A DNA stretch of 64,000 nucleotides, taken from assembly GCF_007830055.1 (NCBI RefSeq), contig NZ_VLLE01000007.1:186001-250000 (forward strand). Direction: 5' to 3'. A program made the position numbers and the translations under genes. Under the pieces are notes generated by a model that saw only the letters and a program-made list of their open reading frames with translations, did no database searches and had not been told where the DNA came from. How positions within the stretch are numbered: the first letter of the stretch is position 1; every line of letters begins with the position of its first letter. The DNA comes from Lacibacter cauensis (GTDB lineage Bacteria > Bacteroidota > Bacteroidia > Chitinophagales > Chitinophagaceae). Shown here piece after piece: positions 1-64,000 of the stretch.

Positions 1-852
1 TTGAACCTTGATGCAAAGATCAGCCAATACCTTTCTGCAGATGTCATCAGTCCGATAGCAAACGCAGATAAGATTACAGTTCGCCAGTTAATGAATCACA
101 GCAGCGGTATGTTGAACCATACCGTTGAACCATCTTTTCAACTGTACCAGTTAAATAATCCGCTTACTGTACTGAGCCTCGAAAAAAAGATCAGCTTTAT
201 TTATAACAAACCGGCTTTGTTTGAACCGGGTACCGATTTCTTTTACAGCAATAGTGGGTATACATTGCTGCAATGGGTAGTAGAAAAGGCAGCAGGTAAG
301 CCGTATGCACAGGTTTTGCAGGAAGAAATTTTACAACCGCTTCAACTTACAAAAACATACTACGGTGTTAACGATGCGCAGATTGCAGCATTGGGTTTTC
401 CCAACTATTACTTTGAACGTTACAATAACGGACAAATTGAAAATGTAACGCAGTGGCACAACACCATTGCAAAAGGATTGCAAGGCTATGGCGGTATTGC
501 TGCCAATGGTTTGGATGTGATTCGTTTTATGGAAGCATTGATTAAAGGACAAATCGTCAGTTCTGCTTCATTGCAGGAAATGCGTACATGGGTACAAGGC
601 AAAAACAGTACAGAGCCCGATTATGGTTTGGGTTTTGAATACTACGGCCGCTACAATAAAACGGAGCCTACCGTTACCTATGGCCACGAAGGCGATGGAC
701 TTGGCGGAACCACGCAGGTAATTTATGTGCCGGCAAACGATACGTACCTGTTTATTACCATTAATGCAGGCCGGCAGTTATTTGGCGAGTATCTTTTTAA
801 AACAAGCGATATGAAAATTGATTTATGTCGTTACGTAGCAACCTATCGTTAA
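1..852 (+). CDS. Serine hydrolase, beta-lactamase/PBP4* fold (5' truncated by window)
   Basis: C-terminal 283 residues of a class C beta-lactamase-fold hydrolase. The frame is open at base 1 and the nucleophile motif SxxK, which should lie about 40-60 residues upstream of the visible part, is outside the window, so the TTG at base 1 is not a real start. Visible are LMNHSSGM (typical LLxHTSG block, residues 30-37), the second catalytic motif YSNSGY (about residue 82) and the third motif GHEGDGLGG (HxG type, about 228). Members are periplasmic or surface esterases/peptidases of variable substrate; the exact substrate cannot be read from sequence. It is followed after 17 bp by a lipoprotein gene, so the two are probably cotranscribed. 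It resembles the serine hydrolase at 1753 in motif layout but lacks the TPR tail. Confidence 0.85.
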   Translation: MNLDAKISQYLSADVISPIANADKITVRQLMNHSSGMLNHTVEPSFQLYQLNNPLTVLSLEKKISFIYNKPALFEPGTDFFYSNSGYTLLQWVVEKAAGKPYAQVLQEEILQPLQLTKTYYGVNDAQIAALGFPNYYFERYNNGQIENVTQWHNTIAKGLQGYGGIAANGLDVIRFMEALIKGQIVSSASLQEMRTWVQGKNSTEPDYGLGFEYYGRYNKTEPTVTYGHEGDGLGGTTQVIYVPANDTYLFITINAGRQLFGEYLFKTSDMKIDLCRYVATYR

Positions 853-869
853 TCAACTAAAATAAGTGT

Positions 870-1646
870 ATGCGAAACATCTATACCTTCCTGTTTATTG
901 CTGCAGTAATCTTTACTTCCTGCAAGCCCGAAAAAAATCCGGTGCCGGTTGTTGAGCCGCCGGTAAAATATGTAACTAAAATTGCTACTGCCGAAAGCGA
1001 TTACCGGGAGTATTTCTATAACAGCGAAAAGCAATTGATCAAATACGATCTGCAGTTTGTTAATGGTGGAGGCGTAAGCAAAACCACAACAACGTATAGC
1101 TATGTTGATGGTACAATCAATACGGCAGGTTCTGAGGCTGCTTCTGTATTTTACGAAACAGAAGGAAAACGTGTGGTAAAAGTGCGCAGCTTTCGTCCTA
1201 TGGGCGGCGAAATTTCGGTAATCACTTTCAGCTACAATGCAAAGGGGCAGCTCAGTGAAGCTATTGAAAGAATTAATCAAAACGATCCCGGACTTCCTGT
1301 TGAAACAAAGCAGACGTATGAATACTACTCAGATGGTAATCTGAAAAGGATACTGTATCATTTGCGATACAATCTTGCAGACCTATTCACCTTATCAGGT
1401 TATGTTGTATTTGATCAGTACGATGCGGCTAAGAATCCGGATAAATTTTTCTCTTCACTTGTTTACTTGCCTGATGTGATTTTTCAAAAGAATAATCCTC
1501 GCCGTATTGTGCATTATTCACCAACAGGTGATGTTAACCAGCAAATCACATTTGAATATACGTACGATGCCGATGGTTACCCGGTAACCAAACGCATGTT
1601 CGACAGCCGAAGTACTGTAAGTATTCTTTTTAAATACAGTTATTGA
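870..1646 (+). CDS. Surface lipoprotein of unknown function (YD-like repeats)
   Basis: 258-residue predicted lipoprotein. The N-terminus has a hydrophobic segment and a lipobox ending FTSC (Cys at about residue 18), so it should be cleaved by signal peptidase II and anchored to a membrane. The body is rich in Tyr/Asp beta-strand repeats such as FSYNAKGQLSEA, YEYYSDGNLKRI and YTYDADGYP, resembling degenerate YD/RHS strands or DUF4595-type proteins. A clear paralogue lies at 5379-6164 with the same length, lipobox and strand repeats. It follows the serine hydrolase by 17 bp and ends in front of a strong terminator, so it is probably the second gene of that operon. No enzymatic motif is visible and I do not assign a function. 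Confidence 0.75.
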   Translation: MRNIYTFLFIAAVIFTSCKPEKNPVPVVEPPVKYVTKIATAESDYREYFYNSEKQLIKYDLQFVNGGGVSKTTTTYSYVDGTINTAGSEAASVFYETEGKRVVKVRSFRPMGGEISVITFSYNAKGQLSEAIERINQNDPGLPVETKQTYEYYSDGNLKRILYHLRYNLADLFTLSGYVVFDQYDAAKNPDKFFSSLVYLPDVIFQKNNPRRIVHYSPTGDVNQQITFEYTYDADGYPVTKRMFDSRSTVSILFKYSY

Positions 1647-1679
1647 TTGTATTGGTTTAAGTTGGGTCTTGGTTTCAGT

Positions 1680-1703
1680 GGGCGTCGAAGGACGCCCTTT
1701 TTC
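1680..1703 (+). terminator. Rho-independent terminator
   Basis: Perfect 7-bp stem GGGCGTC / GACGCCC with a GAAG loop (1680-1697) followed by a T run. It ends the serine hydrolase-lipoprotein operon and lies directly before the palindromic site at 1702, so the next gene has its own promoter. Confidence 0.85.
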
Positions 1704-1748
1704 ACATACTTATGTGATAGGTGTAAACATTATCCGGACTTACTTTTA
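1702..1748 (+). promoter_or_regulatory. Palindromic operator TCACAT-N4-ATGTGA plus -7 box
   Basis: Perfect 16-bp palindrome TCACATACTTATGTGA at 1702-1717, then exactly 23 bp, then TACTTTTA at 1741-1748, one mismatch from the Bacteroidota -7 consensus TAnnTTTG. No good TTG -33 element is present. The palindrome centre is about -43 relative to the inferred start, the position of a class II activator. Same arrangement at 3756, 5181 and 5300. Confidence 0.6.
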
Positions 1749-1752
1749 AACC

Positions 1753-3198
1753 ATGAAACCTGTCATCTTTTTACTCGCATTCAGCGTACAGCAATTGTAT
1801 GCCCAAATTACTACGCAGCAGCAATTACAAATCGATAGCCTGTTGCAGCAGTTCACAACTACCAAACAGTTTTCGGGCACAGTGCTCGTTGCAAAAAACA
1901 ACAATATTCTTTACAGCAAAGCGATTGGTCTTGCCAGCAAAGAATCGGCCGTACCGAATAAGCTTGAAACCAATTTCAACATTGCATCGATGGGTAAAAC
2001 CTTTACTGCTACCTTGATTATGCAGTTGGTGCAGGAAGGAAAGTTGTCGTTGAACCAGAAATTGTCGTCTATTCTTCCTGAGTTTGCTATTAAACGGGCC
2101 GATAGTATTACGGTGTACCAGTTGCTCACCCATACATCGGGAGTTGGTAACTACATGATGCATGTTAACTACGAAGCCGAGCGGCATCAGTTAAAATCGT
2201 TGAACGATGTAATGCCGTATGTTGTGGCGATGGAACCCACAACGGGCTATCCGGGCGAAAAATTCGATTACTCCAATTCAGGGTTTATCATTCTCGGGAA
2301 AATTGTGGAGAAACTTACCGGCAAATCGTACAACGAAAACCTGGAAGAACGCATTTTTTCAAAAACAGGAATGAAGCAATCCTACATTCATTATCCTGCA
2401 ACGTTTGTATCGCCCAAAGAAGCTACACCCTATCTTGCTTACACCGAAAAAACATTTGTAAACGGAACAGCTGATGAGTTTCCGGGTTTTTCTGATGGAG
2501 GCATGCAGTCGAACGTGGTTGATTTGTACAGATTTGCCAAAGGCTTATTAAACGGAAAGCTGTTGAATACTGCTATGCGTGATAGTATGTGGAGCGGTAA
2601 AGTTAAGTTCGGCAGAGGCGGCATGTACAGTTTTGGATGGATGGATAATGAAAACGAATTCGGCAAGCATATTTACAGTCATGATGGTGGTGGCAAGGGA
2701 TTCTCTTCCGATCTGCGCATAGTAAAGGAAGATGGGTATGTGGTTGTTGTGCTGATCAACAACCGGGTGAATCCTCGTGATGTATCGGGTAACATCCTGC
2801 GTATTTTATACAACAAGGAAGCAGAGAAACCCATTAAGTACCTGGAAAATGTATTGATGGAAATTACCGAGCAAAAGGGATTTGAGTACGTGTGCAGTAA
2901 TTACAAGCAGATACTGAAAGAGCAGGGTATGGATAAAACACCTAACCCCTGGATCTATATTATGTTTTCGGATATGTTTGAAAACATGAAAGAGATTGAT
3001 AAAGCATTTAAAGTAATGGAGATGGGCAGAGAGGAATTTCCAAATGAAGCATCGATGTACAATGTAACAGGGCAGCTCTATGTTAATCAGAAAAAATACA
3101 AAGAGTCAGTTGAGTGGTTTAATAAAGCACTTGCTATTAATGCAAACGATGAGTTTGCGAAAATGATGTTGCAGAGTATCAGCAGTAAATTAAAGTAA
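1753..3198 (+). CDS. Secreted serine hydrolase (beta-lactamase fold) with C-terminal TPR region
   Basis: 481 residues. A signal peptide (about residues 1-18, cleavage after LYA-Q) sends it to the periplasm or surface. The beta-lactamase-fold domain spans about residues 30-350: SMGK (S79, K82) is the SxxK nucleophile/base motif, LLTHTSG follows, YSNSG near residue 173 is the second motif and SHDGGG near 310 the third. The last 100 residues form helical TPR-like repeats (for example EASMYNVTGQLYVNQKKYKE), a tail often seen on Bacteroidota homologues. The start is the first ATG, 5 bp after the -7 box, implying a very short leader. It is followed 18 bp later by the RibD-like reductase. Substrate is unknown: esterase, D-aminopeptidase or peptidoglycan activity are all possible. 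Confidence 0.9.
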   Translation: MKPVIFLLAFSVQQLYAQITTQQQLQIDSLLQQFTTTKQFSGTVLVAKNNNILYSKAIGLASKESAVPNKLETNFNIASMGKTFTATLIMQLVQEGKLSLNQKLSSILPEFAIKRADSITVYQLLTHTSGVGNYMMHVNYEAERHQLKSLNDVMPYVVAMEPTTGYPGEKFDYSNSGFIILGKIVEKLTGKSYNENLEERIFSKTGMKQSYIHYPATFVSPKEATPYLAYTEKTFVNGTADEFPGFSDGGMQSNVVDLYRFAKGLLNGKLLNTAMRDSMWSGKVKFGRGGMYSFGWMDNENEFGKHIYSHDGGGKGFSSDLRIVKEDGYVVVVLINNRVNPRDVSGNILRILYNKEAEKPIKYLENVLMEITEQKGFEYVCSNYKQILKEQGMDKTPNPWIYIMFSDMFENMKEIDKAFKVMEMGREEFPNEASMYNVTGQLYVNQKKYKESVEWFNKALAINANDEFAKMMLQSISSKLK

Positions 3199-3216
3199 GC
3201 AAATCAGCAAAATTCA

Positions 3217-3747
3217 ATGAAACGGAAAGCAGTTGTTTTTATTGCAGCAAGTATTGATGGATTTATAGCAACAACCGATGGTGATCTCAGTTTTTTATCG
3301 GCTGTGGAAAAGGAAGGAGAGGATTACGGATATGCCGCATTTATTTCTGCAGTGGATACGGTGGTGCTTGGTAAAAAGACCTACGATAAAGTAATAGCGA
3401 TGGGCTATCCTTTTCCACATGCCGATAAAGAAGCGTACATTATAACAAGAACTTCAAAAGAAGCAGTTGGCTCGGCACAGTTTTATACAGGCGATGTTGT
3501 TGAACTGGTGAAGCAATTAAAGCAACAGGAAGGCCGTACCATTTTTGTTGATGGCGGTGCTTACGTTGTGAACCGTTTACTGCAGGCAGGACTGATTGAT
3601 GAACTGTATGTGTCGATTATTCCTGTTTTACTTGGCAGCGGTATTGCTTTGTTCGAACAGCACTATGCAATGCAGAAAATGAAATTGCTGCAGGCAAAGT
3701 CGTTCGATACCGGATTGGTACAACTGCATTACAAGGTACAACAGTAG
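3217..3747 (+). CDS. Dihydrofolate reductase / RibD C-terminal family protein
   Basis: 176 residues, cytoplasmic, full length for the stand-alone RibD_C-like reductases (170-190 aa). The N-terminal strand and loop, FIAASIDGFIATTDGDL, is the family's substrate/NADPH region; TVVLGKKTYDKV corresponds to the conserved GRKTYE block and IFVDGGAYVVNRLLQAGLIDELYVSIIPVLLGSGI to the C-terminal GG.xxx..L...LIDE signature. Members reduce a pteridine- or pyrimidine-like ring with NADPH, but stand-alone members in Bacteroidota mostly have no proven substrate and are not the folate-pathway DHFR. It lies 18 bp after the serine hydrolase and so shares the promoter at 1702; the pairing does not suggest an obvious shared pathway. 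Confidence 0.88.
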   Translation: MKRKAVVFIAASIDGFIATTDGDLSFLSAVEKEGEDYGYAAFISAVDTVVLGKKTYDKVIAMGYPFPHADKEAYIITRTSKEAVGSAQFYTGDVVELVKQLKQQEGRTIFVDGGAYVVNRLLQAGLIDELYVSIIPVLLGSGIALFEQHYAMQKMKLLQAKSFDTGLVQLHYKVQQ

Positions 3748-3755
3748 TGCTTTTT

Positions 3756-3802
3756 TCACATGTTCATGTGAGAAAGCCCGCAGCTGAACCAGCGTACATT
3801 TG
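3756..3802 (+). promoter_or_regulatory. Palindromic operator TCACAT-N4-ATGTGA plus -7 box
   Basis: Perfect palindrome TCACATGTTCATGTGA at 3756-3771, 23 bp, then a perfect TAnnTTTG box, TACATTTG, at 3795-3802. The start codon of the S41 peptidase is at 3816. Spacing is identical to the sites at 1702, 5181 and 5300. Confidence 0.65.
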
Positions 3803-3815
3803 AGAAAAGGAACGT

Positions 3816-5117
3816 ATGAAACAGTTTGTCAACCTTATCATCTTTTGTTTTGTTCTGCTTTCTTCTGCACGTGCACAATTAACTACACAGCAAAAAAATG
3901 AGGCGGTAGATAGTGTAGTAAAACTGATGAACGAACGCTACACTTTTCCTGAAACAGCGAAAAAGATTGAACAGTTTTTACGCAACCAGCAGTCTGCAAA
4001 TGCGTACGATACTATTAACGATGGTAACAGCTTTGCAGCAAAACTTACGGCCGATATACGCAGTATTTGTAGTGATAAGCATGTTAATATCCGTTACTCA
4101 GCAGAAGCTTTGCCGGTAAGCCGAGGAAATATTCTGCAGATTTCAGAAGAAGAAAAGAAAGGCTATGCTGAGTTTTTGCGGCTTGAGAATTATGGCGTAA
4201 CCAAACTGGAAGTACTAAAGGGAAATATCGGCTACATCGATTTTAAATTTTTGTGTGGTACAGAATATGCCGGTGATTTTTATGCAGCCATGATGAATTA
4301 TGTGCAGCATACCGATGCGCTCATTATCGATTTCAGGAAGTGTGGTGGTGCCATGAGCGACAATGTTATTCCTTTTCTCTGTAGTTATTTCTTTGCAGAT
4401 AAAACACATCTCAACGATCTCTATTGGCGTGAGGGAAATTTTACACAGCAAACATGGACGCAGGTGGTCGTTCCCGGAAAAAAATACCTCAACAAGCCGG
4501 TATATATTTTAACCAGCAACAGAACATTTTCCGGTGCAGAAGAAATGGCTTACGATTTGAAGAACCTGAAGCGTGCAACCATCATTGGCGAAGTAACCGG
4601 TGGTGGTGCCAACCCCGGCGGTTCTGTAAATGTTACCGAACACTTCAGTATGTTTCTGCCGGTTGGCCGGGCAATTAATCCTATTACAAAAACAAACTGG
4701 GAAGGAGTAGGCGTGCAGCCGGATACAGTGATCAAATCCCGACTGGCTTTGCACAAAGCACAGCTGCTGGCGATGCAATATGGTTTGCAAACAACAACCA
4801 ATAATTTTTGGAAGGATGAATTGAAACGCCTGATCGCAGAACATGAAACACAAGCACCGCAGTTGACGAAAGTAACGTTCCGGGTAAAAGGATATGTAAC
4901 AGCAAAGCATATAGCAGTTGCCGGTGGATTTAACGATTGGTCAACTACTGCTGCTACAATGAAACGTACAGGTAACGAGTGGGTAGTTGAAACCGAAGCT
5001 GAACCAGGCAAACACCTCTATAAGTTTGTTGTAGATGGCGAATGGATTCTTGATCCGGCAAACAAACAAAAAGCTTGGGAAAACGGGTATGAAAATTCGG
5101 TGGTTGTTGTAAAATAA
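3816..5117 (+). CDS. Secreted S41-family peptidase with C-terminal CBM48/AMPK-like module
   Basis: 433 residues with a signal peptide (about 1-21, ending ARA-Q). The middle is a tail-specific-protease (S41/TSPc) domain: NIGYIDFKFL opens the core, ALIIDFRKCGG is a conserved strand, and SNRTFSGAEEMAYDL (near residues 230-245) holds the nucleophile serine, followed by ATIIGEVTGGGANPGG. No PDZ domain is visible, as in the short retinoid-binding-like S41 members. The last 80 residues (about 350-433) form a separate E-set module with VAGGFNDWS and LYKFVVDGEWILDP, the glycogen-binding CBM48/AMPK-beta fold; the same module occurs four times in the protein at 44683. The fusion suggests binding of a glucan or glycoprotein near the peptidase, but this is inference. 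It is transcribed alone from the palindrome-associated promoter at 3756. Confidence 0.88.
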   Translation: MKQFVNLIIFCFVLLSSARAQLTTQQKNEAVDSVVKLMNERYTFPETAKKIEQFLRNQQSANAYDTINDGNSFAAKLTADIRSICSDKHVNIRYSAEALPVSRGNILQISEEEKKGYAEFLRLENYGVTKLEVLKGNIGYIDFKFLCGTEYAGDFYAAMMNYVQHTDALIIDFRKCGGAMSDNVIPFLCSYFFADKTHLNDLYWREGNFTQQTWTQVVVPGKKYLNKPVYILTSNRTFSGAEEMAYDLKNLKRATIIGEVTGGGANPGGSVNVTEHFSMFLPVGRAINPITKTNWEGVGVQPDTVIKSRLALHKAQLLAMQYGLQTTTNNFWKDELKRLIAEHETQAPQLTKVTFRVKGYVTAKHIAVAGGFNDWSTTAATMKRTGNEWVVETEAEPGKHLYKFVVDGEWILDPANKQKAWENGYENSVVVVK

Positions 5118-5180
5118 TTGGAAGGTGTTGTAACATTCCAATCGTAGTTACGTACAGTTAGTGTAACAATAAAAAATGAT

Positions 5181-5227
5181 TCACATGTTTATGCGGTTGA
5201 AAATGCAGGTAAAAAGAAACAGCTTTG
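5181..5227 (+). promoter_or_regulatory. Imperfect copy of the TCACAT palindrome, distal promoter
   Basis: TCACATGTTTATGCGG at 5181-5196 (second half degenerate), then 23 bp, then CAGCTTTG at 5220-5227, which keeps the nnTTTG part of the -7 box. A TTG follows the palindrome directly (5197-5199). With the copy at 5300 it forms a tandem pair before the lipoprotein gene at 5379. Confidence 0.45.
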
Positions 5228-5299
5228 TCTCGTCATAATTAGTAGAAATCAACGTTGCTAACCAAACACCAAACCTGCATTGTTCAACCATCTTTAAGT

Positions 5300-5346
5300 T
5301 CACATATTTATGTGGTTGCAACCTGCAGAGCAACGAATGAAATTTG
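5300..5346 (+). promoter_or_regulatory. Imperfect copy of the TCACAT palindrome, proximal promoter
   Basis: TCACATATTTATGTGG at 5300-5315 (one mismatch in the second half), a TTG at 5316-5318, 23 bp of spacing, then GAAATTTG at 5339-5346. The ATG at 5310 lies inside the palindrome, which is why the downstream ATG at 5379 is preferred as the gene start. Confidence 0.5.
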
Positions 5347-5378
5347 CGAACCTTATCATCATCATTAAACCTTATAGT

Positions 5379-6164
5379 ATGAAATTCAGCCTTGCTAAAG
5401 CAGTAGGTCTGCTTGTGCTAATCGTTAGTACGTCTTCTTTTTTCAGTTCCTGTAAAAAACCAACATCCGAACCTGCTCCGGTTACAAAAATCAAATCTGT
5501 TTTTTCGCCCGAAGATGAACTCACTTTTGAATACAACAACAATGGTTCAGTAAAAACAGTACAATTAAAAAACAGTTTTGTTACATCGGGCGACTTAGTA
5601 AACTATGCCGTGCATTATAACGCACAGGGAAAAATAACAGAAATTGTTTCGGATGAAGATATCCGCATTGTGCCTGTTTATGCCGAAGGAAAGTTAAAAG
5701 AAGCTTCTTTTGAAACACTGGATGGTACACTTTTATTGCAGACAGATTATGCGTACCTCGACGAACGTTTAAAAACAGTAACGATTACAACCGCAGCAGG
5801 TCAGCCATGGATGCGTTTTGGATTTGATTATACTACTGAAGGGAATATTGCAAAGACTTCTTTCTTCGGACAGGATCCTTTCAATCCCGATCAGTTTATG
5901 TCGAGTGGTACTGTTACGTATACCTACGATACAAAAATTAATCCGTTGAATGAAGTGCGGGACATCTTACACTTGTTGTGGCTGCCTGTAAATCCAAATA
6001 ATACTTTAAGCGAAGTGCATAAAGACAGAGATGGTTTATTGGAAGAAACGGTAAACTACAGCTATCAGTATCATTCCAATAAAACGCCGAAATCTGCAGT
6101 AATGCAATCAACAGTTCCCGGCCAGGCCACTGAAAACATTAATTTATTTTTTGCTTATTTCTAA
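5379..6164 (+). CDS. Surface lipoprotein of unknown function, paralogue of 870-1646
   Basis: 261 residues from the ATG at 5379. The upstream in-frame ATG at 5310 would place the start inside the regulatory palindrome and put the signal sequence 23 residues inside, so it is rejected. The N-terminus is a lipoprotein signal with lipobox FSSC. The body repeats short Tyr-rich strands (LTFEYNNNGSVKTV, VHYNAQGKITEI, DYAYLDERLKTV), the same pattern as the lipoprotein at 870, with which it shares length and architecture. It is a single-gene unit with two tandem palindrome-linked promoters upstream and a terminator 29 bp downstream. Function unknown; co-regulation with the S41 peptidase and serine hydrolase suggests a shared cell-surface role. 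Confidence 0.75.
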   Translation: MKFSLAKAVGLLVLIVSTSSFFSSCKKPTSEPAPVTKIKSVFSPEDELTFEYNNNGSVKTVQLKNSFVTSGDLVNYAVHYNAQGKITEIVSDEDIRIVPVYAEGKLKEASFETLDGTLLLQTDYAYLDERLKTVTITTAAGQPWMRFGFDYTTEGNIAKTSFFGQDPFNPDQFMSSGTVTYTYDTKINPLNEVRDILHLLWLPVNPNNTLSEVHKDRDGLLEETVNYSYQYHSNKTPKSAVMQSTVPGQATENINLFFAYF

Positions 6165-6192
6165 TTTTTTTTCAGCATACAGTAGTTGGTAC

Positions 6193-6219
6193 GCCCGGGT
6201 ATTTTTGCCCGGGCTTTTT
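6193..6219 (+). terminator. Rho-independent terminator
   Basis: 7-bp GC stem GCCCGGG (6193-6199) / CCCGGGC (6208-6214), loop of 8, then TTTTT. It closes the + strand cluster of region 1. The stop codon of the convergent FG-GAP gene (TAA at 6220-6218) overlaps its T tract. Confidence 0.85.
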
Positions 6220-9200
6220 AATATGCTATGCTGAATCGTTCGGATTGCGAACCAAACGACGTACCGAAATAATATTCTTCTTTTCTTGTTTTGCCGTTCT
6301 TTAATTGTACAACTTTACTGCTGGTTGTTATCTCTACAGGAACTGTGCTTACTGGTTGTTTTAAACGGAAAAAACGCAATCTTCCTTGGTTTTGTGCCGC
6401 AACAACAGCAAGAGAGCCATTGTAGGTGAATTGTATCAATGATCGTGCGTTACCCGGCACCAGTATTCCACTTTGTAAAATCGATAGTGGTTTAAAATTA
6501 CCTGCACCATCACCCTGCAATAACAATCCGTTCGATGCATCAATACGTCCTTGGTTGGGATGCATATCGTAAAGATTACCTGTAAGCAGTAAGTCAATAT
6601 TTCCATCCTGATTGTAATCATTTGCAGTAATACCAAATACCGCACTTATTTGTGCAAGTGCCGGCAATGTATGTACTTCAAATTCAAATTTGCCTTTGTT
6701 CTCAATCCATACACTTGAAAGCGTAGTAGCAGTTAATTTTAATTCGCCGTCCCGTTTAAAGTTGCTCATTATTTTGTTCATGTCGGCATTGGCATATATA
6801 TTGTAAACAGGATAGAATTTTTTAATAGAAGGAATTTCATCTGCTAACTGGTCACGATAAGCAACCGGAAATTCTTTTACTGGTCCGTGCAGTGTTGCAG
6901 GCTTCCATATGCTTAGTAACGCATCGTACTTGCCATTACCATCGTAATCGCTGCTGTACACATGCATGGGTTGCTGTTCGCTTGCATGATAGTAACCGTT
7001 GTTGCCAAAGTTGCCCGCCACATAATCCATATCGCCATCGTTATCTACATCGGCAGCTGTAATACTGTTCCACCAGCCGGTTAATGCATCGGTTGCAGTT
7101 GATTGTTGTACCAAGGTTCCTTTATCGTTACGGAAGAAATGGATGCCCATCCAATAACCTGTAACAAGCAAGTCTGCATCACCATCGTTATCAGCATCAC
7201 TCCATGTTGCATCGGTTACCATGCCAATTTGTTTTAATGCAGGCGCTGCTTTGTCTGTAACCACTTCAAATTTCACCACTCCGTTTTTACTGTTGTTGCG
7301 CAGCAGAAAACTTTTTTCAGCTTTTGGATATTCGCCGGGCACAGCTTTCCCTCCAACAAATAAATCAATATCGCCATCGCCATCGTAATCGGCACCCTTT
7401 ACACAGGATTTACTGTTTGTAAGTAAGGGAAGTGCAGTACTGTCGTACACAAACACTGCATTGCCGTTGTTGATGAATAACCGGTCAGCATAACCAGTAC
7501 TGCCTTTTGGTAATTCATTACCGCCACTGCAGATGTATACATCAAGATCTTTATCGCCATCTGCATCAAATAAACAAATACCTGCATCATCAGCAGTTTG
7601 TTTCGTTCCTGCGAGTGGTTGTTTAATAAACTGGTGGTTGGCTTGTTGTACATACACAACCGGAGGTTCGGGTAAGCTGCCACCGATTACAATATCAACG
7701 AGGTTATCGTTATTTAAATCGCCTGCTGCCATAGCCGGGCCCGATTGCGAAAGTTTGAACGGTAGCTGGCGCTGAATATTAAAGTCTACATAATCGTATT
7801 CGTTATGAAAGAAATCCAAACCTGTTTGTGCGGTAATGTTGCTGAATATATTGGCAGTTGCATATTGCTGCTGTACTTCGTTATTAGGTTGTGCTGCTGC
7901 CGACTGGCTGATGAGCATTGTTTGATTGCAGACTACATCCCGCAGCACTTCTTTTTTGCCATCGGGCCAGTAAACAAGTATGGAATCGATTTTTGCAATA
8001 CTGTCTAATCCAAAGTGCAGAATATTTTCAACTGAACTCATGTAACCGTGGTAGGGGGTGTTTTCTGCAACTTGTTCGCCGCCTTTGTACATCAGTTTAA
8101 CCGTTGTACCAATGCCGTTGATGTTTGCAGTATCGCCCCGGAAACGGATGCGCAGATAATTCTTTTTATGCTCAGTTTCGTTGAGTTTGTTTTCCAGCAA
8201 GGTTGCTTCCATATTGGTGTTGTTGATGACCACATCCAGGTCGCCATCATTATCAAAATCGGCCGTTGCAATACCGGCAGAGTAGGTAGGGATATTCCAG
8301 CCCCATGTGATGGTTTTATCTGCAAACGTAAGATTGCCGTTGTTGCGATAAATATAATTGCTGATTTGTACGGGAGGTTGCCGTTGTATCAATTCTTCGA
8401 TACTGGTTGCGGTTTGCGATTCTCTGTACGCTACAAAATCAAGATCGGTTACATCTTTCGGCAAGCCATTGGTCATCATCAGATCTTTGTATCCATCATT
8501 ATCTGCATCGGCTAACAGCGCAGCCCAGCTCCAGTCGGTGTTGGCAATGCCCGCCATGTAAGCAATTTCGCTGAACACCGGAGCGCCAATAGTATCGTTT
8601 TCTGTTAAACGTGGACCTTGGTTCAACTGCAAGGTGTTTCTTACTAGCTGGTACGGAAAGCCGAATTGCGATGAGTATTGATACCAGTTATAATCAACCG
8701 GGTTAAACATCATCTTCTGCCGGTAATTATCTTCGGGCATCATATCCATTTCAACAATATCAAGCAGACCATCGTTATTAATATCGCCTGCATCGTTGCC
8801 CATTGCATTTAAACTGCTGTGTTTAAAATATTCGCTGTTGCGATTGGTGAAGGTTCCGTTTTTATTGTTTACGTACAACAGGTTGCCGCTTAAGTAATCG
8901 TTGCTGATGTAAATATCTTTCCAGCCATCTCGATTAATATCGAGCACACTTATTCCAAGACCGTTGCCTTCCCATAAAATACCTGCTTCTTTTGTTACGT
9001 TGGTAAATACAGGATGCTTCATCACATCATTCCAATCATTACGGTACAGGATGTCGTTGGTAAAACCGGTGCCGTCATCTTTTATTTTACGGAAATTATT
9101 CGGGTACTCCTGGTTAAGATCGTTTACAACAAGGTACACATCTAAATCGCCATCGTTGTCATAATCAAAGAAGTTGGCCATGTGTGTACTTACTGTATCA

Positions 9201-9703
9201 ATTAAACCATATTCGGCTGCACTTTCTTTAAACGAAGGAATTTTGGTAGCGGGGTCAACACCGGTGTTTACATACAGTAAATCCTTTTTCAACTCAGGGT
9301 CCTGCCATGCAGCGGCACAAACATAAATATCTAGCAAGCCATCGTTGTTAATGTCTACCACCGTTGCGCCACGGCTCCATTTTTTATTGCCACCAACGCC
9401 TGCTTTTTCCGTTACATCTTCAAATTTGAGATTACCCCGGTTAATGTACAAACGGTTGGGTGCAATAGAAGCTGTGAAATAAATATCGGGAAGGTCGTCG
9501 TTATTAAAGTCGCCGATACCAACACCACCACCATTGTAGAGGTATTGGTAGTTCACCATGTTCATTTGAGAATTTTCAATGATTTCGTTGTTGAACGTAA
9601 GGCCGCTTTGGGCAGAAGGAACGGCAACAAACAACGGCTTTTCTTTTTTTGCGCAGGCTGTAAACAACAGCATCGCAAACGAAAACAACAAGGGCAATCG
9701 CAT
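6218..9703 (-). CDS. Large FG-GAP (VCBS) repeat lipoprotein with ASPIC/UnbV domain, CRTAC1-like
   Basis: 1161 residues. A lipoprotein signal with lipobox FTAC (Cys at residue 17) anchors it at the envelope. Many FG-GAP/VCBS blades with calcium-binding DxDxDG loops are visible (GDFNNDDLPDIYF, VDINNDGLLDIYV, DYDNDGDLDVYL, DADGDKDLDVYI, DYDGDGDIDLFVGG, DADNDGDADLLV and others), in two groups consistent with two beta-propellers. Between them, at about residues 515-610, lies an ASPIC/UnbV domain (GIGTTVKLMYKGGEQ, SVENILHFGLDS, ILVYWPDGKKEVL). Such proteins are frequent in Bacteroidota and are thought to mediate calcium-dependent binding or adhesion; the ligand is unknown. It lies 53 bp downstream of the heme-copper-oxidase-like gene in the same direction and may be read through from it. 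Confidence 0.88.
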   Translation of the reverse strand: MRLPLLFSFAMLLFTACAKKEKPLFVAVPSAQSGLTFNNEIIENSQMNMVNYQYLYNGGGVGIGDFNNDDLPDIYFTASIAPNRLYINRGNLKFEDVTEKAGVGGNKKWSRGATVVDINNDGLLDIYVCAAAWQDPELKKDLLYVNTGVDPATKIPSFKESAAEYGLIDTVSTHMANFFDYDNDGDLDVYLVVNDLNQEYPNNFRKIKDDGTGFTNDILYRNDWNDVMKHPVFTNVTKEAGILWEGNGLGISVLDINRDGWKDIYISNDYLSGNLLYVNNKNGTFTNRNSEYFKHSSLNAMGNDAGDINNDGLLDIVEMDMMPEDNYRQKMMFNPVDYNWYQYSSQFGFPYQLVRNTLQLNQGPRLTENDTIGAPVFSEIAYMAGIANTDWSWAALLADADNDGYKDLMMTNGLPKDVTDLDFVAYRESQTATSIEELIQRQPPVQISNYIYRNNGNLTFADKTITWGWNIPTYSAGIATADFDNDGDLDVVINNTNMEATLLENKLNETEHKKNYLRIRFRGDTANINGIGTTVKLMYKGGEQVAENTPYHGYMSSVENILHFGLDSIAKIDSILVYWPDGKKEVLRDVVCNQTMLISQSAAAQPNNEVQQQYATANIFSNITAQTGLDFFHNEYDYVDFNIQRQLPFKLSQSGPAMAAGDLNNDNLVDIVIGGSLPEPPVVYVQQANHQFIKQPLAGTKQTADDAGICLFDADGDKDLDVYICSGGNELPKGSTGYADRLFINNGNAVFVYDSTALPLLTNSKSCVKGADYDGDGDIDLFVGGKAVPGEYPKAEKSFLLRNNSKNGVVKFEVVTDKAAPALKQIGMVTDATWSDADNDGDADLLVTGYWMGIHFFRNDKGTLVQQSTATDALTGWWNSITAADVDNDGDMDYVAGNFGNNGYYHASEQQPMHVYSSDYDGNGKYDALLSIWKPATLHGPVKEFPVAYRDQLADEIPSIKKFYPVYNIYANADMNKIMSNFKRDGELKLTATTLSSVWIENKGKFEFEVHTLPALAQISAVFGITANDYNQDGNIDLLLTGNLYDMHPNQGRIDASNGLLLQGDGAGNFKPLSILQSGILVPGNARSLIQFTYNGSLAVVAAQNQGRLRFFRLKQPVSTVPVEITTSSKVVQLKNGKTRKEEYYFGTSFGSQSERFSIAY

Positions 9704-9756
9704 AATCAGTAGTATAGTTGCCCGAATTTAGGATAAATACCGAGTATACAAACTGT

Positions 9757-10989
9757 TTACGCCTTAGCCTTACTTGTTTTTTGCTTTATCAGTAACAGTA
9801 ACAGACCGGTTAAAATAATGCAGGCTGCTGCCAATAGAAAATAGTTGGCAATAGCAAAAGGCTGGCTTTGCATGGCTCTTACGCCTTGTAACATTAGCAG
9901 TACTTCGTTAAACAATACGCCCGATACAAAAATCCAGGCAGCTGTTGTAGCGGCACGTTTGTTTAACAATATCAGTTTCTCTTGAAAAAACCATCCAACA
10001 ATAAATACGCTTACAAAACAAAGCAGCACAAGGTGGAGGAAACCAATAACAATCGAACGTAAACCAAAGGCATAGGTATTCAGTTGAGGAATGGCCGATA
10101 AACCCTGCATCAGAATTTTTAAAGCGAAAGCTGTGCCTGCAATAATCCAGAACCATTTTACAACCGGTTTCAGCCGGCTGTTGATTGCATATCTGTTGCG
10201 GTAAACAAATTGCAGCAGGTAGCCGAGTGCCGGCAATTGAATAACAGCTGCAGTTACAGCTAAGTAATACATCCAGCCGGGTATGCGCATCCACATCAGC
10301 GATAAAAACCATGCTGGTATTAACGCCAGCAGTAAGCAATAAAAGAAACGGTTAAGGTCTTTCGAATTGGCGGGAGTAATGAGTTGTTGCAGTGCTGCAA
10401 AAAAGATCCCGACTATGGTAAACAAAAACCAGCCATTGTATTGAAAGTGGAGATAGAAATAAACCGAGCCAAAATAAAGATCCTGCTGCAGGTTGCGTGT
10501 AGCCATTAAATACGCAAGGATAAATGTACCTGCCGATGACACAACATTGCAGAGCAATCCGGTAATAAGAAATTTGCGAACAATTACATTGATGTTTTGC
10601 TGCAACATTTCTTTAATGGCCAGCCATGTAAATGCATACGATACAAAAATAGAAGCGGTGGAAAAGGCAATGGAGCCCGTATCATAACCTGTAAACGGAA
10701 ATGTGAACAGCATACCAAAGCTGCTCATTTGTTGCGCAACTAAAATCCACTCGAACTGACGGAGTTTTTTTTCTGAAGGTTGAAGTACATAAATGATGGC
10801 AATGTACAGTGCAAGACTTACCCAGCCGGCAAATGCAAAGTGCGAGTGCGCATGCAGTAAATGTTTCTGTTCTACAAAGGGTAACCGGAATACTATTTTA
10901 TAACGGAGTAAAACACCCAGCGTAGCCAGTAAAACGAAATTAAATAATGCAAAGCGGGCCCATTTGCTGTAAAAGTTTGTGTAGTTCAT
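9757..10989 (-). CDS. 12-helix membrane protein, distant heme-copper oxidase subunit I-like
   Basis: 410 residues with about twelve hydrophobic helices filling the chain, the topology of heme-copper oxidase/NO reductase subunit I. Histidines sit where that family has ligands: LHAHSHFAFAGW in helix 2, YLHFQYNGW in helix 6 and GFLHLVLL in helix 10. The His-His pair expected in helix 7 for copper or iron B is not visible (that helix reads RFFYCLLLALIPAWFL), so a normal oxidase active site is unlikely. Similar short proteins in Bacteroidota are often labelled cytochrome c oxidase subunit I or NnrS-like. A Crp/Fnr-type operator lies 38 bp upstream of the start, matching those of the nos operon and fasciclin gene, so a role in nitric or nitrous oxide metabolism is plausible but not shown. 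Confidence 0.6.
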   Translation of the reverse strand: MNYTNFYSKWARFALFNFVLLATLGVLLRYKIVFRLPFVEQKHLLHAHSHFAFAGWVSLALYIAIIYVLQPSEKKLRQFEWILVAQQMSSFGMLFTFPFTGYDTGSIAFSTASIFVSYAFTWLAIKEMLQQNINVIVRKFLITGLLCNVVSSAGTFILAYLMATRNLQQDLYFGSVYFYLHFQYNGWFLFTIVGIFFAALQQLITPANSKDLNRFFYCLLLALIPAWFLSLMWMRIPGWMYYLAVTAAVIQLPALGYLLQFVYRNRYAINSRLKPVVKWFWIIAGTAFALKILMQGLSAIPQLNTYAFGLRSIVIGFLHLVLLCFVSVFIVGWFFQEKLILLNKRAATTAAWIFVSGVLFNEVLLMLQGVRAMQSQPFAIANYFLLAAACIILTGLLLLLIKQKTSKAKA

Positions 10990-10997
10990 TTCAATTG

Positions 10998-11042
10998 CAA
11001 AGCACAGGAAGATGTTGGTAATTGGTTATGATTAAAGTCATA
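10998..11042 (-). promoter_or_regulatory. Crp/Fnr-type operator and -7 region of the oxidase-like gene
   Basis: Palindrome TATGATTAAAGTCATA at 11027-11042. Reading on the minus strand, 21 bp separate it from GTGCTTTG (11005-10998), which keeps the TTTG of the -7 box in register. The operator centre is then about -41.5, the class II activator position. Same operator family at 11743, 11826 and 19415. Confidence 0.55.
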
Positions 11043-11071
11043 GCACTGCATGAAGTTGCAGGTACTGCAAA

Positions 11072-11686
11072 TCAGCAGAACACTTTTCCTTTTTCGATCT
11101 GCAGCTTCCCTTTTTCATGCAGTTCACGAATAGAACGGATAACTGTTTCAACCCGCAAGCCGGTCATATCGGCAATTTGCTGCCGGGTTAAATCAATCTT
11201 TAATTTTTCATTATCTGCAATACCACGGCTTTTCTTGTATTCCTGCAGTAAACTGATGATGCGGTGCGATGGTCCGTACGATGAAATTTCTTTCGACATC
11301 AGCGACTTGAAACGTAAGCGCTTGGCCAGGTTTTGCGTAAAAGCAAAATGAATGTCAAAATTGTCTTTCAGCAACTGCAGGAAATTTTCTTTTCGTAACC
11401 GGATAACAATACTGTTGGTATCTGCCACGGCACTTGCAGGATAGGCACTTTCATCGAACAGCGGCGGCTCGCCAAAACTTTCGCCTGCTTCAAAAAAACC
11501 TTGTATGAATTCCTTGCCTTCATCGTTGCAATTGCACATCTTAATACGCCCTTCTACCACCTGGTAGTAAAAATGAGCAATGTTGTCTTCGTAAAATAGT
11601 ACCTGCCCCTTTTCAATGTTATGAAGGGTGGCGCCCCAGGCAAGGAGCAAATCGGTATCAATGATGCAGGTATTGGTGTGTAACAT
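11072..11686 (-). CDS. Crp/Fnr family transcriptional regulator
   Basis: 204 residues: an N-terminal cyclic-nucleotide-binding-like beta-roll (about 15-130), a dimerisation helix, and a C-terminal winged helix-turn-helix (about 155-204) with LTRQQIADMTGLRVETVIR as the helix-turn-helix. The recognition helix keeps the ETVxR pattern of the family. There is no N-terminal Cys cluster for an FNR-type iron-sulfur centre; the only close Cys pair is CNCN near residues 50-53 in the beta-roll. It lies divergent to the nos operon, whose first promoter carries a matching palindrome, so it is the obvious candidate regulator, perhaps responding to NO or redox like DNR/NNR proteins (inference). A weak operator copy at 11743 may provide autoregulation. 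Confidence 0.92.
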   Translation of the reverse strand: MLHTNTCIIDTDLLLAWGATLHNIEKGQVLFYEDNIAHFYYQVVEGRIKMCNCNDEGKEFIQGFFEAGESFGEPPLFDESAYPASAVADTNSIVIRLRKENFLQLLKDNFDIHFAFTQNLAKRLRFKSLMSKEISSYGPSHRIISLLQEYKKSRGIADNEKLKIDLTRQQIADMTGLRVETVIRSIRELHEKGKLQIEKGKVFC

Positions 11687-11742
11687 GGCGGCAAGTTAGG
11701 TGCCCCATGAAAAGTAGGGCAGTGATGCTAAATACCAAATTA

Positions 11743-11758
11743 CATGATTTTGGTCATA
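11743..11758. promoter_or_regulatory. Crp/Fnr-type operator in the divergent intergenic region
   Basis: CATGATTTTGGTCATA, an imperfect copy of TATGATTNAAGTCATA, 57 bp upstream of the regulator gene start and about 140 bp upstream of the cytochrome c gene. No -7 box is in the 21-bp register on the regulator side, so it may be an autoregulatory or secondary site. Confidence 0.4.
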
Positions 11759-11825
11759 TTAATATGCTGTTTTTAGCCTGAAAATTGCATTTAATATGAC
11801 ATGGGCAGGAGGGTGTTTGCCGGAT

Positions 11826-11870
11826 TATGACTTCAATCATATTTCTCTGAGTTACACCGTAGTAATCTTG
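11826..11870 (+). promoter_or_regulatory. Crp/Fnr-type operator and -7 box of the nos operon
   Basis: Perfect palindrome core TATGACTTCAATCATA at 11826-11841, 21 bp, then TAATCTTG at 11863-11870 (one mismatch from TAnnTTTG). The operator centre is at about -41.5. The first gene starts at 11898. It is nearly the reverse complement of the site at 19415. Confidence 0.65.
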
Positions 11871-11897
11871 TCCTGTAAAAACAAAAAATTATCAGAT

Positions 11898-12374
11898 ATG
11901 AAAAAATTACTTCTTGTGCTTGGTGTTTGCGGGTTCATCTATGCCTGCGGTAGTGGTCCATCAACCGAAAACAAAACCAGCGATGCGGGTGAAAGTAAAG
12001 CGCCTGCTGCTACCGAAAACCCGGCAAACGATCCTAACCGTGGTATTGGCAAGTTTACCAAGGTAGATGTTGGTGCATCACTCGATCAGAAAATGGCAGA
12101 GGCAGGTAACAAAGTGTACGATGTAAAATGTGCAAGTTGTCATAAACTATCAGAAGAGAAATTGGTTGGTCCGGGTTGGAAAAATGTAACACAGCGCCGC
12201 ACAGCAGAGTGGATTATGAACTTCGCTACCAACACCGATGAAATGTTGAGTAAAGACCCTGATGCAATGGCTCAACTGGAAATTTGTTTGGTGCGTATGC
12301 CTAACCAGGGATTAACCGATGATGAAGCCCGCCACATTTATGAATTTATGCGCAAAAACGATGGCGTAAAATAA
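11898..12374 (+). CDS. Lipoprotein monoheme cytochrome c of the nos operon
   Basis: 158 residues from the ATG at 11898; an earlier in-frame ATG at 11796 would place the operator inside the gene and is rejected. The N-terminus MKKLLLVLGVCGFIYAC is a lipoprotein signal, followed by a Ser/Pro/Glu-rich linker. The heme-binding motif CASCH lies in KCASCHKLSEEKLVGP and an axial Met is available in VRMPNQG. It is a class I monoheme cytochrome c. Cytochromes of this kind sit next to clade II nosZ in many Bacteroidota and are the likely electron donor to the reductase at the periplasmic face. It is the first gene of the nos operon, 39 bp ahead of nosZ. Confidence 0.9.
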   Translation: MKKLLLVLGVCGFIYACGSGPSTENKTSDAGESKAPAATENPANDPNRGIGKFTKVDVGASLDQKMAEAGNKVYDVKCASCHKLSEEKLVGPGWKNVTQRRTAEWIMNFATNTDEMLSKDPDAMAQLEICLVRMPNQGLTDDEARHIYEFMRKNDGVK

Positions 12375-12413
12375 GAAAGGTAATTCTTTATAACTCTTAA
12401 TACTACAACACAA

Positions 12414-14399
12414 ATGAAACGTTTTAAAACACTACTGCTTCTGTCAATACCATTGCTTGCCCTGCAGATTACAGGATGTAAACCAAAAGGTGCAGGTGGT
12501 GCTGCCGCAACGGGTAATGCTGCAAAAGCATATGTAGCTCCCGGTAAATACGATGAGTTTTACAATTTTGTAAGTGGCGGTTTCAGCGGACAAATGAGCG
12601 TGTATGGTTTGCCCAGCGGCCGCTTGTTCCGTGTAATTCCTGTATTTTCTGTTGATCCTGAAAAAGGATGGGGCTACAGCGAAGAAACAAAGCCCATGTT
12701 AATGACCTCTAATGGTTTTGTTCCGTGGGATGATCTGCACCATATTTCTTTCTCACAAACAAACGGCGAAATTGATGGCCGTTGGACATTTGGTAATGCC
12801 AACAACACACCTCGTGTTGCACGTATCGATAACAAAACATTCCGCACTGCAGAAATTATCGAATTACCAAACAGTGCAGGCAATCACTCTTCACCATTTA
12901 TTACAGAAAATTCGGAGTATCTCGTAGCCGGTACACGTTTCAGCGTACCTATTGGCGATAACCAGGATGTACCTATTGCATCGTATAAACAAAACTTCAA
13001 AGGCACCATCAGCTTTGTAAGCATTGGTAAAGAAGGTGAACTGGATATTGCATTCCAGTTACTGCTTCCCGGTGTAAACTTCGATCTCAGCCGTGCAGGT
13101 AAAGGTCCAAGCCACGGTTGGTTCTTCTTTAGTTGCTATAACAGTGAACAGGCAAACACGTTACTCGAAGTAAATGCTTCGCAGCGTGATAAAGATTTTA
13201 TCCTTGCTGTTAACTGGAAAAAAGCAGAAGAATACCTGAAAGCAGGTAAAGGTGTAAAACAACAGGTGCGTTATGCGCATAACAAGTGGGATGAAAAAAC
13301 ACATACTGCAAAACATGAGATCAGAACAGAAGTAACGGTATTGGATCCTGCTATTCTGAAAGATATCTGCTACTTTATTCCTTGTCCGAAATCACCTCAT
13401 GGTTGCGATACCGATCCTACAGGCGAATATATTGTTGGTAGCGGTAAACTGGCTGCTGTAATTCCTGTATTCTCTTTCACAAAAATTCAAAAAGCAATTG
13501 CTGATAAAAAGTATGATGGCGATTTTGGCGGTATTCCTGTAATTAACTACGAAGCTGCTTTACATGGCGAAGTACAAAAACCAGGTCTCGGACCATTACA
13601 CACAGAATTTGATGCAAACGGTAATGCCTACACTTCATTCTTTGTAAGCAGTGAAATTGTAAAATGGAATGTAAAGAGTTTGAAAGTGCTGGATCGTGTA
13701 CCTACTTACTATTCAATTGGTCACTTATCAATTCCCGGTGGCGATACTCGTAAGCCTTGGGGTAAATATGTTGTAGCGTACAACAAAATTACCAAAGACC
13801 GTTACCTGCCTACAGGTCCTGAGTTAACACAAAGTGCACAGATCTACGATATCAGTGGCGATAAGATGGAGTTGATCCTCGACTTCCCGACTATTGGTGA
13901 ACCACACTATGCCGGTTCAATGCCTGCATCGTTAATTAAAGACAAGAGTCAGAAAATTTACAAGATTGATGAGAACAACCACCCTTATGTAACAAAAGGC
14001 GAGAAGGAAGCAAAAGTGGTACGTGAAGGAAACAAGATACATGTGTACATGACATCGATCCGTTCGCACTTTGCACCAGATAATATCGAAGGTGTAAAAC
14101 TTGGTGATGAAGTATACTTCCATGTAACCAATCTCGAACAGGATTGGGATGTACCGCATGGCTTTGCCGTAAAAGGTGCATTGAATGCTGAGTTGCTGAT
14201 TATGCCGGGAGAAACATCAACACTGAAATGGGTTCCTGAAAAAGCAGGGGTATATCCCATTTACTGTACAGACTTCTGTAGTGCGTTGCACCAGGAAATG
14301 CAGGGTTATGTTCGTGTATCACCTGCAGGAAGCAATGTGCCGCTTACATTCAGTTTAGGTAAGCAGGGTGCACCAGAAGCAGAAGCTGCAAAAAAATAA
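12414..14399 (+). CDS. nosZ: Nitrous oxide reductase, clade II
   Basis: 661 residues. NosZ reduces N2O to N2 with two electrons, the last step of denitrification, in the periplasm. The seven CuZ histidine ligands can be picked out at about H109, H110, H158, H329, H396, H437 and H498, each in its usual context (DLHHISFS, AGNHSSPF, SPHGCDT, LHTEFD, GHLSIPGG, GEPHYAG). The C-terminal cupredoxin domain has CuA ligands H582, C618, C622, H626 and M629 in CTDFCSALHQEM. The position between the cysteines is Asp rather than the Trp of clade I enzymes, and the signal is Sec/lipoprotein-like (ITGC, Cys at 22) with no twin arginine; both mark clade II. All copper ligands are intact, so the enzyme is expected to be active. 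Confidence 0.97.
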   Translation: MKRFKTLLLLSIPLLALQITGCKPKGAGGAAATGNAAKAYVAPGKYDEFYNFVSGGFSGQMSVYGLPSGRLFRVIPVFSVDPEKGWGYSEETKPMLMTSNGFVPWDDLHHISFSQTNGEIDGRWTFGNANNTPRVARIDNKTFRTAEIIELPNSAGNHSSPFITENSEYLVAGTRFSVPIGDNQDVPIASYKQNFKGTISFVSIGKEGELDIAFQLLLPGVNFDLSRAGKGPSHGWFFFSCYNSEQANTLLEVNASQRDKDFILAVNWKKAEEYLKAGKGVKQQVRYAHNKWDEKTHTAKHEIRTEVTVLDPAILKDICYFIPCPKSPHGCDTDPTGEYIVGSGKLAAVIPVFSFTKIQKAIADKKYDGDFGGIPVINYEAALHGEVQKPGLGPLHTEFDANGNAYTSFFVSSEIVKWNVKSLKVLDRVPTYYSIGHLSIPGGDTRKPWGKYVVAYNKITKDRYLPTGPELTQSAQIYDISGDKMELILDFPTIGEPHYAGSMPASLIKDKSQKIYKIDENNHPYVTKGEKEAKVVREGNKIHVYMTSIRSHFAPDNIEGVKLGDEVYFHVTNLEQDWDVPHGFAVKGALNAELLIMPGETSTLKWVPEKAGVYPIYCTDFCSALHQEMQGYVRVSPAGSNVPLTFSLGKQGAPEAEAAKK

Positions 14400-14435
14400 G
14401 CGATTCGAAGTTTTAGATGATTATCATTTCCGTAA

Positions 14436-14461
14436 GTGGCCGGCAAACAAAGGCCGGCCAC
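14436..14461 (+). other. Strong intercistronic hairpin between nosZ and the nosL fusion gene
   Basis: Perfect 9-bp stem GTGGCCGGC / GCCGGCCAC with an 8-nt loop. No T tract follows, so it is not a classical terminator. It could protect the nosZ 3' end from exonucleases or lower readthrough, giving more NosZ than accessory proteins (inference). Confidence 0.6.
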
Positions 14462-14483
14462 CCAACGGAAAATAAAAACACGT

Positions 14484-15497
14484 ATGATGAACAACAAATT
14501 GTCAGTAAGGGCACGCTTTCTATCATTATTGTGTGCAATAGGTTTAGCTGTATCGCTGTTGTTTCCACTATGGAGAATTGATTTAACAGCACCTCAATAC
14601 CCGGAAGGATTAGTATTGAAGATTTATCCGCATAAAATTGGTGGAGATGTAGATGTGGTAAACGGCTTGAACCACTACATTGGCATGCGCACATTACACA
14701 CAAAAGACTTTTTTGAGTTTACGATTTTACCTTACCTCATTGGTGCGTTTGCAGTGTTTGGGTTACTCACTTTTCTTATTAACCGCCGCTGGTTTTTTTA
14801 TACCTGGGTAGTGTTGTTTGTTGCATTTGGCGTTATTGCCATGTTCGATTTTTATCGTTGGGAGTATAACTACGGACATAATCTTGATCCCAACGCTGCT
14901 ATTGTTGTACCGGGCATGGCTTACCAGCCGCCGCTTATCGGGTTTAAGCAACTGCTCAACTTTGGTGCATATTCTTTTCCCGATGTAGGCGGATACATTT
15001 TTCTGCTTTCCGGTTTAGCACTGGTAGTGCTGTTATTTCTTGAATGGCGTTCATCCAATAAAAAAAATATTCCGGTAAATACAGTTTTAGCATTGATGTT
15101 TATGCTTTTCCTGCAGTCGTGTAATACCGGTCCGCAGCCCATTGCTTACGGTAAAGATGCCTGCCACTTTTGCAAAATGATCATCAGCGATAAAAAGTTT
15201 GGAGCAGAAGTAGTAACACAAAAAGGCAAAGCCTACAAATTTGATGATACCCATTGCCTGCTTTCTTTTTTAAGCAAGAAAGAACTGCCGGCATCGGAAA
15301 TAGCTGCTGTGTACCTGGCAGATTATGCGCAACCCGAAAAACTACTACCTGCTGAAAAAGCATTATTGCTGCAAGGCGATGCAGTGCGTGGACCGATGGG
15401 GGGCAATATTGCTGCATTTGAAAATGAAGCCACCATGAAGCAGGTACAAACTTCATTAAAAGCATCTTCAATTACCTGGAGCGAAGTATTACCGTAA
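14484..15497 (+). CDS. nosL: Fusion of a multi-pass membrane protein with NosL copper chaperone
   Basis: 337 residues from the first of two adjacent ATGs at 14484; a GTG at 14436 lies in the hairpin and is rejected. Residues about 1-200 hold four or five transmembrane segments (FLSLLCAIGLAVSLLFPL, FTILPYLIGAFAVFGLLTFL, FFYTWVVLFVAFGVIAMF, YIFLLSGLALVVLLFLEW). From about residue 205, after a further hydrophobic stretch with an internal lipobox-like LQSC, comes a NosL domain with DACHFCKMIISDKKFGAEVV, the copper(I)-binding Cys/Met motif, and DDTHCLLSFL. NosL delivers copper for NosZ maturation. Other nos clusters usually have a free lipoprotein NosL, so this continuous frame is a genuine fusion or a lost stop. 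The stop codon overlaps the nosD start by one base. Confidence 0.85.
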   Translation: MMNNKLSVRARFLSLLCAIGLAVSLLFPLWRIDLTAPQYPEGLVLKIYPHKIGGDVDVVNGLNHYIGMRTLHTKDFFEFTILPYLIGAFAVFGLLTFLINRRWFFYTWVVLFVAFGVIAMFDFYRWEYNYGHNLDPNAAIVVPGMAYQPPLIGFKQLLNFGAYSFPDVGGYIFLLSGLALVVLLFLEWRSSNKKNIPVNTVLALMFMLFLQSCNTGPQPIAYGKDACHFCKMIISDKKFGAEVVTQKGKAYKFDDTHCLLSFLSKKELPASEIAAVYLADYAQPEKLLPAEKALLLQGDAVRGPMGGNIAAFENEATMKQVQTSLKASSITWSEVLP

Positions 15498-16732
15498 TGC
15501 GATTGATTAGTACAACCATATTGCTCTGTTGTTTATGCTGTGTTGCGCAAGCCCGTACGCTTACAGTAGGTAAGGGTAAAATGTACAGCTCTGTAAAAAA
15601 AGCCGTAGAGGCTGCAGTTGCCGGCGATACTATTTGTATTTATCCCGGTGTGTACAAAGAGCAACACATTGATGTGGCCAAAACAATTCACCTGAGAGGA
15701 ATAGGTTTACCTGTACTTGACGGCGAAAAGAAATACGAGATATTGACGATCCGTGCTAATAACGTTACAGTTGAAGGAATCTGTTTTCGTTATTCGGGCA
15801 GGAGCAGTTACATGGATATTGCTGCTGTGCGCATTGCAGAAAGCAGGAATGTGGTGATCAGGAAAAATGTTTTTGAAATAACTTTCTTCGGCATCTATTC
15901 GCAACATGCAACTGCATGTGTTATTGAGGGCAATCGCCTTTCTTCCGATGCGAAAGATGAAATTAATTCGGCCAACGGTATTCATTGCTGGAAGAGCGAC
16001 AGCATGCTGATTACAGGAAACACGATTACCGGCCACAGAGATGGTATTTACTTTGAGTTTGTTACCAACTCACACATAAAAAATAATTACAGTTACCAGA
16101 ATATACGTTATGGATTGCATTTTATGTTTTCCAACAGCGATACGTATACAGCGAATACATTCCGCAATAACGGAGCAGGTGTGGCCGTGATGTATTCCAA
16201 CCACATCAACATGTTTAAAAATACGTTTGCCGATAATTGGGGCAGTGCTGCATATGGTATTTTGTTAAAAGATATCAGCGATGGTACAATTGAAGGCAAC
16301 AGGTTTCAGAACAACAGTGTGGGTGTGATGATGGAAGGCAGCAGCCGTTTAAAAATGCAGAAAAATACCTATACACAAAATGGCTGGGCTATGAAAATAC
16401 AGGCGAACTGTATGGATAATGCCATTGTGCAAAACAACTTTACCGGCAACTCTTTTGATATAGCTACGAACGGAGAGCTGGTGCTGAGCAAATTTGAAAA
16501 AAACTACTGGGATAAATACGAAGGCTACGATCTTAACCGCAATGGTATTGGCGATGTGCCGTACAGGCCTGTGAGTTTGTATGCGATGATCACCGAACGA
16601 AATCCGTCGAGCATGATGTTGTACCGGAGTTTTATTTCATCGCTGATTGATAAGATGGAAAAAATTATGCCCGCACTTACTCCGGTTGAATTGAAAGACG
16701 ATAGTCCCATGATGAAACCTTTAAAACTCTGA
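15497..16732 (+). CDS. nosD: Nitrous oxide reductase maturation protein NosD
   Basis: 411 residues with a signal peptide ending about AQA-R. The chain is a right-handed parallel beta-helix (carbohydrate-binding/sugar-hydrolase-like, NosD family): repeated strands such as VVIRKNVFEITFFGIYS, SNSDTYTANTFRNNGAGV and NNSVGVMMEGSSRLKM run through residues 60-330, closed by the typical LSKFEKNYWDKYEGYDLNRNG and DVPYRPVSLY block. NosD works with the NosFY ABC transporter in periplasmic assembly of the CuZ centre, probably for sulfur or copper supply. The ATG overlaps the NosL-fusion stop (TAATG), implying translational coupling, and nosF follows after 3 bp. Confidence 0.95.
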   Translation: MRLISTTILLCCLCCVAQARTLTVGKGKMYSSVKKAVEAAVAGDTICIYPGVYKEQHIDVAKTIHLRGIGLPVLDGEKKYEILTIRANNVTVEGICFRYSGRSSYMDIAAVRIAESRNVVIRKNVFEITFFGIYSQHATACVIEGNRLSSDAKDEINSANGIHCWKSDSMLITGNTITGHRDGIYFEFVTNSHIKNNYSYQNIRYGLHFMFSNSDTYTANTFRNNGAGVAVMYSNHINMFKNTFADNWGSAAYGILLKDISDGTIEGNRFQNNSVGVMMEGSSRLKMQKNTYTQNGWAMKIQANCMDNAIVQNNFTGNSFDIATNGELVLSKFEKNYWDKYEGYDLNRNGIGDVPYRPVSLYAMITERNPSSMMLYRSFISSLIDKMEKIMPALTPVELKDDSPMMKPLKL

Positions 16733-16735
16733 GCT

Positions 16736-17437
16736 ATGCTGATAGCATCGAACGTTACAAAAACATTTGGCAAACTGAAAGCACTCGACAACGTGAGTGT
16801 TACCTGCAATAAAGGGCAAACCATTGCATTGATTGGTCCTAATGGAAGTGGTAAAACAACATTGATTAAAACTATGCTGGGCATGGTTGTTCCCGACAGC
16901 GGCTTTATCACCTTCGATCAACACAATATTCTGCATAGCTGGCATTACCGTGAACGTATTGGTTATATGCCGCAGATTGGCCGTTACCCCGATAATATGA
17001 CTATTGCACAGGTGATGGACATGATGAAAGACATTCGCAAAAGTGATGTACTCGATGAAGACCTGGTAAATGAGTTTAATCTGCCGGCACTGGCGCATAA
17101 GAAAATGCGTACACTCAGCGGTGGTACGCGGCAAAAAGTAAGTGCATCGTTGGCTTTTCTGTTTAACCCCGATGTGTTGATCCTTGATGAACCAACAGCA
17201 GGTCTCGATCCGCTGTCGTCGGAAATTCTCAAGCAAAAAATCGTTGCTGAAAAGGAAAAAGGGAAACTCATTTTAATCACATCGCACATCCTCAGTGAAC
17301 TCGATGACTTGGTAACAGAGATCATTTACATGCAGGAAGGTAAACTGCAGTTTCATAAAAGTATAGCACAGTTGCAAGAGGATACCGGCCAGGTAAAACT
17401 TACCCAGGCTATTGCACATGTAATGAAGACACATTAA
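16736..17437 (+). CDS. nosF: ABC transporter ATPase NosF
   Basis: 233 residues, full length for NosF. Walker A is GPNGSGKT (K40), the signature is LSGGTRQK, Walker B is LILDEPTAGLDP, and the switch histidine lies in ITSHILSEL. It energises the NosDFY complex that matures the CuZ centre of nitrous oxide reductase; the nucleotide-binding domain is cytoplasmic and pairs with NosY. It starts 3 bp after nosD and is followed 10 bp later by nosY, in the usual D-F-Y order. Confidence 0.95.
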   Translation: MLIASNVTKTFGKLKALDNVSVTCNKGQTIALIGPNGSGKTTLIKTMLGMVVPDSGFITFDQHNILHSWHYRERIGYMPQIGRYPDNMTIAQVMDMMKDIRKSDVLDEDLVNEFNLPALAHKKMRTLSGGTRQKVSASLAFLFNPDVLILDEPTAGLDPLSSEILKQKIVAEKEKGKLILITSHILSELDDLVTEIIYMQEGKLQFHKSIAQLQEDTGQVKLTQAIAHVMKTH

Positions 17438-17447
17438 ACAACTCACC

Positions 17448-18215
17448 ATGCGTACCATTGTAAAATATGTCATGCTCGATTTGCTCAAGAACCGTATTGT
17501 AATGGGTTACACCCTGTTGTTGCTGGTTCTATCCTTCGGTATGTTCAGCATCGATGAAAACTCAACCAAGGGCGTTTTAAGCCTTATGAATATTGCACTC
17601 ATTTTTGTACCACTCATCAGTATTATTTTTTCAACGATCTATGTTTATAATTCCGCAGAGTTTATTGAATTATTAGTGGCACAACCGTTAAAGCGGAAAA
17701 CATTGTGGTTGAGTATCTACAGCGGTCTTGCGTTATCGCTTGCTGTTGCCTTTTTAATTGGGGTAGGAGTGCCTGTGCTTATTTACGAAAGTTCTGCTAC
17801 GGGGCTTATACTGGTTGTTTCCGGATTATTTCAAACACTCATTTTTACAGGCATTGCTTTGCTGGCCTCTGTAAAAACAAGAGATAAGGCAAAAGGCATT
17901 GGCGTATCAATTTTAACTTGGTTTGTATTTACATTGATTTACGATGCAATAGTGATGTTATTGCTTTTCCAGTTCAGCGATTACCCCTTGGAGAAGCCAA
18001 TGATTGCATTAACCATGCTGAATCCGGTTGATCTTTCACGCATCTTAATCTTATTAAAGCTGGATATTTCTGCAATGATGGGTTATACCGGTGCCGTGTT
18101 TAACGAATTCTTCGGCGGGCAGCTTGGTATGTTGGTATCGGCTATTGTATTGTTATTATGGACAACGGTGCCTGTTTGGTTGTCTGTAAAACAGTTTCAG
18201 AAAAAGGATCTCTAA
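17448..18215 (+). CDS. nosY: ABC transporter permease NosY
   Basis: 255 residues with six predicted transmembrane helices, among them MGYTLLLLVLSFGMFSI, IALIFVPLISIIFSTIYVY, LSLAVAFLIGVGVPVLIY and LGMLVSAIVLLLWTTVPVW. The ABC-2-type permease motif region FIELLVAQPLKRKTLW, which couples to the ATPase, is well conserved in NosY. It forms the membrane part of NosDFY for CuZ assembly. It is the last nos gene; the truncated hemoglobin gene starts 104 bp later with no terminator visible between them. Confidence 0.94.
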   Translation: MRTIVKYVMLDLLKNRIVMGYTLLLLVLSFGMFSIDENSTKGVLSLMNIALIFVPLISIIFSTIYVYNSAEFIELLVAQPLKRKTLWLSIYSGLALSLAVAFLIGVGVPVLIYESSATGLILVVSGLFQTLIFTGIALLASVKTRDKAKGIGVSILTWFVFTLIYDAIVMLLLFQFSDYPLEKPMIALTMLNPVDLSRILILLKLDISAMMGYTGAVFNEFFGGQLGMLVSAIVLLLWTTVPVWLSVKQFQKKDL

Positions 18216-18319
18216 TTACGCCTTTTCTTTTGTACGCAGTTTTTAAAAACACAACTGCTGCAATACTAAAATCTGTATGCTGGTTTTAGTGTGATGTGAA
18301 AAACAAAAAAGGTTAACAC

Positions 18320-18715
18320 ATGAAAAAAGATATTGAAACAACAGAGGATATTGTGTTATTGGTAAACAGCTTTTACGAAAAGGTAAAGCAGGATAACAGT
18401 ATCAGCTTTTTCTTTACCAAAGTCGTGCCGGTGAATTGGGAAAAGCATCTGCCGGTAATGTACAGGTTTTGGGAGAATATTATTTTTCACAGTGGTGGTT
18501 ACGTTGGTAATCCTATGCTTGTGCATGCACAACTTAGTGCCAGGCATACCATGCAGCCATCGCACTTCGAAAAATGGATAGCGTTGTTCAATGCAACGGT
18601 AGATGAGTTGTTTGAAGGGGCCAATGCAGCGCTAGCCAAGCAACGAGCACACTCCATAGCTACTGTTATGCAAATAAAAATTGCGGCATCACCAAACGAT
18701 CAACCTGTTTATTAA
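18320..18715 (+). CDS. Group III truncated hemoglobin
   Basis: 131 residues, the size of group III (trHbP/Ctb-like) truncated hemoglobins. FYEKVKQDNSISFFFTK and VPVNWEKHLPVMYRFWENIIF are the characteristic B/E-helix region with the conserved W and F residues, and H69 in MLVHAQL is the expected proximal heme ligand, followed by SHFEKWIALF. These cytoplasmic globins bind O2 and NO; some protect against nitrosative stress. It sits 104 bp downstream of nosY and upstream of a bidirectional terminator, so it can be read through from the nos operon, which fits NO protection during denitrification (inference). No Crp/Fnr operator is visible directly upstream. Confidence 0.9.
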   Translation: MKKDIETTEDIVLLVNSFYEKVKQDNSISFFFTKVVPVNWEKHLPVMYRFWENIIFHSGGYVGNPMLVHAQLSARHTMQPSHFEKWIALFNATVDELFEGANAALAKQRAHSIATVMQIKIAASPNDQPVY

Positions 18716-18735
18716 ACAATTGTTTTTTACAAACG

Positions 18736-18764
18736 AAAGAGGCATCCGGTTTGGATGCCTCTTT
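18736..18764. terminator. Bidirectional Rho-independent terminator
   Basis: 12-bp perfect stem AAAGAGGCATCC / GGATGCCTCTTT with a 5-nt loop, A-rich before and T-rich after. It separates the convergent truncated hemoglobin and fasciclin genes and marks the end of the nos transcription unit. Confidence 0.88.
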
Positions 18765-18788
18765 TGGTATGGTTCATTCAAAGGATTA

Positions 18789-19343
18789 TTATTTTGCAGG
18801 AGGAAGTAATACACCATCTGTTACATAAATGATTCCGTTTGACGCCGGGATAGTAGCAACAATGTTAATGCCGTTTACTGTCATTTTCCCATCCTTATTG
18901 CCTATAGTAATGTTTTGTCCGCTGGCCATGCCGTAGGTAAGTCCATCGCTCATTAATGCGTCTTTTAATACACCAACATACACATGGTATTCTAAAATAC
19001 TGCGAAGTTTGTCTTTATTCTCGGGCTTCAGTAAATCATCCAATGTTCCGGCAGGTAATTTGTCGAAGGCTGCATTGGTGGGCGCAAAAACAGTAAAGGG
19101 ACCGGCATTGGAAATAACATCCACATACTCGGCTGCTTTTAAAGCAGCAACCAATGTGCTGTGATCTTTACTGCCTGCTGCAATTTTTACAATGTCTTTG
19201 GCCGATTCATTGTCTTCTACAGTTGATTGGCCACCATCGGCGGCGGTTGTGGTTGCGGCAGCTGCTGTGTTACTGTCGGCAGCGTTATTGCAGGAAATGC
19301 AAATACCCAGCGCTATGGCCGGAAGTATAAAACGATAATTCAT
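18789..19343 (-). CDS. Fasciclin (FAS1) domain lipoprotein
   Basis: 184 residues. The N-terminus carries a hydrophobic segment and Cys at position 18 in CISCNN (probable lipobox), followed by an Ala/Thr/Asp-rich linker to about residue 50. The rest is one FAS1 domain with its two signature blocks: GPFTVFAPTNAAFDKLP (H1 region) and LEYHVYVGVL, ending NGIIYVTDGVLLPP (H2 region). FAS1 domains mediate surface adhesion or protein interaction. The gene is monocistronic between a terminator and a Crp/Fnr-type operator whose centre lies at about -41.5, so it appears co-regulated with the nos operon. A link of fasciclin proteins to denitrification conditions is unexplained. Confidence 0.9.
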   Translation of the reverse strand: MNYRFILPAIALGICISCNNAADSNTAAAATTTAADGGQSTVEDNESAKDIVKIAAGSKDHSTLVAALKAAEYVDVISNAGPFTVFAPTNAAFDKLPAGTLDDLLKPENKDKLRSILEYHVYVGVLKDALMSDGLTYGMASGQNITIGNKDGKMTVNGINIVATIPASNGIIYVTDGVLLPPAK

Positions 19344-19385
19344 AAACAGGGGTTAATGGTTTAAACAAATGTGTATTTATCACAT

Positions 19386-19456
19386 CGAAACTAAAAAAGC
19401 CCTTGGCAACACTTTATGATTGAAGTCATATTCAACTGAACTTTCTGCTAACTTTG
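19386..19456. promoter_or_regulatory. Divergent Crp/Fnr-type operator with -7 boxes on both sides
   Basis: Operator TATGATTGAAGTCATA at 19415-19430. On the minus strand 21 bp separate it from TAGTTTCG (19393-19386), the same register as at 11826, serving the fasciclin gene. On the plus strand a perfect TAACTTTG lies at 19449-19456, 18 bp away, serving the small membrane protein gene at 19481. Confidence 0.6.
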
Positions 19457-19480
19457 TTGTTGCTAGTTAAAAAATGTTTT

Positions 19481-19657
19481 ATGGGAATTCTACGCCAGGT
19501 TGCTGAATATCTTTACATCAAAAAGCCCGATCCCAACCAGGAGAAAACGCAATGGATGAAATACATGCATGGCATTAACCGCATCTCCATTTTTGTATTT
19601 CTGTTTGCGATGTTGGTATTGCTGGTGCGTTATGTTATACTGCCTTTATTCCGCTGA
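19481..19657 (+). CDS. Small single-pass membrane protein (DUF6728-like)
   Basis: 58 residues from the ATG at 19481; an upstream TTG at 19454 lies only a few bases from the -7 box and is rejected. The N-terminal half is soluble and charged (YLYIKKPDPNQEKTQWMKYMHG), the C-terminal half one transmembrane helix (ISIFVFLFAMLVLLVRYVIL). The pattern YIKK-DPN followed by a membrane anchor is that of a small Bacteroidota-specific family, which I recall as DUF6728. Its last 23 bases overlap the 3' end of lpxB on the other strand. Function unknown. Confidence 0.7.
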   Translation: MGILRQVAEYLYIKKPDPNQEKTQWMKYMHGINRISIFVFLFAMLVLLVRYVILPLFR

Positions 19658-20759
19658 GAATTGCTTTTGCAGCTGCCGACGAGGCATGGCCGCCTGCCTG
19701 TAAAACGGCACGGAGTTGTTTGTAATGCTGCAACATGTGTGCACGCTTTTCTGCACCGGGAAGTATAGCCCGTAATTCCTGTGTAAGATTTTCGGTATTC
19801 ATTTCGTGCTGAATCAATTCTTTTACTACCTCTTTATCCATGATGAGGTTCACCAGCGAAATGTATTTGATGTTGATTAAACGCTTTGCTATCTGGTAGC
19901 TTATTTCGTTACCCTTGTAGCATACAACTTCAGGTACTTCAAACAATGCTGTTTCCAATGTAGCAGTGCCCGATGTTACCAATGCAGCAGTGGCATGATG
20001 CAGTAACGAATAGGTTTGGTTACTTACGTACGAAACATTGGTGTAGGGTGTTAACAGCTCATCGTAAAACGAACTGTCGAGCCCAGGCGCTTTTGCTACA
20101 ATAAACTGGTAATCGGGAAACTGCTTGCTTACTTCCAGCATAACGGGAAGTTTTTTTAAGATTTCCTGTTTGCGGCTGCCGGGTAATAGGGCGATGATGG
20201 GTTTTGAATGATTGCCTGTGTGTTGAAGTGTTTGCGCATCTTCAGATTTAAAGCGATCAATTTCTTCCATTAACGGATGGCCCACATATTCTACGTTCCA
20301 GTTCCACTTTGTTTGATAGTACGGCTGTTCAAATGGAAGAATCACCAGCATCTGATCAATGCATTGTTTCATCATCTTCACCCTGTTTTCCTTCCATGCC
20401 CATACCTGTGGTGAGATGTAGTACACCACACGAATGTTTTGCGCTTTGACCCATTTGGCAATACGTAAGTTAAAGCCGGGATAATCTATTAAAATAAGCA
20501 CATCGGGTTGATGCGCAAGAATATCTTCTTTACAAAAAGCAAGGTTGCTGAAAATAGTACGGATGTTTTTCAACACTTCCACAAAACCCATAAAGGCAAG
20601 ATCACGGTAATGCTTTACCAAAGTAGCACCTGCTGCCTGCATTTTTTCGCCACCCCAGCAACGGATCACTGCTTCATGATCGTTATGGTGCAGTTCTTTA
20701 ATCAGGTTACTGCCGTGTAAATCTCCGCTTGCTTCGCCTGCTATAATGTAATACTTCAT
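19635..20759 (-). CDS. lpxB: Lipid-A-disaccharide synthase
   Basis: 374 residues, full length. LpxB, a GT-B glycosyltransferase (GT19), joins UDP-2,3-diacylglucosamine and lipid X to make the tetraacyl disaccharide of lipid A at the inner face of the cytoplasmic membrane. Recognisable blocks are the N-terminal YIIAGEASGDLHGSNL, the PDVLILIDYPGFNLRIAKW strand, YYISPQVWAWKENRVKMM, FEQPYYQTKWNWNVEYVGHPL, and LVTSGTATLETALFEVPEVVCYK near the sugar-nucleotide site. It is transcribed without obvious partners; surE, often near lpxB in this phylum, is about 6 kb away. The 3' end overlaps the convergent small membrane protein gene. Confidence 0.96.
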   Translation of the reverse strand: MKYYIIAGEASGDLHGSNLIKELHHNDHEAVIRCWGGEKMQAAGATLVKHYRDLAFMGFVEVLKNIRTIFSNLAFCKEDILAHQPDVLILIDYPGFNLRIAKWVKAQNIRVVYYISPQVWAWKENRVKMMKQCIDQMLVILPFEQPYYQTKWNWNVEYVGHPLMEEIDRFKSEDAQTLQHTGNHSKPIIALLPGSRKQEILKKLPVMLEVSKQFPDYQFIVAKAPGLDSSFYDELLTPYTNVSYVSNQTYSLLHHATAALVTSGTATLETALFEVPEVVCYKGNEISYQIAKRLINIKYISLVNLIMDKEVVKELIQHEMNTENLTQELRAILPGAEKRAHMLQHYKQLRAVLQAGGHASSAAAKAILSGIKAV

Positions 20760-20817
20760 GAGGCTGCTAAGGTAAGCACTGCTGCTGAGATGATAAACCG
20801 CAGTTGTTTGTTGGGGC

Positions 20818-23800
20818 TCAGAGAGGAATAGCGGCTTGTATTGTGCATCCTTTTCCCGGGGCAGATTGGATGGTTACATCGCCATTTAAAAACAGTATCC
20901 TGCGGCGAATGTTTTCCATGCCAATACCTTCTTTCTTTTGTTTCATATCGAAGCCTTTACCGTTATCGGTAATTTTCAATAAGAGCCCGGTCTTTGTTTT
21001 TGTTACTGCTACCTGCACCTCAGTAGGATCGGCATGTTTGTGAATATTGGTAAGCTGCTCCTGTAAAATACGGAAGATGGCTGTACGCACTTCCGTACTC
21101 ATAATTTTTTTGTGTAGGCGGTTGTCTACAGTAATCAACACTTTACAATGTTCATCGAACTGCATACTGTTCACAATGGTTGAAATGGTATCGGTGAGTT
21201 CCAGTTCTTCATCAATAGTTGGGGCTAACTGATGCGAAAGACGTCTTAGTTCATGTACGGCATCTTTCAGGTATACCGAAACTCTTTGCAGAATTTCGGC
21301 GAGCATATCTTTTTGATCGAGCTTGTGTTTGGCCAGTTCCAGGTTTATTTGCGATGCTGCAATAATTTGCTTTACGTTATCGTGTAATTCCATACCTATC
21401 TGCTGCCGCTCTCGTTCCTGCGCATCAATGATTGCTTTATTGGTGCGTTGTTCTTCTTCTTTGAGGTAGGTGATATCCTGCATTGCACCAATGATACGCA
21501 CCGCTTCGTTTTCGTTATCGTAAATAACGAATGCACGGTCGTAAATATTTTTGTAGGTGCCATCTGCACAACGGAAGCGGTATTCTTCTGTAATTACTTT
21601 TTGTTTCTTTACAAAAGCGGAATCTAATTTGGCCGCAATTTTCGGATAGTCATCCGGATGAATATTTTCTCTCCACCACGCATCAATATCCTGTATTTCT
21701 TCAATGTTATAACCAAGCATGGTTTTAATACCGTTGCTGTAGGTGATTTTATTGGTACGCAAATCTCTGTCCCAGATGGTATCGCTTGTTGCCTGTGAAA
21801 GTATTTCGTATTGTTCGTTGGCAATTTTTACTTTTTCTTCTGCAATTTTCTTTGCTGTAATATCGCTGCGGATACTGATAAACTGAAATACTTCTCCATA
21901 ACTGTTTATAAAAGGAACAATCGTTGTATCTACCCAAAAGAATTCACCCGTTTTCGATTTTTCTTTTATCTCTCCACGCCAAACTTTGCCGCTTTTAACG
22001 GTTTCCCATAACTCGGTAAAGAACGATTTCGGATGATAGCCCGAGTTTAATTGACGATGATCGATGTTACGCAATTCTTCCTGCGAATAACCGGCCACAC
22101 GGCAGAAGTTTTCGTTTGCATAAAGTATACGTCCGTCACTATCAGATATATCAACCAGCGATGATTGGTCGAGCGCAAACTGATAATCTCTGACAAGTTT
22201 TTCGTTTTTAACAAATTCACTTAGGTCGTGTACAATTAAGCTGGCGTATTGCTCACCATGCTCATCGGTAAAAATAGAAGAACTTACTCTTGCAGGAAAG
22301 TGCGTACCATCTTTTCGTATTTGTGTAAATTCTGCAACAGCAAAACCTTTTTCTGCACGTTTCTTTAAAAAGTCTGCTAAACGTGGGTCGTTAACATCTA
22401 CAACTCCATTTCTGCCAATTGTTTTAATTTCTTCTTCGGTACGTTGGTACATTTTGCAGGCAGCTCTGTTTGCAGAATGGATAGAGCCATCCGGAGAGGT
22501 AAGCAAAATACCATCTACACTCGAATCGAAAAACGCCTGTGTTAATGCCAGGCTTTCGTTCAACCTGACTTCAGTAATTTTTCGTTGCTCCTCTTTCTCT
22601 ATATTTTCAATGGCAAACGAAATGTCTTCAGCTGCATCTTTTATTAATTCAATTTCAGTATCTCCAAAAAAATAAGGTTGGGGTGCATAAACAGTTAAAG
22701 CACCAATGGGGTTTCCGAATTTTTTTATTGCAATCGACATGGAAGAGTGGTAGCCTCTCTTTAATTGTTCCTCACGCCATGGCGCAAGATCGGGATTTGT
22801 TGTAACATCCTGGCAAATATAATAACCGCCTTTTCTTATGGCCGTACCTGTGGGGCCTTTTCCTTCTTCTGCATATTCATTAACCGATATTTTTTTTATG
22901 ATTGAGAGATAACCTTCTTCGTGGCCGGCCTTTGCCACATCGTTTACAAAACCGGTTTGCTCATCAACAATGCCTATCCATGCCATGCGGAAACGGCCAT
23001 GCTTTACCGCCAGTTCGCAAATGGATTGAAATAGTTGCTGTTGATCTCTTGTACGTACAATCAACTCATTGAGCTGACTGATGAAGGCATACAAACGGGT
23101 TATTTTATTCAGGTCTTCTGTTCGTTCAATTACTTTTGTTTCAAGGGTAGTAGCTAAATCACGCAGCTCGGTTACATTCTTATTTACAATGAGAATTTCG
23201 TTCAGAAATGTTTCATTCTTTATTACCGCTGATGCCGTAGTTAATACAAATATTTGTTGGCCTTTTTTTGTTACATGCGAAATTTCTGTTTGTACACTGC
23301 CTGTAATTTTTACCTGTTCAATGATCTGTTCGGGAGAAAGACTTAAATATTTGCTTTGCAATAGTTTGCCAATATGTTTGCCAACGGCCTCCGCCTCTGT
23401 ATAGCCATAAACAGTTTCTGCACCTTTATTCCATTTCTTTATGATCAGATTTTCATCAATTGAAATAATTGCATCAGTTATACTGTTCAGCAATGCGTTA
23501 TTATAGTGCAAGAGCTCTTCCGTTTTACGCCTGCTACGGATGTTTCTTAAAGCCACAATAATCAGAATAGACGAAAGAAAAAGTGTAACGATGAGAATAA
23601 TATAAAACTGCTTTGAAATTCGGATAAGTGATTGTTCACTTTTTTTATTTTGCAGGTTTAAATATCCCTTTTCAGTATTGTCGCTTTGCTCAAGAAGTTG
23701 TTTTATTTCGCCGGTATAAAGTACGCCTCTGCCTTGTTGAATAAGTTCGAGTGTTTTTGGTAAACCATATTGGCGGCGCATGTTAATTACACTGTCAGAA

Positions 23801-24183
23801 AACGAAAGCCTTTTGTTTAAGATTAGCTCCAGCGAGTCTGCCTTGGTCTTTAGTTCAGGGTGCTCAAGCATTGTTTGTTTTAATGCTGTCAAGTATTGCT
23901 TTATGGGGGAAAGGGTTGCTGCTTGTTGTTTTAAGTAAGTTGAGTCGCCAGTTAATGCGTACCCTCTGGTAGCGGTTTCGTTTTTTAACAGTACAGCAAG
24001 TAATTCCTGGGAATGATCTATAGCAGATCTTGTATGCTCATTTCTTACTTGTAAATCGTGTAAGTTTTTTTGCTCAATACTGGCAAAATAAAAGACAACG
24101 GTTATGCATATCAGCAACAGAATTGCTGTTAAGGATAAAATGGTATCTGTCTTCAATTTTACATTCATGGATCGGGTAAACAT
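20818..24183 (-). CDS. CHASE3-PAS-GAF-PAS multi-sensor histidine kinase (NarX/DesK type)
   Basis: 1121 residues. Order: transmembrane helix (about 14-32), periplasmic CHASE3 domain (about 36-180; NETATRGYALTGDSTYL is its typical block), second helix (about 193-212), PAS (about 225-340), GAF (about 375-545), three more PAS domains (about 555-665, 670-790, 795-915), HisKA_3 dimerisation domain with the phosphoacceptor H934 in IGMELHDNVKQ, and a HATPase domain with DNGKGF and GIGMENI (about 1030-1121). The ERERQQIGMELHD block is typical of two-component kinases that pair with LuxR/NarL-type regulators. No response regulator gene is in the window, so this is an orphan. The signals sensed are not predictable. 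A -7 box lies 20 bp upstream. Confidence 0.93.
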   Translation of the reverse strand: MFTRSMNVKLKTDTILSLTAILLLICITVVFYFASIEQKNLHDLQVRNEHTRSAIDHSQELLAVLLKNETATRGYALTGDSTYLKQQAATLSPIKQYLTALKQTMLEHPELKTKADSLELILNKRLSFSDSVINMRRQYGLPKTLELIQQGRGVLYTGEIKQLLEQSDNTEKGYLNLQNKKSEQSLIRISKQFYIILIVTLFLSSILIIVALRNIRSRRKTEELLHYNNALLNSITDAIISIDENLIIKKWNKGAETVYGYTEAEAVGKHIGKLLQSKYLSLSPEQIIEQVKITGSVQTEISHVTKKGQQIFVLTTASAVIKNETFLNEILIVNKNVTELRDLATTLETKVIERTEDLNKITRLYAFISQLNELIVRTRDQQQLFQSICELAVKHGRFRMAWIGIVDEQTGFVNDVAKAGHEEGYLSIIKKISVNEYAEEGKGPTGTAIRKGGYYICQDVTTNPDLAPWREEQLKRGYHSSMSIAIKKFGNPIGALTVYAPQPYFFGDTEIELIKDAAEDISFAIENIEKEEQRKITEVRLNESLALTQAFFDSSVDGILLTSPDGSIHSANRAACKMYQRTEEEIKTIGRNGVVDVNDPRLADFLKKRAEKGFAVAEFTQIRKDGTHFPARVSSSIFTDEHGEQYASLIVHDLSEFVKNEKLVRDYQFALDQSSLVDISDSDGRILYANENFCRVAGYSQEELRNIDHRQLNSGYHPKSFFTELWETVKSGKVWRGEIKEKSKTGEFFWVDTTIVPFINSYGEVFQFISIRSDITAKKIAEEKVKIANEQYEILSQATSDTIWDRDLRTNKITYSNGIKTMLGYNIEEIQDIDAWWRENIHPDDYPKIAAKLDSAFVKKQKVITEEYRFRCADGTYKNIYDRAFVIYDNENEAVRIIGAMQDITYLKEEEQRTNKAIIDAQERERQQIGMELHDNVKQIIAASQINLELAKHKLDQKDMLAEILQRVSVYLKDAVHELRRLSHQLAPTIDEELELTDTISTIVNSMQFDEHCKVLITVDNRLHKKIMSTEVRTAIFRILQEQLTNIHKHADPTEVQVAVTKTKTGLLLKITDNGKGFDMKQKKEGIGMENIRRRILFLNGDVTIQSAPGKGCTIQAAIPL

Positions 24184-24202
24184 TTTGATTATGAGCGCTA
24201 TT

Positions 24203-24210
24203 CAAAAATA
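24203..24210 (-). promoter_or_regulatory. -7 box of the histidine kinase gene
   Basis: TATTTTTG on the minus strand, an exact TAnnTTTG, about 20 bp upstream of the kinase start. A TTG in the ideal -33 position is not visible. Confidence 0.4.
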
Positions 24211-24785
24211 TGATTGTGCAGATTTTAGTTACGGTTCAATCGTTTTTTTATCTTGTTTTAATGGTTAGGTATAAAAAAAAGAAGGTAGTAAAGATTACCT
24301 TTTATCTAATGTAAAATACTGACAAGTTTAAATTGTACAAATGACTTTCTTAAGTAAGGTAAAAATACTTGACCTTGTTCAATCAAAACTGTAAAGAAAT
24401 TAAACGTTGCAATGGATAATAAGGGAATAATATATTGATGCGTTTGTGTTGCAATTCCTGCACAATGCTAAGGTATTAACAAGTTTAATAACGTAGTTTT
24501 TAACTTATCTATGCAATAACTGCCCCTTAAAAAAAGAGCTGTTTCAGCCATTGGCCATCATACAGAATAATTTCTGAAAGCCATGACAGTAAAGGCTTTT
24601 AATAAAATGTTATGAAATTTAAGGCCATTAAATGAGCCTGTATTTGACTTGGGCAGGGGTTTATGCCGTTGTACTTTTGCCTTGTCAATGAAACAAAATG
24701 CGTTTCGGATCCGTACCAAATCTCCGGAGTTATTAATTTGACAGTCCTGCTTGCTCCAACGATACTTGTTCCACTACTGCGATTA
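24211..24785. other. Long AT-rich intergenic region without recognised genes
   Basis: About 575 bp between two divergent genes. I find no tRNA, no convincing reading frame (the longest antisense frame, 24599-24850, is low-complexity and overlaps the next gene's start), no terminator and no clear repeat. It may hold a long 5' leader or an unrecognised small RNA. Confidence 0.5.
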
Positions 24786-24814
24786 TTGCCTGTGAAAAGA
24801 GAAACAACAATTTG
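24786..24814 (+). promoter_or_regulatory. Putative promoter of the small secreted protein gene
   Basis: TTG at 24786-24788 and ACAATTTG at 24807-24814, 21 bp apart start to start as in the TTG/TAnnTTTG promoters of the phylum. The ATG follows 23 bp later at 24838. Confidence 0.35.
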
Positions 24815-24837
24815 TAAAAATTTAAAAGCATAGAAAA

Positions 24838-25236
24838 ATGAGAACAACAATCAAAAATGCAGTAATTGGTTTATTAACCTTAGTAGCTGTAACTACAGGA
24901 ATCAACGCAAACGCAACAACTGTAAATGCTGTAACTCCTGGCGCAGAATTAAAAATGATCGGTCGCTTAGATAATCAGCCTGTATTCCAGCTTTCATTAA
25001 ACAACGCTACCAACGAAAAATATGTAGTTGTTGTAAAAGATGAGTTCGGTACAATCCTTTACCAGGAGAATGTAAGTGGTGTAAACATCAAGCGTAAATA
25101 CCAGTTGAATACAGAAGAATTAGGTTTTGTTGGTATTACTATCGAAATCATCAGTTCGAAAGATGCAAAACCAGCGGTGTTTACAATCGAAAACAGCACA
25201 CGTGTTGTAGAAGAAACGCTGATTGTAAAACAGTAA
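24838..25236 (+). CDS. Small secreted protein of unknown function
   Basis: 132 residues with a clear signal peptide (MRTTIKNAVIGLLTLVAVTTGINANA). The mature part is an all-beta, single-domain chain: MIGRLDNQPVFQLSLNNATNEKYVVVVKDEFGTILYQE followed by GVNIKRKYQLNTEELGFVGITIEI. The pattern (short strand, LSLNN..NEKY.V.V.D..G..LY.E) is common in small Bacteroidota periplasmic proteins with no assigned function and recalls the beta-sandwich of T9SS-like sorting domains, though no sorting signal is present. There are no cysteines. Codon use is strongly biased to common codons and a strong terminator follows, suggesting high expression. Confidence 0.8.
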   Translation: MRTTIKNAVIGLLTLVAVTTGINANATTVNAVTPGAELKMIGRLDNQPVFQLSLNNATNEKYVVVVKDEFGTILYQENVSGVNIKRKYQLNTEELGFVGITIEIISSKDAKPAVFTIENSTRVVEETLIVKQ

Positions 25237-25275
25237 GCTCAAGCATTTAGTCATAATCAAATAGACAAGGGTTAC

Positions 25276-25306
25276 GGGTCGCCAATTCTGGCGACCCTTT
25301 TTTTTT
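25276..25306 (+). terminator. Rho-independent terminator
   Basis: Perfect 8-bp stem GGGTCGCC / GGCGACCC, 6-nt loop, followed by nine T residues. It ends the transcript of the small secreted protein 40 bp after its stop codon. Confidence 0.92.
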
Positions 25307-25377
25307 AACAGCTTGTTAATGTTCTAAAAGGACGAAAAAACTACCTGTAATAACTGCTATCGATTGTTAGTGTGCCG

Positions 25378-25385
25378 TACCTTTG
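25378..25385 (+). promoter_or_regulatory. -7 box of the YwqK-like gene
   Basis: TACCTTTG, an exact TAnnTTTG, 16 bp upstream of the ATG at 25402. The -33 element is not clear. Confidence 0.45.
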
Positions 25386-25401
25386 CAACACATTACAGCG
25401 T

Positions 25402-26247
25402 ATGAAGAAAAATTTACTCTTGTTTTTTATGACCGGTGTAATATTTCAGGGCGTATTTGCGCAACATCACCTGCATGCATCCGGTAATCCGCCAAAGCTG
25501 CCGGTAGAAATTTCGGTCTTCACTTTCAGCCATTCGCTTTTTAAAAGTTATCCGTTTAGCTTGGGTAACGAAGGTGCTCTGCAGTTTGTAACCGGCAACG
25601 GTGCTTCCTTCAGCGGCGAAACAAAAAAAGGGAAACTGCATGGCGGCTGGCAAAGCAGTTATGCCAACGGGCAGTTGCTCGACCAGGGTAATCTTGTGAA
25701 AGGCGTGCCCGATGGCGAGTGGAAAGTGTGGAATGCTGCAGGGCAGTTAATTGCATTGCGAACCTACAATGCCGATTTGTTTCAGCGGGTAAAACGAGAA
25801 GTAGAACTCAATCATCCTAAAAACTATTCGTATGCACTTACAGCCCGTTATAAAAAGGAGGGGAGAGATGCAGTGAAGTTTTTGCAGGCGGGGTCATCCT
25901 TTATACAGCAACGGGCTTTGCGTACAAACGATATTGCTGAGTTGGTAGAAACCAACAGTTCCGATCCGGCACATTACCACCCGGTGTTTAACGATTGCCT
26001 GCATCATGGTCTGTACATGAATTATTTTGATAATGGTATTGTAAAGGACTCGGGCTATTACAAAGAAGGATTGCGTGATGGTTTATGGATACATCGCACA
26101 GCAGACGGGATGTGGAAAGGAACGTATAAAAACGGCATCCGTTACAACGAATGGAAGCTGTATAATACAGCAGGTAAACTCAGCTTAATTATCTTTTATA
26201 ATAAACAGGGAAAAGAAACAGGTAGAAAAAAAATGGGGCTTTCGTAA
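25402..26247 (+). CDS. Secreted YwqK/MORN-like repeat protein
   Basis: 281 residues from the ATG at 25402, which begins a proper signal peptide (LLLFFMTGVIFQGVFA-Q); an earlier GTG near 25372 overlaps the -7 box. After a linker it carries repeats of the YwqK (MORN_2-like) type: GKLHGGWQSSYANGQLLDQG, VPDGEWKVWNAAGQLI, HGLYMNYFDNGIVKDSGYY, RDGLWIHRTADGMWKG and YNEWKLYNTAGKLS. Databases often call such proteins toxin-antitoxin YwqK family antitoxins, but no toxin partner is near and the signal peptide argues against that. They are probably binding or structural surface proteins. A much larger protein with the same repeats lies at 52842. Confidence 0.82.
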   Translation: MKKNLLLFFMTGVIFQGVFAQHHLHASGNPPKLPVEISVFTFSHSLFKSYPFSLGNEGALQFVTGNGASFSGETKKGKLHGGWQSSYANGQLLDQGNLVKGVPDGEWKVWNAAGQLIALRTYNADLFQRVKREVELNHPKNYSYALTARYKKEGRDAVKFLQAGSSFIQQRALRTNDIAELVETNSSDPAHYHPVFNDCLHHGLYMNYFDNGIVKDSGYYKEGLRDGLWIHRTADGMWKGTYKNGIRYNEWKLYNTAGKLSLIIFYNKQGKETGRKKMGLS

Positions 26248-26259
26248 AGCCCCATTTTT
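26231..26259. terminator. Bidirectional terminator with a stop codon in the loop
   Basis: 12-bp perfect stem AAATGGGGCTTT / AAAGCCCCATTT flanking CGT; A-rich before and T-rich after on each strand. The stop codon of the upstream gene (TAA, 26245-26247) spans the loop and stem, so the 3' end of the reading frame is itself part of the terminator. It also ends the convergent surE unit. Confidence 0.9.
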
Positions 26260-26266
26260 GTATTTG

Positions 26267-26560
26267 TTACATGAAGAACTTGGCGTAAAGAATAATCAAT
26301 CCGTACATCACCGTCATAGCAAAAATGCCGATAGCCGTTTTATCACGACGGGCATTGATGAACAGCGTAAACAAAATAATATTGGCAATTAAACAAACAC
26401 TGCCTGCTGCGGTAAGCATGGCTTTGTTGGTGAAGAAAAATTCTACAAACTCACCAAAGCCAATAGATGGTGCTTTTATAAAATAATAAAGTACAAGACC
26501 CAGAATAGGGGCAAGCGCACCCAATACAATTCCAAAAGGCAGTTTATCCAGTTTCAGCAT
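26267..26560 (-). CDS. Small three-helix membrane protein
   Basis: 97 residues, almost entirely hydrophobic, with three predicted transmembrane helices (FGIVLGALAPILGLVLYYF, LTAAGSVCLIANIILFTLFI, IGIFAMTVMYGLIILYAKFF). It starts on the last base of the surE stop codon (one-base overlap), so it is translated together with surE. Small membrane proteins of this kind are often found downstream of surE in Bacteroidota, between it and lpxB, but here lpxB lies elsewhere. No function can be assigned. Confidence 0.78.
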   Translation of the reverse strand: MLKLDKLPFGIVLGALAPILGLVLYYFIKAPSIGFGEFVEFFFTNKAMLTAAGSVCLIANIILFTLFINARRDKTAIGIFAMTVMYGLIILYAKFFM

Positions 26561-27348
26561 CAGAATTTAAGTTTGGTTTCTAATTTCTTTTTCAGTGTAT
26601 AATCGGTAAGATCGAATTGAACGGGAACAACACTTACAAAATTGTGTTCGAGCGCCCAAACATCGGTATCTTTTCCTTTATCGAAGTTTTTGAACTCACC
26701 GGTAAGCCAGTAATAACTTTTACCCGAAGGATCTTTACGTTCGTCAAAATCTTCTACATACTTGGCATATGCCTGTCTGCACACTTTTACACCTTTGATC
26801 AGGCTGGCATCAACATTGGGGAAGTTTACATTGAGGCAAAGATGTTTGTCTTGTTTGCCTTTGAGCAATTGCTGTACAATCTGGCGGGCATAGCGTTTTG
26901 CTCCGCTAAAATCGGCTTCCATGCTATAGTTGAGCAACGAAAACCCAACTGAAGGAATACTTTCAATACTCGCTTCAATAGCCGCACTCATGGTTCCGCT
27001 GTAAATAACATTAATACTGTGATTGGCGCCGTGGTTAATGCCGCTGAGGCAGATATCGGGTTTACGGTGCAGTACTTTATCTACCGCCAGTTTTACACAA
27101 TCGGCCGGTGTGCCGCTGCATTGCCAGGTTTCCACATCGTCCATTAAATGCACACGCTGCAAACGCAAGGGAAAACCAATGGTGATGGCATGGCCCATAC
27201 CGCTCTGCGGCTTATCGGGCGCAACAACGACTACTTTGCCTAAATCTTTTACTGCTTCCACCAGGTTGCGGATGCCCGGTGCGGTAACGCCATCATCGTT
27301 GGTGATGAGGATGATGGGTTGTTCTTTCTTTTTGGTACTCTTCGCCAT
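26560..27348 (-). CDS. surE: 5'/3'-nucleotidase SurE
   Basis: 262 residues, full length. SurE is a metal-dependent phosphatase acting on 5' and 3' nucleoside monophosphates and short polyphosphates. The N-terminal ILITNDDGVTAPGI carries the metal-binding Asp pair (D18, D19); VVVAPDKPQSGMGHAIT supplies the conserved Ser, and SGINHGANHSINVIYSGTMSAA is the second active-site block with Asn. The family is cytoplasmic and linked to survival in stationary phase. The stop overlaps the next membrane protein gene by one base, forming a two-gene operon ended by the terminator at 26231. Confidence 0.96.
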   Translation of the reverse strand: MAKSTKKKEQPIILITNDDGVTAPGIRNLVEAVKDLGKVVVVAPDKPQSGMGHAITIGFPLRLQRVHLMDDVETWQCSGTPADCVKLAVDKVLHRKPDICLSGINHGANHSINVIYSGTMSAAIEASIESIPSVGFSLLNYSMEADFSGAKRYARQIVQQLLKGKQDKHLCLNVNFPNVDASLIKGVKVCRQAYAKYVEDFDERKDPSGKSYYWLTGEFKNFDKGKDTDVWALEHNFVSVVPVQFDLTDYTLKKKLETKLKF

Positions 27349-27515
27349 AAACTGTTCCTTTCTTCTATAGCGTAAAAGTGAGATATATTAGGGAGTTGGC
27401 AAAATCGGATGACGCAGTTTTGCTTCCTTCGTGAATGATTACATTTAATAAAGTGCCTGGTGCGTTTACCTAGCTTAGCAATCAGTAACAATCGTTGTAA
27501 GAAAAGAAATAAAAA

Positions 27516-27545
27516 TTTGTCAAGCTAAAATAATTAGTATATTAG
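27516..27545 (+). promoter_or_regulatory. Promoter of the XRE/S24 regulator
   Basis: TTTG at 27516-27519 and TATATTAG at 27538-27545; the TTG and the -7 box are 21 bp apart start to start. The ATG is at 27567, 21 bp downstream. Confidence 0.5.
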
Positions 27546-27566
27546 CGCCATAAAAATTAGTAAGCT

Positions 27567-28316
27567 ATGGCAATTGCTAATCAAAACCTCAAGTACCTGC
27601 GCAAGCTGCGTGGGTGGACACAAGAAGAGTTTGCACAAAAGATCGGTATTAAACGTTCGCTCGTGGGTGCGTATGAAGAAGAGCGTGCCGAACCCAATTA
27701 CGATGTATTGGAAACAGTAAGCGATCTGTTTAAAGTAACCATCGACGATCTGTTGCGTAAAGACCTCAGCGAAACAAAGGGAAGTTATCTTGCCAAACGC
27801 CGCCAGTTGAAAATGATGGCCGAAAGCAATGTGATTCACTTTGTGCCGGTAAAGGCAGCTGCGGGTTACCTCAACGGCTATGCTGATCCTGAGTTTCTCG
27901 ATGAACTGAACACGTTCACTTTACCCATGCTCAGCGGCGGTACTTATCGTGCCTTTGAAATTGTAGGAGACAGTATGTTGCCAACGCCCAGCGGCAGTGT
28001 AATTGTAGGCGAGAAGGTGCATAATCTGGATGATGTAAAGAACAACAATGCCTATATCATCCTTAGTAAATCGGAAGGGGTGGTGTACAAACGTGTACTG
28101 AAAAGTAACCGCAGCAAAAACAAGCTTACTCTTGTGAGCGATAACCCTGCTTATCAACCCTACCAGGTAAATGCAGAAGATGTGCTGGAGTTCTGGAGCG
28201 CACAAATGGTACTGAGCCGTGTAAACCAGCAACAACGCTGGGATGTTACCAATCTCGCATCGCTTGTTACCAACCTGCAGGATCAGGTAAATAACCTCAA
28301 GAAGAAGATGAACTGA
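27567..28316 (+). CDS. XRE-family regulator with LexA/S24-like domain
   Basis: 249 residues. An N-terminal helix-turn-helix of the cI/XRE type (about 5-65; LRGWTQEEFAQKIGIKRSL) is joined to a C-terminal peptidase S24 domain. The domain has the Ser nucleophile S136 in GDSMLPT and the Lys K175 in GVVYKRVLKS, and an Ala-Gly pair (99-100, KAAAGYLNGY) where LexA and phage repressors are cut, so self-cleavage after DNA damage is possible. The final 30 residues are a coiled coil (VTNLQDQVNNLKKKM). Such proteins are widespread, chromosomal and not evidently phage-derived in Bacteroidota; no phage genes are near. The targets are unknown. Confidence 0.9.
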   Translation: MAIANQNLKYLRKLRGWTQEEFAQKIGIKRSLVGAYEEERAEPNYDVLETVSDLFKVTIDDLLRKDLSETKGSYLAKRRQLKMMAESNVIHFVPVKAAAGYLNGYADPEFLDELNTFTLPMLSGGTYRAFEIVGDSMLPTPSGSVIVGEKVHNLDDVKNNNAYIILSKSEGVVYKRVLKSNRSKNKLTLVSDNPAYQPYQVNAEDVLEFWSAQMVLSRVNQQQRWDVTNLASLVTNLQDQVNNLKKKMN

Positions 28317-28349
28317 TCCGTCGCATTTTTACTTTAAAATAACAGCAAA

Positions 28350-28385
28350 GCCGCTCATCCCAATCGAAAAGGGTGAGCGGTTTTG
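28350..28385 (+). terminator. Rho-independent terminator
   Basis: Stem CCGCTCATCCC / GGGTGAGCGG with one bulged base, 9-nt loop, then TTTTG. It ends the regulator gene transcript. Confidence 0.75.
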
Positions 28386-28406
28386 TTTAATTAGCTTGCC
28401 CGCTTT

Positions 28407-30869
28407 ATGAAATGGATTGTAACCCTTATCTCGCTGCTTGCCACGTTCAACTTGTTTGCCGGCAATGAACCCGAAAGAAATTTGCAGGCCAATAAGATTG
28501 CACAAGCACCCAAAATTGATGGTGTGCTGGATGAAGCTTTCTGGCAAACGGCCCCCGTTGCGGAAAACTTTGTTGTCAACAGTCCCAACTATGGCGAGGC
28601 ATCGGCCTACAAAACCAAAGTGTATGTGGTGTACGATAACAGTTCTATTTATATCGGCGCTTATTTGTACGACGATCCGAAACTGGTGCGTACGCAATTA
28701 ACAGCTCGTGATAAAGAGAGCCAGCAGGATGTAGATTATTTCTCTGTTTTTTTTGATACGTATAACGATGACCAGAACGGTTTTCAATTTGTGGTAACAA
28801 GCCGCAATGTGCAGAGCGATGGTCGTTTGAGTCCGAACCGCAGTTCTAATTTTGGTCCGCCCAGCGATTACAGCTGGGATGCTGTGTGGGAAAGCAAAGT
28901 AACCATGCGTGAAGATGGCTGGGTGGTAGAAATGAAAATTCCTTATTTTTCACTTCGCTTTGCAAAAAGAGAGAAGCAGGATTGGGGACTCAACTTTCAA
29001 CGTTATGTACGTCGCAGCAACGAAAGTTCTTATTGGAATACCATCAACCCCAATCAAAATGGTTTTGTAAACCAGTTTGGCCGGTTGAGCGGATTGGAAA
29101 ACTTAGAGCCACCTTTACGTTTATCGTTTCTTCCGTATATAACAGCGGGTTACAGAACAACACCAACCAGCAAAGGCAGAGTAAATGAATTTTTACGCAA
29201 TGGGGGTATGGATGTAAAGTATGGCGTAAACGAAAGCTTTACGTTGGATATGACGCTCATTCCCGATTTCGGGCAAGTCATCAGCGATAACATCGTTAAT
29301 AATCTTACACCGTACGAAGTACAGTTCCAGGAGAACCGTCCTTTCTTTACCGAGGGCACAGAAATTTTCAATAAGTCGGGTTTGTTTTATTCACGAAGAG
29401 TAGGTGCCACACCTTCGGGTTATTACAAAGCAAGAAGTATGGGCTCTACCGATAGCACACGTATCGTATCAAACCCCGGCGTAGTGCAGTTGTTCAATGC
29501 AACTAAATTTTCGGGTCGTACAAAACAGAAATTAGGCATAGGAGTGTTCAATGCAATTGGCGCACCCATGTTTGCTGAAATTGAAAATACCAACAGCAAA
29601 GAAGTTGAACGGGTACAAACGGAACCGTTGACCAATTATAATTTGATTGTGATTGACCAGGCTTTGAAAGGACGTTCGTCGATTACACTTACCAATGCAA
29701 ATGTTACACGCAGTGGTGCGGGCAGGGATGCCAACGTTACCGGACTGGATGTGTATTTGTTTGATAAGCGTAATCGTTACGGTTTTCAGGGTAAATTCGA
29801 TTACAGCAACATTATGGGACCAAATCCTTACAGCGGTTTTAAAACTGTTGTGAGCCTGGGTAAGGTGAGTGGAAAAATTCAGTACAACCTGTTGAGCAAT
29901 GTTGAAAGCGATCGGTACGATCCGAACGATCTCGGTTACCTTACTGCACCAAACGAAGTAACCAATCAGTTCCGCATCAGCTACAACCAGCTTACACCAA
30001 CCGATAAATTTATTTCGTACAATTTTAATTTTTCTGTACGGCACGAAATGTTGTACAAGCCTTTTGTATTTACCAATGTGCAATACAATGCCGGTGCGTT
30101 CTGGTTCTTTAAAAACTTTTGGGATCTGAGTGTGAATACAACCTATCAACCACTATGGCAAAAGAACTATTTTGAATTACGTACGCCCGGCCGTTATCTG
30201 CGCCAGGTACCCTGGGGTTTTCTGCGGTTAAGTGGCAGCAGCGACAGCCGAAAACGTTTATTCTTCCGTTATTCATTGGGTTTTGCGGAGTCGGTAGATA
30301 TTAAGAACGATCCCTACATTGTTACCAACCCGGGCATACGTTATCGTTTCAGCGACAGGTTTAGTATGGATATTGATTGGCGTTTACAAGACGATCGTGG
30401 ACAGTTTGGTTATGCGTTCCTGCGTGAACCGAACGGCGATCCTATCATTGGTCGCAGACGCAATCGTGATGTGACAACACTCATTACCGGCATTTATAAT
30501 TTTACCAGCCGTATGAATATAACTCTTCGTGCACGCCATTACTGGAACAAAGTAGAGTATGCAAGTTTTCATAATGTAAGTGCCGATGGATGGTACCTCG
30601 ACCGTGCATTTATTCCGGGACAGGATCAAAACTTTAATGCCTGGAACGTGGATGTGTTTTATACCTGGGACTTTAATTACGGAAGCCGTTTTGTTGTTGG
30701 CTGGAAAAACTGGCTGGCAAATGATTTTCCGGTTGATGGCAGCCGTTATAAAACCTATTGGGGCAACGCAGCACGTGTACTGGCTTCGCCGCAGGGAAAT
30801 GAATTTACTGCACGCATGATCTTCTTTATTGATTCGCAGAAGTTGAAACGCAAGAGGAATCAGTCGTGA
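28407..30869 (+). CDS. DUF5916 protein with N-terminal carbohydrate-binding (CBM9-like) domain
   Basis: 820 residues with a signal peptide (about 1-19). Residues 25-215 form a CBM9/DOMON-like beta-sandwich: KIDGVLDEAFWQTAPVAENF is its typical opening, followed by TKVYVVYDNSSIYIGAYLYD and FSVFFDTYNDDQNGFQFVV. The remaining 600 residues match DUF5916, rich in amphipathic beta-strands with aromatic ends (for example YGVNESFTLDMTLIPDFGQV), consistent with an outer-membrane barrel. The chain ends with strands rather than a T9SS signal. Members are common in Bacteroidota and of unknown role; glycan binding or transport at the outer membrane is plausible. The gene stands alone between the terminator at 28350 and a repeat-like intergenic stretch. 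Confidence 0.88.
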   Translation: MKWIVTLISLLATFNLFAGNEPERNLQANKIAQAPKIDGVLDEAFWQTAPVAENFVVNSPNYGEASAYKTKVYVVYDNSSIYIGAYLYDDPKLVRTQLTARDKESQQDVDYFSVFFDTYNDDQNGFQFVVTSRNVQSDGRLSPNRSSNFGPPSDYSWDAVWESKVTMREDGWVVEMKIPYFSLRFAKREKQDWGLNFQRYVRRSNESSYWNTINPNQNGFVNQFGRLSGLENLEPPLRLSFLPYITAGYRTTPTSKGRVNEFLRNGGMDVKYGVNESFTLDMTLIPDFGQVISDNIVNNLTPYEVQFQENRPFFTEGTEIFNKSGLFYSRRVGATPSGYYKARSMGSTDSTRIVSNPGVVQLFNATKFSGRTKQKLGIGVFNAIGAPMFAEIENTNSKEVERVQTEPLTNYNLIVIDQALKGRSSITLTNANVTRSGAGRDANVTGLDVYLFDKRNRYGFQGKFDYSNIMGPNPYSGFKTVVSLGKVSGKIQYNLLSNVESDRYDPNDLGYLTAPNEVTNQFRISYNQLTPTDKFISYNFNFSVRHEMLYKPFVFTNVQYNAGAFWFFKNFWDLSVNTTYQPLWQKNYFELRTPGRYLRQVPWGFLRLSGSSDSRKRLFFRYSLGFAESVDIKNDPYIVTNPGIRYRFSDRFSMDIDWRLQDDRGQFGYAFLREPNGDPIIGRRRNRDVTTLITGIYNFTSRMNITLRARHYWNKVEYASFHNVSADGWYLDRAFIPGQDQNFNAWNVDVFYTWDFNYGSRFVVGWKNWLANDFPVDGSRYKTYWGNAARVLASPQGNEFTARMIFFIDSQKLKRKRNQS

Positions 30870-31000
30870 GTCGATAGTGATGAGTAGTTAGTAGGAAGAG
30901 CGTGAGTGGTGAGTTGAGGATGGAGGTAGTGTGCGATGTGTGAATTGGCGTTTATTGGTTTTTGAATGTGGGCCGTTGGGTTTTACTACTTGTTCCTTGA
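30870..31000. repeat. Degenerate short-repeat stretch in the intergenic region
   Basis: Low-complexity DNA with 7-bp units of the form TGAGTRG (GTGAGTGGTGAGT, GATGAGTAGTTAG) read on the plus strand, i.e. CYAYTCA on the minus strand, decaying into ATGGAGGTAGTGTG. Further on comes GTTCCTTGAACCTTG. No gene is visible. It is related in unit form to the array inside the methyltransferase gene at 62304. Confidence 0.5.
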
Positions 31001-31022
31001 ACCTTGTCTATTGTGCCTTTCA

Positions 31023-31892
31023 CTAATTCAATCCCCAAATATCTTTAGCCAAACGAAACGTATTACAATGCGCTTCTACAATGGTGCGTACATCGGGTGA
31101 GTAACCACCACCCATAGCAACTGTACAAGGTATGTGATGCTGCCGCAGTTTGCTGAACACTATTTCATCCCGCTGTTTACAACCCTGCATGGTTACTTTC
31201 AGTTTACCGAACTTGTCTGTTTCCAGAATATCTACACCGGATAAGTAAAACACAAAATCGGGCTTTACTTTATCAATCAGCATATCCAGCGTGTTTTGCA
31301 GCAACGGCAGATAAATGCTGTCGTCGGTTCCATCCTTCAAACCAATATCTAAATCGCTGGTTTCTTTGTGAAACGGGTAATTGTGTGCTCCATGCATACT
31401 GAAGGTGAATACCCGGTTGTTGTTTTCAAACAACCTGGCAGTACCATTTCCCTGATGCACATCCAGATCAACAATAAGAATTTGTTTGACTAAGTTTTGC
31501 TGTAACAGGTAATTGGCGGCTGTTGCAAAATCGTTCAGCAAACAAAAACCTTCGCCTCTGTCGGCAAATGCATGGTGCGTGCCACCTGCAACATTCATGG
31601 ACACGCCGTTTTCAAATGCATGCATACAGCAATCGATGGTGCCTTGTGTAATAATGAGTTCACGTTCGGTTAACTCCGGCGATTGCGGAAAACCAATATG
31701 CCGTTGCTCTTTTGCCGAGAGTGTTTGTTGTTTTAATTTTTCGAGATACGTTTTATCATGTGTTAACAACACAACTTTATCGCTGCAAACAGTTGGTGCA
31801 AATAAGTTTTCTTGTGTAATGCTTCCTTCGTACAACAATTGCTCGGGAATCAGTTCGTATTTCAACATCGGAAAGCGATGCCCTTCCGGCAA
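31023..31892 (-). CDS. Histone deacetylase superfamily protein
   Basis: 289 residues, near full length for bacterial class II-like deacetylases (AcuC/AphA/HDAC-like amidohydrolases). Conserved zinc-site blocks are present: GGTHHAFADRGEGFCLLND (His-His pair and N), LIVDLDVHQGNGTA (Asp-x-His zinc ligands), FTFSMHGAHNYPF, and LSGVDILETDKFGKL with the third zinc Asp. These enzymes remove acyl groups from lysine or polyamine amides; the substrate cannot be told. The gene lies 65 bp downstream of the PdeM-like phosphoesterase gene on the same strand, so it probably shares its transcript; a link to DNA repair is not established. Confidence 0.92.
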   Translation of the reverse strand: MPEGHRFPMLKYELIPEQLLYEGSITQENLFAPTVCSDKVVLLTHDKTYLEKLKQQTLSAKEQRHIGFPQSPELTERELIITQGTIDCCMHAFENGVSMNVAGGTHHAFADRGEGFCLLNDFATAANYLLQQNLVKQILIVDLDVHQGNGTARLFENNNRVFTFSMHGAHNYPFHKETSDLDIGLKDGTDDSIYLPLLQNTLDMLIDKVKPDFVFYLSGVDILETDKFGKLKVTMQGCKQRDEIVFSKLRQHHIPCTVAMGGGYSPDVRTIVEAHCNTFRLAKDIWGLN

Positions 31893-31957
31893 CGGATGTG
31901 CGTAAATAGGAGCGTGGGCAATATGTAAAAGTTTATAACTGATCTTATGTCTGTTTA

Positions 31958-32623
31958 TTATAGTTCAACAATACGCTGTTCGGCTATTGCAAACAGTTTA
32001 TCTTTTTTCTTTGGACGAATTGGGTGTAAGCCGGTGAAACGTCCAAAGGCCGGCAACACTGCATACTGTTCGGCAAAATAGAAACAAGGAAAACGCAGCG
32101 ATTGTTTACCCAGGCCTGCAATATGAATGCCGGGATGAATATGCCCCGTAAAAATATACTCGCTTGTAGTTGTTTCGTTTGCAGGTAATTCGTGCATAAA
32201 AGCAAAAGGCCCTTTTACAAGTTGAGTTTCATGCACAGTAATGTCGTTTGCAGCATACCAGTCCGTTGCAAGAATATCGTGGTTACCCTTTACGAGGTGA
32301 ATGGGCAGGCTTGCCAGATCGTTGCGCCATTTTTCAAAGAGTTTGATTTCATTGTTGAGATGGCTGTGAAAAAAATCGCCTACAACTATTACCTGCTTCG
32401 GTTTAAAATACTGTATCTGCGTTACAAGCCTGTGCAGGTCTTCCTTAAAAACAGTTTGGGGTATACCAATACCTGCCTTGCGAAAATGCCCGCTCTTGCC
32501 AAAGTGTATGTCCGATACAATCAGCCATTGTTCCTCTTCCCAAAACAAACAGCGCTCAGGCGAAAGCCAGAGTGTTTGTTGTAAATGTTTAAAAAGCGTT
32601 GGCTGCTGCATAACGAAGTGCAA
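31958..32623 (-). CDS. pdeM: Ligase-associated DNA damage response endonuclease PdeM (metallophosphoesterase)
   Basis: 221 residues of the calcineurin-like metallophosphoesterase fold. Metal motifs are visible in order: VSDIHFGKSGHFRKAGIGIP (D.H), VVGDFFHSH (GD), LVKGNHD (GNHD) and FTGHIHPGI (GHxH). The first block followed by GIGIP is typical of PdeM, which is genetically linked to an ATP-dependent DNA ligase, a Lhr-like helicase and an exonuclease. All three partners lie within 7 kb (33786-39027), although a cytochrome-like gene and an opposite-strand membrane protein gene intervene. PdeM is predicted to be a nuclease acting with the ligase set; this role is inferred from linkage. Confidence 0.88.
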   Translation of the reverse strand: MHFVMQQPTLFKHLQQTLWLSPERCLFWEEEQWLIVSDIHFGKSGHFRKAGIGIPQTVFKEDLHRLVTQIQYFKPKQVIVVGDFFHSHLNNEIKLFEKWRNDLASLPIHLVKGNHDILATDWYAANDITVHETQLVKGPFAFMHELPANETTTSEYIFTGHIHPGIHIAGLGKQSLRFPCFYFAEQYAVLPAFGRFTGLHPIRPKKKDKLFAIAEQRIVEL

Positions 32624-32685
32624 ATGTAAGTGCTGTTTTTACGCTGCTGAATTGCAGAAATGATTTATTTTGAAAGAAAAACTGC

Positions 32686-33171
32686 ATGGAGCAAAAAGAT
32701 TATCTGCAGGGTTCTTATACTGAACCATCATCGGTACCGCAAGGGATCAACGTATTAACCATTCTCAGTTTTATTGGAAGTGGTTTTCAAATAATTTCCG
32801 GTTTCTTCAGTTATTGGATTATTCCTTTCAGTGTTCAATCGGTAAACGAAACCAGGGCGCTGGAAAAAACCAGGGAAATGAAACCTTTTAGTGGTTTCCT
32901 CAAATGGTCGGTTGATGCAACCTTACGCCAATACGAACTGCGTATGCCGGTTTTGCTTGTTACCATTGCCACTGCTCTTATTTGTATTTGGGGGGCATTG
33001 CAAATGCGCAAACGAAAAAAAGCAGGGTTTGCAATTTATACTGCGGGCGAAATAGCATTGCCTTTGTTTACGGCGCTCGCAATAGATGCCTGGTCGTCGA
33101 TATTCGGATTTATTATTGCAATCGTATTTATTTTACTGTTCTGGTTTCAGCGAAAGCATTTAACAGCATAA
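32686..33171 (+). CDS. Four-helix membrane protein of unknown function
   Basis: 161 residues with an N-terminal soluble, Ser/Gln-rich tail and about four membrane helices (INVLTILSFIGSGFQIISGF, LLVTIATALICIWGAL, FAIYTAGEIALPLFTALAI, IFGFIIAIVFILLFWF). The loop between helices 1 and 2 (about residues 45-85) is charged. It is transcribed divergently from pdeM, with 62 bp between the starts, and is followed at once by a bidirectional terminator. I do not recognise a family; hypothetical proteins with this layout are common in Chitinophagaceae. Confidence 0.72.
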   Translation: MEQKDYLQGSYTEPSSVPQGINVLTILSFIGSGFQIISGFFSYWIIPFSVQSVNETRALEKTREMKPFSGFLKWSVDATLRQYELRMPVLLVTIATALICIWGALQMRKRKKAGFAIYTAGEIALPLFTALAIDAWSSIFGFIIAIVFILLFWFQRKHLTA

Positions 33172-33173
33172 AT

Positions 33174-33200
33174 AAAAAAGCCCCAAACGGGGCTTTTTTT
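33174..33200. terminator. Bidirectional Rho-independent terminator
   Basis: AAAAAAGCCCC / GGGGCTTTTTT with an AAAC loop, A- and T-flanked. It serves both the membrane protein gene on the plus strand and the heme-binding protein gene on the minus strand, whose stop codon lies at its edge. Confidence 0.9.
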
Positions 33201-33696
33201 ATTTATGCTCACTTTTCGTATTGTCCGATTGTTGTTGGGGTTCGGCAGGTGGCAGTGTTGCAAGGCTTTCTTCGCACCATTTGTACAATGCATTTTTTTG
33301 CTCTTCGGTAAGTTTTGCTTTTGTATGAATAACGGTATAACTCTTCAAAGGCATTTTCCCTTCTTTTACCTCATCCATTATTTCATTAAATTTTTTACGC
33401 TGGCGTTTGGCAGTATAGCCTGCAAACTCCGAAAAATTCAATTCGCTTTTTCCTTCATGTACATGATCGGCCAGCCACCATGCAACAGGCTGCACTTCGG
33501 CATACCAGGGATATTTCGTGTTATTGCTATGACAATCGTAGCAGGCTTCTTTTAAAATAGATGCAACATTATCATTCACTGCAAATTTTGTACTGATGTC
33601 GTTTGGAAACGGGCCTGCAGCAACATTTTTAGCAGGACGTATAAACTGAATAATTACCAGTGCAGCAATAAGCACATAGATTATCTTTTTAAGCAT
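33199..33696 (-). CDS. Membrane-anchored heme-binding (Haem_bd) domain protein
   Basis: 165 residues. A single N-terminal membrane helix (IIYVLIAALVIIQFI) is followed by a periplasmic domain with one c-type heme site, CYDCH, in the block EACYDCHSNNTKYPWYAEVQPVAWW. This pattern (CxxCH then NxTxYPWY) is the signature of the Haem_bd family. A second region, GKMPLKSYTVIHTKAKLTEEQ, is also conserved. The C-terminus is Pro/Gln-rich. Members are c-type cytochromes of unknown partner in Bacteroidota. It lies between the Lhr-like helicase and pdeM on the same strand and looks inserted among the repair genes; no functional link is evident. Confidence 0.88.
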   Translation of the reverse strand: MLKKIIYVLIAALVIIQFIRPAKNVAAGPFPNDISTKFAVNDNVASILKEACYDCHSNNTKYPWYAEVQPVAWWLADHVHEGKSELNFSEFAGYTAKRQRKKFNEIMDEVKEGKMPLKSYTVIHTKAKLTEEQKNALYKWCEESLATLPPAEPQQQSDNTKSEHK

Positions 33697-33785
33697 GAGA
33701 AGTTGTTTTGCTAAAAGTAAGAAGAAACTTGGTTTTACAAACTGACTGTTGTTATTCCATTGTAAAAAGCCGGTGGCGATGTGTT

Positions 33786-36284
33786 CTATTCTCTCATCAG
33801 CTGGGCCTGCATACGGCGTATGCGGTCTTCTATTTTTTCAGATGAAAGATTGTTGCGGTTCAACCCATCGGCAATAATGGGGAAACAGAGCGGCGTGAAT
33901 TTTTGCGGAACGGCGATGATGATGTTGCTGTTACCGATGCGTGTAAACGCATCACGCAAACGAACTTCTTCCATCTGTTGATCGAATACTTCCTGATAAG
34001 CCTGACGTAGTAATACATTTTTAGCGTCGTATTCGCTGAACACGTTAAACAACAAACTTGCAGATGCCTGCAGGTGTCTTGCTTTTTTTTGTTCGCCGGG
34101 AGCTGTTTGTGTAATTAAACCACCGATCACCGCAATATCTCTGAACTTGCGCCTGGCCATTTCTGTTGCATTAACACTTCGCTGAATATCGGCAGTAAGA
34201 TTTTCGATTGTAAACAGTTCTGCTGCATTGGTATCATCAACAGGGATGGGCTGATCGCTCAACAGCTCAAACCCGTAATCGTTCATGGCAATGGAAAATG
34301 TAAGCGGTGCAAGTTTACCAATGCGGAAGGCGAGGATGGCACTCATGGCTTCGTGCACCTGTCGTCCTTCGAACGGGTATACCAGTAAATGATAACCATC
34401 TTTACTTTCGTGATGCTCTATGAGCAGCTCATTGTCTTTGGGAATATGCGAAAGTTGTTGCTGCAGTTGAAACAAAGAAGAAAGATGAAGCAGCTCAGGT
34501 GAATGTTCGTCTGGCCGCTTCGAGCGGCCTGACTCGGCAACCTCGTTGAATGTTTCCCGCAACTTACGGCCAAGGTTAGCCGTTAAACTCATACGCCCGC
34601 CATTCCAGCTGGGAACAATGGTTTTTTTTGAAGTTGATTTGCGCACCAGTACCGTCATGTCTTTAATCTGCACCAGTTCAAGATTTCTTCCGGCCAGTGT
34701 AAAACAATCACCCGGTTCCAAACGGCTGATGAAGTATTCTTCAATAACGCCAACATAACCACCGCTCACCATTTTTACTTTCAGCATGGCATCGCTTACA
34801 ATGGTGCCAATGTTTAAGCGGTGTTGCATCGCCAACCTTCGACTCTGTATTTTATACAAACCCTCAATAATTTCAATTTTTTTATAGTCGTCGTATTGCT
34901 GCAATGCTTTACCGCCTTCTACCAGGAACTTCAAAATTTCTTCCCATTCTTCCTGCAACAGATCACGATAGCAGTAGGTTGACTTTACTTCTGCAAAAAT
35001 TTCATCGGGCCGGAACCCATCTGAAATAGCCAATGTATTGAGATATTGGATCAACACATCAAAGCAAAGTAGCATGGGTTCTTTGCTTTCAATCAGTTCT
35101 TCCTCAATTGCATGTTTCAAGGCTGCTGCCTCAACAAGCTCCAGCGAATGGGTGGGTAAAAAGTATATTTTACTGACCGCATCAGGACTATGACCGCTTC
35201 GTCCTGCACGTTGCAGAAACCGGGATACACCTTTGGGCGAGCCCACTTGTATAACGGTCTCGACTGGCCGAAAATCGACACCCAGATCAAGCGATGCAGT
35301 ACACACTACTGCTTTCAGTTTGGCCGTGTGCAATGCATCTTCCACCCATTGCCGCAATTCCTGTTCAATACTTCCGTGATGCAAAGCAATAGCACCGGCA
35401 AGTTCGGGTGCATGGTTCAGCAATTCCTGGTACCAACGCTCGCTCATGCCCCTTGTATTAATGAAGATGAGTGTGGTTTTGCTTTGCTCAATTATCGGAA
35501 TGACTTTATGAATGAGCTTGATACCGAGATGACCAGCCCAGGGATAGTTTTCAATTTCATCGGGCAAAACAGATTCAACAATAATTTGTTTTTTCATGTT
35601 GGCTCTTACGATAACGCCGTCTTCTCCAATAGATGAAAGCAGTACTTCTTTTGCATCGTTTAAATTACCAATGGTTGCACTGATGCCCCAGATCATGGGT
35701 TTGCATTGTTGCATCGACCATTGACAATGCACAATTCTGCTTAATGCGAGTTCTACCTGTACGCCCCGCTTACTGCCCATCAGTTCGTGCCATTCATCCA
35801 CTGCTATCAGCTGCAGGTTTCTGAATGCATCTGCATAATTTTTTTGTGCCAGAAACAGGTGCAGACTCTCCGGTGTAATAATGAGTACTTCAGGTAATTG
35901 TTTTTTTTGCTTTGCACGTTCGGCTGTTGTTGTGTCGCCATTACGGATGCCAATGGTCCAGTTCATTTCCAGTTCTGTAATCACCTCTTCCATAGCACGG
36001 CCAATATCTTTTGCCAGTGCACGCAGCGGTGTGATCCATAAAAGCTGTAACCCGTTTTTCGATTTGTGTTTATAATTAGTCGGATGCTGATTGATGAAGC
36101 GGATGAGTGCCCCTAAAAAAACAGAAAATGTTTTACCACACCCGGTGGGTGCATTTACAATACCACTTACGTTACGGGCAATATACTGCCATGTTTCTTC
36201 TTGAAACGGAAATGGCTGTAATCCTTTGGCGGATAGCCAGGACTTTATTTCAGAATAACCAAAGCTTTGTTGTAATTCGTTCAT
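33786..36284 (-). CDS. Ligase-associated DNA damage response DEXH-box helicase (Lhr-like)
   Basis: 832 residues, the usual length of this family. It is a superfamily 2 helicase: Walker A APTGCGKT (K51), motif Ia TPLRALAKD, motif II DEWH (D163) in VDEWHELMGSKRG, SAT-like motif WGISATIGN, and motifs V-VI near LDLGVDF and QRAGRSGHS. The C-terminal half holds the winged-helix and DUF4145-like Lhr domains. Enzymes of this group are 3'-5' translocases genetically linked to an ATP-dependent DNA ligase and an exonuclease. Gene order here (exonuclease, ligase, helicase, with pdeM downstream) matches the known linkage. The product is cytoplasmic. Confidence 0.93.
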   Translation of the reverse strand: MNELQQSFGYSEIKSWLSAKGLQPFPFQEETWQYIARNVSGIVNAPTGCGKTFSVFLGALIRFINQHPTNYKHKSKNGLQLLWITPLRALAKDIGRAMEEVITELEMNWTIGIRNGDTTTAERAKQKKQLPEVLIITPESLHLFLAQKNYADAFRNLQLIAVDEWHELMGSKRGVQVELALSRIVHCQWSMQQCKPMIWGISATIGNLNDAKEVLLSSIGEDGVIVRANMKKQIIVESVLPDEIENYPWAGHLGIKLIHKVIPIIEQSKTTLIFINTRGMSERWYQELLNHAPELAGAIALHHGSIEQELRQWVEDALHTAKLKAVVCTASLDLGVDFRPVETVIQVGSPKGVSRFLQRAGRSGHSPDAVSKIYFLPTHSLELVEAAALKHAIEEELIESKEPMLLCFDVLIQYLNTLAISDGFRPDEIFAEVKSTYCYRDLLQEEWEEILKFLVEGGKALQQYDDYKKIEIIEGLYKIQSRRLAMQHRLNIGTIVSDAMLKVKMVSGGYVGVIEEYFISRLEPGDCFTLAGRNLELVQIKDMTVLVRKSTSKKTIVPSWNGGRMSLTANLGRKLRETFNEVAESGRSKRPDEHSPELLHLSSLFQLQQQLSHIPKDNELLIEHHESKDGYHLLVYPFEGRQVHEAMSAILAFRIGKLAPLTFSIAMNDYGFELLSDQPIPVDDTNAAELFTIENLTADIQRSVNATEMARRKFRDIAVIGGLITQTAPGEQKKARHLQASASLLFNVFSEYDAKNVLLRQAYQEVFDQQMEEVRLRDAFTRIGNSNIIIAVPQKFTPLCFPIIADGLNRNNLSSEKIEDRIRRMQAQLMRE

Positions 36285-36364
36285 GCCACTTACAAATCTA
36301 AGGGTTCAACTGCAGCACCTGCACTTTCGAATCTTCTAAATAATTGCCGTTGTGTTTTGCAGCG

Positions 36365-37972
36365 TTATTTTCCATACTGCAGTAACAACTGCCGCAGATC
36401 TTCCAGTGTATTGATTTCATCCACTGTTTTGTCTTTGCGCCAGCGGCTCATGCGTGGAAAGCGCAATGCAACACCACTTTTATGGCGACTGCTTTTCGCT
36501 ATACCTTCAAAGGCAATTTCAAAAACAAGTTCCGGTTTTACGGTACGCACCGGACCAAATTTTTCCAATGAATTGCGTTTTACAAACGCATCGACAGCTG
36601 CAAATTCTTCATCTGTCAATCCACTGTAGGCTTTGGTAAAACTCACCAGCCGGTCGCCGTCTTTTACTGCAAACGTATAGTCGGTATACAAATTACTTCT
36701 GCGGCCATGGCCTTTTTGTGCATAAATCAACACACAATCAATCACCAGCGGATCGATTTTCCATTTCCACCAATCGCCACGCTTACGACCCGACTGATAA
36801 ACCGAATGCAGTTGCTTTAACATCAATCCTTCACTACCGTTTTCCCGTGCTTGCGTACGCAGTTCTTCTAATAGCTGCCAGTTGTTGAATGTAATAACCG
36901 GCGACACATGCAGTACCGGATGTTGTATCTGTTGAATAAGTTGTTCCAATAATTTCCGGCGTTGGGCAAGTGGTAGCTGACGGATATCTTTTCCTTCCCA
37001 TTCCAGTAAGTCGTATGCAATAAAAGCAGCAGGTGCTTCCTGCAGTTGTTTGCGGGTTACCTGCTTCCGTCCGATTCTTGTTTGCAGTATTGCAAAGGGT
37101 AGTGGCTTTACTTCTTTACTATTGGGCGGCATACAAATAATTTCACCATCGAGAACAGTACCTGCAGGTAACAGCTCTGTTAATGATTGGTATTCGGGAA
37201 ATTTATCAGTCATCAGTTCTTCGCCTCTGCTCCATACAAACAGTTCAGCATTGCGTTGAATCATTTGTCCACGAATGCCATCCCATTTCCATTCGGCCTG
37301 CCAGTCTGCAGCTGTACCCATTTCTTCGAGTGGTTGTTCCAGTGCATAGGCTAAGTAAAACGGATAAGGTTTGGAAAGATCTTCTGCTGCAGCTGTTGCA
37401 CTCAGCAATTGTTCAAACGTAATAGTTGCCGGATTCCAGTTGCCGCTGATGCGGTGTGCAATAGTGCTTGCATCGAGCTGTACCGATTTGGCCAATGCAT
37501 TCACAATTGTTTTTTGCGATACACCAATACGAAAACCACCGGTGATGAATTTATTAAACACAAAACATTCGTCTTTGCTCAGCTGCTGCCATTGCTGTAA
37601 AACATAAGCTTTCTTTTCTTCTTCGGTAGCAGTTGCCAATGCAAGTAATTGTTCAAAGAAAACATGTAATGGTAAAGATGCTGCTGTAGCTGTTGCTTCG
37701 GGTAACAGTAAACTGATTGTTTCTGCAAGATCACCAACGGTATCGTAACATTCGTTGAATAGCCAGTCGGGGAGTGTAGCTGTTTCGTAGCACCATTGCT
37801 TGAGTTGTGTAGATGTAACCAATCGTTTTGGCCTGCGACCGCTGAACAATGCAATCACCCATACTTTATCTCTGTCATCGGCAGTTGAAAAATAGTGCGC
37901 CAGTGCAGCCAGTTTTTCATTGCTGCCGGTACTGCTGCCGAGTGTATGTACAAGTGTTGCAAATATTTTCAA
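36365..37972 (-). CDS. ATP-dependent DNA ligase
   Basis: 535 residues. The N-terminal part (about 1-200) is the helical DNA-binding domain; the nucleotidyltransferase domain follows with the adenylation motif I, WKWDGIRGQ (K229), motif III LDGEIIC, motif IIIa and motif IV (GSEGLMLKQ, about residue 370), and motif V (DWWKWKID). The OB-fold ends the chain. It seals nicks using ATP and belongs to the repair-associated bacterial ligases, not the replicative NAD ligase. It starts 29 bp after the exonuclease gene and ends 80 bp before the helicase gene, all on the same strand. Confidence 0.95.
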   Translation of the reverse strand: MKIFATLVHTLGSSTGSNEKLAALAHYFSTADDRDKVWVIALFSGRRPKRLVTSTQLKQWCYETATLPDWLFNECYDTVGDLAETISLLLPEATATAASLPLHVFFEQLLALATATEEEKKAYVLQQWQQLSKDECFVFNKFITGGFRIGVSQKTIVNALAKSVQLDASTIAHRISGNWNPATITFEQLLSATAAAEDLSKPYPFYLAYALEQPLEEMGTAADWQAEWKWDGIRGQMIQRNAELFVWSRGEELMTDKFPEYQSLTELLPAGTVLDGEIICMPPNSKEVKPLPFAILQTRIGRKQVTRKQLQEAPAAFIAYDLLEWEGKDIRQLPLAQRRKLLEQLIQQIQHPVLHVSPVITFNNWQLLEELRTQARENGSEGLMLKQLHSVYQSGRKRGDWWKWKIDPLVIDCVLIYAQKGHGRRSNLYTDYTFAVKDGDRLVSFTKAYSGLTDEEFAAVDAFVKRNSLEKFGPVRTVKPELVFEIAFEGIAKSSRHKSGVALRFPRMSRWRKDKTVDEINTLEDLRQLLLQYGK

Positions 37973-38001
37973 GTGTTCATTTTATTTTATTACGAAAAAT
38001 T

Positions 38002-39027
38002 TTATGGCTGCTGTTCTTGTGTTGATGAAGGCACATCATCTGTTTCAAATGCTTCGCCGTATTGTGTAACTACTTCAGCAGCCTGTATACCTTGTTCCTG
38101 CAAATACCTGCTGAATGCCGATTGAAAGCCATGTGTTACATACACCTGTTCTGCACCCGTTGCTTTCACTGCCTGTAATAAACCATTCCAGTCTGCATGA
38201 TCGCTGATGGCAAAACCTGCATCTGCATTTTGTCTTCTTTTATTTCCTCTTACCTGCATCCAGCCGCTGCATATAGCTACACGGTAAGGTGTGAAACGTT
38301 TTAACCAGGGCGAATCGAGTACAGAAGAAGGTGCGATGACCACTGCTTTTTTTAATTCATCTTTTGTTACACTTGCGGTAACCCGTTTGGCAAATGGTAA
38401 TGTAATGCCGGCGTTAACGAGTACATCGTTGGTATTTGCAACAGCACCATGTAAAAAGATGTGATCGGTTACCATTGCTGCAGCCTGTAATACACGTTGT
38501 GCTTTACCCAAACTGTAGGCAAGCAAAACAGAACTATAACCCTGTTGTTGATTTTGTAAAATCCATTCACCGATTTGTGCATACTGTACAGCCTGCGGTT
38601 GCCAATTGTAGATGGGTAAGCCAAATGTAGATTCGGTGATGAAGCTGTTACATCGTACCGGTTCAAATGCGCCGCTTACACCATCATCTTCTGTTTTATA
38701 ATCGCCGCTTACAACCCACACTTCTCCTTCTTTTTCCAATTGTATTTGTGATGAACCAATCACATGACCTGCGGGATGTAATGATATTCGCACGCCATTG
38801 ATAAAAACGGGTTCATTCCATTCTACCTCTTGGTAAGCATGCGCCCCAAGTCTTAGCTCCAGCAAAGGTTTTGTAAGACGATGGCAGAGATAGGCTGTAG
38901 AGCCTGCTCTTGCATGATCGCTGTGCGCATGCGTAATCACCGCTTTGTTGACAGGCTTCCAGGGATCGATATAGAAATCGCCGTCAGGACAATACAAACC
39001 ATTATCGGTAAACTGTAAGAGCGCCAT
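38002..39027 (-). CDS. Ligase-associated DNA damage response exonuclease (MBL-fold)
   Basis: 341 residues of the metallo-beta-lactamase / beta-CASP (SNM1-like) fold. The zinc motif HAHSDH (H33, H35, D37, H38) lies near the start in AVITHAHSDHARAGS; other His blocks are HPAGHVIGSSQI and a C-terminal AISDHADWNGLL. The family is linked to ATP-dependent DNA ligase and processes DNA ends. Its ATG overlaps the TGA stop of the DUF2256 gene (TGATG, one base), so translation is coupled. The ligase gene follows after 29 bp. The product is cytoplasmic with no signal peptide. Confidence 0.92.
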   Translation of the reverse strand: MALLQFTDNGLYCPDGDFYIDPWKPVNKAVITHAHSDHARAGSTAYLCHRLTKPLLELRLGAHAYQEVEWNEPVFINGVRISLHPAGHVIGSSQIQLEKEGEVWVVSGDYKTEDDGVSGAFEPVRCNSFITESTFGLPIYNWQPQAVQYAQIGEWILQNQQQGYSSVLLAYSLGKAQRVLQAAAMVTDHIFLHGAVANTNDVLVNAGITLPFAKRVTASVTKDELKKAVVIAPSSVLDSPWLKRFTPYRVAICSGWMQVRGNKRRQNADAGFAISDHADWNGLLQAVKATGAEQVYVTHGFQSAFSRYLQEQGIQAAEVVTQYGEAFETDDVPSSTQEQQP

Positions 39028-39185
39028 CAGGAAGTTGCTTGATTGGATTTGTTACGGTTGTTTCTGCAACGGTCGCTGCAGTACTTGACATCATCCCAAA
39101 CCTTTTCCCATTTCTTACGCCAGCTGAAAGGTCTGTTGCAAACAAGGCAAATCTTTTGTGGTAAATGTGCTTTCTTGTGTGGCAT
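39027..39185 (-). CDS. DUF2256 zinc-ribbon protein, coupled to the ligase-associated exonuclease
   Basis: 52 residues read on the minus strand from the ATG at 39185 to the TGA at 39029-39027. The sequence starts [20 protein letters not shown] and continues [20 protein letters not shown], the full DUF2256 signature: two Cys pairs (CLVC and CSDRC) around the WRKKW-WD core, consistent with one zinc site. The stop overlaps the start of the exonuclease gene (TGATG). It begins directly after a terminator for the upstream binding-protein gene, so it is probably the first gene of the repair operon. Function unknown; the coupling points to a role with the exonuclease-ligase-helicase set. Small zinc-ribbon genes like this are often missed. 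Confidence 0.9.
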
Positions 39186-39225
39186 AAAAAAACAACAGGC
39201 CAGCAAATATTTTGTTGGCCTGGGC
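39186..39225 (-). terminator. Rho-independent terminator (minus strand)
   Basis: Minus-strand hairpin CAGGCCAACAAA / TTTGCTGGCCTG (39222-39196; one wobble pair), followed by TTGTTTTTTT. It ends the binding-protein gene at 39248 and lies immediately before the DUF2256 start. Confidence 0.8.
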
Positions 39226-39247
39226 TAAACTTTTTTAAGGAATCATA

Positions 39248-40408
39248 TCAATTCATTCTTGAAACAAGGTTATTGCTGCGCTTCAGTATGTAAATGCGTT
39301 TGTTTTCGAAATAATCGGGCTTACCACTTGTACTGTTCAATACCGGTCTGAAATCGAATTCGGTAAATGAACGATAAGTTCGTTCATTCAGATGCTGCAT
39401 CAGCTGTGTATTGTAACGTAACAGCAGTTGAATAAAAAAGCGGGTCAGTTCATAACCCCTGTAGGCAACATCCGATGGCCGACCATTGGTGAGATCGGTA
39501 AATCCTTTGGTGAAATTGGTTGCAGCTACGGTGCCTGTATTAAAGAAGGTTGCAGTATAAAACAACGAAAGATCTTTGTATTCCGGTTTGGTAAGATCTT
39601 TCATGCCATCCCATGTAGGCATGCCCACCAATTCCATTGGATAGGTTTTGTAAATTTTCTGTGCAACATTTACTAGGTTTAATCCAAATGCTTCATCGAG
39701 CGAACCGCAAATAAGCACATTGGTTTTTAAACTGTCTAAATGCGGAATAAGATCGGTTTGTGTAAAGTTGTCATTCAGGTTAAGTGTTTTCCATTTCAGT
39801 AAAGTTGAACCATTGCTTCCTTTGTTGTATTTGGCAAAGTAAGAAGCAAGTCTGTCTTCCTGTGTACCTTTTCTTCTTACATACACAAGATTGGCAGTTG
39901 GGTTGCTGCGCATGATAAAATTATAGATCGCTTCGCAATGCGCAGGTAAAGTAGAGTTGACAATAATGGTGAACGGATTATTGGTTACACCTCCATCGTT
40001 GGGAAACGTAGCCGATACAAACGGAATGTTTTTCAACAGTGCAAGATCGGCCAAGGTGCGGTACTCAGCTCCGCTTACAGAACCAATCATTAAATCGAGC
40101 GAGTCGAATGTATTACGGCTGCGGAGTTTATCAAGACTTTGATCAGCCGAACGCAGATCGTACACCATTACTTCCAGTGGCTGATTACTGTTAACAGAAT
40201 CAACGGCCATCAATGCACCCTGCACAAAATCGAGGCCCGGCAATATATGCTTGGGCATCTGGTTTGTGAATTTATAGGTTGAACCGGTAAAGGTTGAATC
40301 GAGATAGAGGCTGGCAAAAATTCCTACACGGTATTTTTTTACAGCACCTTGCGACGAAGCAAACAAACCGGTTGCAACAAATGCAAGTACAAATAAGAGT
40401 TGTTTCAT
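39248..40408 (-). CDS. Periplasmic-binding-protein-like (type 1 fold) secreted protein
   Basis: 386 residues with a signal peptide ending about FAS-SQG. The chain has the two-lobe layout of the ABC-transporter branched-chain amino-acid-binding fold (Peripla_BP_6-like): KYRVGIFASLYLDST at the start, LPGLDFVQGALMAVDSV, DLMIGSVSGAEYRTLADLALLKNIPFVSATFPNDGGVTNNPFTI, and a second lobe from about residue 190 (LLKWKTLNLNDNFTQTDLIPHL). No transporter genes are adjacent, and in Bacteroidota such proteins are usually surface or periplasmic proteins of unknown ligand, sometimes linked to LysM proteins. It lies 27 bp after guaA on the same strand, so it is probably cotranscribed with it. Confidence 0.78.
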   Translation of the reverse strand: MKQLLFVLAFVATGLFASSQGAVKKYRVGIFASLYLDSTFTGSTYKFTNQMPKHILPGLDFVQGALMAVDSVNSNQPLEVMVYDLRSADQSLDKLRSRNTFDSLDLMIGSVSGAEYRTLADLALLKNIPFVSATFPNDGGVTNNPFTIIVNSTLPAHCEAIYNFIMRSNPTANLVYVRRKGTQEDRLASYFAKYNKGSNGSTLLKWKTLNLNDNFTQTDLIPHLDSLKTNVLICGSLDEAFGLNLVNVAQKIYKTYPMELVGMPTWDGMKDLTKPEYKDLSLFYTATFFNTGTVAATNFTKGFTDLTNGRPSDVAYRGYELTRFFIQLLLRYNTQLMQHLNERTYRSFTEFDFRPVLNSTSGKPDYFENKRIYILKRSNNLVSRMN

Positions 40409-40435
40409 ATAGTCCGATCTACGTTCTGCAGATGA

Positions 40436-41971
40436 TTATTCCCATTCAATGGTTGCAGGCGGCTTACTACTGATGTCGTACACCACACGATTGATACCAC
40501 GCACTTTATTAATGATCTCGTTCGAGATATGTGCAAGGAACTCGTACGGCAAATGCGCCCAGTCGGCCGTCATACCATCAACAGAAGTTACTGCACGCAG
40601 GGCCAATGTAAATTCATACGTACGTTCATCGCCCATTACACCTACACTCTGCACCGGTAATAAAATGGCACCTGCCTGCCATACTTTATCGTACAGTCCA
40701 TGTTCTTTTAATCCATTGATGAAGATGGCATCGGCACGTTGTAACAGATCAACTTTTTCTTCTGTTACCTCACCCAAAATGCGGATGGCTAAGCCGGGGC
40801 CGGGGAAGGGGTGACGGTTGAGCAGATCGGCCGGAATGCCCAGTTCTGCACCAACACGGCGTACTTCATCTTTAAACAAATAACGCAACGGTTCTACCAG
40901 TTCCAGCTTCATGGTATCGGGCAAACCTCCCACGTTGTGGTGCGATTTAATCGTTACCGAAGGACCATGTACACTTACACTTTCAATTACATCCGGATAA
41001 ATGGTACCTTGGCCTAAAAGCTCAACACCTTCAATTTTGTGGGCTTCACGATCGAACACTTCAATAAATGTGCCGCCGATGATTTTTCGTTTTTCTTCGG
41101 GGTTACTTTTTCCCGCAAGCTTGGTATAAAAATGTTCACGTGCATCTACACCTGTTACATTTAAACCAATAGTATTATAGGTATCGAGTACCTGTTGAAA
41201 TTCATCTTTACGTAACAAACCGTTATCAACAAAAATGCCGAAGAGGTTTTTGCCGATCGCTTTATGAATAAGTGTTGCTGCAACGGTAGAATCAACACCT
41301 CCGCTCAACGCCATAATTACTTTACGGTTGCCGATTTGTTGCTTTAACGATGCAACAGTTTCGTGTACAAAGGAAGCGGGTGTCCACTCAGCTTTGCAAC
41401 CGCAGATAGCAGTTAAAAAGTTTTTAATGATTTTCTTTCCTTCGGTAGAATGGTAAACTTCCGGGTGAAACTGCAAGCCATATAACGGGTTGGCATAACC
41501 GCCAGTTGCACGGAACGCAGCAACGGGGATAGAATCGGTCACTGCCATCACTTCAAAACCGTCGGGTAATGCCAGGATGCTGTCGCCGTGGCTCATCCAC
41601 ACTTGTGATTTATCACTGATACCGTCGAGCAACACGTCTTCTTTCTGCTTGTGCAGCATGGCACGGCCGTATTCACGCTTTTCACTTTTTTCAACCCTGC
41701 CGCCTAACTGTTTTGCTGTAAGCTGGGCACCGTAACAGATACCAAGAACAGGTAAGGATTTCGTGAGTAATTCCACATCAACCACAGGGGCCTTTTCGTC
41801 GTTTACAGAAAACGGACTGCCCGAAAGAATAATGCCTTTCAGCGTATCGTCTTTTACAACCGGTTTGTGATAAGGAACAATTTCGCAGTAAACATTTGCT
41901 TCACGAACTGCACGTGCAATCAATTGTGTGTATTGAGAGCCGAAATCGAGGATAAGAATCTTTTCTGTCAT
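40436..41971 (-). CDS. guaA: GMP synthase (glutamine-hydrolysing)
   Basis: 511 residues from the ATG at 41971; an in-frame upstream start at 42001 adds ten residues with no homology and is rejected. It converts XMP to GMP with glutamine and ATP. The class I glutamine amidotransferase domain has the nucleophile C79 in LGICYGAQL and the His-Glu pair in [10 protein letters not shown]; the ATP pyrophosphatase domain has the P-loop ALSGGVDST; the C-terminal dimerisation domain follows with [15 protein letters not shown] and ends in IEWE. All are full length. The start is close to a likely -7 box. It precedes the binding-protein gene. Confidence 0.97.
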
Positions 41972-42185
41972 GGTGCGGCGAAGGTAACAAAAACCACCCA
42001 AGCCCGAAGCGAACGATTACGGCTTATGTGGAAAAGCTATTCATTTTTTTCGTTTTATGTACGCCGTTTTTTCCTTTACTTTTGTTTTCTCCGTCTTTAA
42101 CCAACCAAGTGCATAAACCCTGTCGGCTAACCCGTTGTGTTTGTGTGCGCCTTATTATCTCATCAGTTAAATAAAAACAACGAAC

Positions 42186-42917
42186 ATGCGTATTCTCTCT
42201 CTCAGCTATGTAGTAATTACCTTTATTATTTCTGTTTCCCTTGCCTCTTGCGGCTGGCGGACTGTGCGTGGTAATGGTGAAATTGTTACTACCAACCGTA
42301 ACGAACGTGATTTTAAAAGCGTAAAGACAGGCGGTTCTTTTGACGTGTATCTTACCCAGGGCGATAACTATGAAATAAAGATTACCGGCGATGAAAACCT
42401 GTTACAATATGTAGAAACAAGGGTTGAAAACGGGGTGTTGCGTATTCGCCACCGCAAAGGTGTTAACCTGCGCCCGACAGAAGATATGAAAGTGTACATT
42501 ACTGCTCCCCGTTTTGCCGAGGTAAGCCTTGCCGGCAGCGGTAAAATTGTGGCCGAAACAAATCTTACATCCGATAGTAAAATCAAGTTCAGCATTGCGG
42601 GCAGCGGCGATATTTTAATGAAAGATGTAAATGCGCCTCAGGTAGCGGTAAACATTGCCGGCAGCGGTAAGGCAGAAGCAACCGGTGCAACCCGTGATAT
42701 TGATATTGATGTTGCAGGCAGCGGCGATGTGATTATGAAAAATCTAAAAGCCGAAAATGCAAAGGTAGTGATAGCCGGTTCGGGCAACGTATGGCTCTAC
42801 GCCAGTATGAAGCTGGATGTGCGGGTTGCAGGTGGCGGCGATATTCACTATTACGGCAGCCCCACCGATATTAAATCGAAACTGGCTGGTTCGGGTAACC
42901 TTATTAAAGAAGAGTAA
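42186..42917 (+). CDS. Head GIN (DUF2807) domain lipoprotein
   Basis: 243 residues with a lipoprotein signal and lipobox LASC (Cys at about residue 22). The mature part is a DUF2807 head-GIN domain, a beta-helix built from repeated turns with an AGSG signature: LAGSGKIVAE, IAGSGDILMK, IAGSGKAEATG, VAGSGDVIMK, IAGSGNVWLY, VAGGGDIHYYG and LAGSGNLIKEE (seven turns). The opening, VRGNGEIVTTNRNERDFKSVKTGGSFDVYLTQGDN, is typical. The family is common in Bacteroidota envelopes and may bind or organise surface structures; no partner is near. It is followed by a strong terminator. Confidence 0.93.
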   Translation: MRILSLSYVVITFIISVSLASCGWRTVRGNGEIVTTNRNERDFKSVKTGGSFDVYLTQGDNYEIKITGDENLLQYVETRVENGVLRIRHRKGVNLRPTEDMKVYITAPRFAEVSLAGSGKIVAETNLTSDSKIKFSIAGSGDILMKDVNAPQVAVNIAGSGKAEATGATRDIDIDVAGSGDVIMKNLKAENAKVVIAGSGNVWLYASMKLDVRVAGGGDIHYYGSPTDIKSKLAGSGNLIKEE

Positions 42918-42985
42918 GGTTTTGTCACAGGATTGTTAATTGACTTTTAAAGGCAACAGAAGACCTTATTTATAAACGTTGAGCA

Positions 42986-43022
42986 GGAGCCGGTGCTTAC
43001 TTTTGCACCGGCTCCGTCTTTT
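42986..43022 (+). terminator. Rho-independent terminator
   Basis: Perfect 11-bp stem GGAGCCGGTGC / GCACCGGCTCC with an 8-nt loop, then GTCTTTT. It ends the head-GIN lipoprotein transcript, 69 bp after the stop codon. Confidence 0.85.
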
Positions 43023-43140
43023 AATCCAATCCAGAAAAAAGGCAAATCCGCTACACAGAAAACAACAAACTGTTCCCGATTGTAAATAGAAAACGTCCGT
43101 TTGAGAACGAAATTTTTTAAGGTGTTTTTGGTTCATGTAA

Positions 43141-43166
43141 ATCCTCCGTTTGCGGAGGATTTTTTA
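43141..43166 (+). terminator. Second terminator before the convergent YjbR-like gene
   Basis: Perfect 8-bp stem ATCCTCCG / CGGAGGAT with a TTTG loop, then TTTTTT. The stop codon of the minus-strand YjbR-like gene lies at its edge. Its use as a terminator for that gene is weaker, since only a short T run follows on the minus strand. Confidence 0.75.
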
Positions 43167-43502
43167 TTGTTGGTATTGTTGGGCAAGTGCTTTGGGTGCA
43201 ACAGTGCAGTAAGCTGTAGTTACAACATCCTGCAACAAATCCTTCTTTATTTTTTTAAGGTTGATATTTGTCCACCCCTGTAGCCCCCATTTGTTGGGAA
43301 CAGCCCAAATAACCGTTTCATCAATCAAACAAAATACAGATTGATCGTTTGAGGTTAGCTTAACACAGGCCGTATGATGTACCTCATCCAGCGTAGCAAT
43401 AATTTTCTTTTTTATACGGAACGAGCGTTTTTCGAAATGCGGTTCTTCGGTTACTTCTGCAAAAGATAAAAGAAGCTTACAAAATGCGTTGTTCGAAATC
43501 AT
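43164..43502 (-). CDS. MmcQ/YjbR-like protein
   Basis: 112 residues from the ATG at 43502; an upstream in-frame ATG at 43616 would add 38 residues that look non-coding and would overlap the start of the divergent retropepsin gene. The sequence has the MmcQ/YjbR pattern: LLSFAEVTEEPHFEKRSFRIKKKIIATLD, followed by ACVKLTSNDQSVFC and VPNKWGLQGWTNINLKKI. The family is a small DNA-binding-like fold of unknown role, monomeric, cytoplasmic. It stands alone between a terminator and the divergent retropepsin gene. No partner suggests a function. Confidence 0.82.
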   Translation of the reverse strand: MISNNAFCKLLLSFAEVTEEPHFEKRSFRIKKKIIATLDEVHHTACVKLTSNDQSVFCLIDETVIWAVPNKWGLQGWTNINLKKIKKDLLQDVVTTAYCTVAPKALAQQYQQ

Positions 43503-43615
43503 GTTAATAAGATAACGACAGAGTGAATAAATACAATGCAAATGTGTAACATCTTTCTGGTTTGTTCGTATACTGTTAAAATAGGTTAGTGGTTTACTGT
43601 TGTTATTAACGGGCA

Positions 43616-44692
43616 ATGGTTGTAAGACTGCTGTTCTATTTTTGCATCGTATTAAACCTCATGTCATCAATTTTACCGGTAAAGCTATTGGTAGCAGCAG
43701 CTATGTTATGGGCTGTTACAAACGGGTACGCACAAACGCCTGCCGGTAAAGACTCGTCGAGATTTGTGTTATCCGTAGCAGGCACAGGTATTCAAAGCAG
43801 CTCTTCTGCACAGAGTTTTACCAACGATCCGGTAATAGAAACCGATTCTGCAGATTTCATTATTCCTTTCAGCCGGGCTGGCAACCTTATCCTCATTAAA
43901 GCGAAAGCAGACAAAATTGAAGGAAGTTTTATCCTCGATACAGGCGCTCCGGGGTTGATTTTAAATACCACTTACTTTCGTGATTACCAGGTTTTGGAAG
44001 GAACAACCAATGGCGAACAGAGTGGTGGAATAACCGGCAGTATCACCGATTATGGCCGCACAATGATTCGCAAGCTTTCGTTTGGTGCTGTGCATTATCA
44101 TAAAGTGGAAGCCGACCGCATCAGCCTGGCACATATTGAAAACAACAAGGGCATTAAAATCTTCGGCTTACTTGGTGTACAGCTGTTCAAGCATTTTGAA
44201 ATGATCATTGATTACGAAAACAGCGAAATTCATCTGCATCATATCTCTAAGAAAGAAGCAAAATCATACCAACACCGTATGCTCAACGATACTTCGGCTT
44301 ATTCTGTTTTTGATATTCAGCTCACCGATAACAAAATTCTTACGTACGGAAAAGTGGGGGGTAAGCGGCTTACTTTTTTGGTTGACACAGGAGCCGAATC
44401 GAATGTGATCGACAGCCGTTTGTCAGAAAATATATTGGACAGTGTTGCAATTACCCGCCGTATTACCTTAAATGGTGCAGGTAATGCGAAAGTTGATGCT
44501 TTATACGGCGATATGCGCAATTTTACAATCGGTGAGCGATCAGTGAGTACGATGCCGGTGTTGGTAACAAATATGGCCAAAATGTGTTTTTCCTATAACC
44601 GTTGTTTAGATGGAATGTTGGGCTTCGATTTTCTTTCGATGCATAAAATTGGATTTAACTTTGTAAAGCGTAAGATGTACATATGGAAATAA
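43616..44692 (+). CDS. Secreted retropepsin-like aspartic protease, two lobes in one chain
   Basis: 358 residues from 43616; a later ATG at 43661 gives a signal peptide (VAAAMLWAVTNGYAQ) that fits better, so the start is uncertain. Two aspartic protease half-domains are present in tandem: FILDTGAPGLILNT (Asp at residue 108) and FLVDTGAESNVIDS (Asp at 257). A single chain thus supplies both catalytic aspartates, as in pepsin, whereas viral and most bacterial retropepsins need a dimer. The chain is periplasmic or surface. The final 10 bases overlap the next gene, which carries four carbohydrate-binding-like modules, so the two form an operon. The substrate is unknown. Confidence 0.83.
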   Translation: MVVRLLFYFCIVLNLMSSILPVKLLVAAAMLWAVTNGYAQTPAGKDSSRFVLSVAGTGIQSSSSAQSFTNDPVIETDSADFIIPFSRAGNLILIKAKADKIEGSFILDTGAPGLILNTTYFRDYQVLEGTTNGEQSGGITGSITDYGRTMIRKLSFGAVHYHKVEADRISLAHIENNKGIKIFGLLGVQLFKHFEMIIDYENSEIHLHHISKKEAKSYQHRMLNDTSAYSVFDIQLTDNKILTYGKVGGKRLTFLVDTGAESNVIDSRLSENILDSVAITRRITLNGAGNAKVDALYGDMRNFTIGERSVSTMPVLVTNMAKMCFSYNRCLDGMLGFDFLSMHKIGFNFVKRKMYIWK

Positions 44693-46128
44693 AGCAAACC
44701 ATATCCTTCCTTTCTTTACTGCGCAGGTTCGTACTGCTGCTGTTGCTGCTTATTGGCAGTAACCTGTATGCACAACCGCCTGTAAAGTCGTTTGTGGTAA
44801 AGAAGGGCTACATCTACATTACACTCAGCAAAAATATTCCGTTAAACGAGCTTGAAACCTTTATCAGGAATTACAGTTTAGAAGAGCTGGATCTGAAAAA
44901 CTTTTTCAAAAGCAGCCGCCCCGATTCATTGATCAAACTTGGCTGGAACATTGTGTTGAATAATGGTGAAATGCTGGTATTGAGTAAAAGCATGGAGCCG
45001 GCCGAACAGTTAATGGATCCGGTTGAAAAAATACTGCTGGCACAAAAGCATTTGCAGAACTGGGGTGTTTCCAATAAAGAACCTTTGTATGGATACAATC
45101 GCTTTAAGCGCAAGTATTCCTTTGCTGTAAAGGATTCAGCTGTAACGTTTTTTATGAAGGGCAACCTGCAGGCCAAACAGGTAATGCTGGCAGGAACGTT
45201 TAACAACTGGAATCCCGATGCATTACCGATGATCAAAACTGACAGCGGCTGGATTGCTTTTGTAAAACTGGGTGCAGGCAAGCATTACTACAAGTTCATT
45301 GCAGATGGTAAATGGACGATTGATAAAGACAATGAACTGGTAGAAAACGATGGAAAAGGCAACGATAACTCTGTTTATTATAAAACCAATTTTGTATTTG
45401 CGCTGAAAGGTTATACCGCAACAAAGCAAATGATGCTTGCCGGCAGTTTCAACAATTGGAACCCCGATGAAATTGCGATGGAACGTTGGGGCGAAGGTTG
45501 GCAGAAACAGGTTTACCTGTCTAACGGTACACATACTTACCGCTTCATTGCCGACGGCGAATGGTTTACCGATCCGTTTAATCCCGATCAATATCCCAAC
45601 GAATTCAGCGAAACAAATGCAGTGGTATGTATTGGTCAACCGTTTGTTTTTTTCTTAAAAGGAAATCTTACGGCAAAGAAAGTAATGCTGAAAGGCTCCT
45701 TCAACCAATGGAAGAATTATGAACTGCAGATGAAGCGAACCGACAGCGGCTGGATTTTTCCGTACGTGCTCGGTCATGGTAACTATGAATATACCTACGA
45801 AGTTGATGGCAACGATTTAACGGATACCCTTACCCGAAAGAAGTTACCCAACGCAACACTGGTGATTGCACCCAATCAAACATTCCGGTTAAAGGGTTAT
45901 GAAAAAGCAAAAAAGGTTTTTCTGGCAGGCGATTTTAATAATTGGTCGCCCGGCGGTTTTCCCATGCGTAGAGAAGGCGATATGTGGATTATTGACCAGC
46001 ACTTGCTGCCCGGCAAACATGTGTACAAGTTTGTAGTAGATGGAAAATGGATTGTTGATCCGGCAAATGAATTACGTGAGCCGAATGAATTTGGAGAAGA
46101 GAATTCGGTTTTGTGGAAGGAAGAATAG
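44683..46128 (+). CDS. Secreted protein with four tandem CBM48/AMPK-like modules
   Basis: 481 residues with a signal peptide (about 1-30, ending LYA-Q). After an N-terminal domain (about 31-150) with no recognised family, four E-set modules of about 80 residues follow at 152-236, 237-318, 319-397 and 398-480. Each has the glycogen-binding pattern: VMLAGTFNNWNPD, MMLAGSFNNWNPD, VMLKGSFNQWKNY and VFLAGDFNNWSPG, then a GKHxYKFxxDGxWxxD block (degenerate in the third). The same module ends the S41 peptidase at 3816. No catalytic domain is present, so this is a pure binding or scaffold protein. It overlaps the retropepsin gene by 10 bases, an arrangement that suggests translational coupling and joint action on a surface target. 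Confidence 0.85.
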   Translation: MEIKQTISFLSLLRRFVLLLLLLIGSNLYAQPPVKSFVVKKGYIYITLSKNIPLNELETFIRNYSLEELDLKNFFKSSRPDSLIKLGWNIVLNNGEMLVLSKSMEPAEQLMDPVEKILLAQKHLQNWGVSNKEPLYGYNRFKRKYSFAVKDSAVTFFMKGNLQAKQVMLAGTFNNWNPDALPMIKTDSGWIAFVKLGAGKHYYKFIADGKWTIDKDNELVENDGKGNDNSVYYKTNFVFALKGYTATKQMMLAGSFNNWNPDEIAMERWGEGWQKQVYLSNGTHTYRFIADGEWFTDPFNPDQYPNEFSETNAVVCIGQPFVFFLKGNLTAKKVMLKGSFNQWKNYELQMKRTDSGWIFPYVLGHGNYEYTYEVDGNDLTDTLTRKKLPNATLVIAPNQTFRLKGYEKAKKVFLAGDFNNWSPGGFPMRREGDMWIIDQHLLPGKHVYKFVVDGKWIVDPANELREPNEFGEENSVLWKEE

Positions 46129-46131
46129 CCT

Positions 46132-46635
46132 TTAAATTTTGTTTTGTAATGCCTGCAGAAAAGCAGCAGGCTCATCAGGTGTAACAATAATTTTCTTTTG
46201 ATCGTTAGTGAGCAGTAATATCACATTCCTGTTTCTGCGTGTTGCATACCAGGTCATTTTTCCCAGTTTGCTGTTACTGAATTTTCCAAAATAACCAAAC
46301 AATCCACCTACACCAAACAAACGGATTGATCCGGAAAGACTGTTATCATGTAACTGCTCGGCAGATACAATACTGTTTCGTACAATCGTTACAGGTGAAA
46401 CGGAGCGTTTAATGATGAGTGCATCCGTTGTAACAGTATAACCCTGCGGACGAAATAAATAAGCCGACAGGTAAATAACGAGCAATAATGCAACGATGAA
46501 AAGTGATGCCTGCTGTCCGTTCTCTTTCATCAGCCAGAGCTGAATAGCAATCGTGCTGACGAACACCAGTGTGAGCGCTATGGATAAATTCTTTGCTAAA
46601 GCATCAAGCGATGCTTTAAAGTAATTGCCGTTCAT
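46132..46635 (-). CDS. Membrane protein with PH-like domain
   Basis: 167 residues: two membrane helices close to the N-terminus (SIALTLVFVSTIAIQLWLM and ASLFIVALLLVIYLSAYLF) followed by a soluble beta domain from about residue 60 (GYTVTTDALIIKRSVSPVTIVRNSIVSAEQL) that resembles bacterial PH domains (bPH) and their RSxxPVTI.N..I core. The C-terminus KKIIVTPDEPAAFLQAL is a typical closing helix of that fold. It converges with the CBM-like gene at 44683, leaving 3 bp between stop codons with no terminator seen. It is upstream of nothing obvious on its own strand; the ThuA gene begins 26 bp upstream. The role is unknown. Confidence 0.68.
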   Translation of the reverse strand: MNGNYFKASLDALAKNLSIALTLVFVSTIAIQLWLMKENGQQASLFIVALLLVIYLSAYLFRPQGYTVTTDALIIKRSVSPVTIVRNSIVSAEQLHDNSLSGSIRLFGVGGLFGYFGKFSNSKLGKMTWYATRRNRNVILLLTNDQKKIIVTPDEPAAFLQALQNKI

Positions 46636-46661
46636 GAGCTGTTTTTGAAAAACGCAGCAAA

Positions 46662-47384
46662 TTATTTTTTACCACCGATTGCATAGGTAATGCCGCCGAG
46701 TACATGTTTTAAAAAAGCTTCTTCTTTATACGACTCATCAGTATGTCCCAGTGCTGTATAAAAAGCACGGCCACCATCGTATGCATGATACCAGGCCATA
46801 GGATGATAGCTGCCTTCTTTACCACCTTCATAACTGCTTTCATCAATCGTAAGCAACACTTTTACTTCGGCATTTCTGTTTTTGAAATTATACCACTCAT
46901 CGAAACGTTCCCATGTTTTGGGCAAGTGTTCGGTTGAAAGATGTGGTTCGGCTGTTACATTCAGTTTTGCTTTTTGTTGCTTTGGATGGCTTGCAAAATA
47001 ACCGCCAACCATGCGGCCATACCAGGGCCATTCGTATTCGGTATCGCTTGCTGCATGGATGCCCACAAATCCTTTTCCCGAACGGATATAATTTTCAAAT
47101 GCAGTCTGTTGTTCAGCATTTAAAATATCACCTGTTGTGCTCAAAAAAACAACCGCATCGTACTGCTTCAATGTTTTTGAATTGAAGAAGGAAGCATCTT
47201 CTGTAGTATCAACCAGGAAGTTGTTGTTTTTTCCCAGTAGTAACATGGCTTCTTTACCTTTTGGGATAGAAGCATGACGGAACCCTGCTGTTTTTGCAAA
47301 CACCAGTATCTTTTTCTTTTGCTTGGATGTGGCAGCAAAAAGTAAGGGTAAGCAGATCAATAAAAGCAAATAAGGTAAGCGCAT
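46662..47384 (-). CDS. ThuA-like trehalose-utilisation domain protein
   Basis: 240 residues with a signal peptide (about 1-19). The chain is a ThuA domain, a glutamine-amidotransferase-like fold: KILVFAKTAGFRHASIPKGKEAMLLLGK, YDAVVFLSTTGDILNAEQQTAFENYIRSGKGFVGIHAASDTEYEWPWY and the C-terminal RVFYTALGHTDESYKEEAFLKHVLGGI-type block (YTALGHTDESY here). Members are periplasmic and act in sugar metabolism, possibly on disaccharides such as trehalose, but the biochemistry is poorly known. It is followed 27 bp later on the same strand by the PH-like membrane protein and preceded by the M14 peptidase, so the three may be cotranscribed. Confidence 0.9.
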   Translation of the reverse strand: MRLPYLLLLICLPLLFAATSKQKKKILVFAKTAGFRHASIPKGKEAMLLLGKNNNFLVDTTEDASFFNSKTLKQYDAVVFLSTTGDILNAEQQTAFENYIRSGKGFVGIHAASDTEYEWPWYGRMVGGYFASHPKQQKAKLNVTAEPHLSTEHLPKTWERFDEWYNFKNRNAEVKVLLTIDESSYEGGKEGSYHPMAWYHAYDGGRAFYTALGHTDESYKEEAFLKHVLGGITYAIGGKK

Positions 47385-47411
47385 GGCACAATTGTTTATG
47401 ACAAGTTCGGA

Positions 47412-49139
47412 TTATTTTTTCACTCTGTATACAGGATAACGCAAATGCATCGGTTCGTAGTAGGATGAGTTTTGATACACAAAGTTCAATTGTGCACTTC
47501 CGCTCTTGGCAAATGCAGTATCTGTTGCCCGGCGTTCTTCCAGTTTTTGTTTGATTGCCGGGTTTTGTTGCAGAAATGCTTCAGCCGTTTCTTCAAACAC
47601 ATAGCTGCTGTAACCTTCTTTTTGCCCCAGGATACCATCAAAAAAGTTCCAGGCAAAATAACTGTCATCACCGGTTGGTTCCAATACTTCAATTAAAAAG
47701 CGGTTGGCTTTTTGGTTCATGGGTATGTACCAATCGCCTTTACGGAATTTCATCTGCTGCACTGTTTTACTCGTCTTTACTTCTGAGTTAAGATGGTGAC
47801 CTTCATAGGGGCGGGGACTAGCTTTGTACTCATCAATACGATATACTTCCACTTCAATCGTTGTATCTTTTTTCAATTGCTGCATTTGCACTTTGTTCAC
47901 CTGCAGCAGTTCAATAACCTTCCACCAGCCTTGCGGAATAACGTAGGCTGTTGGTTTTTCAATCATTGTTTTCGGATTGAAGAAGTTGTAGAATTTGATC
48001 ATCTTCTCAAACGGCTTGTTACGATCGTAATACAAACGTGGCAAACCGGAGATGTTGCTGGGTTTACGTCCTGCTGCATATCCTTTGTAGAGTATTTCAG
48101 AAAACTTCGAGCGGTCTAATGTAAAGCCAACGGGGAACTGTGTTTGTGTTAATTGTTCTTTCTGTTGCTGTGCACGCACCTGTTTAATGGCGGTTTGATT
48201 GGTTGCAGCAAACTCCATCATGCTCACCATTAGCTGGTAAGTTGCTTCAACACGTTGTGCATAGGGTTTCAGCATATGTGTTTCGGGTACAAAGGCAAAT
48301 GTATTCCACAGCGATGCGTAACCGCTGCTGTAACGGGGACCATCCCAGTAAGCACTCCATCCGTTTTCGGGGTTATCACCAAAATTGTTCACGTAAGGCA
48401 GCAGGTCGTAACCTTTTGTTTGCATGCTTTTGTAAATGGCCGGTTCAAATGTCTGGTTCAGAAACTCGCCCATTTTACCGCCCAGTTTATTGTGTTGCGA
48501 TGTGAGCAGGGTCATTACATGCTGGTAATCGGCACCATTGCTTACATGGTTATCGATGAAAATGTCGGGCTGTACCAGATGGAATATCTGTGCAAAGCTT
48601 TTGGCTTCTTTGGAATCATTCTTAATAAAATCCCGGTTAAGATCGAAGTTTTGAGAATTACCACGGAAGCCTTTTTCCACAGGACCATTCTGATCAATGC
48701 GATAAGTAGTGGTGCGGTTCAGCGCACCGCCAATATTGTACACCGGGATGATGGCCAGTACCACATTGGCCGGCAGTTTTGTTTTTTTAGTGATGATATC
48801 TTTCACCAATGCAATACTGGCATCAATACCATCAGGCTCACCGGGGTGGATGCCGTTGTTGATGAGAATAACCACTTTGTTTTGCTGTTGCCATTGCAGA
48901 GGCTGAAACGTTTGATCGCTGCTCACCAGCACCAAATGCAGGGGTTCATTGGCATCGGTAGTACCCATTGTACTCATGGAAACAAGGGGAGAGGCTTTGT
49001 CAATTTGTTTCCATGCAGCGATGGCTTCGTAATACGTTACCGTTTCGGTACCCTTCGAGGTTTCATAACGGGTTACAGGAAGTTGTGCAAAAGTTGCTGT
49101 GGCACAAAGACCCGTCAGCAAAAAAAACAGTTTTCTCAT
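47412..49139 (-). CDS. M14-family zinc carboxypeptidase, secreted
   Basis: 575 residues with a signal peptide (about 1-18). The zinc ligands are H98 and E101 in NNGIHPGEPDG, and the second His in DIFIDNHVSNGADY; the catalytic Glu is expected in VPETHMLKPYAQ. The first half (about 20-330) is the M14 carboxypeptidase domain; the rest is an accessory beta-rich region (about 340-575) typical of large Bacteroidota members. Enzymes of this group remove C-terminal residues from peptides or peptidoglycan; the substrate is not predictable. It lies upstream of the ThuA gene on the same strand, with 27 bp between them. Confidence 0.9.
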   Translation of the reverse strand: MRKLFFLLTGLCATATFAQLPVTRYETSKGTETVTYYEAIAAWKQIDKASPLVSMSTMGTTDANEPLHLVLVSSDQTFQPLQWQQQNKVVILINNGIHPGEPDGIDASIALVKDIITKKTKLPANVVLAIIPVYNIGGALNRTTTYRIDQNGPVEKGFRGNSQNFDLNRDFIKNDSKEAKSFAQIFHLVQPDIFIDNHVSNGADYQHVMTLLTSQHNKLGGKMGEFLNQTFEPAIYKSMQTKGYDLLPYVNNFGDNPENGWSAYWDGPRYSSGYASLWNTFAFVPETHMLKPYAQRVEATYQLMVSMMEFAATNQTAIKQVRAQQQKEQLTQTQFPVGFTLDRSKFSEILYKGYAAGRKPSNISGLPRLYYDRNKPFEKMIKFYNFFNPKTMIEKPTAYVIPQGWWKVIELLQVNKVQMQQLKKDTTIEVEVYRIDEYKASPRPYEGHHLNSEVKTSKTVQQMKFRKGDWYIPMNQKANRFLIEVLEPTGDDSYFAWNFFDGILGQKEGYSSYVFEETAEAFLQQNPAIKQKLEERRATDTAFAKSGSAQLNFVYQNSSYYEPMHLRYPVYRVKK

Positions 49140-49256
49140 ATCTTCTTTCGTTGGTCGGTTTTAAGAATCGTTGTGCAGGGTTACTGCCATGGCAAGTAAG
49201 CCAAGCCTGCTCAGAAACACGGTTCTTTTTATTTAATCGGGCAAAAGCGGGTATAA

Positions 49257-49287
49257 ACAAAAAACCCGTCTGTAGCAGACGGGTTGG
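49257..49287 (-). terminator. Rho-independent terminator of rpsT
   Basis: Minus-strand hairpin AACCCGTCTG / CAGACGGGTT (49263-49285) with a 3-nt loop, followed by TTTTTT (49264-49259 on the plus strand as A). It ends the rpsT transcript. Confidence 0.9.
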
Positions 49288-49312
49288 AAATATCTTCAGT
49301 AACTGGATATAA

Positions 49313-49567
49313 TTATGCTAAAGCGTTCACTTTCTTTGTAAGCTTGCTCTTTAAGTTCGCAGCTTTATTCTTGTGAATTACACCACGCTTTGCCAATTTG
49401 TCGATCATCGCAGCAACAGCAGGTAATTGCTCACCAGCTTCTTTGCCGGTTGTAATTGCCTGGAGATCACGGATAGCGTTACGGGTAGTTTTACCGTAGT
49501 AACGGTTACGATCTCTGCGCTTTGCACTCTGACGAACGTCTTTTTTGGTAGCCTTATGATTTGCCAT
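49313..49567 (-). CDS. rpsT: 30S ribosomal protein S20
   Basis: 84 residues, full length. The sequence begins MANHKATKKDVRQSAKRRDRN and ends KAANLKSKLTKKVNALA, the typical S20 helices rich in Lys/Arg that bind 16S rRNA. It is a monocistronic gene with its own terminator; the opposing gene on the minus strand side is the M14 peptidase and sucA follows on the plus strand after 343 bp. Confidence 0.98.
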   Translation of the reverse strand: MANHKATKKDVRQSAKRRDRNRYYGKTTRNAIRDLQAITTGKEAGEQLPAVAAMIDKLAKRGVIHKNKAANLKSKLTKKVNALA

Positions 49568-49910
49568 ATCTTATTTTTTCGGACGGCAAAGGTAGGGGAA
49601 AAATTCAAAATTCAGCGGATGTGCAAGAGTTTTTTTACGCAAAATCAGAATTCGCCCCATCCGGCATTGCAAGATCACCATTTCAGTACCAGCTCCCGTA
49701 AAATCTACGCAATCGTTCCCACAACAAACGGCTATGGTTATGCAACTTCTTGTTGCACCAAAGCTTGCCTCTCCATTAACAGCTACTTGTTGTAAATGCC
49801 TGTGAATTAAAGCAAAAAATAACAAAATCGGATACATTGTCTGAACAACCAATACTCAAAACAACCGATATTTGTGCTCCTTTTTAAAGATTGATAGTTC
49901 AAATTCCATC
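49568..49910. other. Intergenic region upstream of rpsT and sucA
   Basis: 343 bp between two divergent genes. It must hold the promoters for rpsT (minus) and sucA (plus); a GATATTTG at 49867-49874 may be the sucA -7 box, without a clear -33 element. No RNA gene, repeat or convincing reading frame was found. Confidence 0.5.
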
Positions 49911-52667
49911 ATGAAAGATTTTCAATACATCACCGCCTCTCATCCGCAGTTTATCGAAAGTTTATACCAGGATTTTGTAAAGGACCCCAACAGTGTTGAT
50001 CCTGAAATGAAAAAATTCTTCGAGGGATTCGATTTTGCTGTTAGTAGCGGATCAACAAATGGAACCTCGGCTCCGCTCGGTTCTGCTAATGCTGCTTCGA
50101 CTCCGCTCAGCATTGACTGGATGCGGGAAATTATGGCCTACCGCATGATCCTCGGTTACCGTAACAAAGGTCACCTACTGGCTAAAACCAATCCCATCCG
50201 TAAGCGGAAAGATCGTGGTGCAAATATTGAACTGGGCTTTTATGGTTTTACAGAGGCCGATCTGGATAAAACATTTCATGCCGGCCAGTTAATTGGCTTG
50301 GGCACTACCACCCTGCGTAACATTCAAAACCACCTGGAGAAATGTTATGCATCGCATGTAGGTGTGGAGTTTAAATACATCAGCGATCAAAAGAAAGTTG
50401 ATTTCTTGACCAACGCATTTGAAAAAGAATTTCATCAGCCTTTACCTATTAACAAGCGTCGCCGTGTTCTGGAAAAATTAAACCAGGGGGTGATGTTTGA
50501 AAAGTTCCTGCACACAAAATACATTGGTCAGAAGCGTTTTTCGCTCGAAGGTGGTGAAACAACGATTGCAGCTTTGGATGCGATCATAAATACAGCAGCA
50601 AATAACGATGTACAGGAAGTTGTAATAGGAATGGCGCATCGTGGTCGTTTAAATGTGCTCGCCAATATTATGGGCAAAACCTACGAGCAAATTTTCAGTG
50701 AGTTTGAAGGCACGGCCAAGCTGGATCAAACCATGGGTAGCGGCGACGTGAAATACCACATGGGTTATGGCAGTGAAGTAGAAACGCTGGATGGCAAAAC
50801 CATTCACCTCAAGTTGATGCCCAACCCATCGCACCTTGAAGCCGTAGATCCGGTTGTGGTAGGTTTCAGCCGAGCCAAGGCCGATATCATGTACAACAGC
50901 GAGTTCGATAAAATTCTTCCCATCCTTATTCATGGTGATGCTTCAGTTGCCGGGCAAGGTGTTGTATACGAAGTATTGCAGATGAGTTACCTCAAAGGTT
51001 ATTATACCGGCGGCACCATGCACTTTGTAATTAATAACCAGATTGGGTTTACAACCGATTTTAATGATGCACGAAGTGCAGACTATTGTACCTCGCTGGC
51101 ATCAATGGTGCAGGCACCTGTTTTTCATGTAAATGGTGATGATGCAGAAGCAGTAGTAAAGTGTGTGGAAATTGCCACCCGTTACCGCCAGGAGTTTAAC
51201 AGCGATGTATTTATAGATATGGTGTGTTATCGTAAACACGGACATAACGAAGGTGATGATCCGAAGTTTACACAACCGCATTTGTATGCGTTAATTGATA
51301 AACATCCGAACCCACGTGAAGTGTATACCAATTACCTGTTACAAAACGGTGAGGAAGATGCCAAAGCACTGGCACAGGAAATGGAAAAGAAATTCTGGAG
51401 CGATCTGCAGGAGCGTTTAGATGAAGTAAAACAGAATCCGCTTCCTTATCACTACCAGGCGCCGGAACTGGCATGGAAAAGTTTACGCCGTGCAACAGCT
51501 GAAGATTTTTTACAATCGCCGGTAACTGCTATTAAAGAAGCCGATTTTGAAAAGATCTTTTCTTCGATCATGAAATGGCCGGAAGATTTTAAGCCATTGA
51601 AGAAAGTTGAAAAAATCATTCAGGATAAAATTAAACTCTACAACGAAGAAAATAAGATCGATTGGGCTACCGGTGAGTTAATGGCCTACGCAAGTCTAAT
51701 GCTTGATGGTAATGATGTACGTATGAGTGGTCAGGATGTACGTCGTGGTACCTTTTCTCACCGTCATGCTGTATTGCGTGATGAGAACAACGACAAAGCC
51801 TACAATCGTCTGGCGCATATTGATGGAGCTGCCGGTCATTTCCGTATTTATAATTCATTGTTGAGTGAATATGGTGTGTTAGGTTTTGAATACGGGTATG
51901 CTATGGCCAACCCCAACGCATTGGTGTTGTGGGAAGCACAGTTTGGCGATTTTAGCAATGGTGCACAAACCATGATCGATCAGTTTATTGCTGCAGGCGA
52001 ACAAAAATGGAACCGTATGAACGGTGTGACCATGTTACTGCCACATGGCTATGAAGGACAAGGCCCTGAACACAGCAGTGCGAGACTGGAGCGTTACCTG
52101 CAGTTATGTGCAGAGCTGAACATGGTGGTAACGAACATTACTACAGCAGCCAACTTCTTCCATGCGTTACGCCGCCAGTTGGCGTGGCCGTTCCGTAAAC
52201 CATTGATCAATTTTGCACCGAAGGCCAATCTGCGTCACCCCGGAACCTATTCGTTAAAAGAAGAATTCCTCAGTGGCGGATTTAAAGAAGTGATCGATGA
52301 TCCTACAAATCCGGAAGCCGCACAGGTGAAGAAAGTATTCTTCTGCAGCGGTAAAATGTATTACGATCTGGCAGAACGCAAAGCAAAAGATAACCGTTCA
52401 GATGTTGCCATCATTCGTTTGGAACAGATATATCCCTTACCTGTTGAACAGTTGAAAGCCTTATACAACAAGTACAGTAAGGCTACCTGGTTCTGGGTAC
52501 AGGAAGAGCCACTGAACATGGGTGCAGCATCGTTCCTGCAAATGAACCTGAAAGACATCAACTACGGTGTCATCAGCCGCTCAGCTTCAGCCTCCACTGC
52601 CACCGGTTACAATAAAGTACACCAGCAGGAGCAGGCCGAAATTATTGATACGGCGTTTTCGCTTTAA
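49911..52667 (+). CDS. sucA: 2-oxoglutarate dehydrogenase E1 component
   Basis: 918 residues from the ATG at 49911; an upstream in-frame start at 49872 adds 13 residues without homology. E1 is the thiamine diphosphate-dependent component that decarboxylates 2-oxoglutarate in the TCA cycle. Recognisable are the N-terminal SLYQDFVKDPNSVDPEMKKFF, the E1 region WMREIMAYRMILGYRNKGHLLA, GMAHRGRLNVLANIMGK, HGDASVAGQGVVYEVLQMS, NNQIGFTT, the ThDP/Mg motif near GDDAEAVV, and the C-terminal domain with EQKWNRMNGVTMLLPHGYEGQGPEHSSARLERYLQL. Full length. Its partner sucB is 7.5 kb downstream behind three unrelated genes, with a terminator in between. Confidence 0.98.
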   Translation: MKDFQYITASHPQFIESLYQDFVKDPNSVDPEMKKFFEGFDFAVSSGSTNGTSAPLGSANAASTPLSIDWMREIMAYRMILGYRNKGHLLAKTNPIRKRKDRGANIELGFYGFTEADLDKTFHAGQLIGLGTTTLRNIQNHLEKCYASHVGVEFKYISDQKKVDFLTNAFEKEFHQPLPINKRRRVLEKLNQGVMFEKFLHTKYIGQKRFSLEGGETTIAALDAIINTAANNDVQEVVIGMAHRGRLNVLANIMGKTYEQIFSEFEGTAKLDQTMGSGDVKYHMGYGSEVETLDGKTIHLKLMPNPSHLEAVDPVVVGFSRAKADIMYNSEFDKILPILIHGDASVAGQGVVYEVLQMSYLKGYYTGGTMHFVINNQIGFTTDFNDARSADYCTSLASMVQAPVFHVNGDDAEAVVKCVEIATRYRQEFNSDVFIDMVCYRKHGHNEGDDPKFTQPHLYALIDKHPNPREVYTNYLLQNGEEDAKALAQEMEKKFWSDLQERLDEVKQNPLPYHYQAPELAWKSLRRATAEDFLQSPVTAIKEADFEKIFSSIMKWPEDFKPLKKVEKIIQDKIKLYNEENKIDWATGELMAYASLMLDGNDVRMSGQDVRRGTFSHRHAVLRDENNDKAYNRLAHIDGAAGHFRIYNSLLSEYGVLGFEYGYAMANPNALVLWEAQFGDFSNGAQTMIDQFIAAGEQKWNRMNGVTMLLPHGYEGQGPEHSSARLERYLQLCAELNMVVTNITTAANFFHALRRQLAWPFRKPLINFAPKANLRHPGTYSLKEEFLSGGFKEVIDDPTNPEAAQVKKVFFCSGKMYYDLAERKAKDNRSDVAIIRLEQIYPLPVEQLKALYNKYSKATWFWVQEEPLNMGAASFLQMNLKDINYGVISRSASASTATGYNKVHQQEQAEIIDTAFSL

Positions 52668-52690
52668 GTTGAAAGAATAAGATTTTCGTT

Positions 52691-52721
52691 AAAAACCCCC
52701 TGCTTAAGCAGGGGGTTTTTG
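52691..52721 (+). terminator. Rho-independent terminator
   Basis: AAAAACCCCCTGC / GCAGGGGGTTTTT, a 13-bp stem with a TTAA loop and T run. It ends the sucA transcript, so the genes downstream are not part of a simple sucAB operon. Confidence 0.9.
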
Positions 52722-52841
52722 TTTGTTTTACACTCTTATTTCCATTGCAGCACACTTATAAGTAACTTATGTGCGGCTTTCATTTTTTTAATTATTTTCA
52801 ACACCGGATCATTGTAAAACATTTTTTCAAATTCAATAAAT

Positions 52842-55800
52842 ATGAAGAGCACACTCAAGTGTATCCTTTGTTTGCTGCTTACTGTAAGTGTACAGCAATT
52901 AGTAGCGCAGATCGTACCCGTTAAGTCGCCCGACTCAAGACCCATTTTACTCAAAGGCGTTGAGTTGTACGAAAAAGGATCGTATAAAGAAGCAGCGAAA
53001 GAATTCGGCAGCATACACCGTAACGATACCAGTTACCTATTGTCCTTGTACGAAAAAGCATTGGCGTTACAGCAGGACTCGTCGTACGATGATGCATTGG
53101 CAACCATCAACCTTGCGTTGACAGGTATGCATACCGAAAGTATCCACGATTATCTTGTTTTAAAAGCTAACATCCTCGACGATATGGGTAAATCGCAGGA
53201 AGCATTGCTGTTGTACGATTCAGCTTTGAAACTGTTCCCTGCATCGCAAACCATCCGTTCGCAAAAAGTAACGGCACTGGTTCGGTTAAAGCGTTATGAT
53301 GAAGCTGAAGCATTAGCAAGAGAATGTGTGGTGATGAATTTTCTCAATCCCCTGCATCACTACAAAATGGGTGTAGTGGCCTACCAACAGGGTAAAATTG
53401 TTCCAACGCTGATGGCCATGATGATGGCGCAGATCGTTAATCCATCACATGGCAATGTGAACAGGGTTGTTACCTACCTCAGCAGCATCTGTAATGCAAA
53501 AGATGAAACACTCGAAGCGCAACAGCGACGCACAGGCGACAACTATCCCGATAACTTCAGCAAGGTAGAACAAATCATTTTTTCAAAAATTGCTTTCGAT
53601 AAAGGGTATAAAGTAAAATTCAACCTCGATGATAATATTTTCAAACAGATCAATGTAATGCTGGAGAAACTGGAGTTCGATGAGGCGAGTGATGATGCGT
53701 ACATGCAGCTGTATGTGCCATACTTTAAGCAGCTGTATACTGATAAAAAGGTTGAGGTGATGCTCAATCATGCGTTCAGCGGATTAACAATCGATGCCAT
53801 TGCTTCTTACATGAAAAAGAATAAATCCGAAGTGTCGGCTTTTACAAAAGAAGCATTCAGCTATGTTGACCTGGTGCGGAGTACAAGAGTAGTACAGTAC
53901 AAGGAAAGGCAAACAGCAGAACGCCTGTATCATTTTGATGAAAACCGTTTTTATGCAGAAGGAAAAATGGTAGGAGAGGGTGGCGAAGGTTATTGGAAAT
54001 TCTATTTTCCTGATGGCTACCTGAAAGCGGAAGGTGAACTTTTGAATAATGAACGCAACGGCATCTGGAAGTTTTACCACGAAACCGGTAAACTGCAAAG
54101 TGTTGAGCAATTTAACAAAGGTGTTTCCGATGGCCCGGTAACAGTTTATTACTCAAACGGCGCATTGAAAAGAACGATAGCATACAAAGACGGTAAGGCG
54201 GAAGGCGTTGTAAAAAATTACAGCTTGTATGGTGTGGTAACCAGCGAAGAAAATTATGTAAATAATGAGATGGATGGAAAACAGACATATTATTACAATG
54301 ATGGCACCATCAAATCTCAATTTCAGTACAAAGCCGGGAAAGCAAATGGTGCGTATGTAATGTATTATGGTAACAAAACCATTAAAGAGCAGGGCGCTTA
54401 TAACGAAGATGAATTGGATGGTGAAATTAAAGTGTTCTTTACCGATGGGAAACTGAAAGCCGCATACCAGTATAGTAAAGGGAAAACAACAGGCACCTGG
54501 AGTTATTTTCATAGAAACGGCAAGCTCGATTACAAAGTAGAAATGACAGAAAAAGGAGCGCAGGGCGAAGTGCTGCATTACGATGATAAAGGCCAGCTTT
54601 CATCAAAGGAAAGTTTTAAAGATGGCATCAACGTAGGTATCAGCGAGTATTACCATAAAGGCAAACCGTATGTGTATTACAAAAGCAGTGCAAAAGGAAA
54701 AACCAATGAAATACGTTATGTGGATTCGCTTGGTAACGAAAAGCTGTTGAATAAGCGTTCGGGAAAAATATGGTCGGTTGCGTATTACAGCCCTTACGGT
54801 TATAAAACAAGTGACAAACAATTTAACCAGGACGAAGAGCTTACGAATGAAGCTGTTTATTATAACACACAGGGTTTGCCTGTTTTAAAAGAACTGTATA
54901 AAGATGGTGCACTTGAAGGCAATGTGCAATCCTGGTATTACAATAAAAATAGTAAAGACGAGACAGAGTATGTTGCGGGAAAGAAAACAGGTGTTTCCAA
55001 AACATATTTTGCCAATGGAAACCTATCTAGTGTTTCATTCTATGATGAAGATGTGTTGGTCGATTACCAATACGAATACAGCATGAAAGGAACGTTACTG
55101 AGTAAATACTTTTTTGCTGCTGGTGAAAAAACAGGTTATGGCATCAGTAATTATGCCGATGGTAAACCCTTTTATGAAGAACGCTACCTCAATGGTTGGC
55201 TTATTGAAGTAACACAATTTGATGAAACAGGTAAGCGTATGACTCCGATCCGTTTCGAAAACGGCAAAGGCATTTACAAGTTGGTTTACCCCAATGGCAA
55301 ATCCTATTACGAATTACCATTGGTAAATGGCGTGTGGGAAGGAATGCAGAAATCGTATTACCCGGATGGAAAACTCATGAATGAGGTGATGTTTAAAAAC
55401 GATGAAAAGAATGGTGTTGCAAAGTATTATCACACCAATGGTAAATTGAGCATGGAAGGAGCTTATCTGTACGATTTAAAAACGGGCGTATGGAAGTCGT
55501 ACAATGAAAACGGTGTACTGGAATACGAAGAGTATTATGTAGATGGGTTGCAGCACGGCAAATCGAAATATTATGATAATGGTAAGTTACAGCGTGAAAT
55601 CGATTATGAAGAAGGTAACAGAAGCGGTACTTCCAGGTATTTTGAAGAGACAGGCGGAACGGCATTTGAAATTTATTATGAAGATGGATTAATCACTGCC
55701 TATGCTTACCCGGATCGTTCAAAGAAAATGCAGAAGCCGATACCGCTTCCGAATTTCACCGGAACAATTGAAGCTTTTTACAGCAATGGGAACAAAGCGG

Positions 55801-56135
55801 CGTTTATTGAAGTTGCGGCAGGTGTATATCATGGTAAATTCAGGTTGTACAACGAAAAGGGAGTACTTGCTTACGAATCAACCGACGAATATGGGTATAC
55901 GAATGGTGCAGTCAAGTCGTTTTATGATAACGGAAAATTGAAAATGGAATACACACAGGTGTACGACTTAACAGATGGCGTATTCAAAGAGTATTATCCC
56001 GATGGGAAAATACAAACAGAAGCAACCTACGACATGGGCAATCCACACGGTACATACAAAGCCTACGACCCAACCGGTAAGTTGCTTGAAACACGTGTGT
56101 ATTACCAAGGCTATATCAGAGAAATAAAAAAATAA
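52842..56135 (+). CDS. Large secreted TPR and YwqK/MORN-like repeat protein
   Basis: 1097 residues. A signal peptide (about 1-22) leads to a TPR-rich region (about residues 30-200; LYEKGSYKEAAKEFGSIHRND, LYEKALALQQDSSYDDALATI, ANILDDMGKSQEALLLYD). From about residue 370 to the end the chain is a long array of roughly 25-30 YwqK-type repeats of about 23 residues: a turn such as YFPDGYLKAEGEL, a loop ERNGIWKFYHETGKLQ, and so on (YYNDGTIKSQFQYKAGKANG, YYPDGKLMNEVMFKND). These are MORN_2-like hairpins forming a beta-solenoid. No catalytic motif is visible. It is the first gene of a unit with two DUF3857-transglutaminase proteins (gap of 4 bp), suggesting a shared extracellular function. Confidence 0.87.
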   Translation: MKSTLKCILCLLLTVSVQQLVAQIVPVKSPDSRPILLKGVELYEKGSYKEAAKEFGSIHRNDTSYLLSLYEKALALQQDSSYDDALATINLALTGMHTESIHDYLVLKANILDDMGKSQEALLLYDSALKLFPASQTIRSQKVTALVRLKRYDEAEALARECVVMNFLNPLHHYKMGVVAYQQGKIVPTLMAMMMAQIVNPSHGNVNRVVTYLSSICNAKDETLEAQQRRTGDNYPDNFSKVEQIIFSKIAFDKGYKVKFNLDDNIFKQINVMLEKLEFDEASDDAYMQLYVPYFKQLYTDKKVEVMLNHAFSGLTIDAIASYMKKNKSEVSAFTKEAFSYVDLVRSTRVVQYKERQTAERLYHFDENRFYAEGKMVGEGGEGYWKFYFPDGYLKAEGELLNNERNGIWKFYHETGKLQSVEQFNKGVSDGPVTVYYSNGALKRTIAYKDGKAEGVVKNYSLYGVVTSEENYVNNEMDGKQTYYYNDGTIKSQFQYKAGKANGAYVMYYGNKTIKEQGAYNEDELDGEIKVFFTDGKLKAAYQYSKGKTTGTWSYFHRNGKLDYKVEMTEKGAQGEVLHYDDKGQLSSKESFKDGINVGISEYYHKGKPYVYYKSSAKGKTNEIRYVDSLGNEKLLNKRSGKIWSVAYYSPYGYKTSDKQFNQDEELTNEAVYYNTQGLPVLKELYKDGALEGNVQSWYYNKNSKDETEYVAGKKTGVSKTYFANGNLSSVSFYDEDVLVDYQYEYSMKGTLLSKYFFAAGEKTGYGISNYADGKPFYEERYLNGWLIEVTQFDETGKRMTPIRFENGKGIYKLVYPNGKSYYELPLVNGVWEGMQKSYYPDGKLMNEVMFKNDEKNGVAKYYHTNGKLSMEGAYLYDLKTGVWKSYNENGVLEYEEYYVDGLQHGKSKYYDNGKLQREIDYEEGNRSGTSRYFEETGGTAFEIYYEDGLITAYAYPDRSKKMQKPIPLPNFTGTIEAFYSNGNKAAFIEVAAGVYHGKFRLYNEKGVLAYESTDEYGYTNGAVKSFYDNGKLKMEYTQVYDLTDGVFKEYYPDGKIQTEATYDMGNPHGTYKAYDPTGKLLETRVYYQGYIREIKK

Positions 56136-56139
56136 GCGA

Positions 56140-58047
56140 ATGAAGTTTCTTTTTTCAACAGTGTGTTGCTTCCTCATTGCAGGAGTGTTTGCGCAAAATA
56201 AAAAGATCGATGTAAATGCCGTGATGCAGCAGTTCCCTGATGCAATGGCTGTATGGCTCGATCGTAAAACGGATATTGAACTTACCTGGAAAAACGGCGA
56301 AATAAAAGTTCAGCAGAAAGAGTTTGAAGACTTGCTGTTTACCAAGGATGAGTCTTCGAACTTCGCCGGATCGAACAGTGTGTACTTCAGCTATTTCTAT
56401 AAACTGAAAAATTGGGATGCCTTTACGCTGTTGCCCGATGGTAAAAAAATTAAAGTAACCAACTCTACAACCAAAAGCCGCAGCAGCTTTGTTTTTTACG
56501 ACGATTCAAAAGAAATTGAATTTTTGTATCCCGCCATCAGCAAAGGTGCAAGAGGCATTACCAATGTGGATTACGAATTAACCGATCCGCATCTGCTGTC
56601 GCCGTTTTATTTCGAAAACTATTTCCCCACAGCATCGGCAGCCATTGCTATCACCTACCCCGAAGAGCTGGAGTTGAACTATCTTGTGAAAGGCAACAAG
56701 GATATTGTACAGGTTAAAAAGGAAACGAAGAAAGGTAAAACCACACTCACGTTTGAAGCGCAGAATGTAGCACCGGTTAATTTCTATGGCGATGCACCTC
56801 CTTCCTCTTATTTTCTTACGCATGTGATCTTTTATATTCAAAAAGCAAAAACAACGCAGGGGGTAATGGCGCCTTATCTTGGTACAACAAAAGAGCTGGC
56901 AAAACATTACTATTCCAACATTGCCGATCTGGATATTGCAGGTGGTAAAGAAGTAAAAGAAGTTACCGATTCGCTCATCAAAGGACTGCGCACACAGGAA
57001 GAGAAAGCGAAAGCTATTTACAAGTTTGTACAACAGAGTGTACGTTACATTGCATTTGAAGAGGGGATGGGTGGCTTTGTTCCACGTAATCCTGAACTGG
57101 TTTGTACACGACGTTACGGCGATTGTAAAGATAAATCGGCTCTGCTGGTATCGATGTTGCGTTATGCAGGTTTAAAAGCTGAATTTACCTGGATCGGTTC
57201 ACGTCAGTTGCCTTATCGTTATTCGGAAGTACCGTTACCGATTACCGACGATCATATGATTTGTGCACTGGAGTTAAACGGCAAAACCATTTTCCTCGAT
57301 GCTACCGATTCGTACATTCCGTTCGAAACACCGGCATCGCATATACAGGGTAAAGAAGCATTTATCGTTTCAAGCCCCGATCAGTTTAAAATTATTACCG
57401 TGCCAACAGCAGAGCCCGGCTATTCGTTGTTCGACGATACCACTTACCTGCGCATTGAAAACAAACAGCTGAAAGGAAAAATTAAAATTCATACCACCGG
57501 TTACGAAACAAACGATCTGCTGCATCGCCTCGAATCCCGTACGGGTAAAGCACGGGAAGAGTATTTGCAGGCTTATTGTTACCGGGGCAATAATAAAGTA
57601 GCTATCAAGAATATAAAAGTGGAGATTGATACATTGGCACATCACGCAGTAATTACTGCCGATTTTGAGTTGCCTGATTATGCCAAGTTTTTAGGTAACG
57701 AAGTATACATCAACATGAACCTGTTGAAAATTTACACCGGTCAGGAAATTGATTTTCCGAAACGCAAGATTCCGATTGAGTACGATTTTAAATCGACCAT
57801 GCGGCATGTGGTGGTGCTCGATCTTGCAGATGGATATAAAGTAAGCGAAATGCCGGCATTGAAGAACTACCAGAACGAAGTGTGGGGAGTGCAGCTCAGC
57901 AGTAAGCAGGCAGATGGAAAGTTGTATTACACACGTGAGTTCAGAAACAACAACCTGTATCTCTATCCCGATGCATTTGAAAAATGGAATAAGGTATTGG
58001 AAAACCTGTTTCCTGTTTACAAACAATCAACAGTGATATCAAAATAA
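56140..58047 (+). CDS. DUF3857-transglutaminase-like secreted protein (catalytic triad intact)
   Basis: 635 residues with a signal peptide (about 1-19). The N-terminal half (about 20-260) is a DUF3857-like beta domain; a transglutaminase core follows with the catalytic Cys C329 in RYGDCKDKSALLV, His H372 in DDHMICALEL and Asp D387 in IFLDATDSY. The last 200 residues (about 430-635) are a DUF3858-like beta domain. Proteins of this type are abundant in Bacteroidota and are thought to be periplasmic or surface peptidases or transamidases, mostly uncharacterised. It is 4 bp after the YwqK protein and 10 bp before a related protein at 58058, which has lost the Cys. Confidence 0.88.
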   Translation: MKFLFSTVCCFLIAGVFAQNKKIDVNAVMQQFPDAMAVWLDRKTDIELTWKNGEIKVQQKEFEDLLFTKDESSNFAGSNSVYFSYFYKLKNWDAFTLLPDGKKIKVTNSTTKSRSSFVFYDDSKEIEFLYPAISKGARGITNVDYELTDPHLLSPFYFENYFPTASAAIAITYPEELELNYLVKGNKDIVQVKKETKKGKTTLTFEAQNVAPVNFYGDAPPSSYFLTHVIFYIQKAKTTQGVMAPYLGTTKELAKHYYSNIADLDIAGGKEVKEVTDSLIKGLRTQEEKAKAIYKFVQQSVRYIAFEEGMGGFVPRNPELVCTRRYGDCKDKSALLVSMLRYAGLKAEFTWIGSRQLPYRYSEVPLPITDDHMICALELNGKTIFLDATDSYIPFETPASHIQGKEAFIVSSPDQFKIITVPTAEPGYSLFDDTTYLRIENKQLKGKIKIHTTGYETNDLLHRLESRTGKAREEYLQAYCYRGNNKVAIKNIKVEIDTLAHHAVITADFELPDYAKFLGNEVYINMNLLKIYTGQEIDFPKRKIPIEYDFKSTMRHVVVLDLADGYKVSEMPALKNYQNEVWGVQLSSKQADGKLYYTREFRNNNLYLYPDAFEKWNKVLENLFPVYKQSTVISK

Positions 58048-58057
58048 AATTTACTCC

Positions 58058-60025
58058 ATGAAAAAAATAACCCTGTTATCCTTCAGCCTTTTGCTTTTGC
58101 TGCAGGTGGTTGCACAAACTACGGTGAACTACAAAGGCTTTTCGCTTGCTGCCAATCCGGAACTGCACAAGCTTGCAAACGAGTTTACAACAGAGAGTGC
58201 TGTATTTGTGAAAGATGCACGCAAGCTGGAATTGGTGCCATCAGTTAAAGGCATCGATTTTTATACCAGCTATCATAAAATTATTCGTGTAAACGATGAA
58301 AAAGGGATTGAGAATTTCAACAAAATCTATATCCCCGTGAGCAGTTACATGGAGTTGGTGCAAATAAAAGCCAGAACCATTACACCGGGCAATAAAGTAA
58401 TTGAAGTTACTCCCGACGCCATAAAAGATTATAAAGATGAAGATGGCGAGTATAAAATTTTTGCTGTTGACGGTATCAGCAAGGGCAGCGAAATTGAATA
58501 CATGTATACGGTAAAACGTTCGCCTTTTTTCTTTGGAAAAGAAATTGTGCAGTCTCGTTTTCCGGTGCAGGAATCATCTGTTGAAATTGTGTCGCCTGCT
58601 ACGATTAAATTCGAAGCAAAATCATTCAACAGTAAAACAGAACCGGCAGAAGAAGTTGATGAAGAAAAAAATCAACGGGTTATTCGCTTTACTGCCGCCA
58701 ATGTGCCTTCGTATACCGATGAGAAGTATGCCAACGTTCGTCCCGGATTGATGCAGGTGCAATACAAATTATCGTACACACAAAACAGGGGCATGAATGT
58801 GCGCATGTTTACCTGGAACGAACTGGCAAAAGATGTGTACGAAACTTACAACCAGTTCAGCAAAAAGGAAAAAGAAGTGGCAAAGGATCTGTTGAAGAAG
58901 ACAGAGATCAAATCGGCCACAACAGATGAGCAGAAAATAAAAGTGATTGAGAACTATGTAAAGAATAACATCAAAACAAGCGAAGATGTAGATGGCGAAG
59001 ACTTTGAAGATTTCAATAAAATTCAGCGTAACAAAATTGCCACCAACAAAGCCATCAGCCGTTTAACCTGTGCCATGCTACAGGAAGCTGAAATAAAATA
59101 CGAAGTGGTGGTAGCAGCAGACAGGGAAGAATATTTGATTGAACGCAGTTTCGAAAACTGGAATCATGCACAAAACCTGGTGTTGTATTTCCCGTCGGTA
59201 AAACAATACATCGCTCCTTCATCGTACCTGTTCCGTTATCCGTTTATTCCACCATCATGGGCGGGTACAAACGGTTTGTATTGTGTGCCGGTAGAAGTAG
59301 GCGAAATGAAATCGGCAATGGCAGAAGTAAAAGCTATTCCCATGATGGCAGCTTCAAGAAGTCATCACGACCTGGAAACCGAACTGAGTTTTAATAAAAC
59401 AGGCGATACCGTTTTTGTCAATACAAAACACATTCATTCCGGTTATGATGCTGCGTATTACAAAGCACAATTTATTTTTCTGCCTCCTGATGAACAGAAA
59501 AAGTTTTTGAAAGAGATGGCGAAGAATTCAGGCAAAACCGAAAATATCATCAGCCATGAATTAAAAAACAAAGAACTCGAAATTACCGACGAGGATAAAC
59601 CGTTTATTGTTGATCTGAAACTGGCTTCGGTTGATTTAATTGAAAGTGCCGGCAGTAAAATTCTGTTGAAAGTGGGCGAGTGCATCGGACCGCAGGTTGA
59701 AATGTACAACGAGCGTGAACGCCAGTTCGATATTGAAATTGATTTTCCGCATTTCCTCAACCGTAAAATCGTACTGAATATTCCTGAAGGGTATAAGGTG
59801 AAGAATCCCGATGATCTGAAATTTAATCTCAACTACAGCAACGGTTCAAAAACCACTATGGCCTTCATCAGCAACTGGAAACAGGAAGGCAATAAACTCA
59901 TTATTGATATTACGGAACAATACTACCAGATCAAGTGGCCGAAAACCGATTACGACAACTTTGTAAAAATTATTAATGCAGCAGCCGATTTTAACAAAGT
60001 AGTGCTGGTACTCGAAAAGCAATAA
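58058..60025 (+). CDS. DUF3857-transglutaminase-like protein, catalytic Cys lost
   Basis: 655 residues with a signal peptide (about 1-20). Architecture matches the protein at 56140: DUF3857 domain (about 40-270), transglutaminase-like core (about 275-400), C-terminal beta domain. In the core the expected Cys of the GDCxDKS motif is replaced by Asn (about residue 330, KIATNKAISRLTCAML), and the Asp position downstream reads APSS. A His is still visible at residue 370 (NWNHAQNLVLYF). It should be an inactive homologue that binds substrate or regulates its neighbour (inference). It is translated 10 bp after the active protein, and a terminator follows the stop. Confidence 0.83.
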   Translation: MKKITLLSFSLLLLLQVVAQTTVNYKGFSLAANPELHKLANEFTTESAVFVKDARKLELVPSVKGIDFYTSYHKIIRVNDEKGIENFNKIYIPVSSYMELVQIKARTITPGNKVIEVTPDAIKDYKDEDGEYKIFAVDGISKGSEIEYMYTVKRSPFFFGKEIVQSRFPVQESSVEIVSPATIKFEAKSFNSKTEPAEEVDEEKNQRVIRFTAANVPSYTDEKYANVRPGLMQVQYKLSYTQNRGMNVRMFTWNELAKDVYETYNQFSKKEKEVAKDLLKKTEIKSATTDEQKIKVIENYVKNNIKTSEDVDGEDFEDFNKIQRNKIATNKAISRLTCAMLQEAEIKYEVVVAADREEYLIERSFENWNHAQNLVLYFPSVKQYIAPSSYLFRYPFIPPSWAGTNGLYCVPVEVGEMKSAMAEVKAIPMMAASRSHHDLETELSFNKTGDTVFVNTKHIHSGYDAAYYKAQFIFLPPDEQKKFLKEMAKNSGKTENIISHELKNKELEITDEDKPFIVDLKLASVDLIESAGSKILLKVGECIGPQVEMYNERERQFDIEIDFPHFLNRKIVLNIPEGYKVKNPDDLKFNLNYSNGSKTTMAFISNWKQEGNKLIIDITEQYYQIKWPKTDYDNFVKIINAAADFNKVVLVLEKQ

Positions 60026-60045
60026 CAAACAATCATTCAGTTGAG

Positions 60046-60076
60046 AAATGCCCGGTTAAGACCTGGCATTTTTTGT
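60046..60076 (+). terminator. Rho-independent terminator
   Basis: Stem AAATGCC / GGCATTT with an inner GG/CC pairing and a loop, then TTTTT. It ends the YwqK-transglutaminase unit before sucB. Confidence 0.75.
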
Positions 60077-60160
60077 TATGCATATCCAACAAAGCAGGTT
60101 ATTTCTTAGCGAACAATTGATTTTTCCCCGAAATTTGCAACACTTTCAACCAATCAAAGT

Positions 60161-61381
60161 ATGATAGATATAAAAGTTCCAACAGTAGGTGAGTCAATTA
60201 GTGAAGTAACGTTATTGAAATGGACGAAACCCAATGGCGCTTGGGTAGAAAGAGACGAGGTGATTGCGGAACTCGAAAGCGAAAAGGCAACCTTTGAAAT
60301 TAACGCAGAACAGGCGGGTGTTTTAATTTATGGTGCGCAGGAAGGCGATACCTTAAAGGTTGGTGATATTGCCTGCCAGATTGATGAAACGGCTCCCAAG
60401 CCCGAAGGCGCTGCTGCTCCGGCTCCCGCTGCTGAAGCTCCTAAAAAAGAAGAAGTAAAATCAACAGCCCCGGTTACAGCTGTGGCTAACGATATTAAAG
60501 CTACGCCTGTAGCAGCTGCAATTATTGCCGATAAGAAAGTAGATCCGCAAAGTATTAAGCCATCGGGTACCGGCGGACGTATTTTAAAAGATGATGTGTT
60601 GAATGCGTTGTCGAACCCCGGTAAGCAGTCGTACAAAGGTGCAGAGCTCAACAGTCGCAACGTACGCAAGGAAAAGATGAGCAATCTGCGGAAGACCATC
60701 AGCCGTCGTTTGGTGGAGAGCAAGAACACCACTGCCATGCTCACTACGTTTAACGAAGTGGATATGGGTCGTATTATGGAAGTACGTTCCAAGTACAAAG
60801 ACAAGTTTAAAGAACTGCATGGTGTAAACCTCGGCTTTATGAGCTTCTTTGCAAAAGCATGTGCCATTGCATTGGGCGAATGGCCTGCAGTAAATGCCTA
60901 CATCGATGCGGAAGAAATTATTTACCACGATTATGCAGATATTTCCATTGCTGTTTCTACACCACGTGGGTTAACAGTGCCTGTTATGCGTAACGTAGAA
61001 AGCATGAGCATGGCCGATGTAGAGAAGAAGGTGGTAGAACTTGCAGGTAAGGCAAGAGATAACAAATTAACGATGGAAGAACTCACCGGTGGTACGTTTA
61101 CCATTACCAATGGTGGCGTGTTTGGTTCGTTAATGAGTACGCCCATTATTAATTTACCACAGAGTGCAATTTTGGGTATGCACAAAATTCAGGAGCGCCC
61201 GATGGCTGTAAATGGCCAGGTGGTTGTTCGCCCCATGATGTACTTAGCATTAAGTTATGATCACCGCATTATAGATGGAAGAGAGAGTGTGAGCTTTTTG
61301 GTACGTGTTAAGGAATTGCTGGAAAATCCCGAGCTGTTACTGTTCGGAAAAGATCCGGTAAAGACACTGTTGGAAGTATAA
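60161..61381 (+). CDS. sucB: Dihydrolipoyllysine succinyltransferase, E2 of 2-oxoglutarate dehydrogenase
   Basis: 406 residues. The N-terminal lipoyl domain has K42 in [10 protein letters not shown]; a peripheral-subunit-binding domain follows after an Ala/Pro-rich linker (about 75-125), with [20 protein letters not shown]; the acyltransferase domain (about 175-406) has the active-site block [13 protein letters not shown] (H368, D372). E2 transfers the succinyl group to CoA. Full length. Its own promoter must lie in the 135 bp after the upstream terminator; a GAAATTTG near 60131 is a possible -7 element. The gene ends at a strong terminator. Confidence 0.97.
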
Positions 61382-61416
61382 AACACCTCGTAACTTCTAA
61401 CGGTTACTTGCACATG

Positions 61417-61447
61417 AACGTTCTGCAATTTGCAGAACGTTTTTTTG
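61417..61447 (+). terminator. Rho-independent terminator
   Basis: Perfect 11-bp stem AACGTTCTGCA / TGCAGAACGTT with an ATT loop, then a T run. It ends sucB. Confidence 0.92.
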
Positions 61448-61482
61448 TTACATCCTGATTGTATTTTCTTTTCTTTGTGTGC

Positions 61483-62658
61483 ATGAGCCGTTACTATTCC
61501 TATATCAATTCTGCCCGGGAAATTATTGCGGCTTACAGCGGTGCAGAACCTTTTGCATCACATCTTAAAAAACAGTTTGCCGCTAACAAAAAGTTTGGCA
61601 GTAAAGACAGAAAGCAAATAGCACAGCTTTGTTACAGTTATTTCCGTTTAGGTAAATCGTTGCAGCAGTTTACAGTTGAAGAAAAATTATTGGCAGGTTT
61701 GTTCCTCTGTCATCGTTCTTCGAACGATTTGCTGCAGCATTTGAAACCGGAGTGGAATGATGTTATTGAAACTGCGTTTGAAAAGAAGTTGCAGCTATTG
61801 AACAATGAGGTACATGCTGCTGCTGTTTTTCCATTTACAGATGCATTGAGTGCAGGTATTGATGTGGAAGCATTTGCCTTGAGCCATCTGCAGCAACCCG
61901 ATCTTTTTTTACGGATACGCCCGAGGCGAAAAGAAACGGTAGTGCATCAATTGAAAGCAGCCGATGTTCCATTTCAATTGCAGGGAGATGACACGGTAGT
62001 ATTACCCAATACCACAAAGATCGAAGAACTCATTATGCTCAATAAAGATGCGGTGGTACAGGATTACAGTTCGCAACGGGTAGGAGTGTTGTTGAAAAAT
62101 CTTCCACCTCAAACCTTCCACCCTAAACCTTCTGTTTGGGATTGCTGCGCCGCCAGCGGTGGTAAATCCATTATGGCAAAAGACATACTGGGCGATATTG
62201 ATTTAACGGTGAGTGATGTGCGTGAAAGCATTCTTCTCAACTTAAAAAAACGCTTCGCTGAAGCAGGCATTAAACATTACAATAGTAAGGTGATTGATCT
62301 TTCCCATTCACCATTCACTATTCACTATTCACCATTCGATCTCATCATTGCCGATGTGCCCTGTTCGGGCTCCGGTACCTGGGGACGAACTCCTGAGCAA
62401 CTATCGTTTTTTAAGCAAGAATCTATTGAAACATACAGTGCCCTGCAGAAAAAAATCTGTTTCAATGCAAGTACAAAATTGAAACCCGGCGGTTACTTCC
62501 TGTATATCACCTGTTCTGTTTTTAAAAAGGAAAACGAAGAAAATGTACAATGGCTGCAGGATGAATTAAAGTTGAATTTGTTGAAGCAGGAACTGTTGAT
62601 TGGTTATACCCAAAAAGCCGATACCATGTTTGCGGCATTGCTGCAAAAGCCCGCATAG
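61483..62658 (+). CDS. RsmB/NOP family rRNA cytosine methyltransferase
   Basis: 391 residues from the ATG at 61483 (an earlier in-frame ATG at 61459 adds 8 hydrophobic residues and is rejected). SAM-dependent m5C methyltransferase of the RsmB/Nop2 type. The SAM-binding motif I is WDCCAASGGKS; motif IV with the release Cys is ADVPCSGSGTWG; motif VI with the nucleophile Cys is ITCSVFKKENEENV. The N-terminal region is the NusB-like helical domain usual for RsmB. Between motifs an insertion, SHSPFTIHYSPFD, is coded by a run of 7-bp repeats (62304-62338). It converges on the subtilase gene with a gap of one base. Confidence 0.92.
   Translation: MSRYYSYINSAREIIAAYSGAEPFASHLKKQFAANKKFGSKDRKQIAQLCYSYFRLGKSLQQFTVEEKLLAGLFLCHRSSNDLLQHLKPEWNDVIETAFEKKLQLLNNEVHAAAVFPFTDALSAGIDVEAFALSHLQQPDLFLRIRPRRKETVVHQLKAADVPFQLQGDDTVVLPNTTKIEELIMLNKDAVVQDYSSQRVGVLLKNLPPQTFHPKPSVWDCCAASGGKSIMAKDILGDIDLTVSDVRESILLNLKKRFAEAGIKHYNSKVIDLSHSPFTIHYSPFDLIIADVPCSGSGTWGRTPEQLSFFKQESIETYSALQKKICFNASTKLKPGGYFLYITCSVFKKENEENVQWLQDELKLNLLKQELLIGYTQKADTMFAALLQKPA
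62304..62338. repeat. In-frame 7-bp repeat array inside the methyltransferase gene
   Basis: Five units of CYATTCA in a row (CCATTCA, CCATTCA, CTATTCA, CTATTCA, CCATTCG). The unit matches the CYAYTCA form of the intergenic repeat at 30870. The reading frame is kept; the array adds about 11 residues between the SAM motif and motif IV of the methyltransferase. Confidence 0.7.
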
Positions 62659-62659
62659 G

Positions 62660-64000
62660 TTATTGTTTGATAAACCCGTTTGTGCTGTAATGTTCCCCGT
62701 TTTTATACACGACTAAAAGATACTTACCGGCCGGTAAGGCATTTAGACGGATTTCTTTGGTTGCAGTGCCGGTTGGTTTATTGTACAATTCCTGTTGTAC
62801 AATTCTTCCCTGTGCATTTACAAGCTGTAGTTGAAAGCTACCATTGCCTTGCTCTTTAAACTGTACAAACAATTTATCTGTAGTCACCGGGTTGGGGAAG
62901 AGTTTAATTTTTTCATTATTGCCTGCCGGGTCGTTGATGTTGGTGGTTGCACAACTGCTGCCCGCTGTTACCGAAACCGAATCAATAGCATACGCACGGT
63001 AGCCAACGGTATTGGTATCAATCACCTGTACAATACGGTATTGAATAATGCCGCTTACCTGCAGTGCATCGTTCACAGAATATTGCTGTGCCGAGAAAAC
63101 GGTTCCTTTTGCAGCAATTGTTTGCAGAACGGAATAGCCTGTTTCACCGGGCAGCTTGCGTTCCAGCTTGTATTGCATTGATGCAATGTCTTTGCTGTTC
63201 CATTGAATGGTTGCCGTACAATTAGTAACACTGCTTGTTGCTGTAGAAAGTTCGGCAACAAGCAAACCCACGGCTGTTTTCATATCGGGCAAACCATAAC
63301 CATATTGCGGTTGGGGCGAAGTGTATTTATCGCTGCTCTTATGCAGTGTGGTAATGATTTTCTGATTGTTGACTTCCGGAAATAATTGCCACAGGCAGGT
63401 AGCAAGTCCTGCCATATTCGGTGCAGAAAACGAAGTGCCATTACTTGTTCCGGGTGTCCCCGATGTTGTTGAAACGGTAGCACCTTGTCCTAATGAAACC
63501 ACATCCGCTTTTACCTGTCCATCACTTGTTGGGCCAAAGCTGGAAAAAGCAGCAATCACATTACTACTGTTTACCGCACCAACGGCCAGTACACTATCAG
63601 CATCGGCCGGGGCTACTAAGTATTTCCATGTTTTATCACCTTCGTTACCGTTGCTGTTCACCACCAACATTCCTTTTTTGGCAGCCATGTCGGCATGTTT
63701 GCTTACGGTTGTGCTGTTGCCATTCATCTGCGCATAAGTATGATCATAAGCCGGGTTATCGAATTTGGTGTAGCCAACCGAAGAAGAAATCACATCCACA
63801 CCTGCACTGTCTGCATATTCGGCACCCAGTGCCCAGTTAAACTCTTCAATGGGTTGTTCGGTAAAAACATCTTCGGTGCGTAAAAGGAAAAAAGAAGCAT
63901 GGGGTGCAGAGCCTGTAAATGTTCCGGGCTTGTTGGCTGCAACGGTCGATAAACACTGCATGCCGTGCGCATTGTCTTCGTTAACACTCACTTCATTCAA
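62660..64000 (-). CDS. T9SS-secreted subtilisin-like serine protease (N-terminus beyond window)
   Basis: C-terminal 446 residues of an S8 subtilase; the start is outside the window. The catalytic His lies at the edge in NAHGMQCLS, the oxyanion Asn in VVNSNGNEGDK, and the Ser in NGTSFSAPNMAG; the Asp is not in view. A domain of about 90 residues follows the protease (TATIQWNSKDIASMQYKLERKLPGETGYS, Fn3-like), then a C-terminal type A sorting domain of the type IX secretion system: KLFPNPVTTDKLFVQF, LVNAQGRIVQQELY, LNALPAGKYLLVVYKNG. The enzyme is therefore exported across the outer membrane and anchored at the surface or released. The gene converges with the methyltransferase. Confidence 0.92.
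   Translation of the reverse strand: MNEVSVNEDNAHGMQCLSTVAANKPGTFTGSAPHASFFLLRTEDVFTEQPIEEFNWALGAEYADSAGVDVISSSVGYTKFDNPAYDHTYAQMNGNSTTVSKHADMAAKKGMLVVNSNGNEGDKTWKYLVAPADADSVLAVGAVNSSNVIAAFSSFGPTSDGQVKADVVSLGQGATVSTTSGTPGTSNGTSFSAPNMAGLATCLWQLFPEVNNQKIITTLHKSSDKYTSPQPQYGYGLPDMKTAVGLLVAELSTATSSVTNCTATIQWNSKDIASMQYKLERKLPGETGYSVLQTIAAKGTVFSAQQYSVNDALQVSGIIQYRIVQVIDTNTVGYRAYAIDSVSVTAGSSCATTNINDPAGNNEKIKLFPNPVTTDKLFVQFKEQGNGSFQLQLVNAQGRIVQQELYNKPTGTATKEIRLNALPAGKYLLVVYKNGEHYSTNGFIKQ

Follow-up and report, generated by a model that had tools for sequence, protein, structure and literature searches.

We propose that four palindromes in the window (the whole 64,000-nucleotide stretch of Lacibacter cauensis DNA analysed here) are operators of a NarL/LuxR-type response regulator (RR) encoded at C6:182728-183360, the partner of a histidine kinase encoded at C6:178478-181543, and that they serve class II activation, a reading that the sequence comparisons make highly probable. 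The system as a whole would best be read as a single, autoregulated two-component regulon made up mostly of genes for exported proteins, with a class-II-like promoter layout. The sites, their spacing, their conservation in four classes, their co-occurrence with the RR and the change of operator with RR clade are all seen in the sequences. According to the proposed mechanism, the propeller domain of the kinase would sense an extracytoplasmic signal and the kinase would phosphorylate Asp54 of the RR, which as a dimer would bind the 16-bp palindrome directly upstream of the -33 position, with a predicted centre at -43.5, and would activate TAnnTTTG-type promoters in class II fashion, namely those of its own gene and of local and dispersed genes whose products are mostly exported. 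In this scheme, what we infer is the signal, the phosphorylation of the RR, its binding to DNA and the view that it activates promoters and does not repress them.

Table 1. Putative operators, promoter boxes and genes of the proposed regulon in the window.
Feature	Coordinates	Strand	Description
Putative operator 1	1702..1717	+	TCACATACTTATGTGA, perfect palindrome
-7 box	1741..1748	+	TACTTTTA, 23 bp after operator 1
Predicted target	1753..3198	+	Serine hydrolase (Pfam Beta-lactamase) with TPR, downstream of operator 1
RibD_C/dihydrofolate-reductase-like gene	3217..3747	+	Without a site of its own
Putative operator 2	3756..3771	+	TCACATGTTCATGTGA, perfect palindrome
-7 box	3795..3802	+	TACATTTG, 23 bp after operator 2
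Predicted target	3816..5117	+	S41 peptidase with AMPK1_CBM-like C-terminal domain, downstream of operator 2
Putative operator 3	5181..5196	+	TCACATGTTTATGCGG, TTG directly after
-7-like box	5220..5227	+	CAGCTTTG, initial T of TAnnTTTG missing; 23 bp after operator 3
Putative operator 4	5300..5315	+	TCACATATTTATGTGG, TTG directly after
-7-like box	5339..5346	+	GAAATTTG, initial T of TAnnTTTG missing; 23 bp after operator 4
Predicted target	5379..6164	+	Lipoprotein, no Pfam match; tandem operators 3 and 4 upstream

The four window sites (Table 1) share the consensus TCACAT-N4-ATGYGR. An earlier note on this DNA had described four palindromes at a fixed distance from a box in four unrelated promoters; sites and boxes are all present, with a 23-bp spacer in 4/4, but those at 5181 and 5300 stand in tandem before the same lipoprotein gene, which probably makes three controlled transcription units of what had been taken for four unrelated promoters. 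Tandem sites also occur in L071, at 16377 and 16495. For the TACTTTTA box, the Flavobacterium start-position rule (from a portion of PMC6847099) predicts transcription to begin at 1753, the A of the ATG. The same note had assigned secreted hydrolases, an S41 peptidase, a reductase and lipoproteins to one unknown regulator. One regulator for the secreted hydrolases and lipoproteins is supported. The reductase gene has no site of its own; it follows the hydrolase gene after an 18-bp gap and is probably co-transcribed with it from the 1702 promoter. The word unknown no longer applies to the regulator: 2.6 kb leftward of the window is the gene of a NarL-type RR whose own promoter contains a site, and the site is retained upstream of related RR genes. 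The site with its 23-bp spacing is also found at genes related to the operator 1 target in L072 and L076, and site-bearing relatives of the S41 peptidase gene occur in L071, L072 and Maribellus L089 and L095. The targets indicate exported products, with S41 peptidases, beta-lactamase-fold hydrolases, head-GIN DUF2807 proteins and one cytochrome c among them; some loci also have an ECF sigma factor associated with a site.

Kinase, acyltransferase and RR genes are adjacent to one another in that order, placing the kinase (Reg_prop/Y_Y_Y/HisKA_3) two genes upstream of the RR, and five additional sites just left of the window surround the kinase and RR genes. The RR has the domains of the NarL/FixJ family, Response_reg (7.3e-24) followed by GerE (1.2e-18), and, as in that family, a cognate histidine kinase beside its gene. 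Its phosphorylation residues D53, T81 and K103 are invariant in 10 sequences (numbered as in A1, one less than with Met, so that the Asp is Asp54 counting Met), and in the alignment to NarL this Asp falls on the LLDLNMPG stretch. Nine further loci from eight relative genomes carry an RR that is 98-65% identical. Among the named loci, which comprise the best 80 of 504 RR relatives, a relative of the kinase lies within 4.5 kb of the RR in 72/80 and is absent in 8/80, some of which are short stretches.

In Lacibacter cauensis, the RR's own promoter has the site 22 bp before TACTTTTG, and this arrangement recurs in relatives. Across the same best 80 of 504, 68 RR promoters carry a site followed after 22-23 bp by a TAnnTTT[GA] box, bearing out the expectation that the spacing would be kept in relatives; the distance is 23 bp in 61 and 22 bp in 7, with none at 24 bp although this was permitted. 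The same combination appears in 0/4000 2-mer-block shuffles of the RR promoters and at 18/1094 other ORF starts in the named loci, where, of 17 itemised, 12 are downstream of the RR at a distance of no more than 3 kb and one is an alternative RR start. At no more than one mismatch, the motif has 486 sites in these loci and its reversed form 20, and the box offset over the 486 peaks at 23 (80/486). The 12 RR promoters that lack the combination (L085, L117, L125, L129, L136, L137, L148, L149, L155, L159, L161 and L162) have another box in some cases and a weaker site in others. The RR loci belong to four classes: Chitinophagia, Cytophagia, Flavobacteriia and Bacteroidia.

The earlier suggestion of a class II position agrees with this layout, in which the operator adjoins the -33/-35 element at a fixed 22-23 bp from TAnnTTT[GA] and is class-II-like, with a predicted centre at -43.5. 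The kinase promoters are the exception: the kinase gene's own site is 37-40 bp from its box, not 23, so class II does not fit every site. The trinucleotide TTG, which the search did not impose, commonly follows the palindrome directly (T 97%, T 83%, G 76%) and adjoins it in 72/109 sites of 23-bp spacing pre-selected at two or fewer palindrome mismatches. In this 109-site set we saw no compensation between palindrome quality and the -33 TTG, and the idea that perfect palindromes go with a missing TTG failed (mean mismatch 1.31 in the 72 sites with TTG versus 1.35 in the 37 without). Because most palindromes abut the -33 TTG, the RR might instead repress, its dimer hindering polymerase at -33 and the fixed spacing reflecting overlap with that element; NarL too is a repressor at frdA and an activator at other promoters (PMC4549865, in part). 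We regard repression as unlikely: a spacing of 22-23 bp over many promoters with a free spacer sequence is what polymerase contact would demand, the promoters at 1702 and 3756 keep the spacing without a TTG at -33, and NarL activates napF (-40/-49) and yeaR (-38/-47) from 7-2-7 sites (sections of PMC4549865).

Sites also follow the RR from genome to genome; the earlier note had suggested looking for a regulator gene that does so. Within the genus, the 7 genomes with an RR of at least 90% identity hold 4-10 strict composites (controls 0-1), whereas the 7 without it hold 0-2, all with two mismatches (controls 0-2; Mann-Whitney p 0.001 for the contrast). In the family, 13 genomes with an RR of at least 65% average 5.8 composites (control 0.3) and 134 without it 0.7 (control 0.5). 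A looser composite allowing one mismatch separated genus members poorly, giving 13 matches in G009 and 14 in G012, both without the RR; the stricter pattern does separate them. In the phylum sample the RR was detected in 4/395 genomes at E <= 1e-85, a patchy distribution, although with only about 7 candidates scored per genome this sample may miss some RRs.

Some genomes count against the proposed reading. G066 and G159 (one genus) have exact sites, and the RR was not found in them at E <= 1e-60; in G066 neither RR nor kinase match was found in the two contigs examined, and in G159 a site stands, at 24 bp, before an RR of 39% identity whose helix is a different one (L200). In G113, whose RR reaches 63%, no strict composite was found, yet a site at 23 bp stands before that RR (L164). 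The case of G066 would fit a different regulator, encoded elsewhere and governing both the RR gene and its targets. We consider such a regulator improbable, given that site number tracks RR presence within genus and family and that the operator changes with RR clade.

Crp/Fnr proteins use similar promoter positions, and a Crp/Fnr-like (cNMP_binding) protein of the same cluster (L028:13678-14256), whose gene lies downstream of the site at L028:13455, might own the sites from a classical class II position. This is very improbable, as the sites do not travel with that gene: tblastn finds a relative in only 7/80 named loci (best 80 of 504), against a site before the RR in 68/80, and the relative adjoins the RR in one locus (L083) and elsewhere lies at a distance of some 5 kb or more, with 25-57% identity. 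No Crp/Fnr-like relative was found in the stretches from G017 and G015, and the site before the RR is still present there.

A common motif would have counted against the earlier note, but in a genome of 4.95 Mb TCACATNNNNATGTGR occurs only 7 times (0 for a control pattern), and there are 8 strict composites where the control pattern gives 0. Within the window, 5 matches to the composite TCACATNNNNATGYGR-N27-TTTR are found at one mismatch or fewer, the 4 exact ones being the four sites; shuffled windows (n=100) average 0.06, and none reaches 5. By itself, the palindrome at up to three mismatches is not enriched over the whole window (18 found versus 37 expected), and the signal thus resides in stringency and spacing. 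We discarded a perfect palindrome at 53445, which lies within ORF 52842-56135 with AGCATCTG in the box position and looks like chance; palindromes C2:574950 and C3:556030, which have no fitting box at 22-23 bp; and C1:1227802, which fits the composite and is probably chance, the longest ORF just downstream being only 30 aa. Chance, or a short repeat spread with paralogous genes, could draw on the unenriched loose palindrome and on paralogy among some neighbouring genes, but it has practically no likelihood left and we count it as already refuted by the RR promoters, the strict composites of the genome and the composites of the window; the site is also kept in loci of other classes.

Operator specificity appears to differ among RR clades: the 16-bp inverted repeat is kept at the RR gene and varies with HTH clade in our sequence comparison. 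In a paralogous RR clade, the residue that aligns with NarL V189 is Phe and not Ser. Among RRs with 100 bp or more of sequence upstream, counted regardless of kinship, TACAT-N4-ATGTAG lies upstream of 5/6 Phe RRs and 0/99 Ser RRs, and ACAT-N4-ATGYG upstream of 0/6 and 67/99. A one-residue specificity code is too simple: L164 has Thr at that position and still TCACATAAATATGTTA, the TACAT palindrome is missing at L171 despite its Phe, and a CACAT site is lacking at several Ser RRs whose helices differ in other respects (L170, L187 and L193, for example). We tentatively suggest, as a reading that falls a little short of probable, that many NarL-type regulators of Bacteroidota have their operator within the promoter of their own gene, at the same position near -43.5, with recognition-helix residues, including the NarL V189 position, setting the code; Ser would correspond to CACAT, Phe to TACAT and Thr, in another clade, to a CACCTGAT-like site. 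If true, genome sequence would reveal which DNA a large number of uncharacterised regulators recognise. Because regulator and operator vary together among paralogues, the family is suited to working out a recognition code.

Our literature search, with preprints and many subscription papers outside its reach, found no description of this regulator. The analysis would supply a two-component system of four Bacteroidota classes with its operator, promoter architecture and regulon, and might supply Bacteroidota NarL-type regulators with an operator code. Its predicted palindrome centre resembles LuxR/VraR/DesR-type activation beside the -35 element, in which the operator is centred near -42 to -44, and VraR and DesR are among the RR's closest solved chains. 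Bacteroides hybrid two-component systems combine Reg_prop/Y_Y_Y sensors with AraC output, and the kinase here shares these periplasmic sensor domains. Those hybrids join kinase and regulator in one protein (PMC11253607, in part); here the two are distinct proteins, with a LuxR-type HTH in the regulator. With Escherichia coli NarL, whose chain 1a04 is its best match among solved structures, the RR shares a receiver, a LuxR-type HTH, a 16-bp inverted-repeat operator and, as a candidate by position, activation from sites near -44 (napF -40/-49; excerpts of PMC4549865), although it scores 150.8 against the NCBIfam NarL equivalog cut-off of 250. It differs from NarL in its operator, CACAT-N4-ATGTG versus the engineered NarL site TACCCCTAAAGGGGTA (same excerpts), in its Bacteroidota promoter type and in its partner kinase with a Reg_prop propeller sensor.

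Sequence comparison indicates that the palindrome-box arrangement is real and now names its predicted regulator, a NarL/LuxR-type response regulator (RR) encoded 2.6 kb left of the window. The four palindromes and their TAnnTTTG-type -7 boxes lie where the earlier note had placed them, with a 23-bp spacer in 4/4. Within the window, the composite TCACATNNNNATGYGR-N27-TTTR has five matches at no more than one mismatch, four of them exact; the mean over 100 shuffles was 0.06, and none of them reached five. The palindrome without its box, searched at three mismatches, was not enriched in the window (18 found versus 37 expected). The genome as a whole (4.95 Mb, 10 contigs) contains seven copies of TCACATNNNNATGTGR and 0 of the control pattern. 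Sites with a box at 23 bp also lie upstream of a head-GIN DUF2807 protein (C4:101143), a TM2-domain protein (C2:1027422, with a near-identical site in the relative G001) and a lipoprotein-like gene (C1:984810). One lipoprotein gene is preceded by tandem sites at 5181 and 5300, and its relative in G001 by a similar pair (16377 and 16495 of L071).

With an extended motif, we found further sites directly left of the window (C6:186001-250000), in L028 (C6:170001-187000). One of them lies in the promoter of the RR gene itself, 63 bases 5' of its ATG.

Sites and genes of the cluster left of the window, in L028 coordinates (sites from the motif search, each followed at 22-23 bp by a -7-type box)
Feature	Position	Strand	Detail
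Site	7683	-	
Site	8364	-	
Histidine kinase	8478-11543		Reg_prop, Y_Y_Y, HisKA_3 and HATPase domains
Acyltransferase	11549-12658		
Site	12664	+	RR promoter
RR	12728-13360		Receiver and GerE
Site	13455	+	Box TATCTTCA
Crp-like cNMP-binding protein	13678-14256		
DinB-like protein	14329-14919		
Site	14962	+	
Protein without Pfam match	15029-15619		
Beta-lactamase-fold hydrolase			Last cluster gene given; its C-terminal part forms the window's first ORF

The site at L028:13455 (CACACAGTTATGCGATTG; stretch 13455-13640) lies upstream of a predicted 32-aa ORF at 13536 (MNDLMW...) and recurs in its own cluster and in four genus relatives. In the window, an inverted repeat (GGGCGTC-GAAG-GACGCCC, then T5; 1680-1702) adjoins the 1702 operator and looks like a terminator. 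A AACCTTATCATC-like stretch is common to several targets, directly 5' or 3' of the ATG (L028, L029, window 5340-5380).

Nine further loci, from eight relatives, encode the RR at 98-65% identity, and the kinase is less conserved (90-37%). A contig scan for RR relatives gave a best 80 of 504 (RR identity 72-90%) that include Sediminibacterium (Chitinophagia), Arenibacter (Flavobacteriia), Algoriphagus (Cytophagia) and Maribellus (Bacteroidia); one of them, L083, is genus member G010. Among these best 80 of 504, 68/80 RR promoters carry a palindrome (at most 3 mismatches of 12) with TAnnTTT[GA] at 22 or 23 bp, 60/80 at no more than two mismatches and 40/80 at no more than one; a 24-bp spacing, also permitted, occurred in none. 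The same combination appeared in 0/4000 two-mer-block shuffles and at 18/1094 other ORF starts of the 80 loci; these 18 may include several true targets. One-mismatch sites, box not required, numbered 486 against 20 for the reversed motif, with palindromic sites counted on both strands, and their box offsets peaked sharply at 23 bp (80 sites, plus 6 at 22 bp).

A second offset peak in these best 80 of 504 loci, at 37-40 bp (49 sites), belongs to what sequence predicts to be another promoter architecture. ORFs longer than 850 aa, which we took as kinases without checking each, follow 58 such sites in 57/90 loci (at most two mismatches); the sites printed are mostly TCACAT-N4-ATGTGG, then TTTT. 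Sites of kinase genes with this spacing and TTTT flank occur at L028:8399, L071:8416, L076:12610 and elsewhere. Five loci (L094, L101, L103, L107 and L160, at about 9.7-9.8 kb; three labelled Sediminibacterium) have no kinase relative adjoining the RR, and a kinase-type site (39 bp) nonetheless lies upstream of the RR gene, a pattern that would fit loss of the kinase gene with retention of its promoter.

In the seven genus genomes with an RR of at least 90% identity, strict composites number 8, 4, 10, 4, 10, 5 and 9 (controls 0, 0, 0, 0, 1, 0 and 1), versus 1, 0, 0, 1, 1, 0 and 2, every one with two mismatches, in the seven without (controls 0, 0, 0, 0, 0, 1 and 2). Across 147 genomes of the family, the mean is 5.8 in the 13 with an RR of at least 65% identity versus 0.7 in the 134 without (controls 0.3 and 0.5). 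Only 7/80 loci (best 80 of 504) contain a relative of the Crp-like protein. Counted against the RR as binder are G066/G159, G113, L164, L171 and the 12 RR promoters lacking the palindrome-box combination.

NarL V189 contacts bases. At the residue aligned to it, among 128 RRs read from fetched loci (related sequences, not independent ones), TACAT-N4-ATGTAG lies upstream of 5/6 RRs with Phe and 0/99 with Ser, and exact ACAT-N4-ATGYG upstream of 0/6 and 67/99, respectively. In the five Phe loci, the box again follows at 22-23 bp. L174, the seventh RR with Phe, is truncated by a contig end; L171 has Phe in a different helix and lacks the TACAT-N4-ATGTAG site. Upstream of paralogous TVRTHIK RRs, a CACCTGAT-NAGGGTA-like element, possibly another operator class, was seen by eye in 7/9 (L173, L175, L176, L185, L186, L188 and L191) and not in L166 or L167.

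ORFs downstream of sites clustered into recurring candidate target groups (246 distinct ORFs, some spurious), each named after scanning one or two of its members. The RR itself recurs in 74 loci and DUF2807 proteins in 17. Cytochrome-c-like lipoproteins account for 15, beta-helix proteins for 9 and ECF sigma factors for 11, the nine printed sigma factors coming from Algoriphagus and similar genera. S41 peptidases form one group in 5 loci (the window, L071, L072 and two Maribellus) and a second in 8. Of the window's other families, that of the lipoprotein has 7 loci and that of the hydrolase 4 (Yeosuana included). By eye, signal-peptide-like starts predominate.

In Flavobacterium johnsoniae, passages of PMC6847099 place the -7 box at -12 to -5, with probable starts 4-5 bases downstream, and PMC9723704 gives the same span. 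By this rule, the palindrome centre falls at -43.5 from the predicted start in 4/4 window promoters, directly upstream of the -33 element place, close to the class II position that the earlier note had proposed. There, the 109 sites with 23-bp spacing show T, T and G at 97, 83 and 76% (whole triplet 72/109); the F. johnsoniae -33 element is described as weak in PMC6847099. Passages of PMC4549865 describe NarL as an activator acting from 7-2-7 sites at napF (-40/-49) and yeaR (-38/-47), and as a repressor of frdA. From the predicted centre beside the -33 place and NarL activation at napF and yeaR, we take the RR to be a putative class-II-like activator; we infer both the direction of regulation and the signal. 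Because the hydrolase -7 box ends 4 bases 5' of the ATG (window 1741-1755 for box and start), a leaderless mRNA is predicted; the ATG likewise follows 3-4 bases after the box in related genes of L072, L073 and L076.

A description of this particular system was not found in the literature searched, and its greatest promise lies in an operator and recognition helix that vary jointly. The kind is already known, an autoregulated NarL-type two-component regulon.
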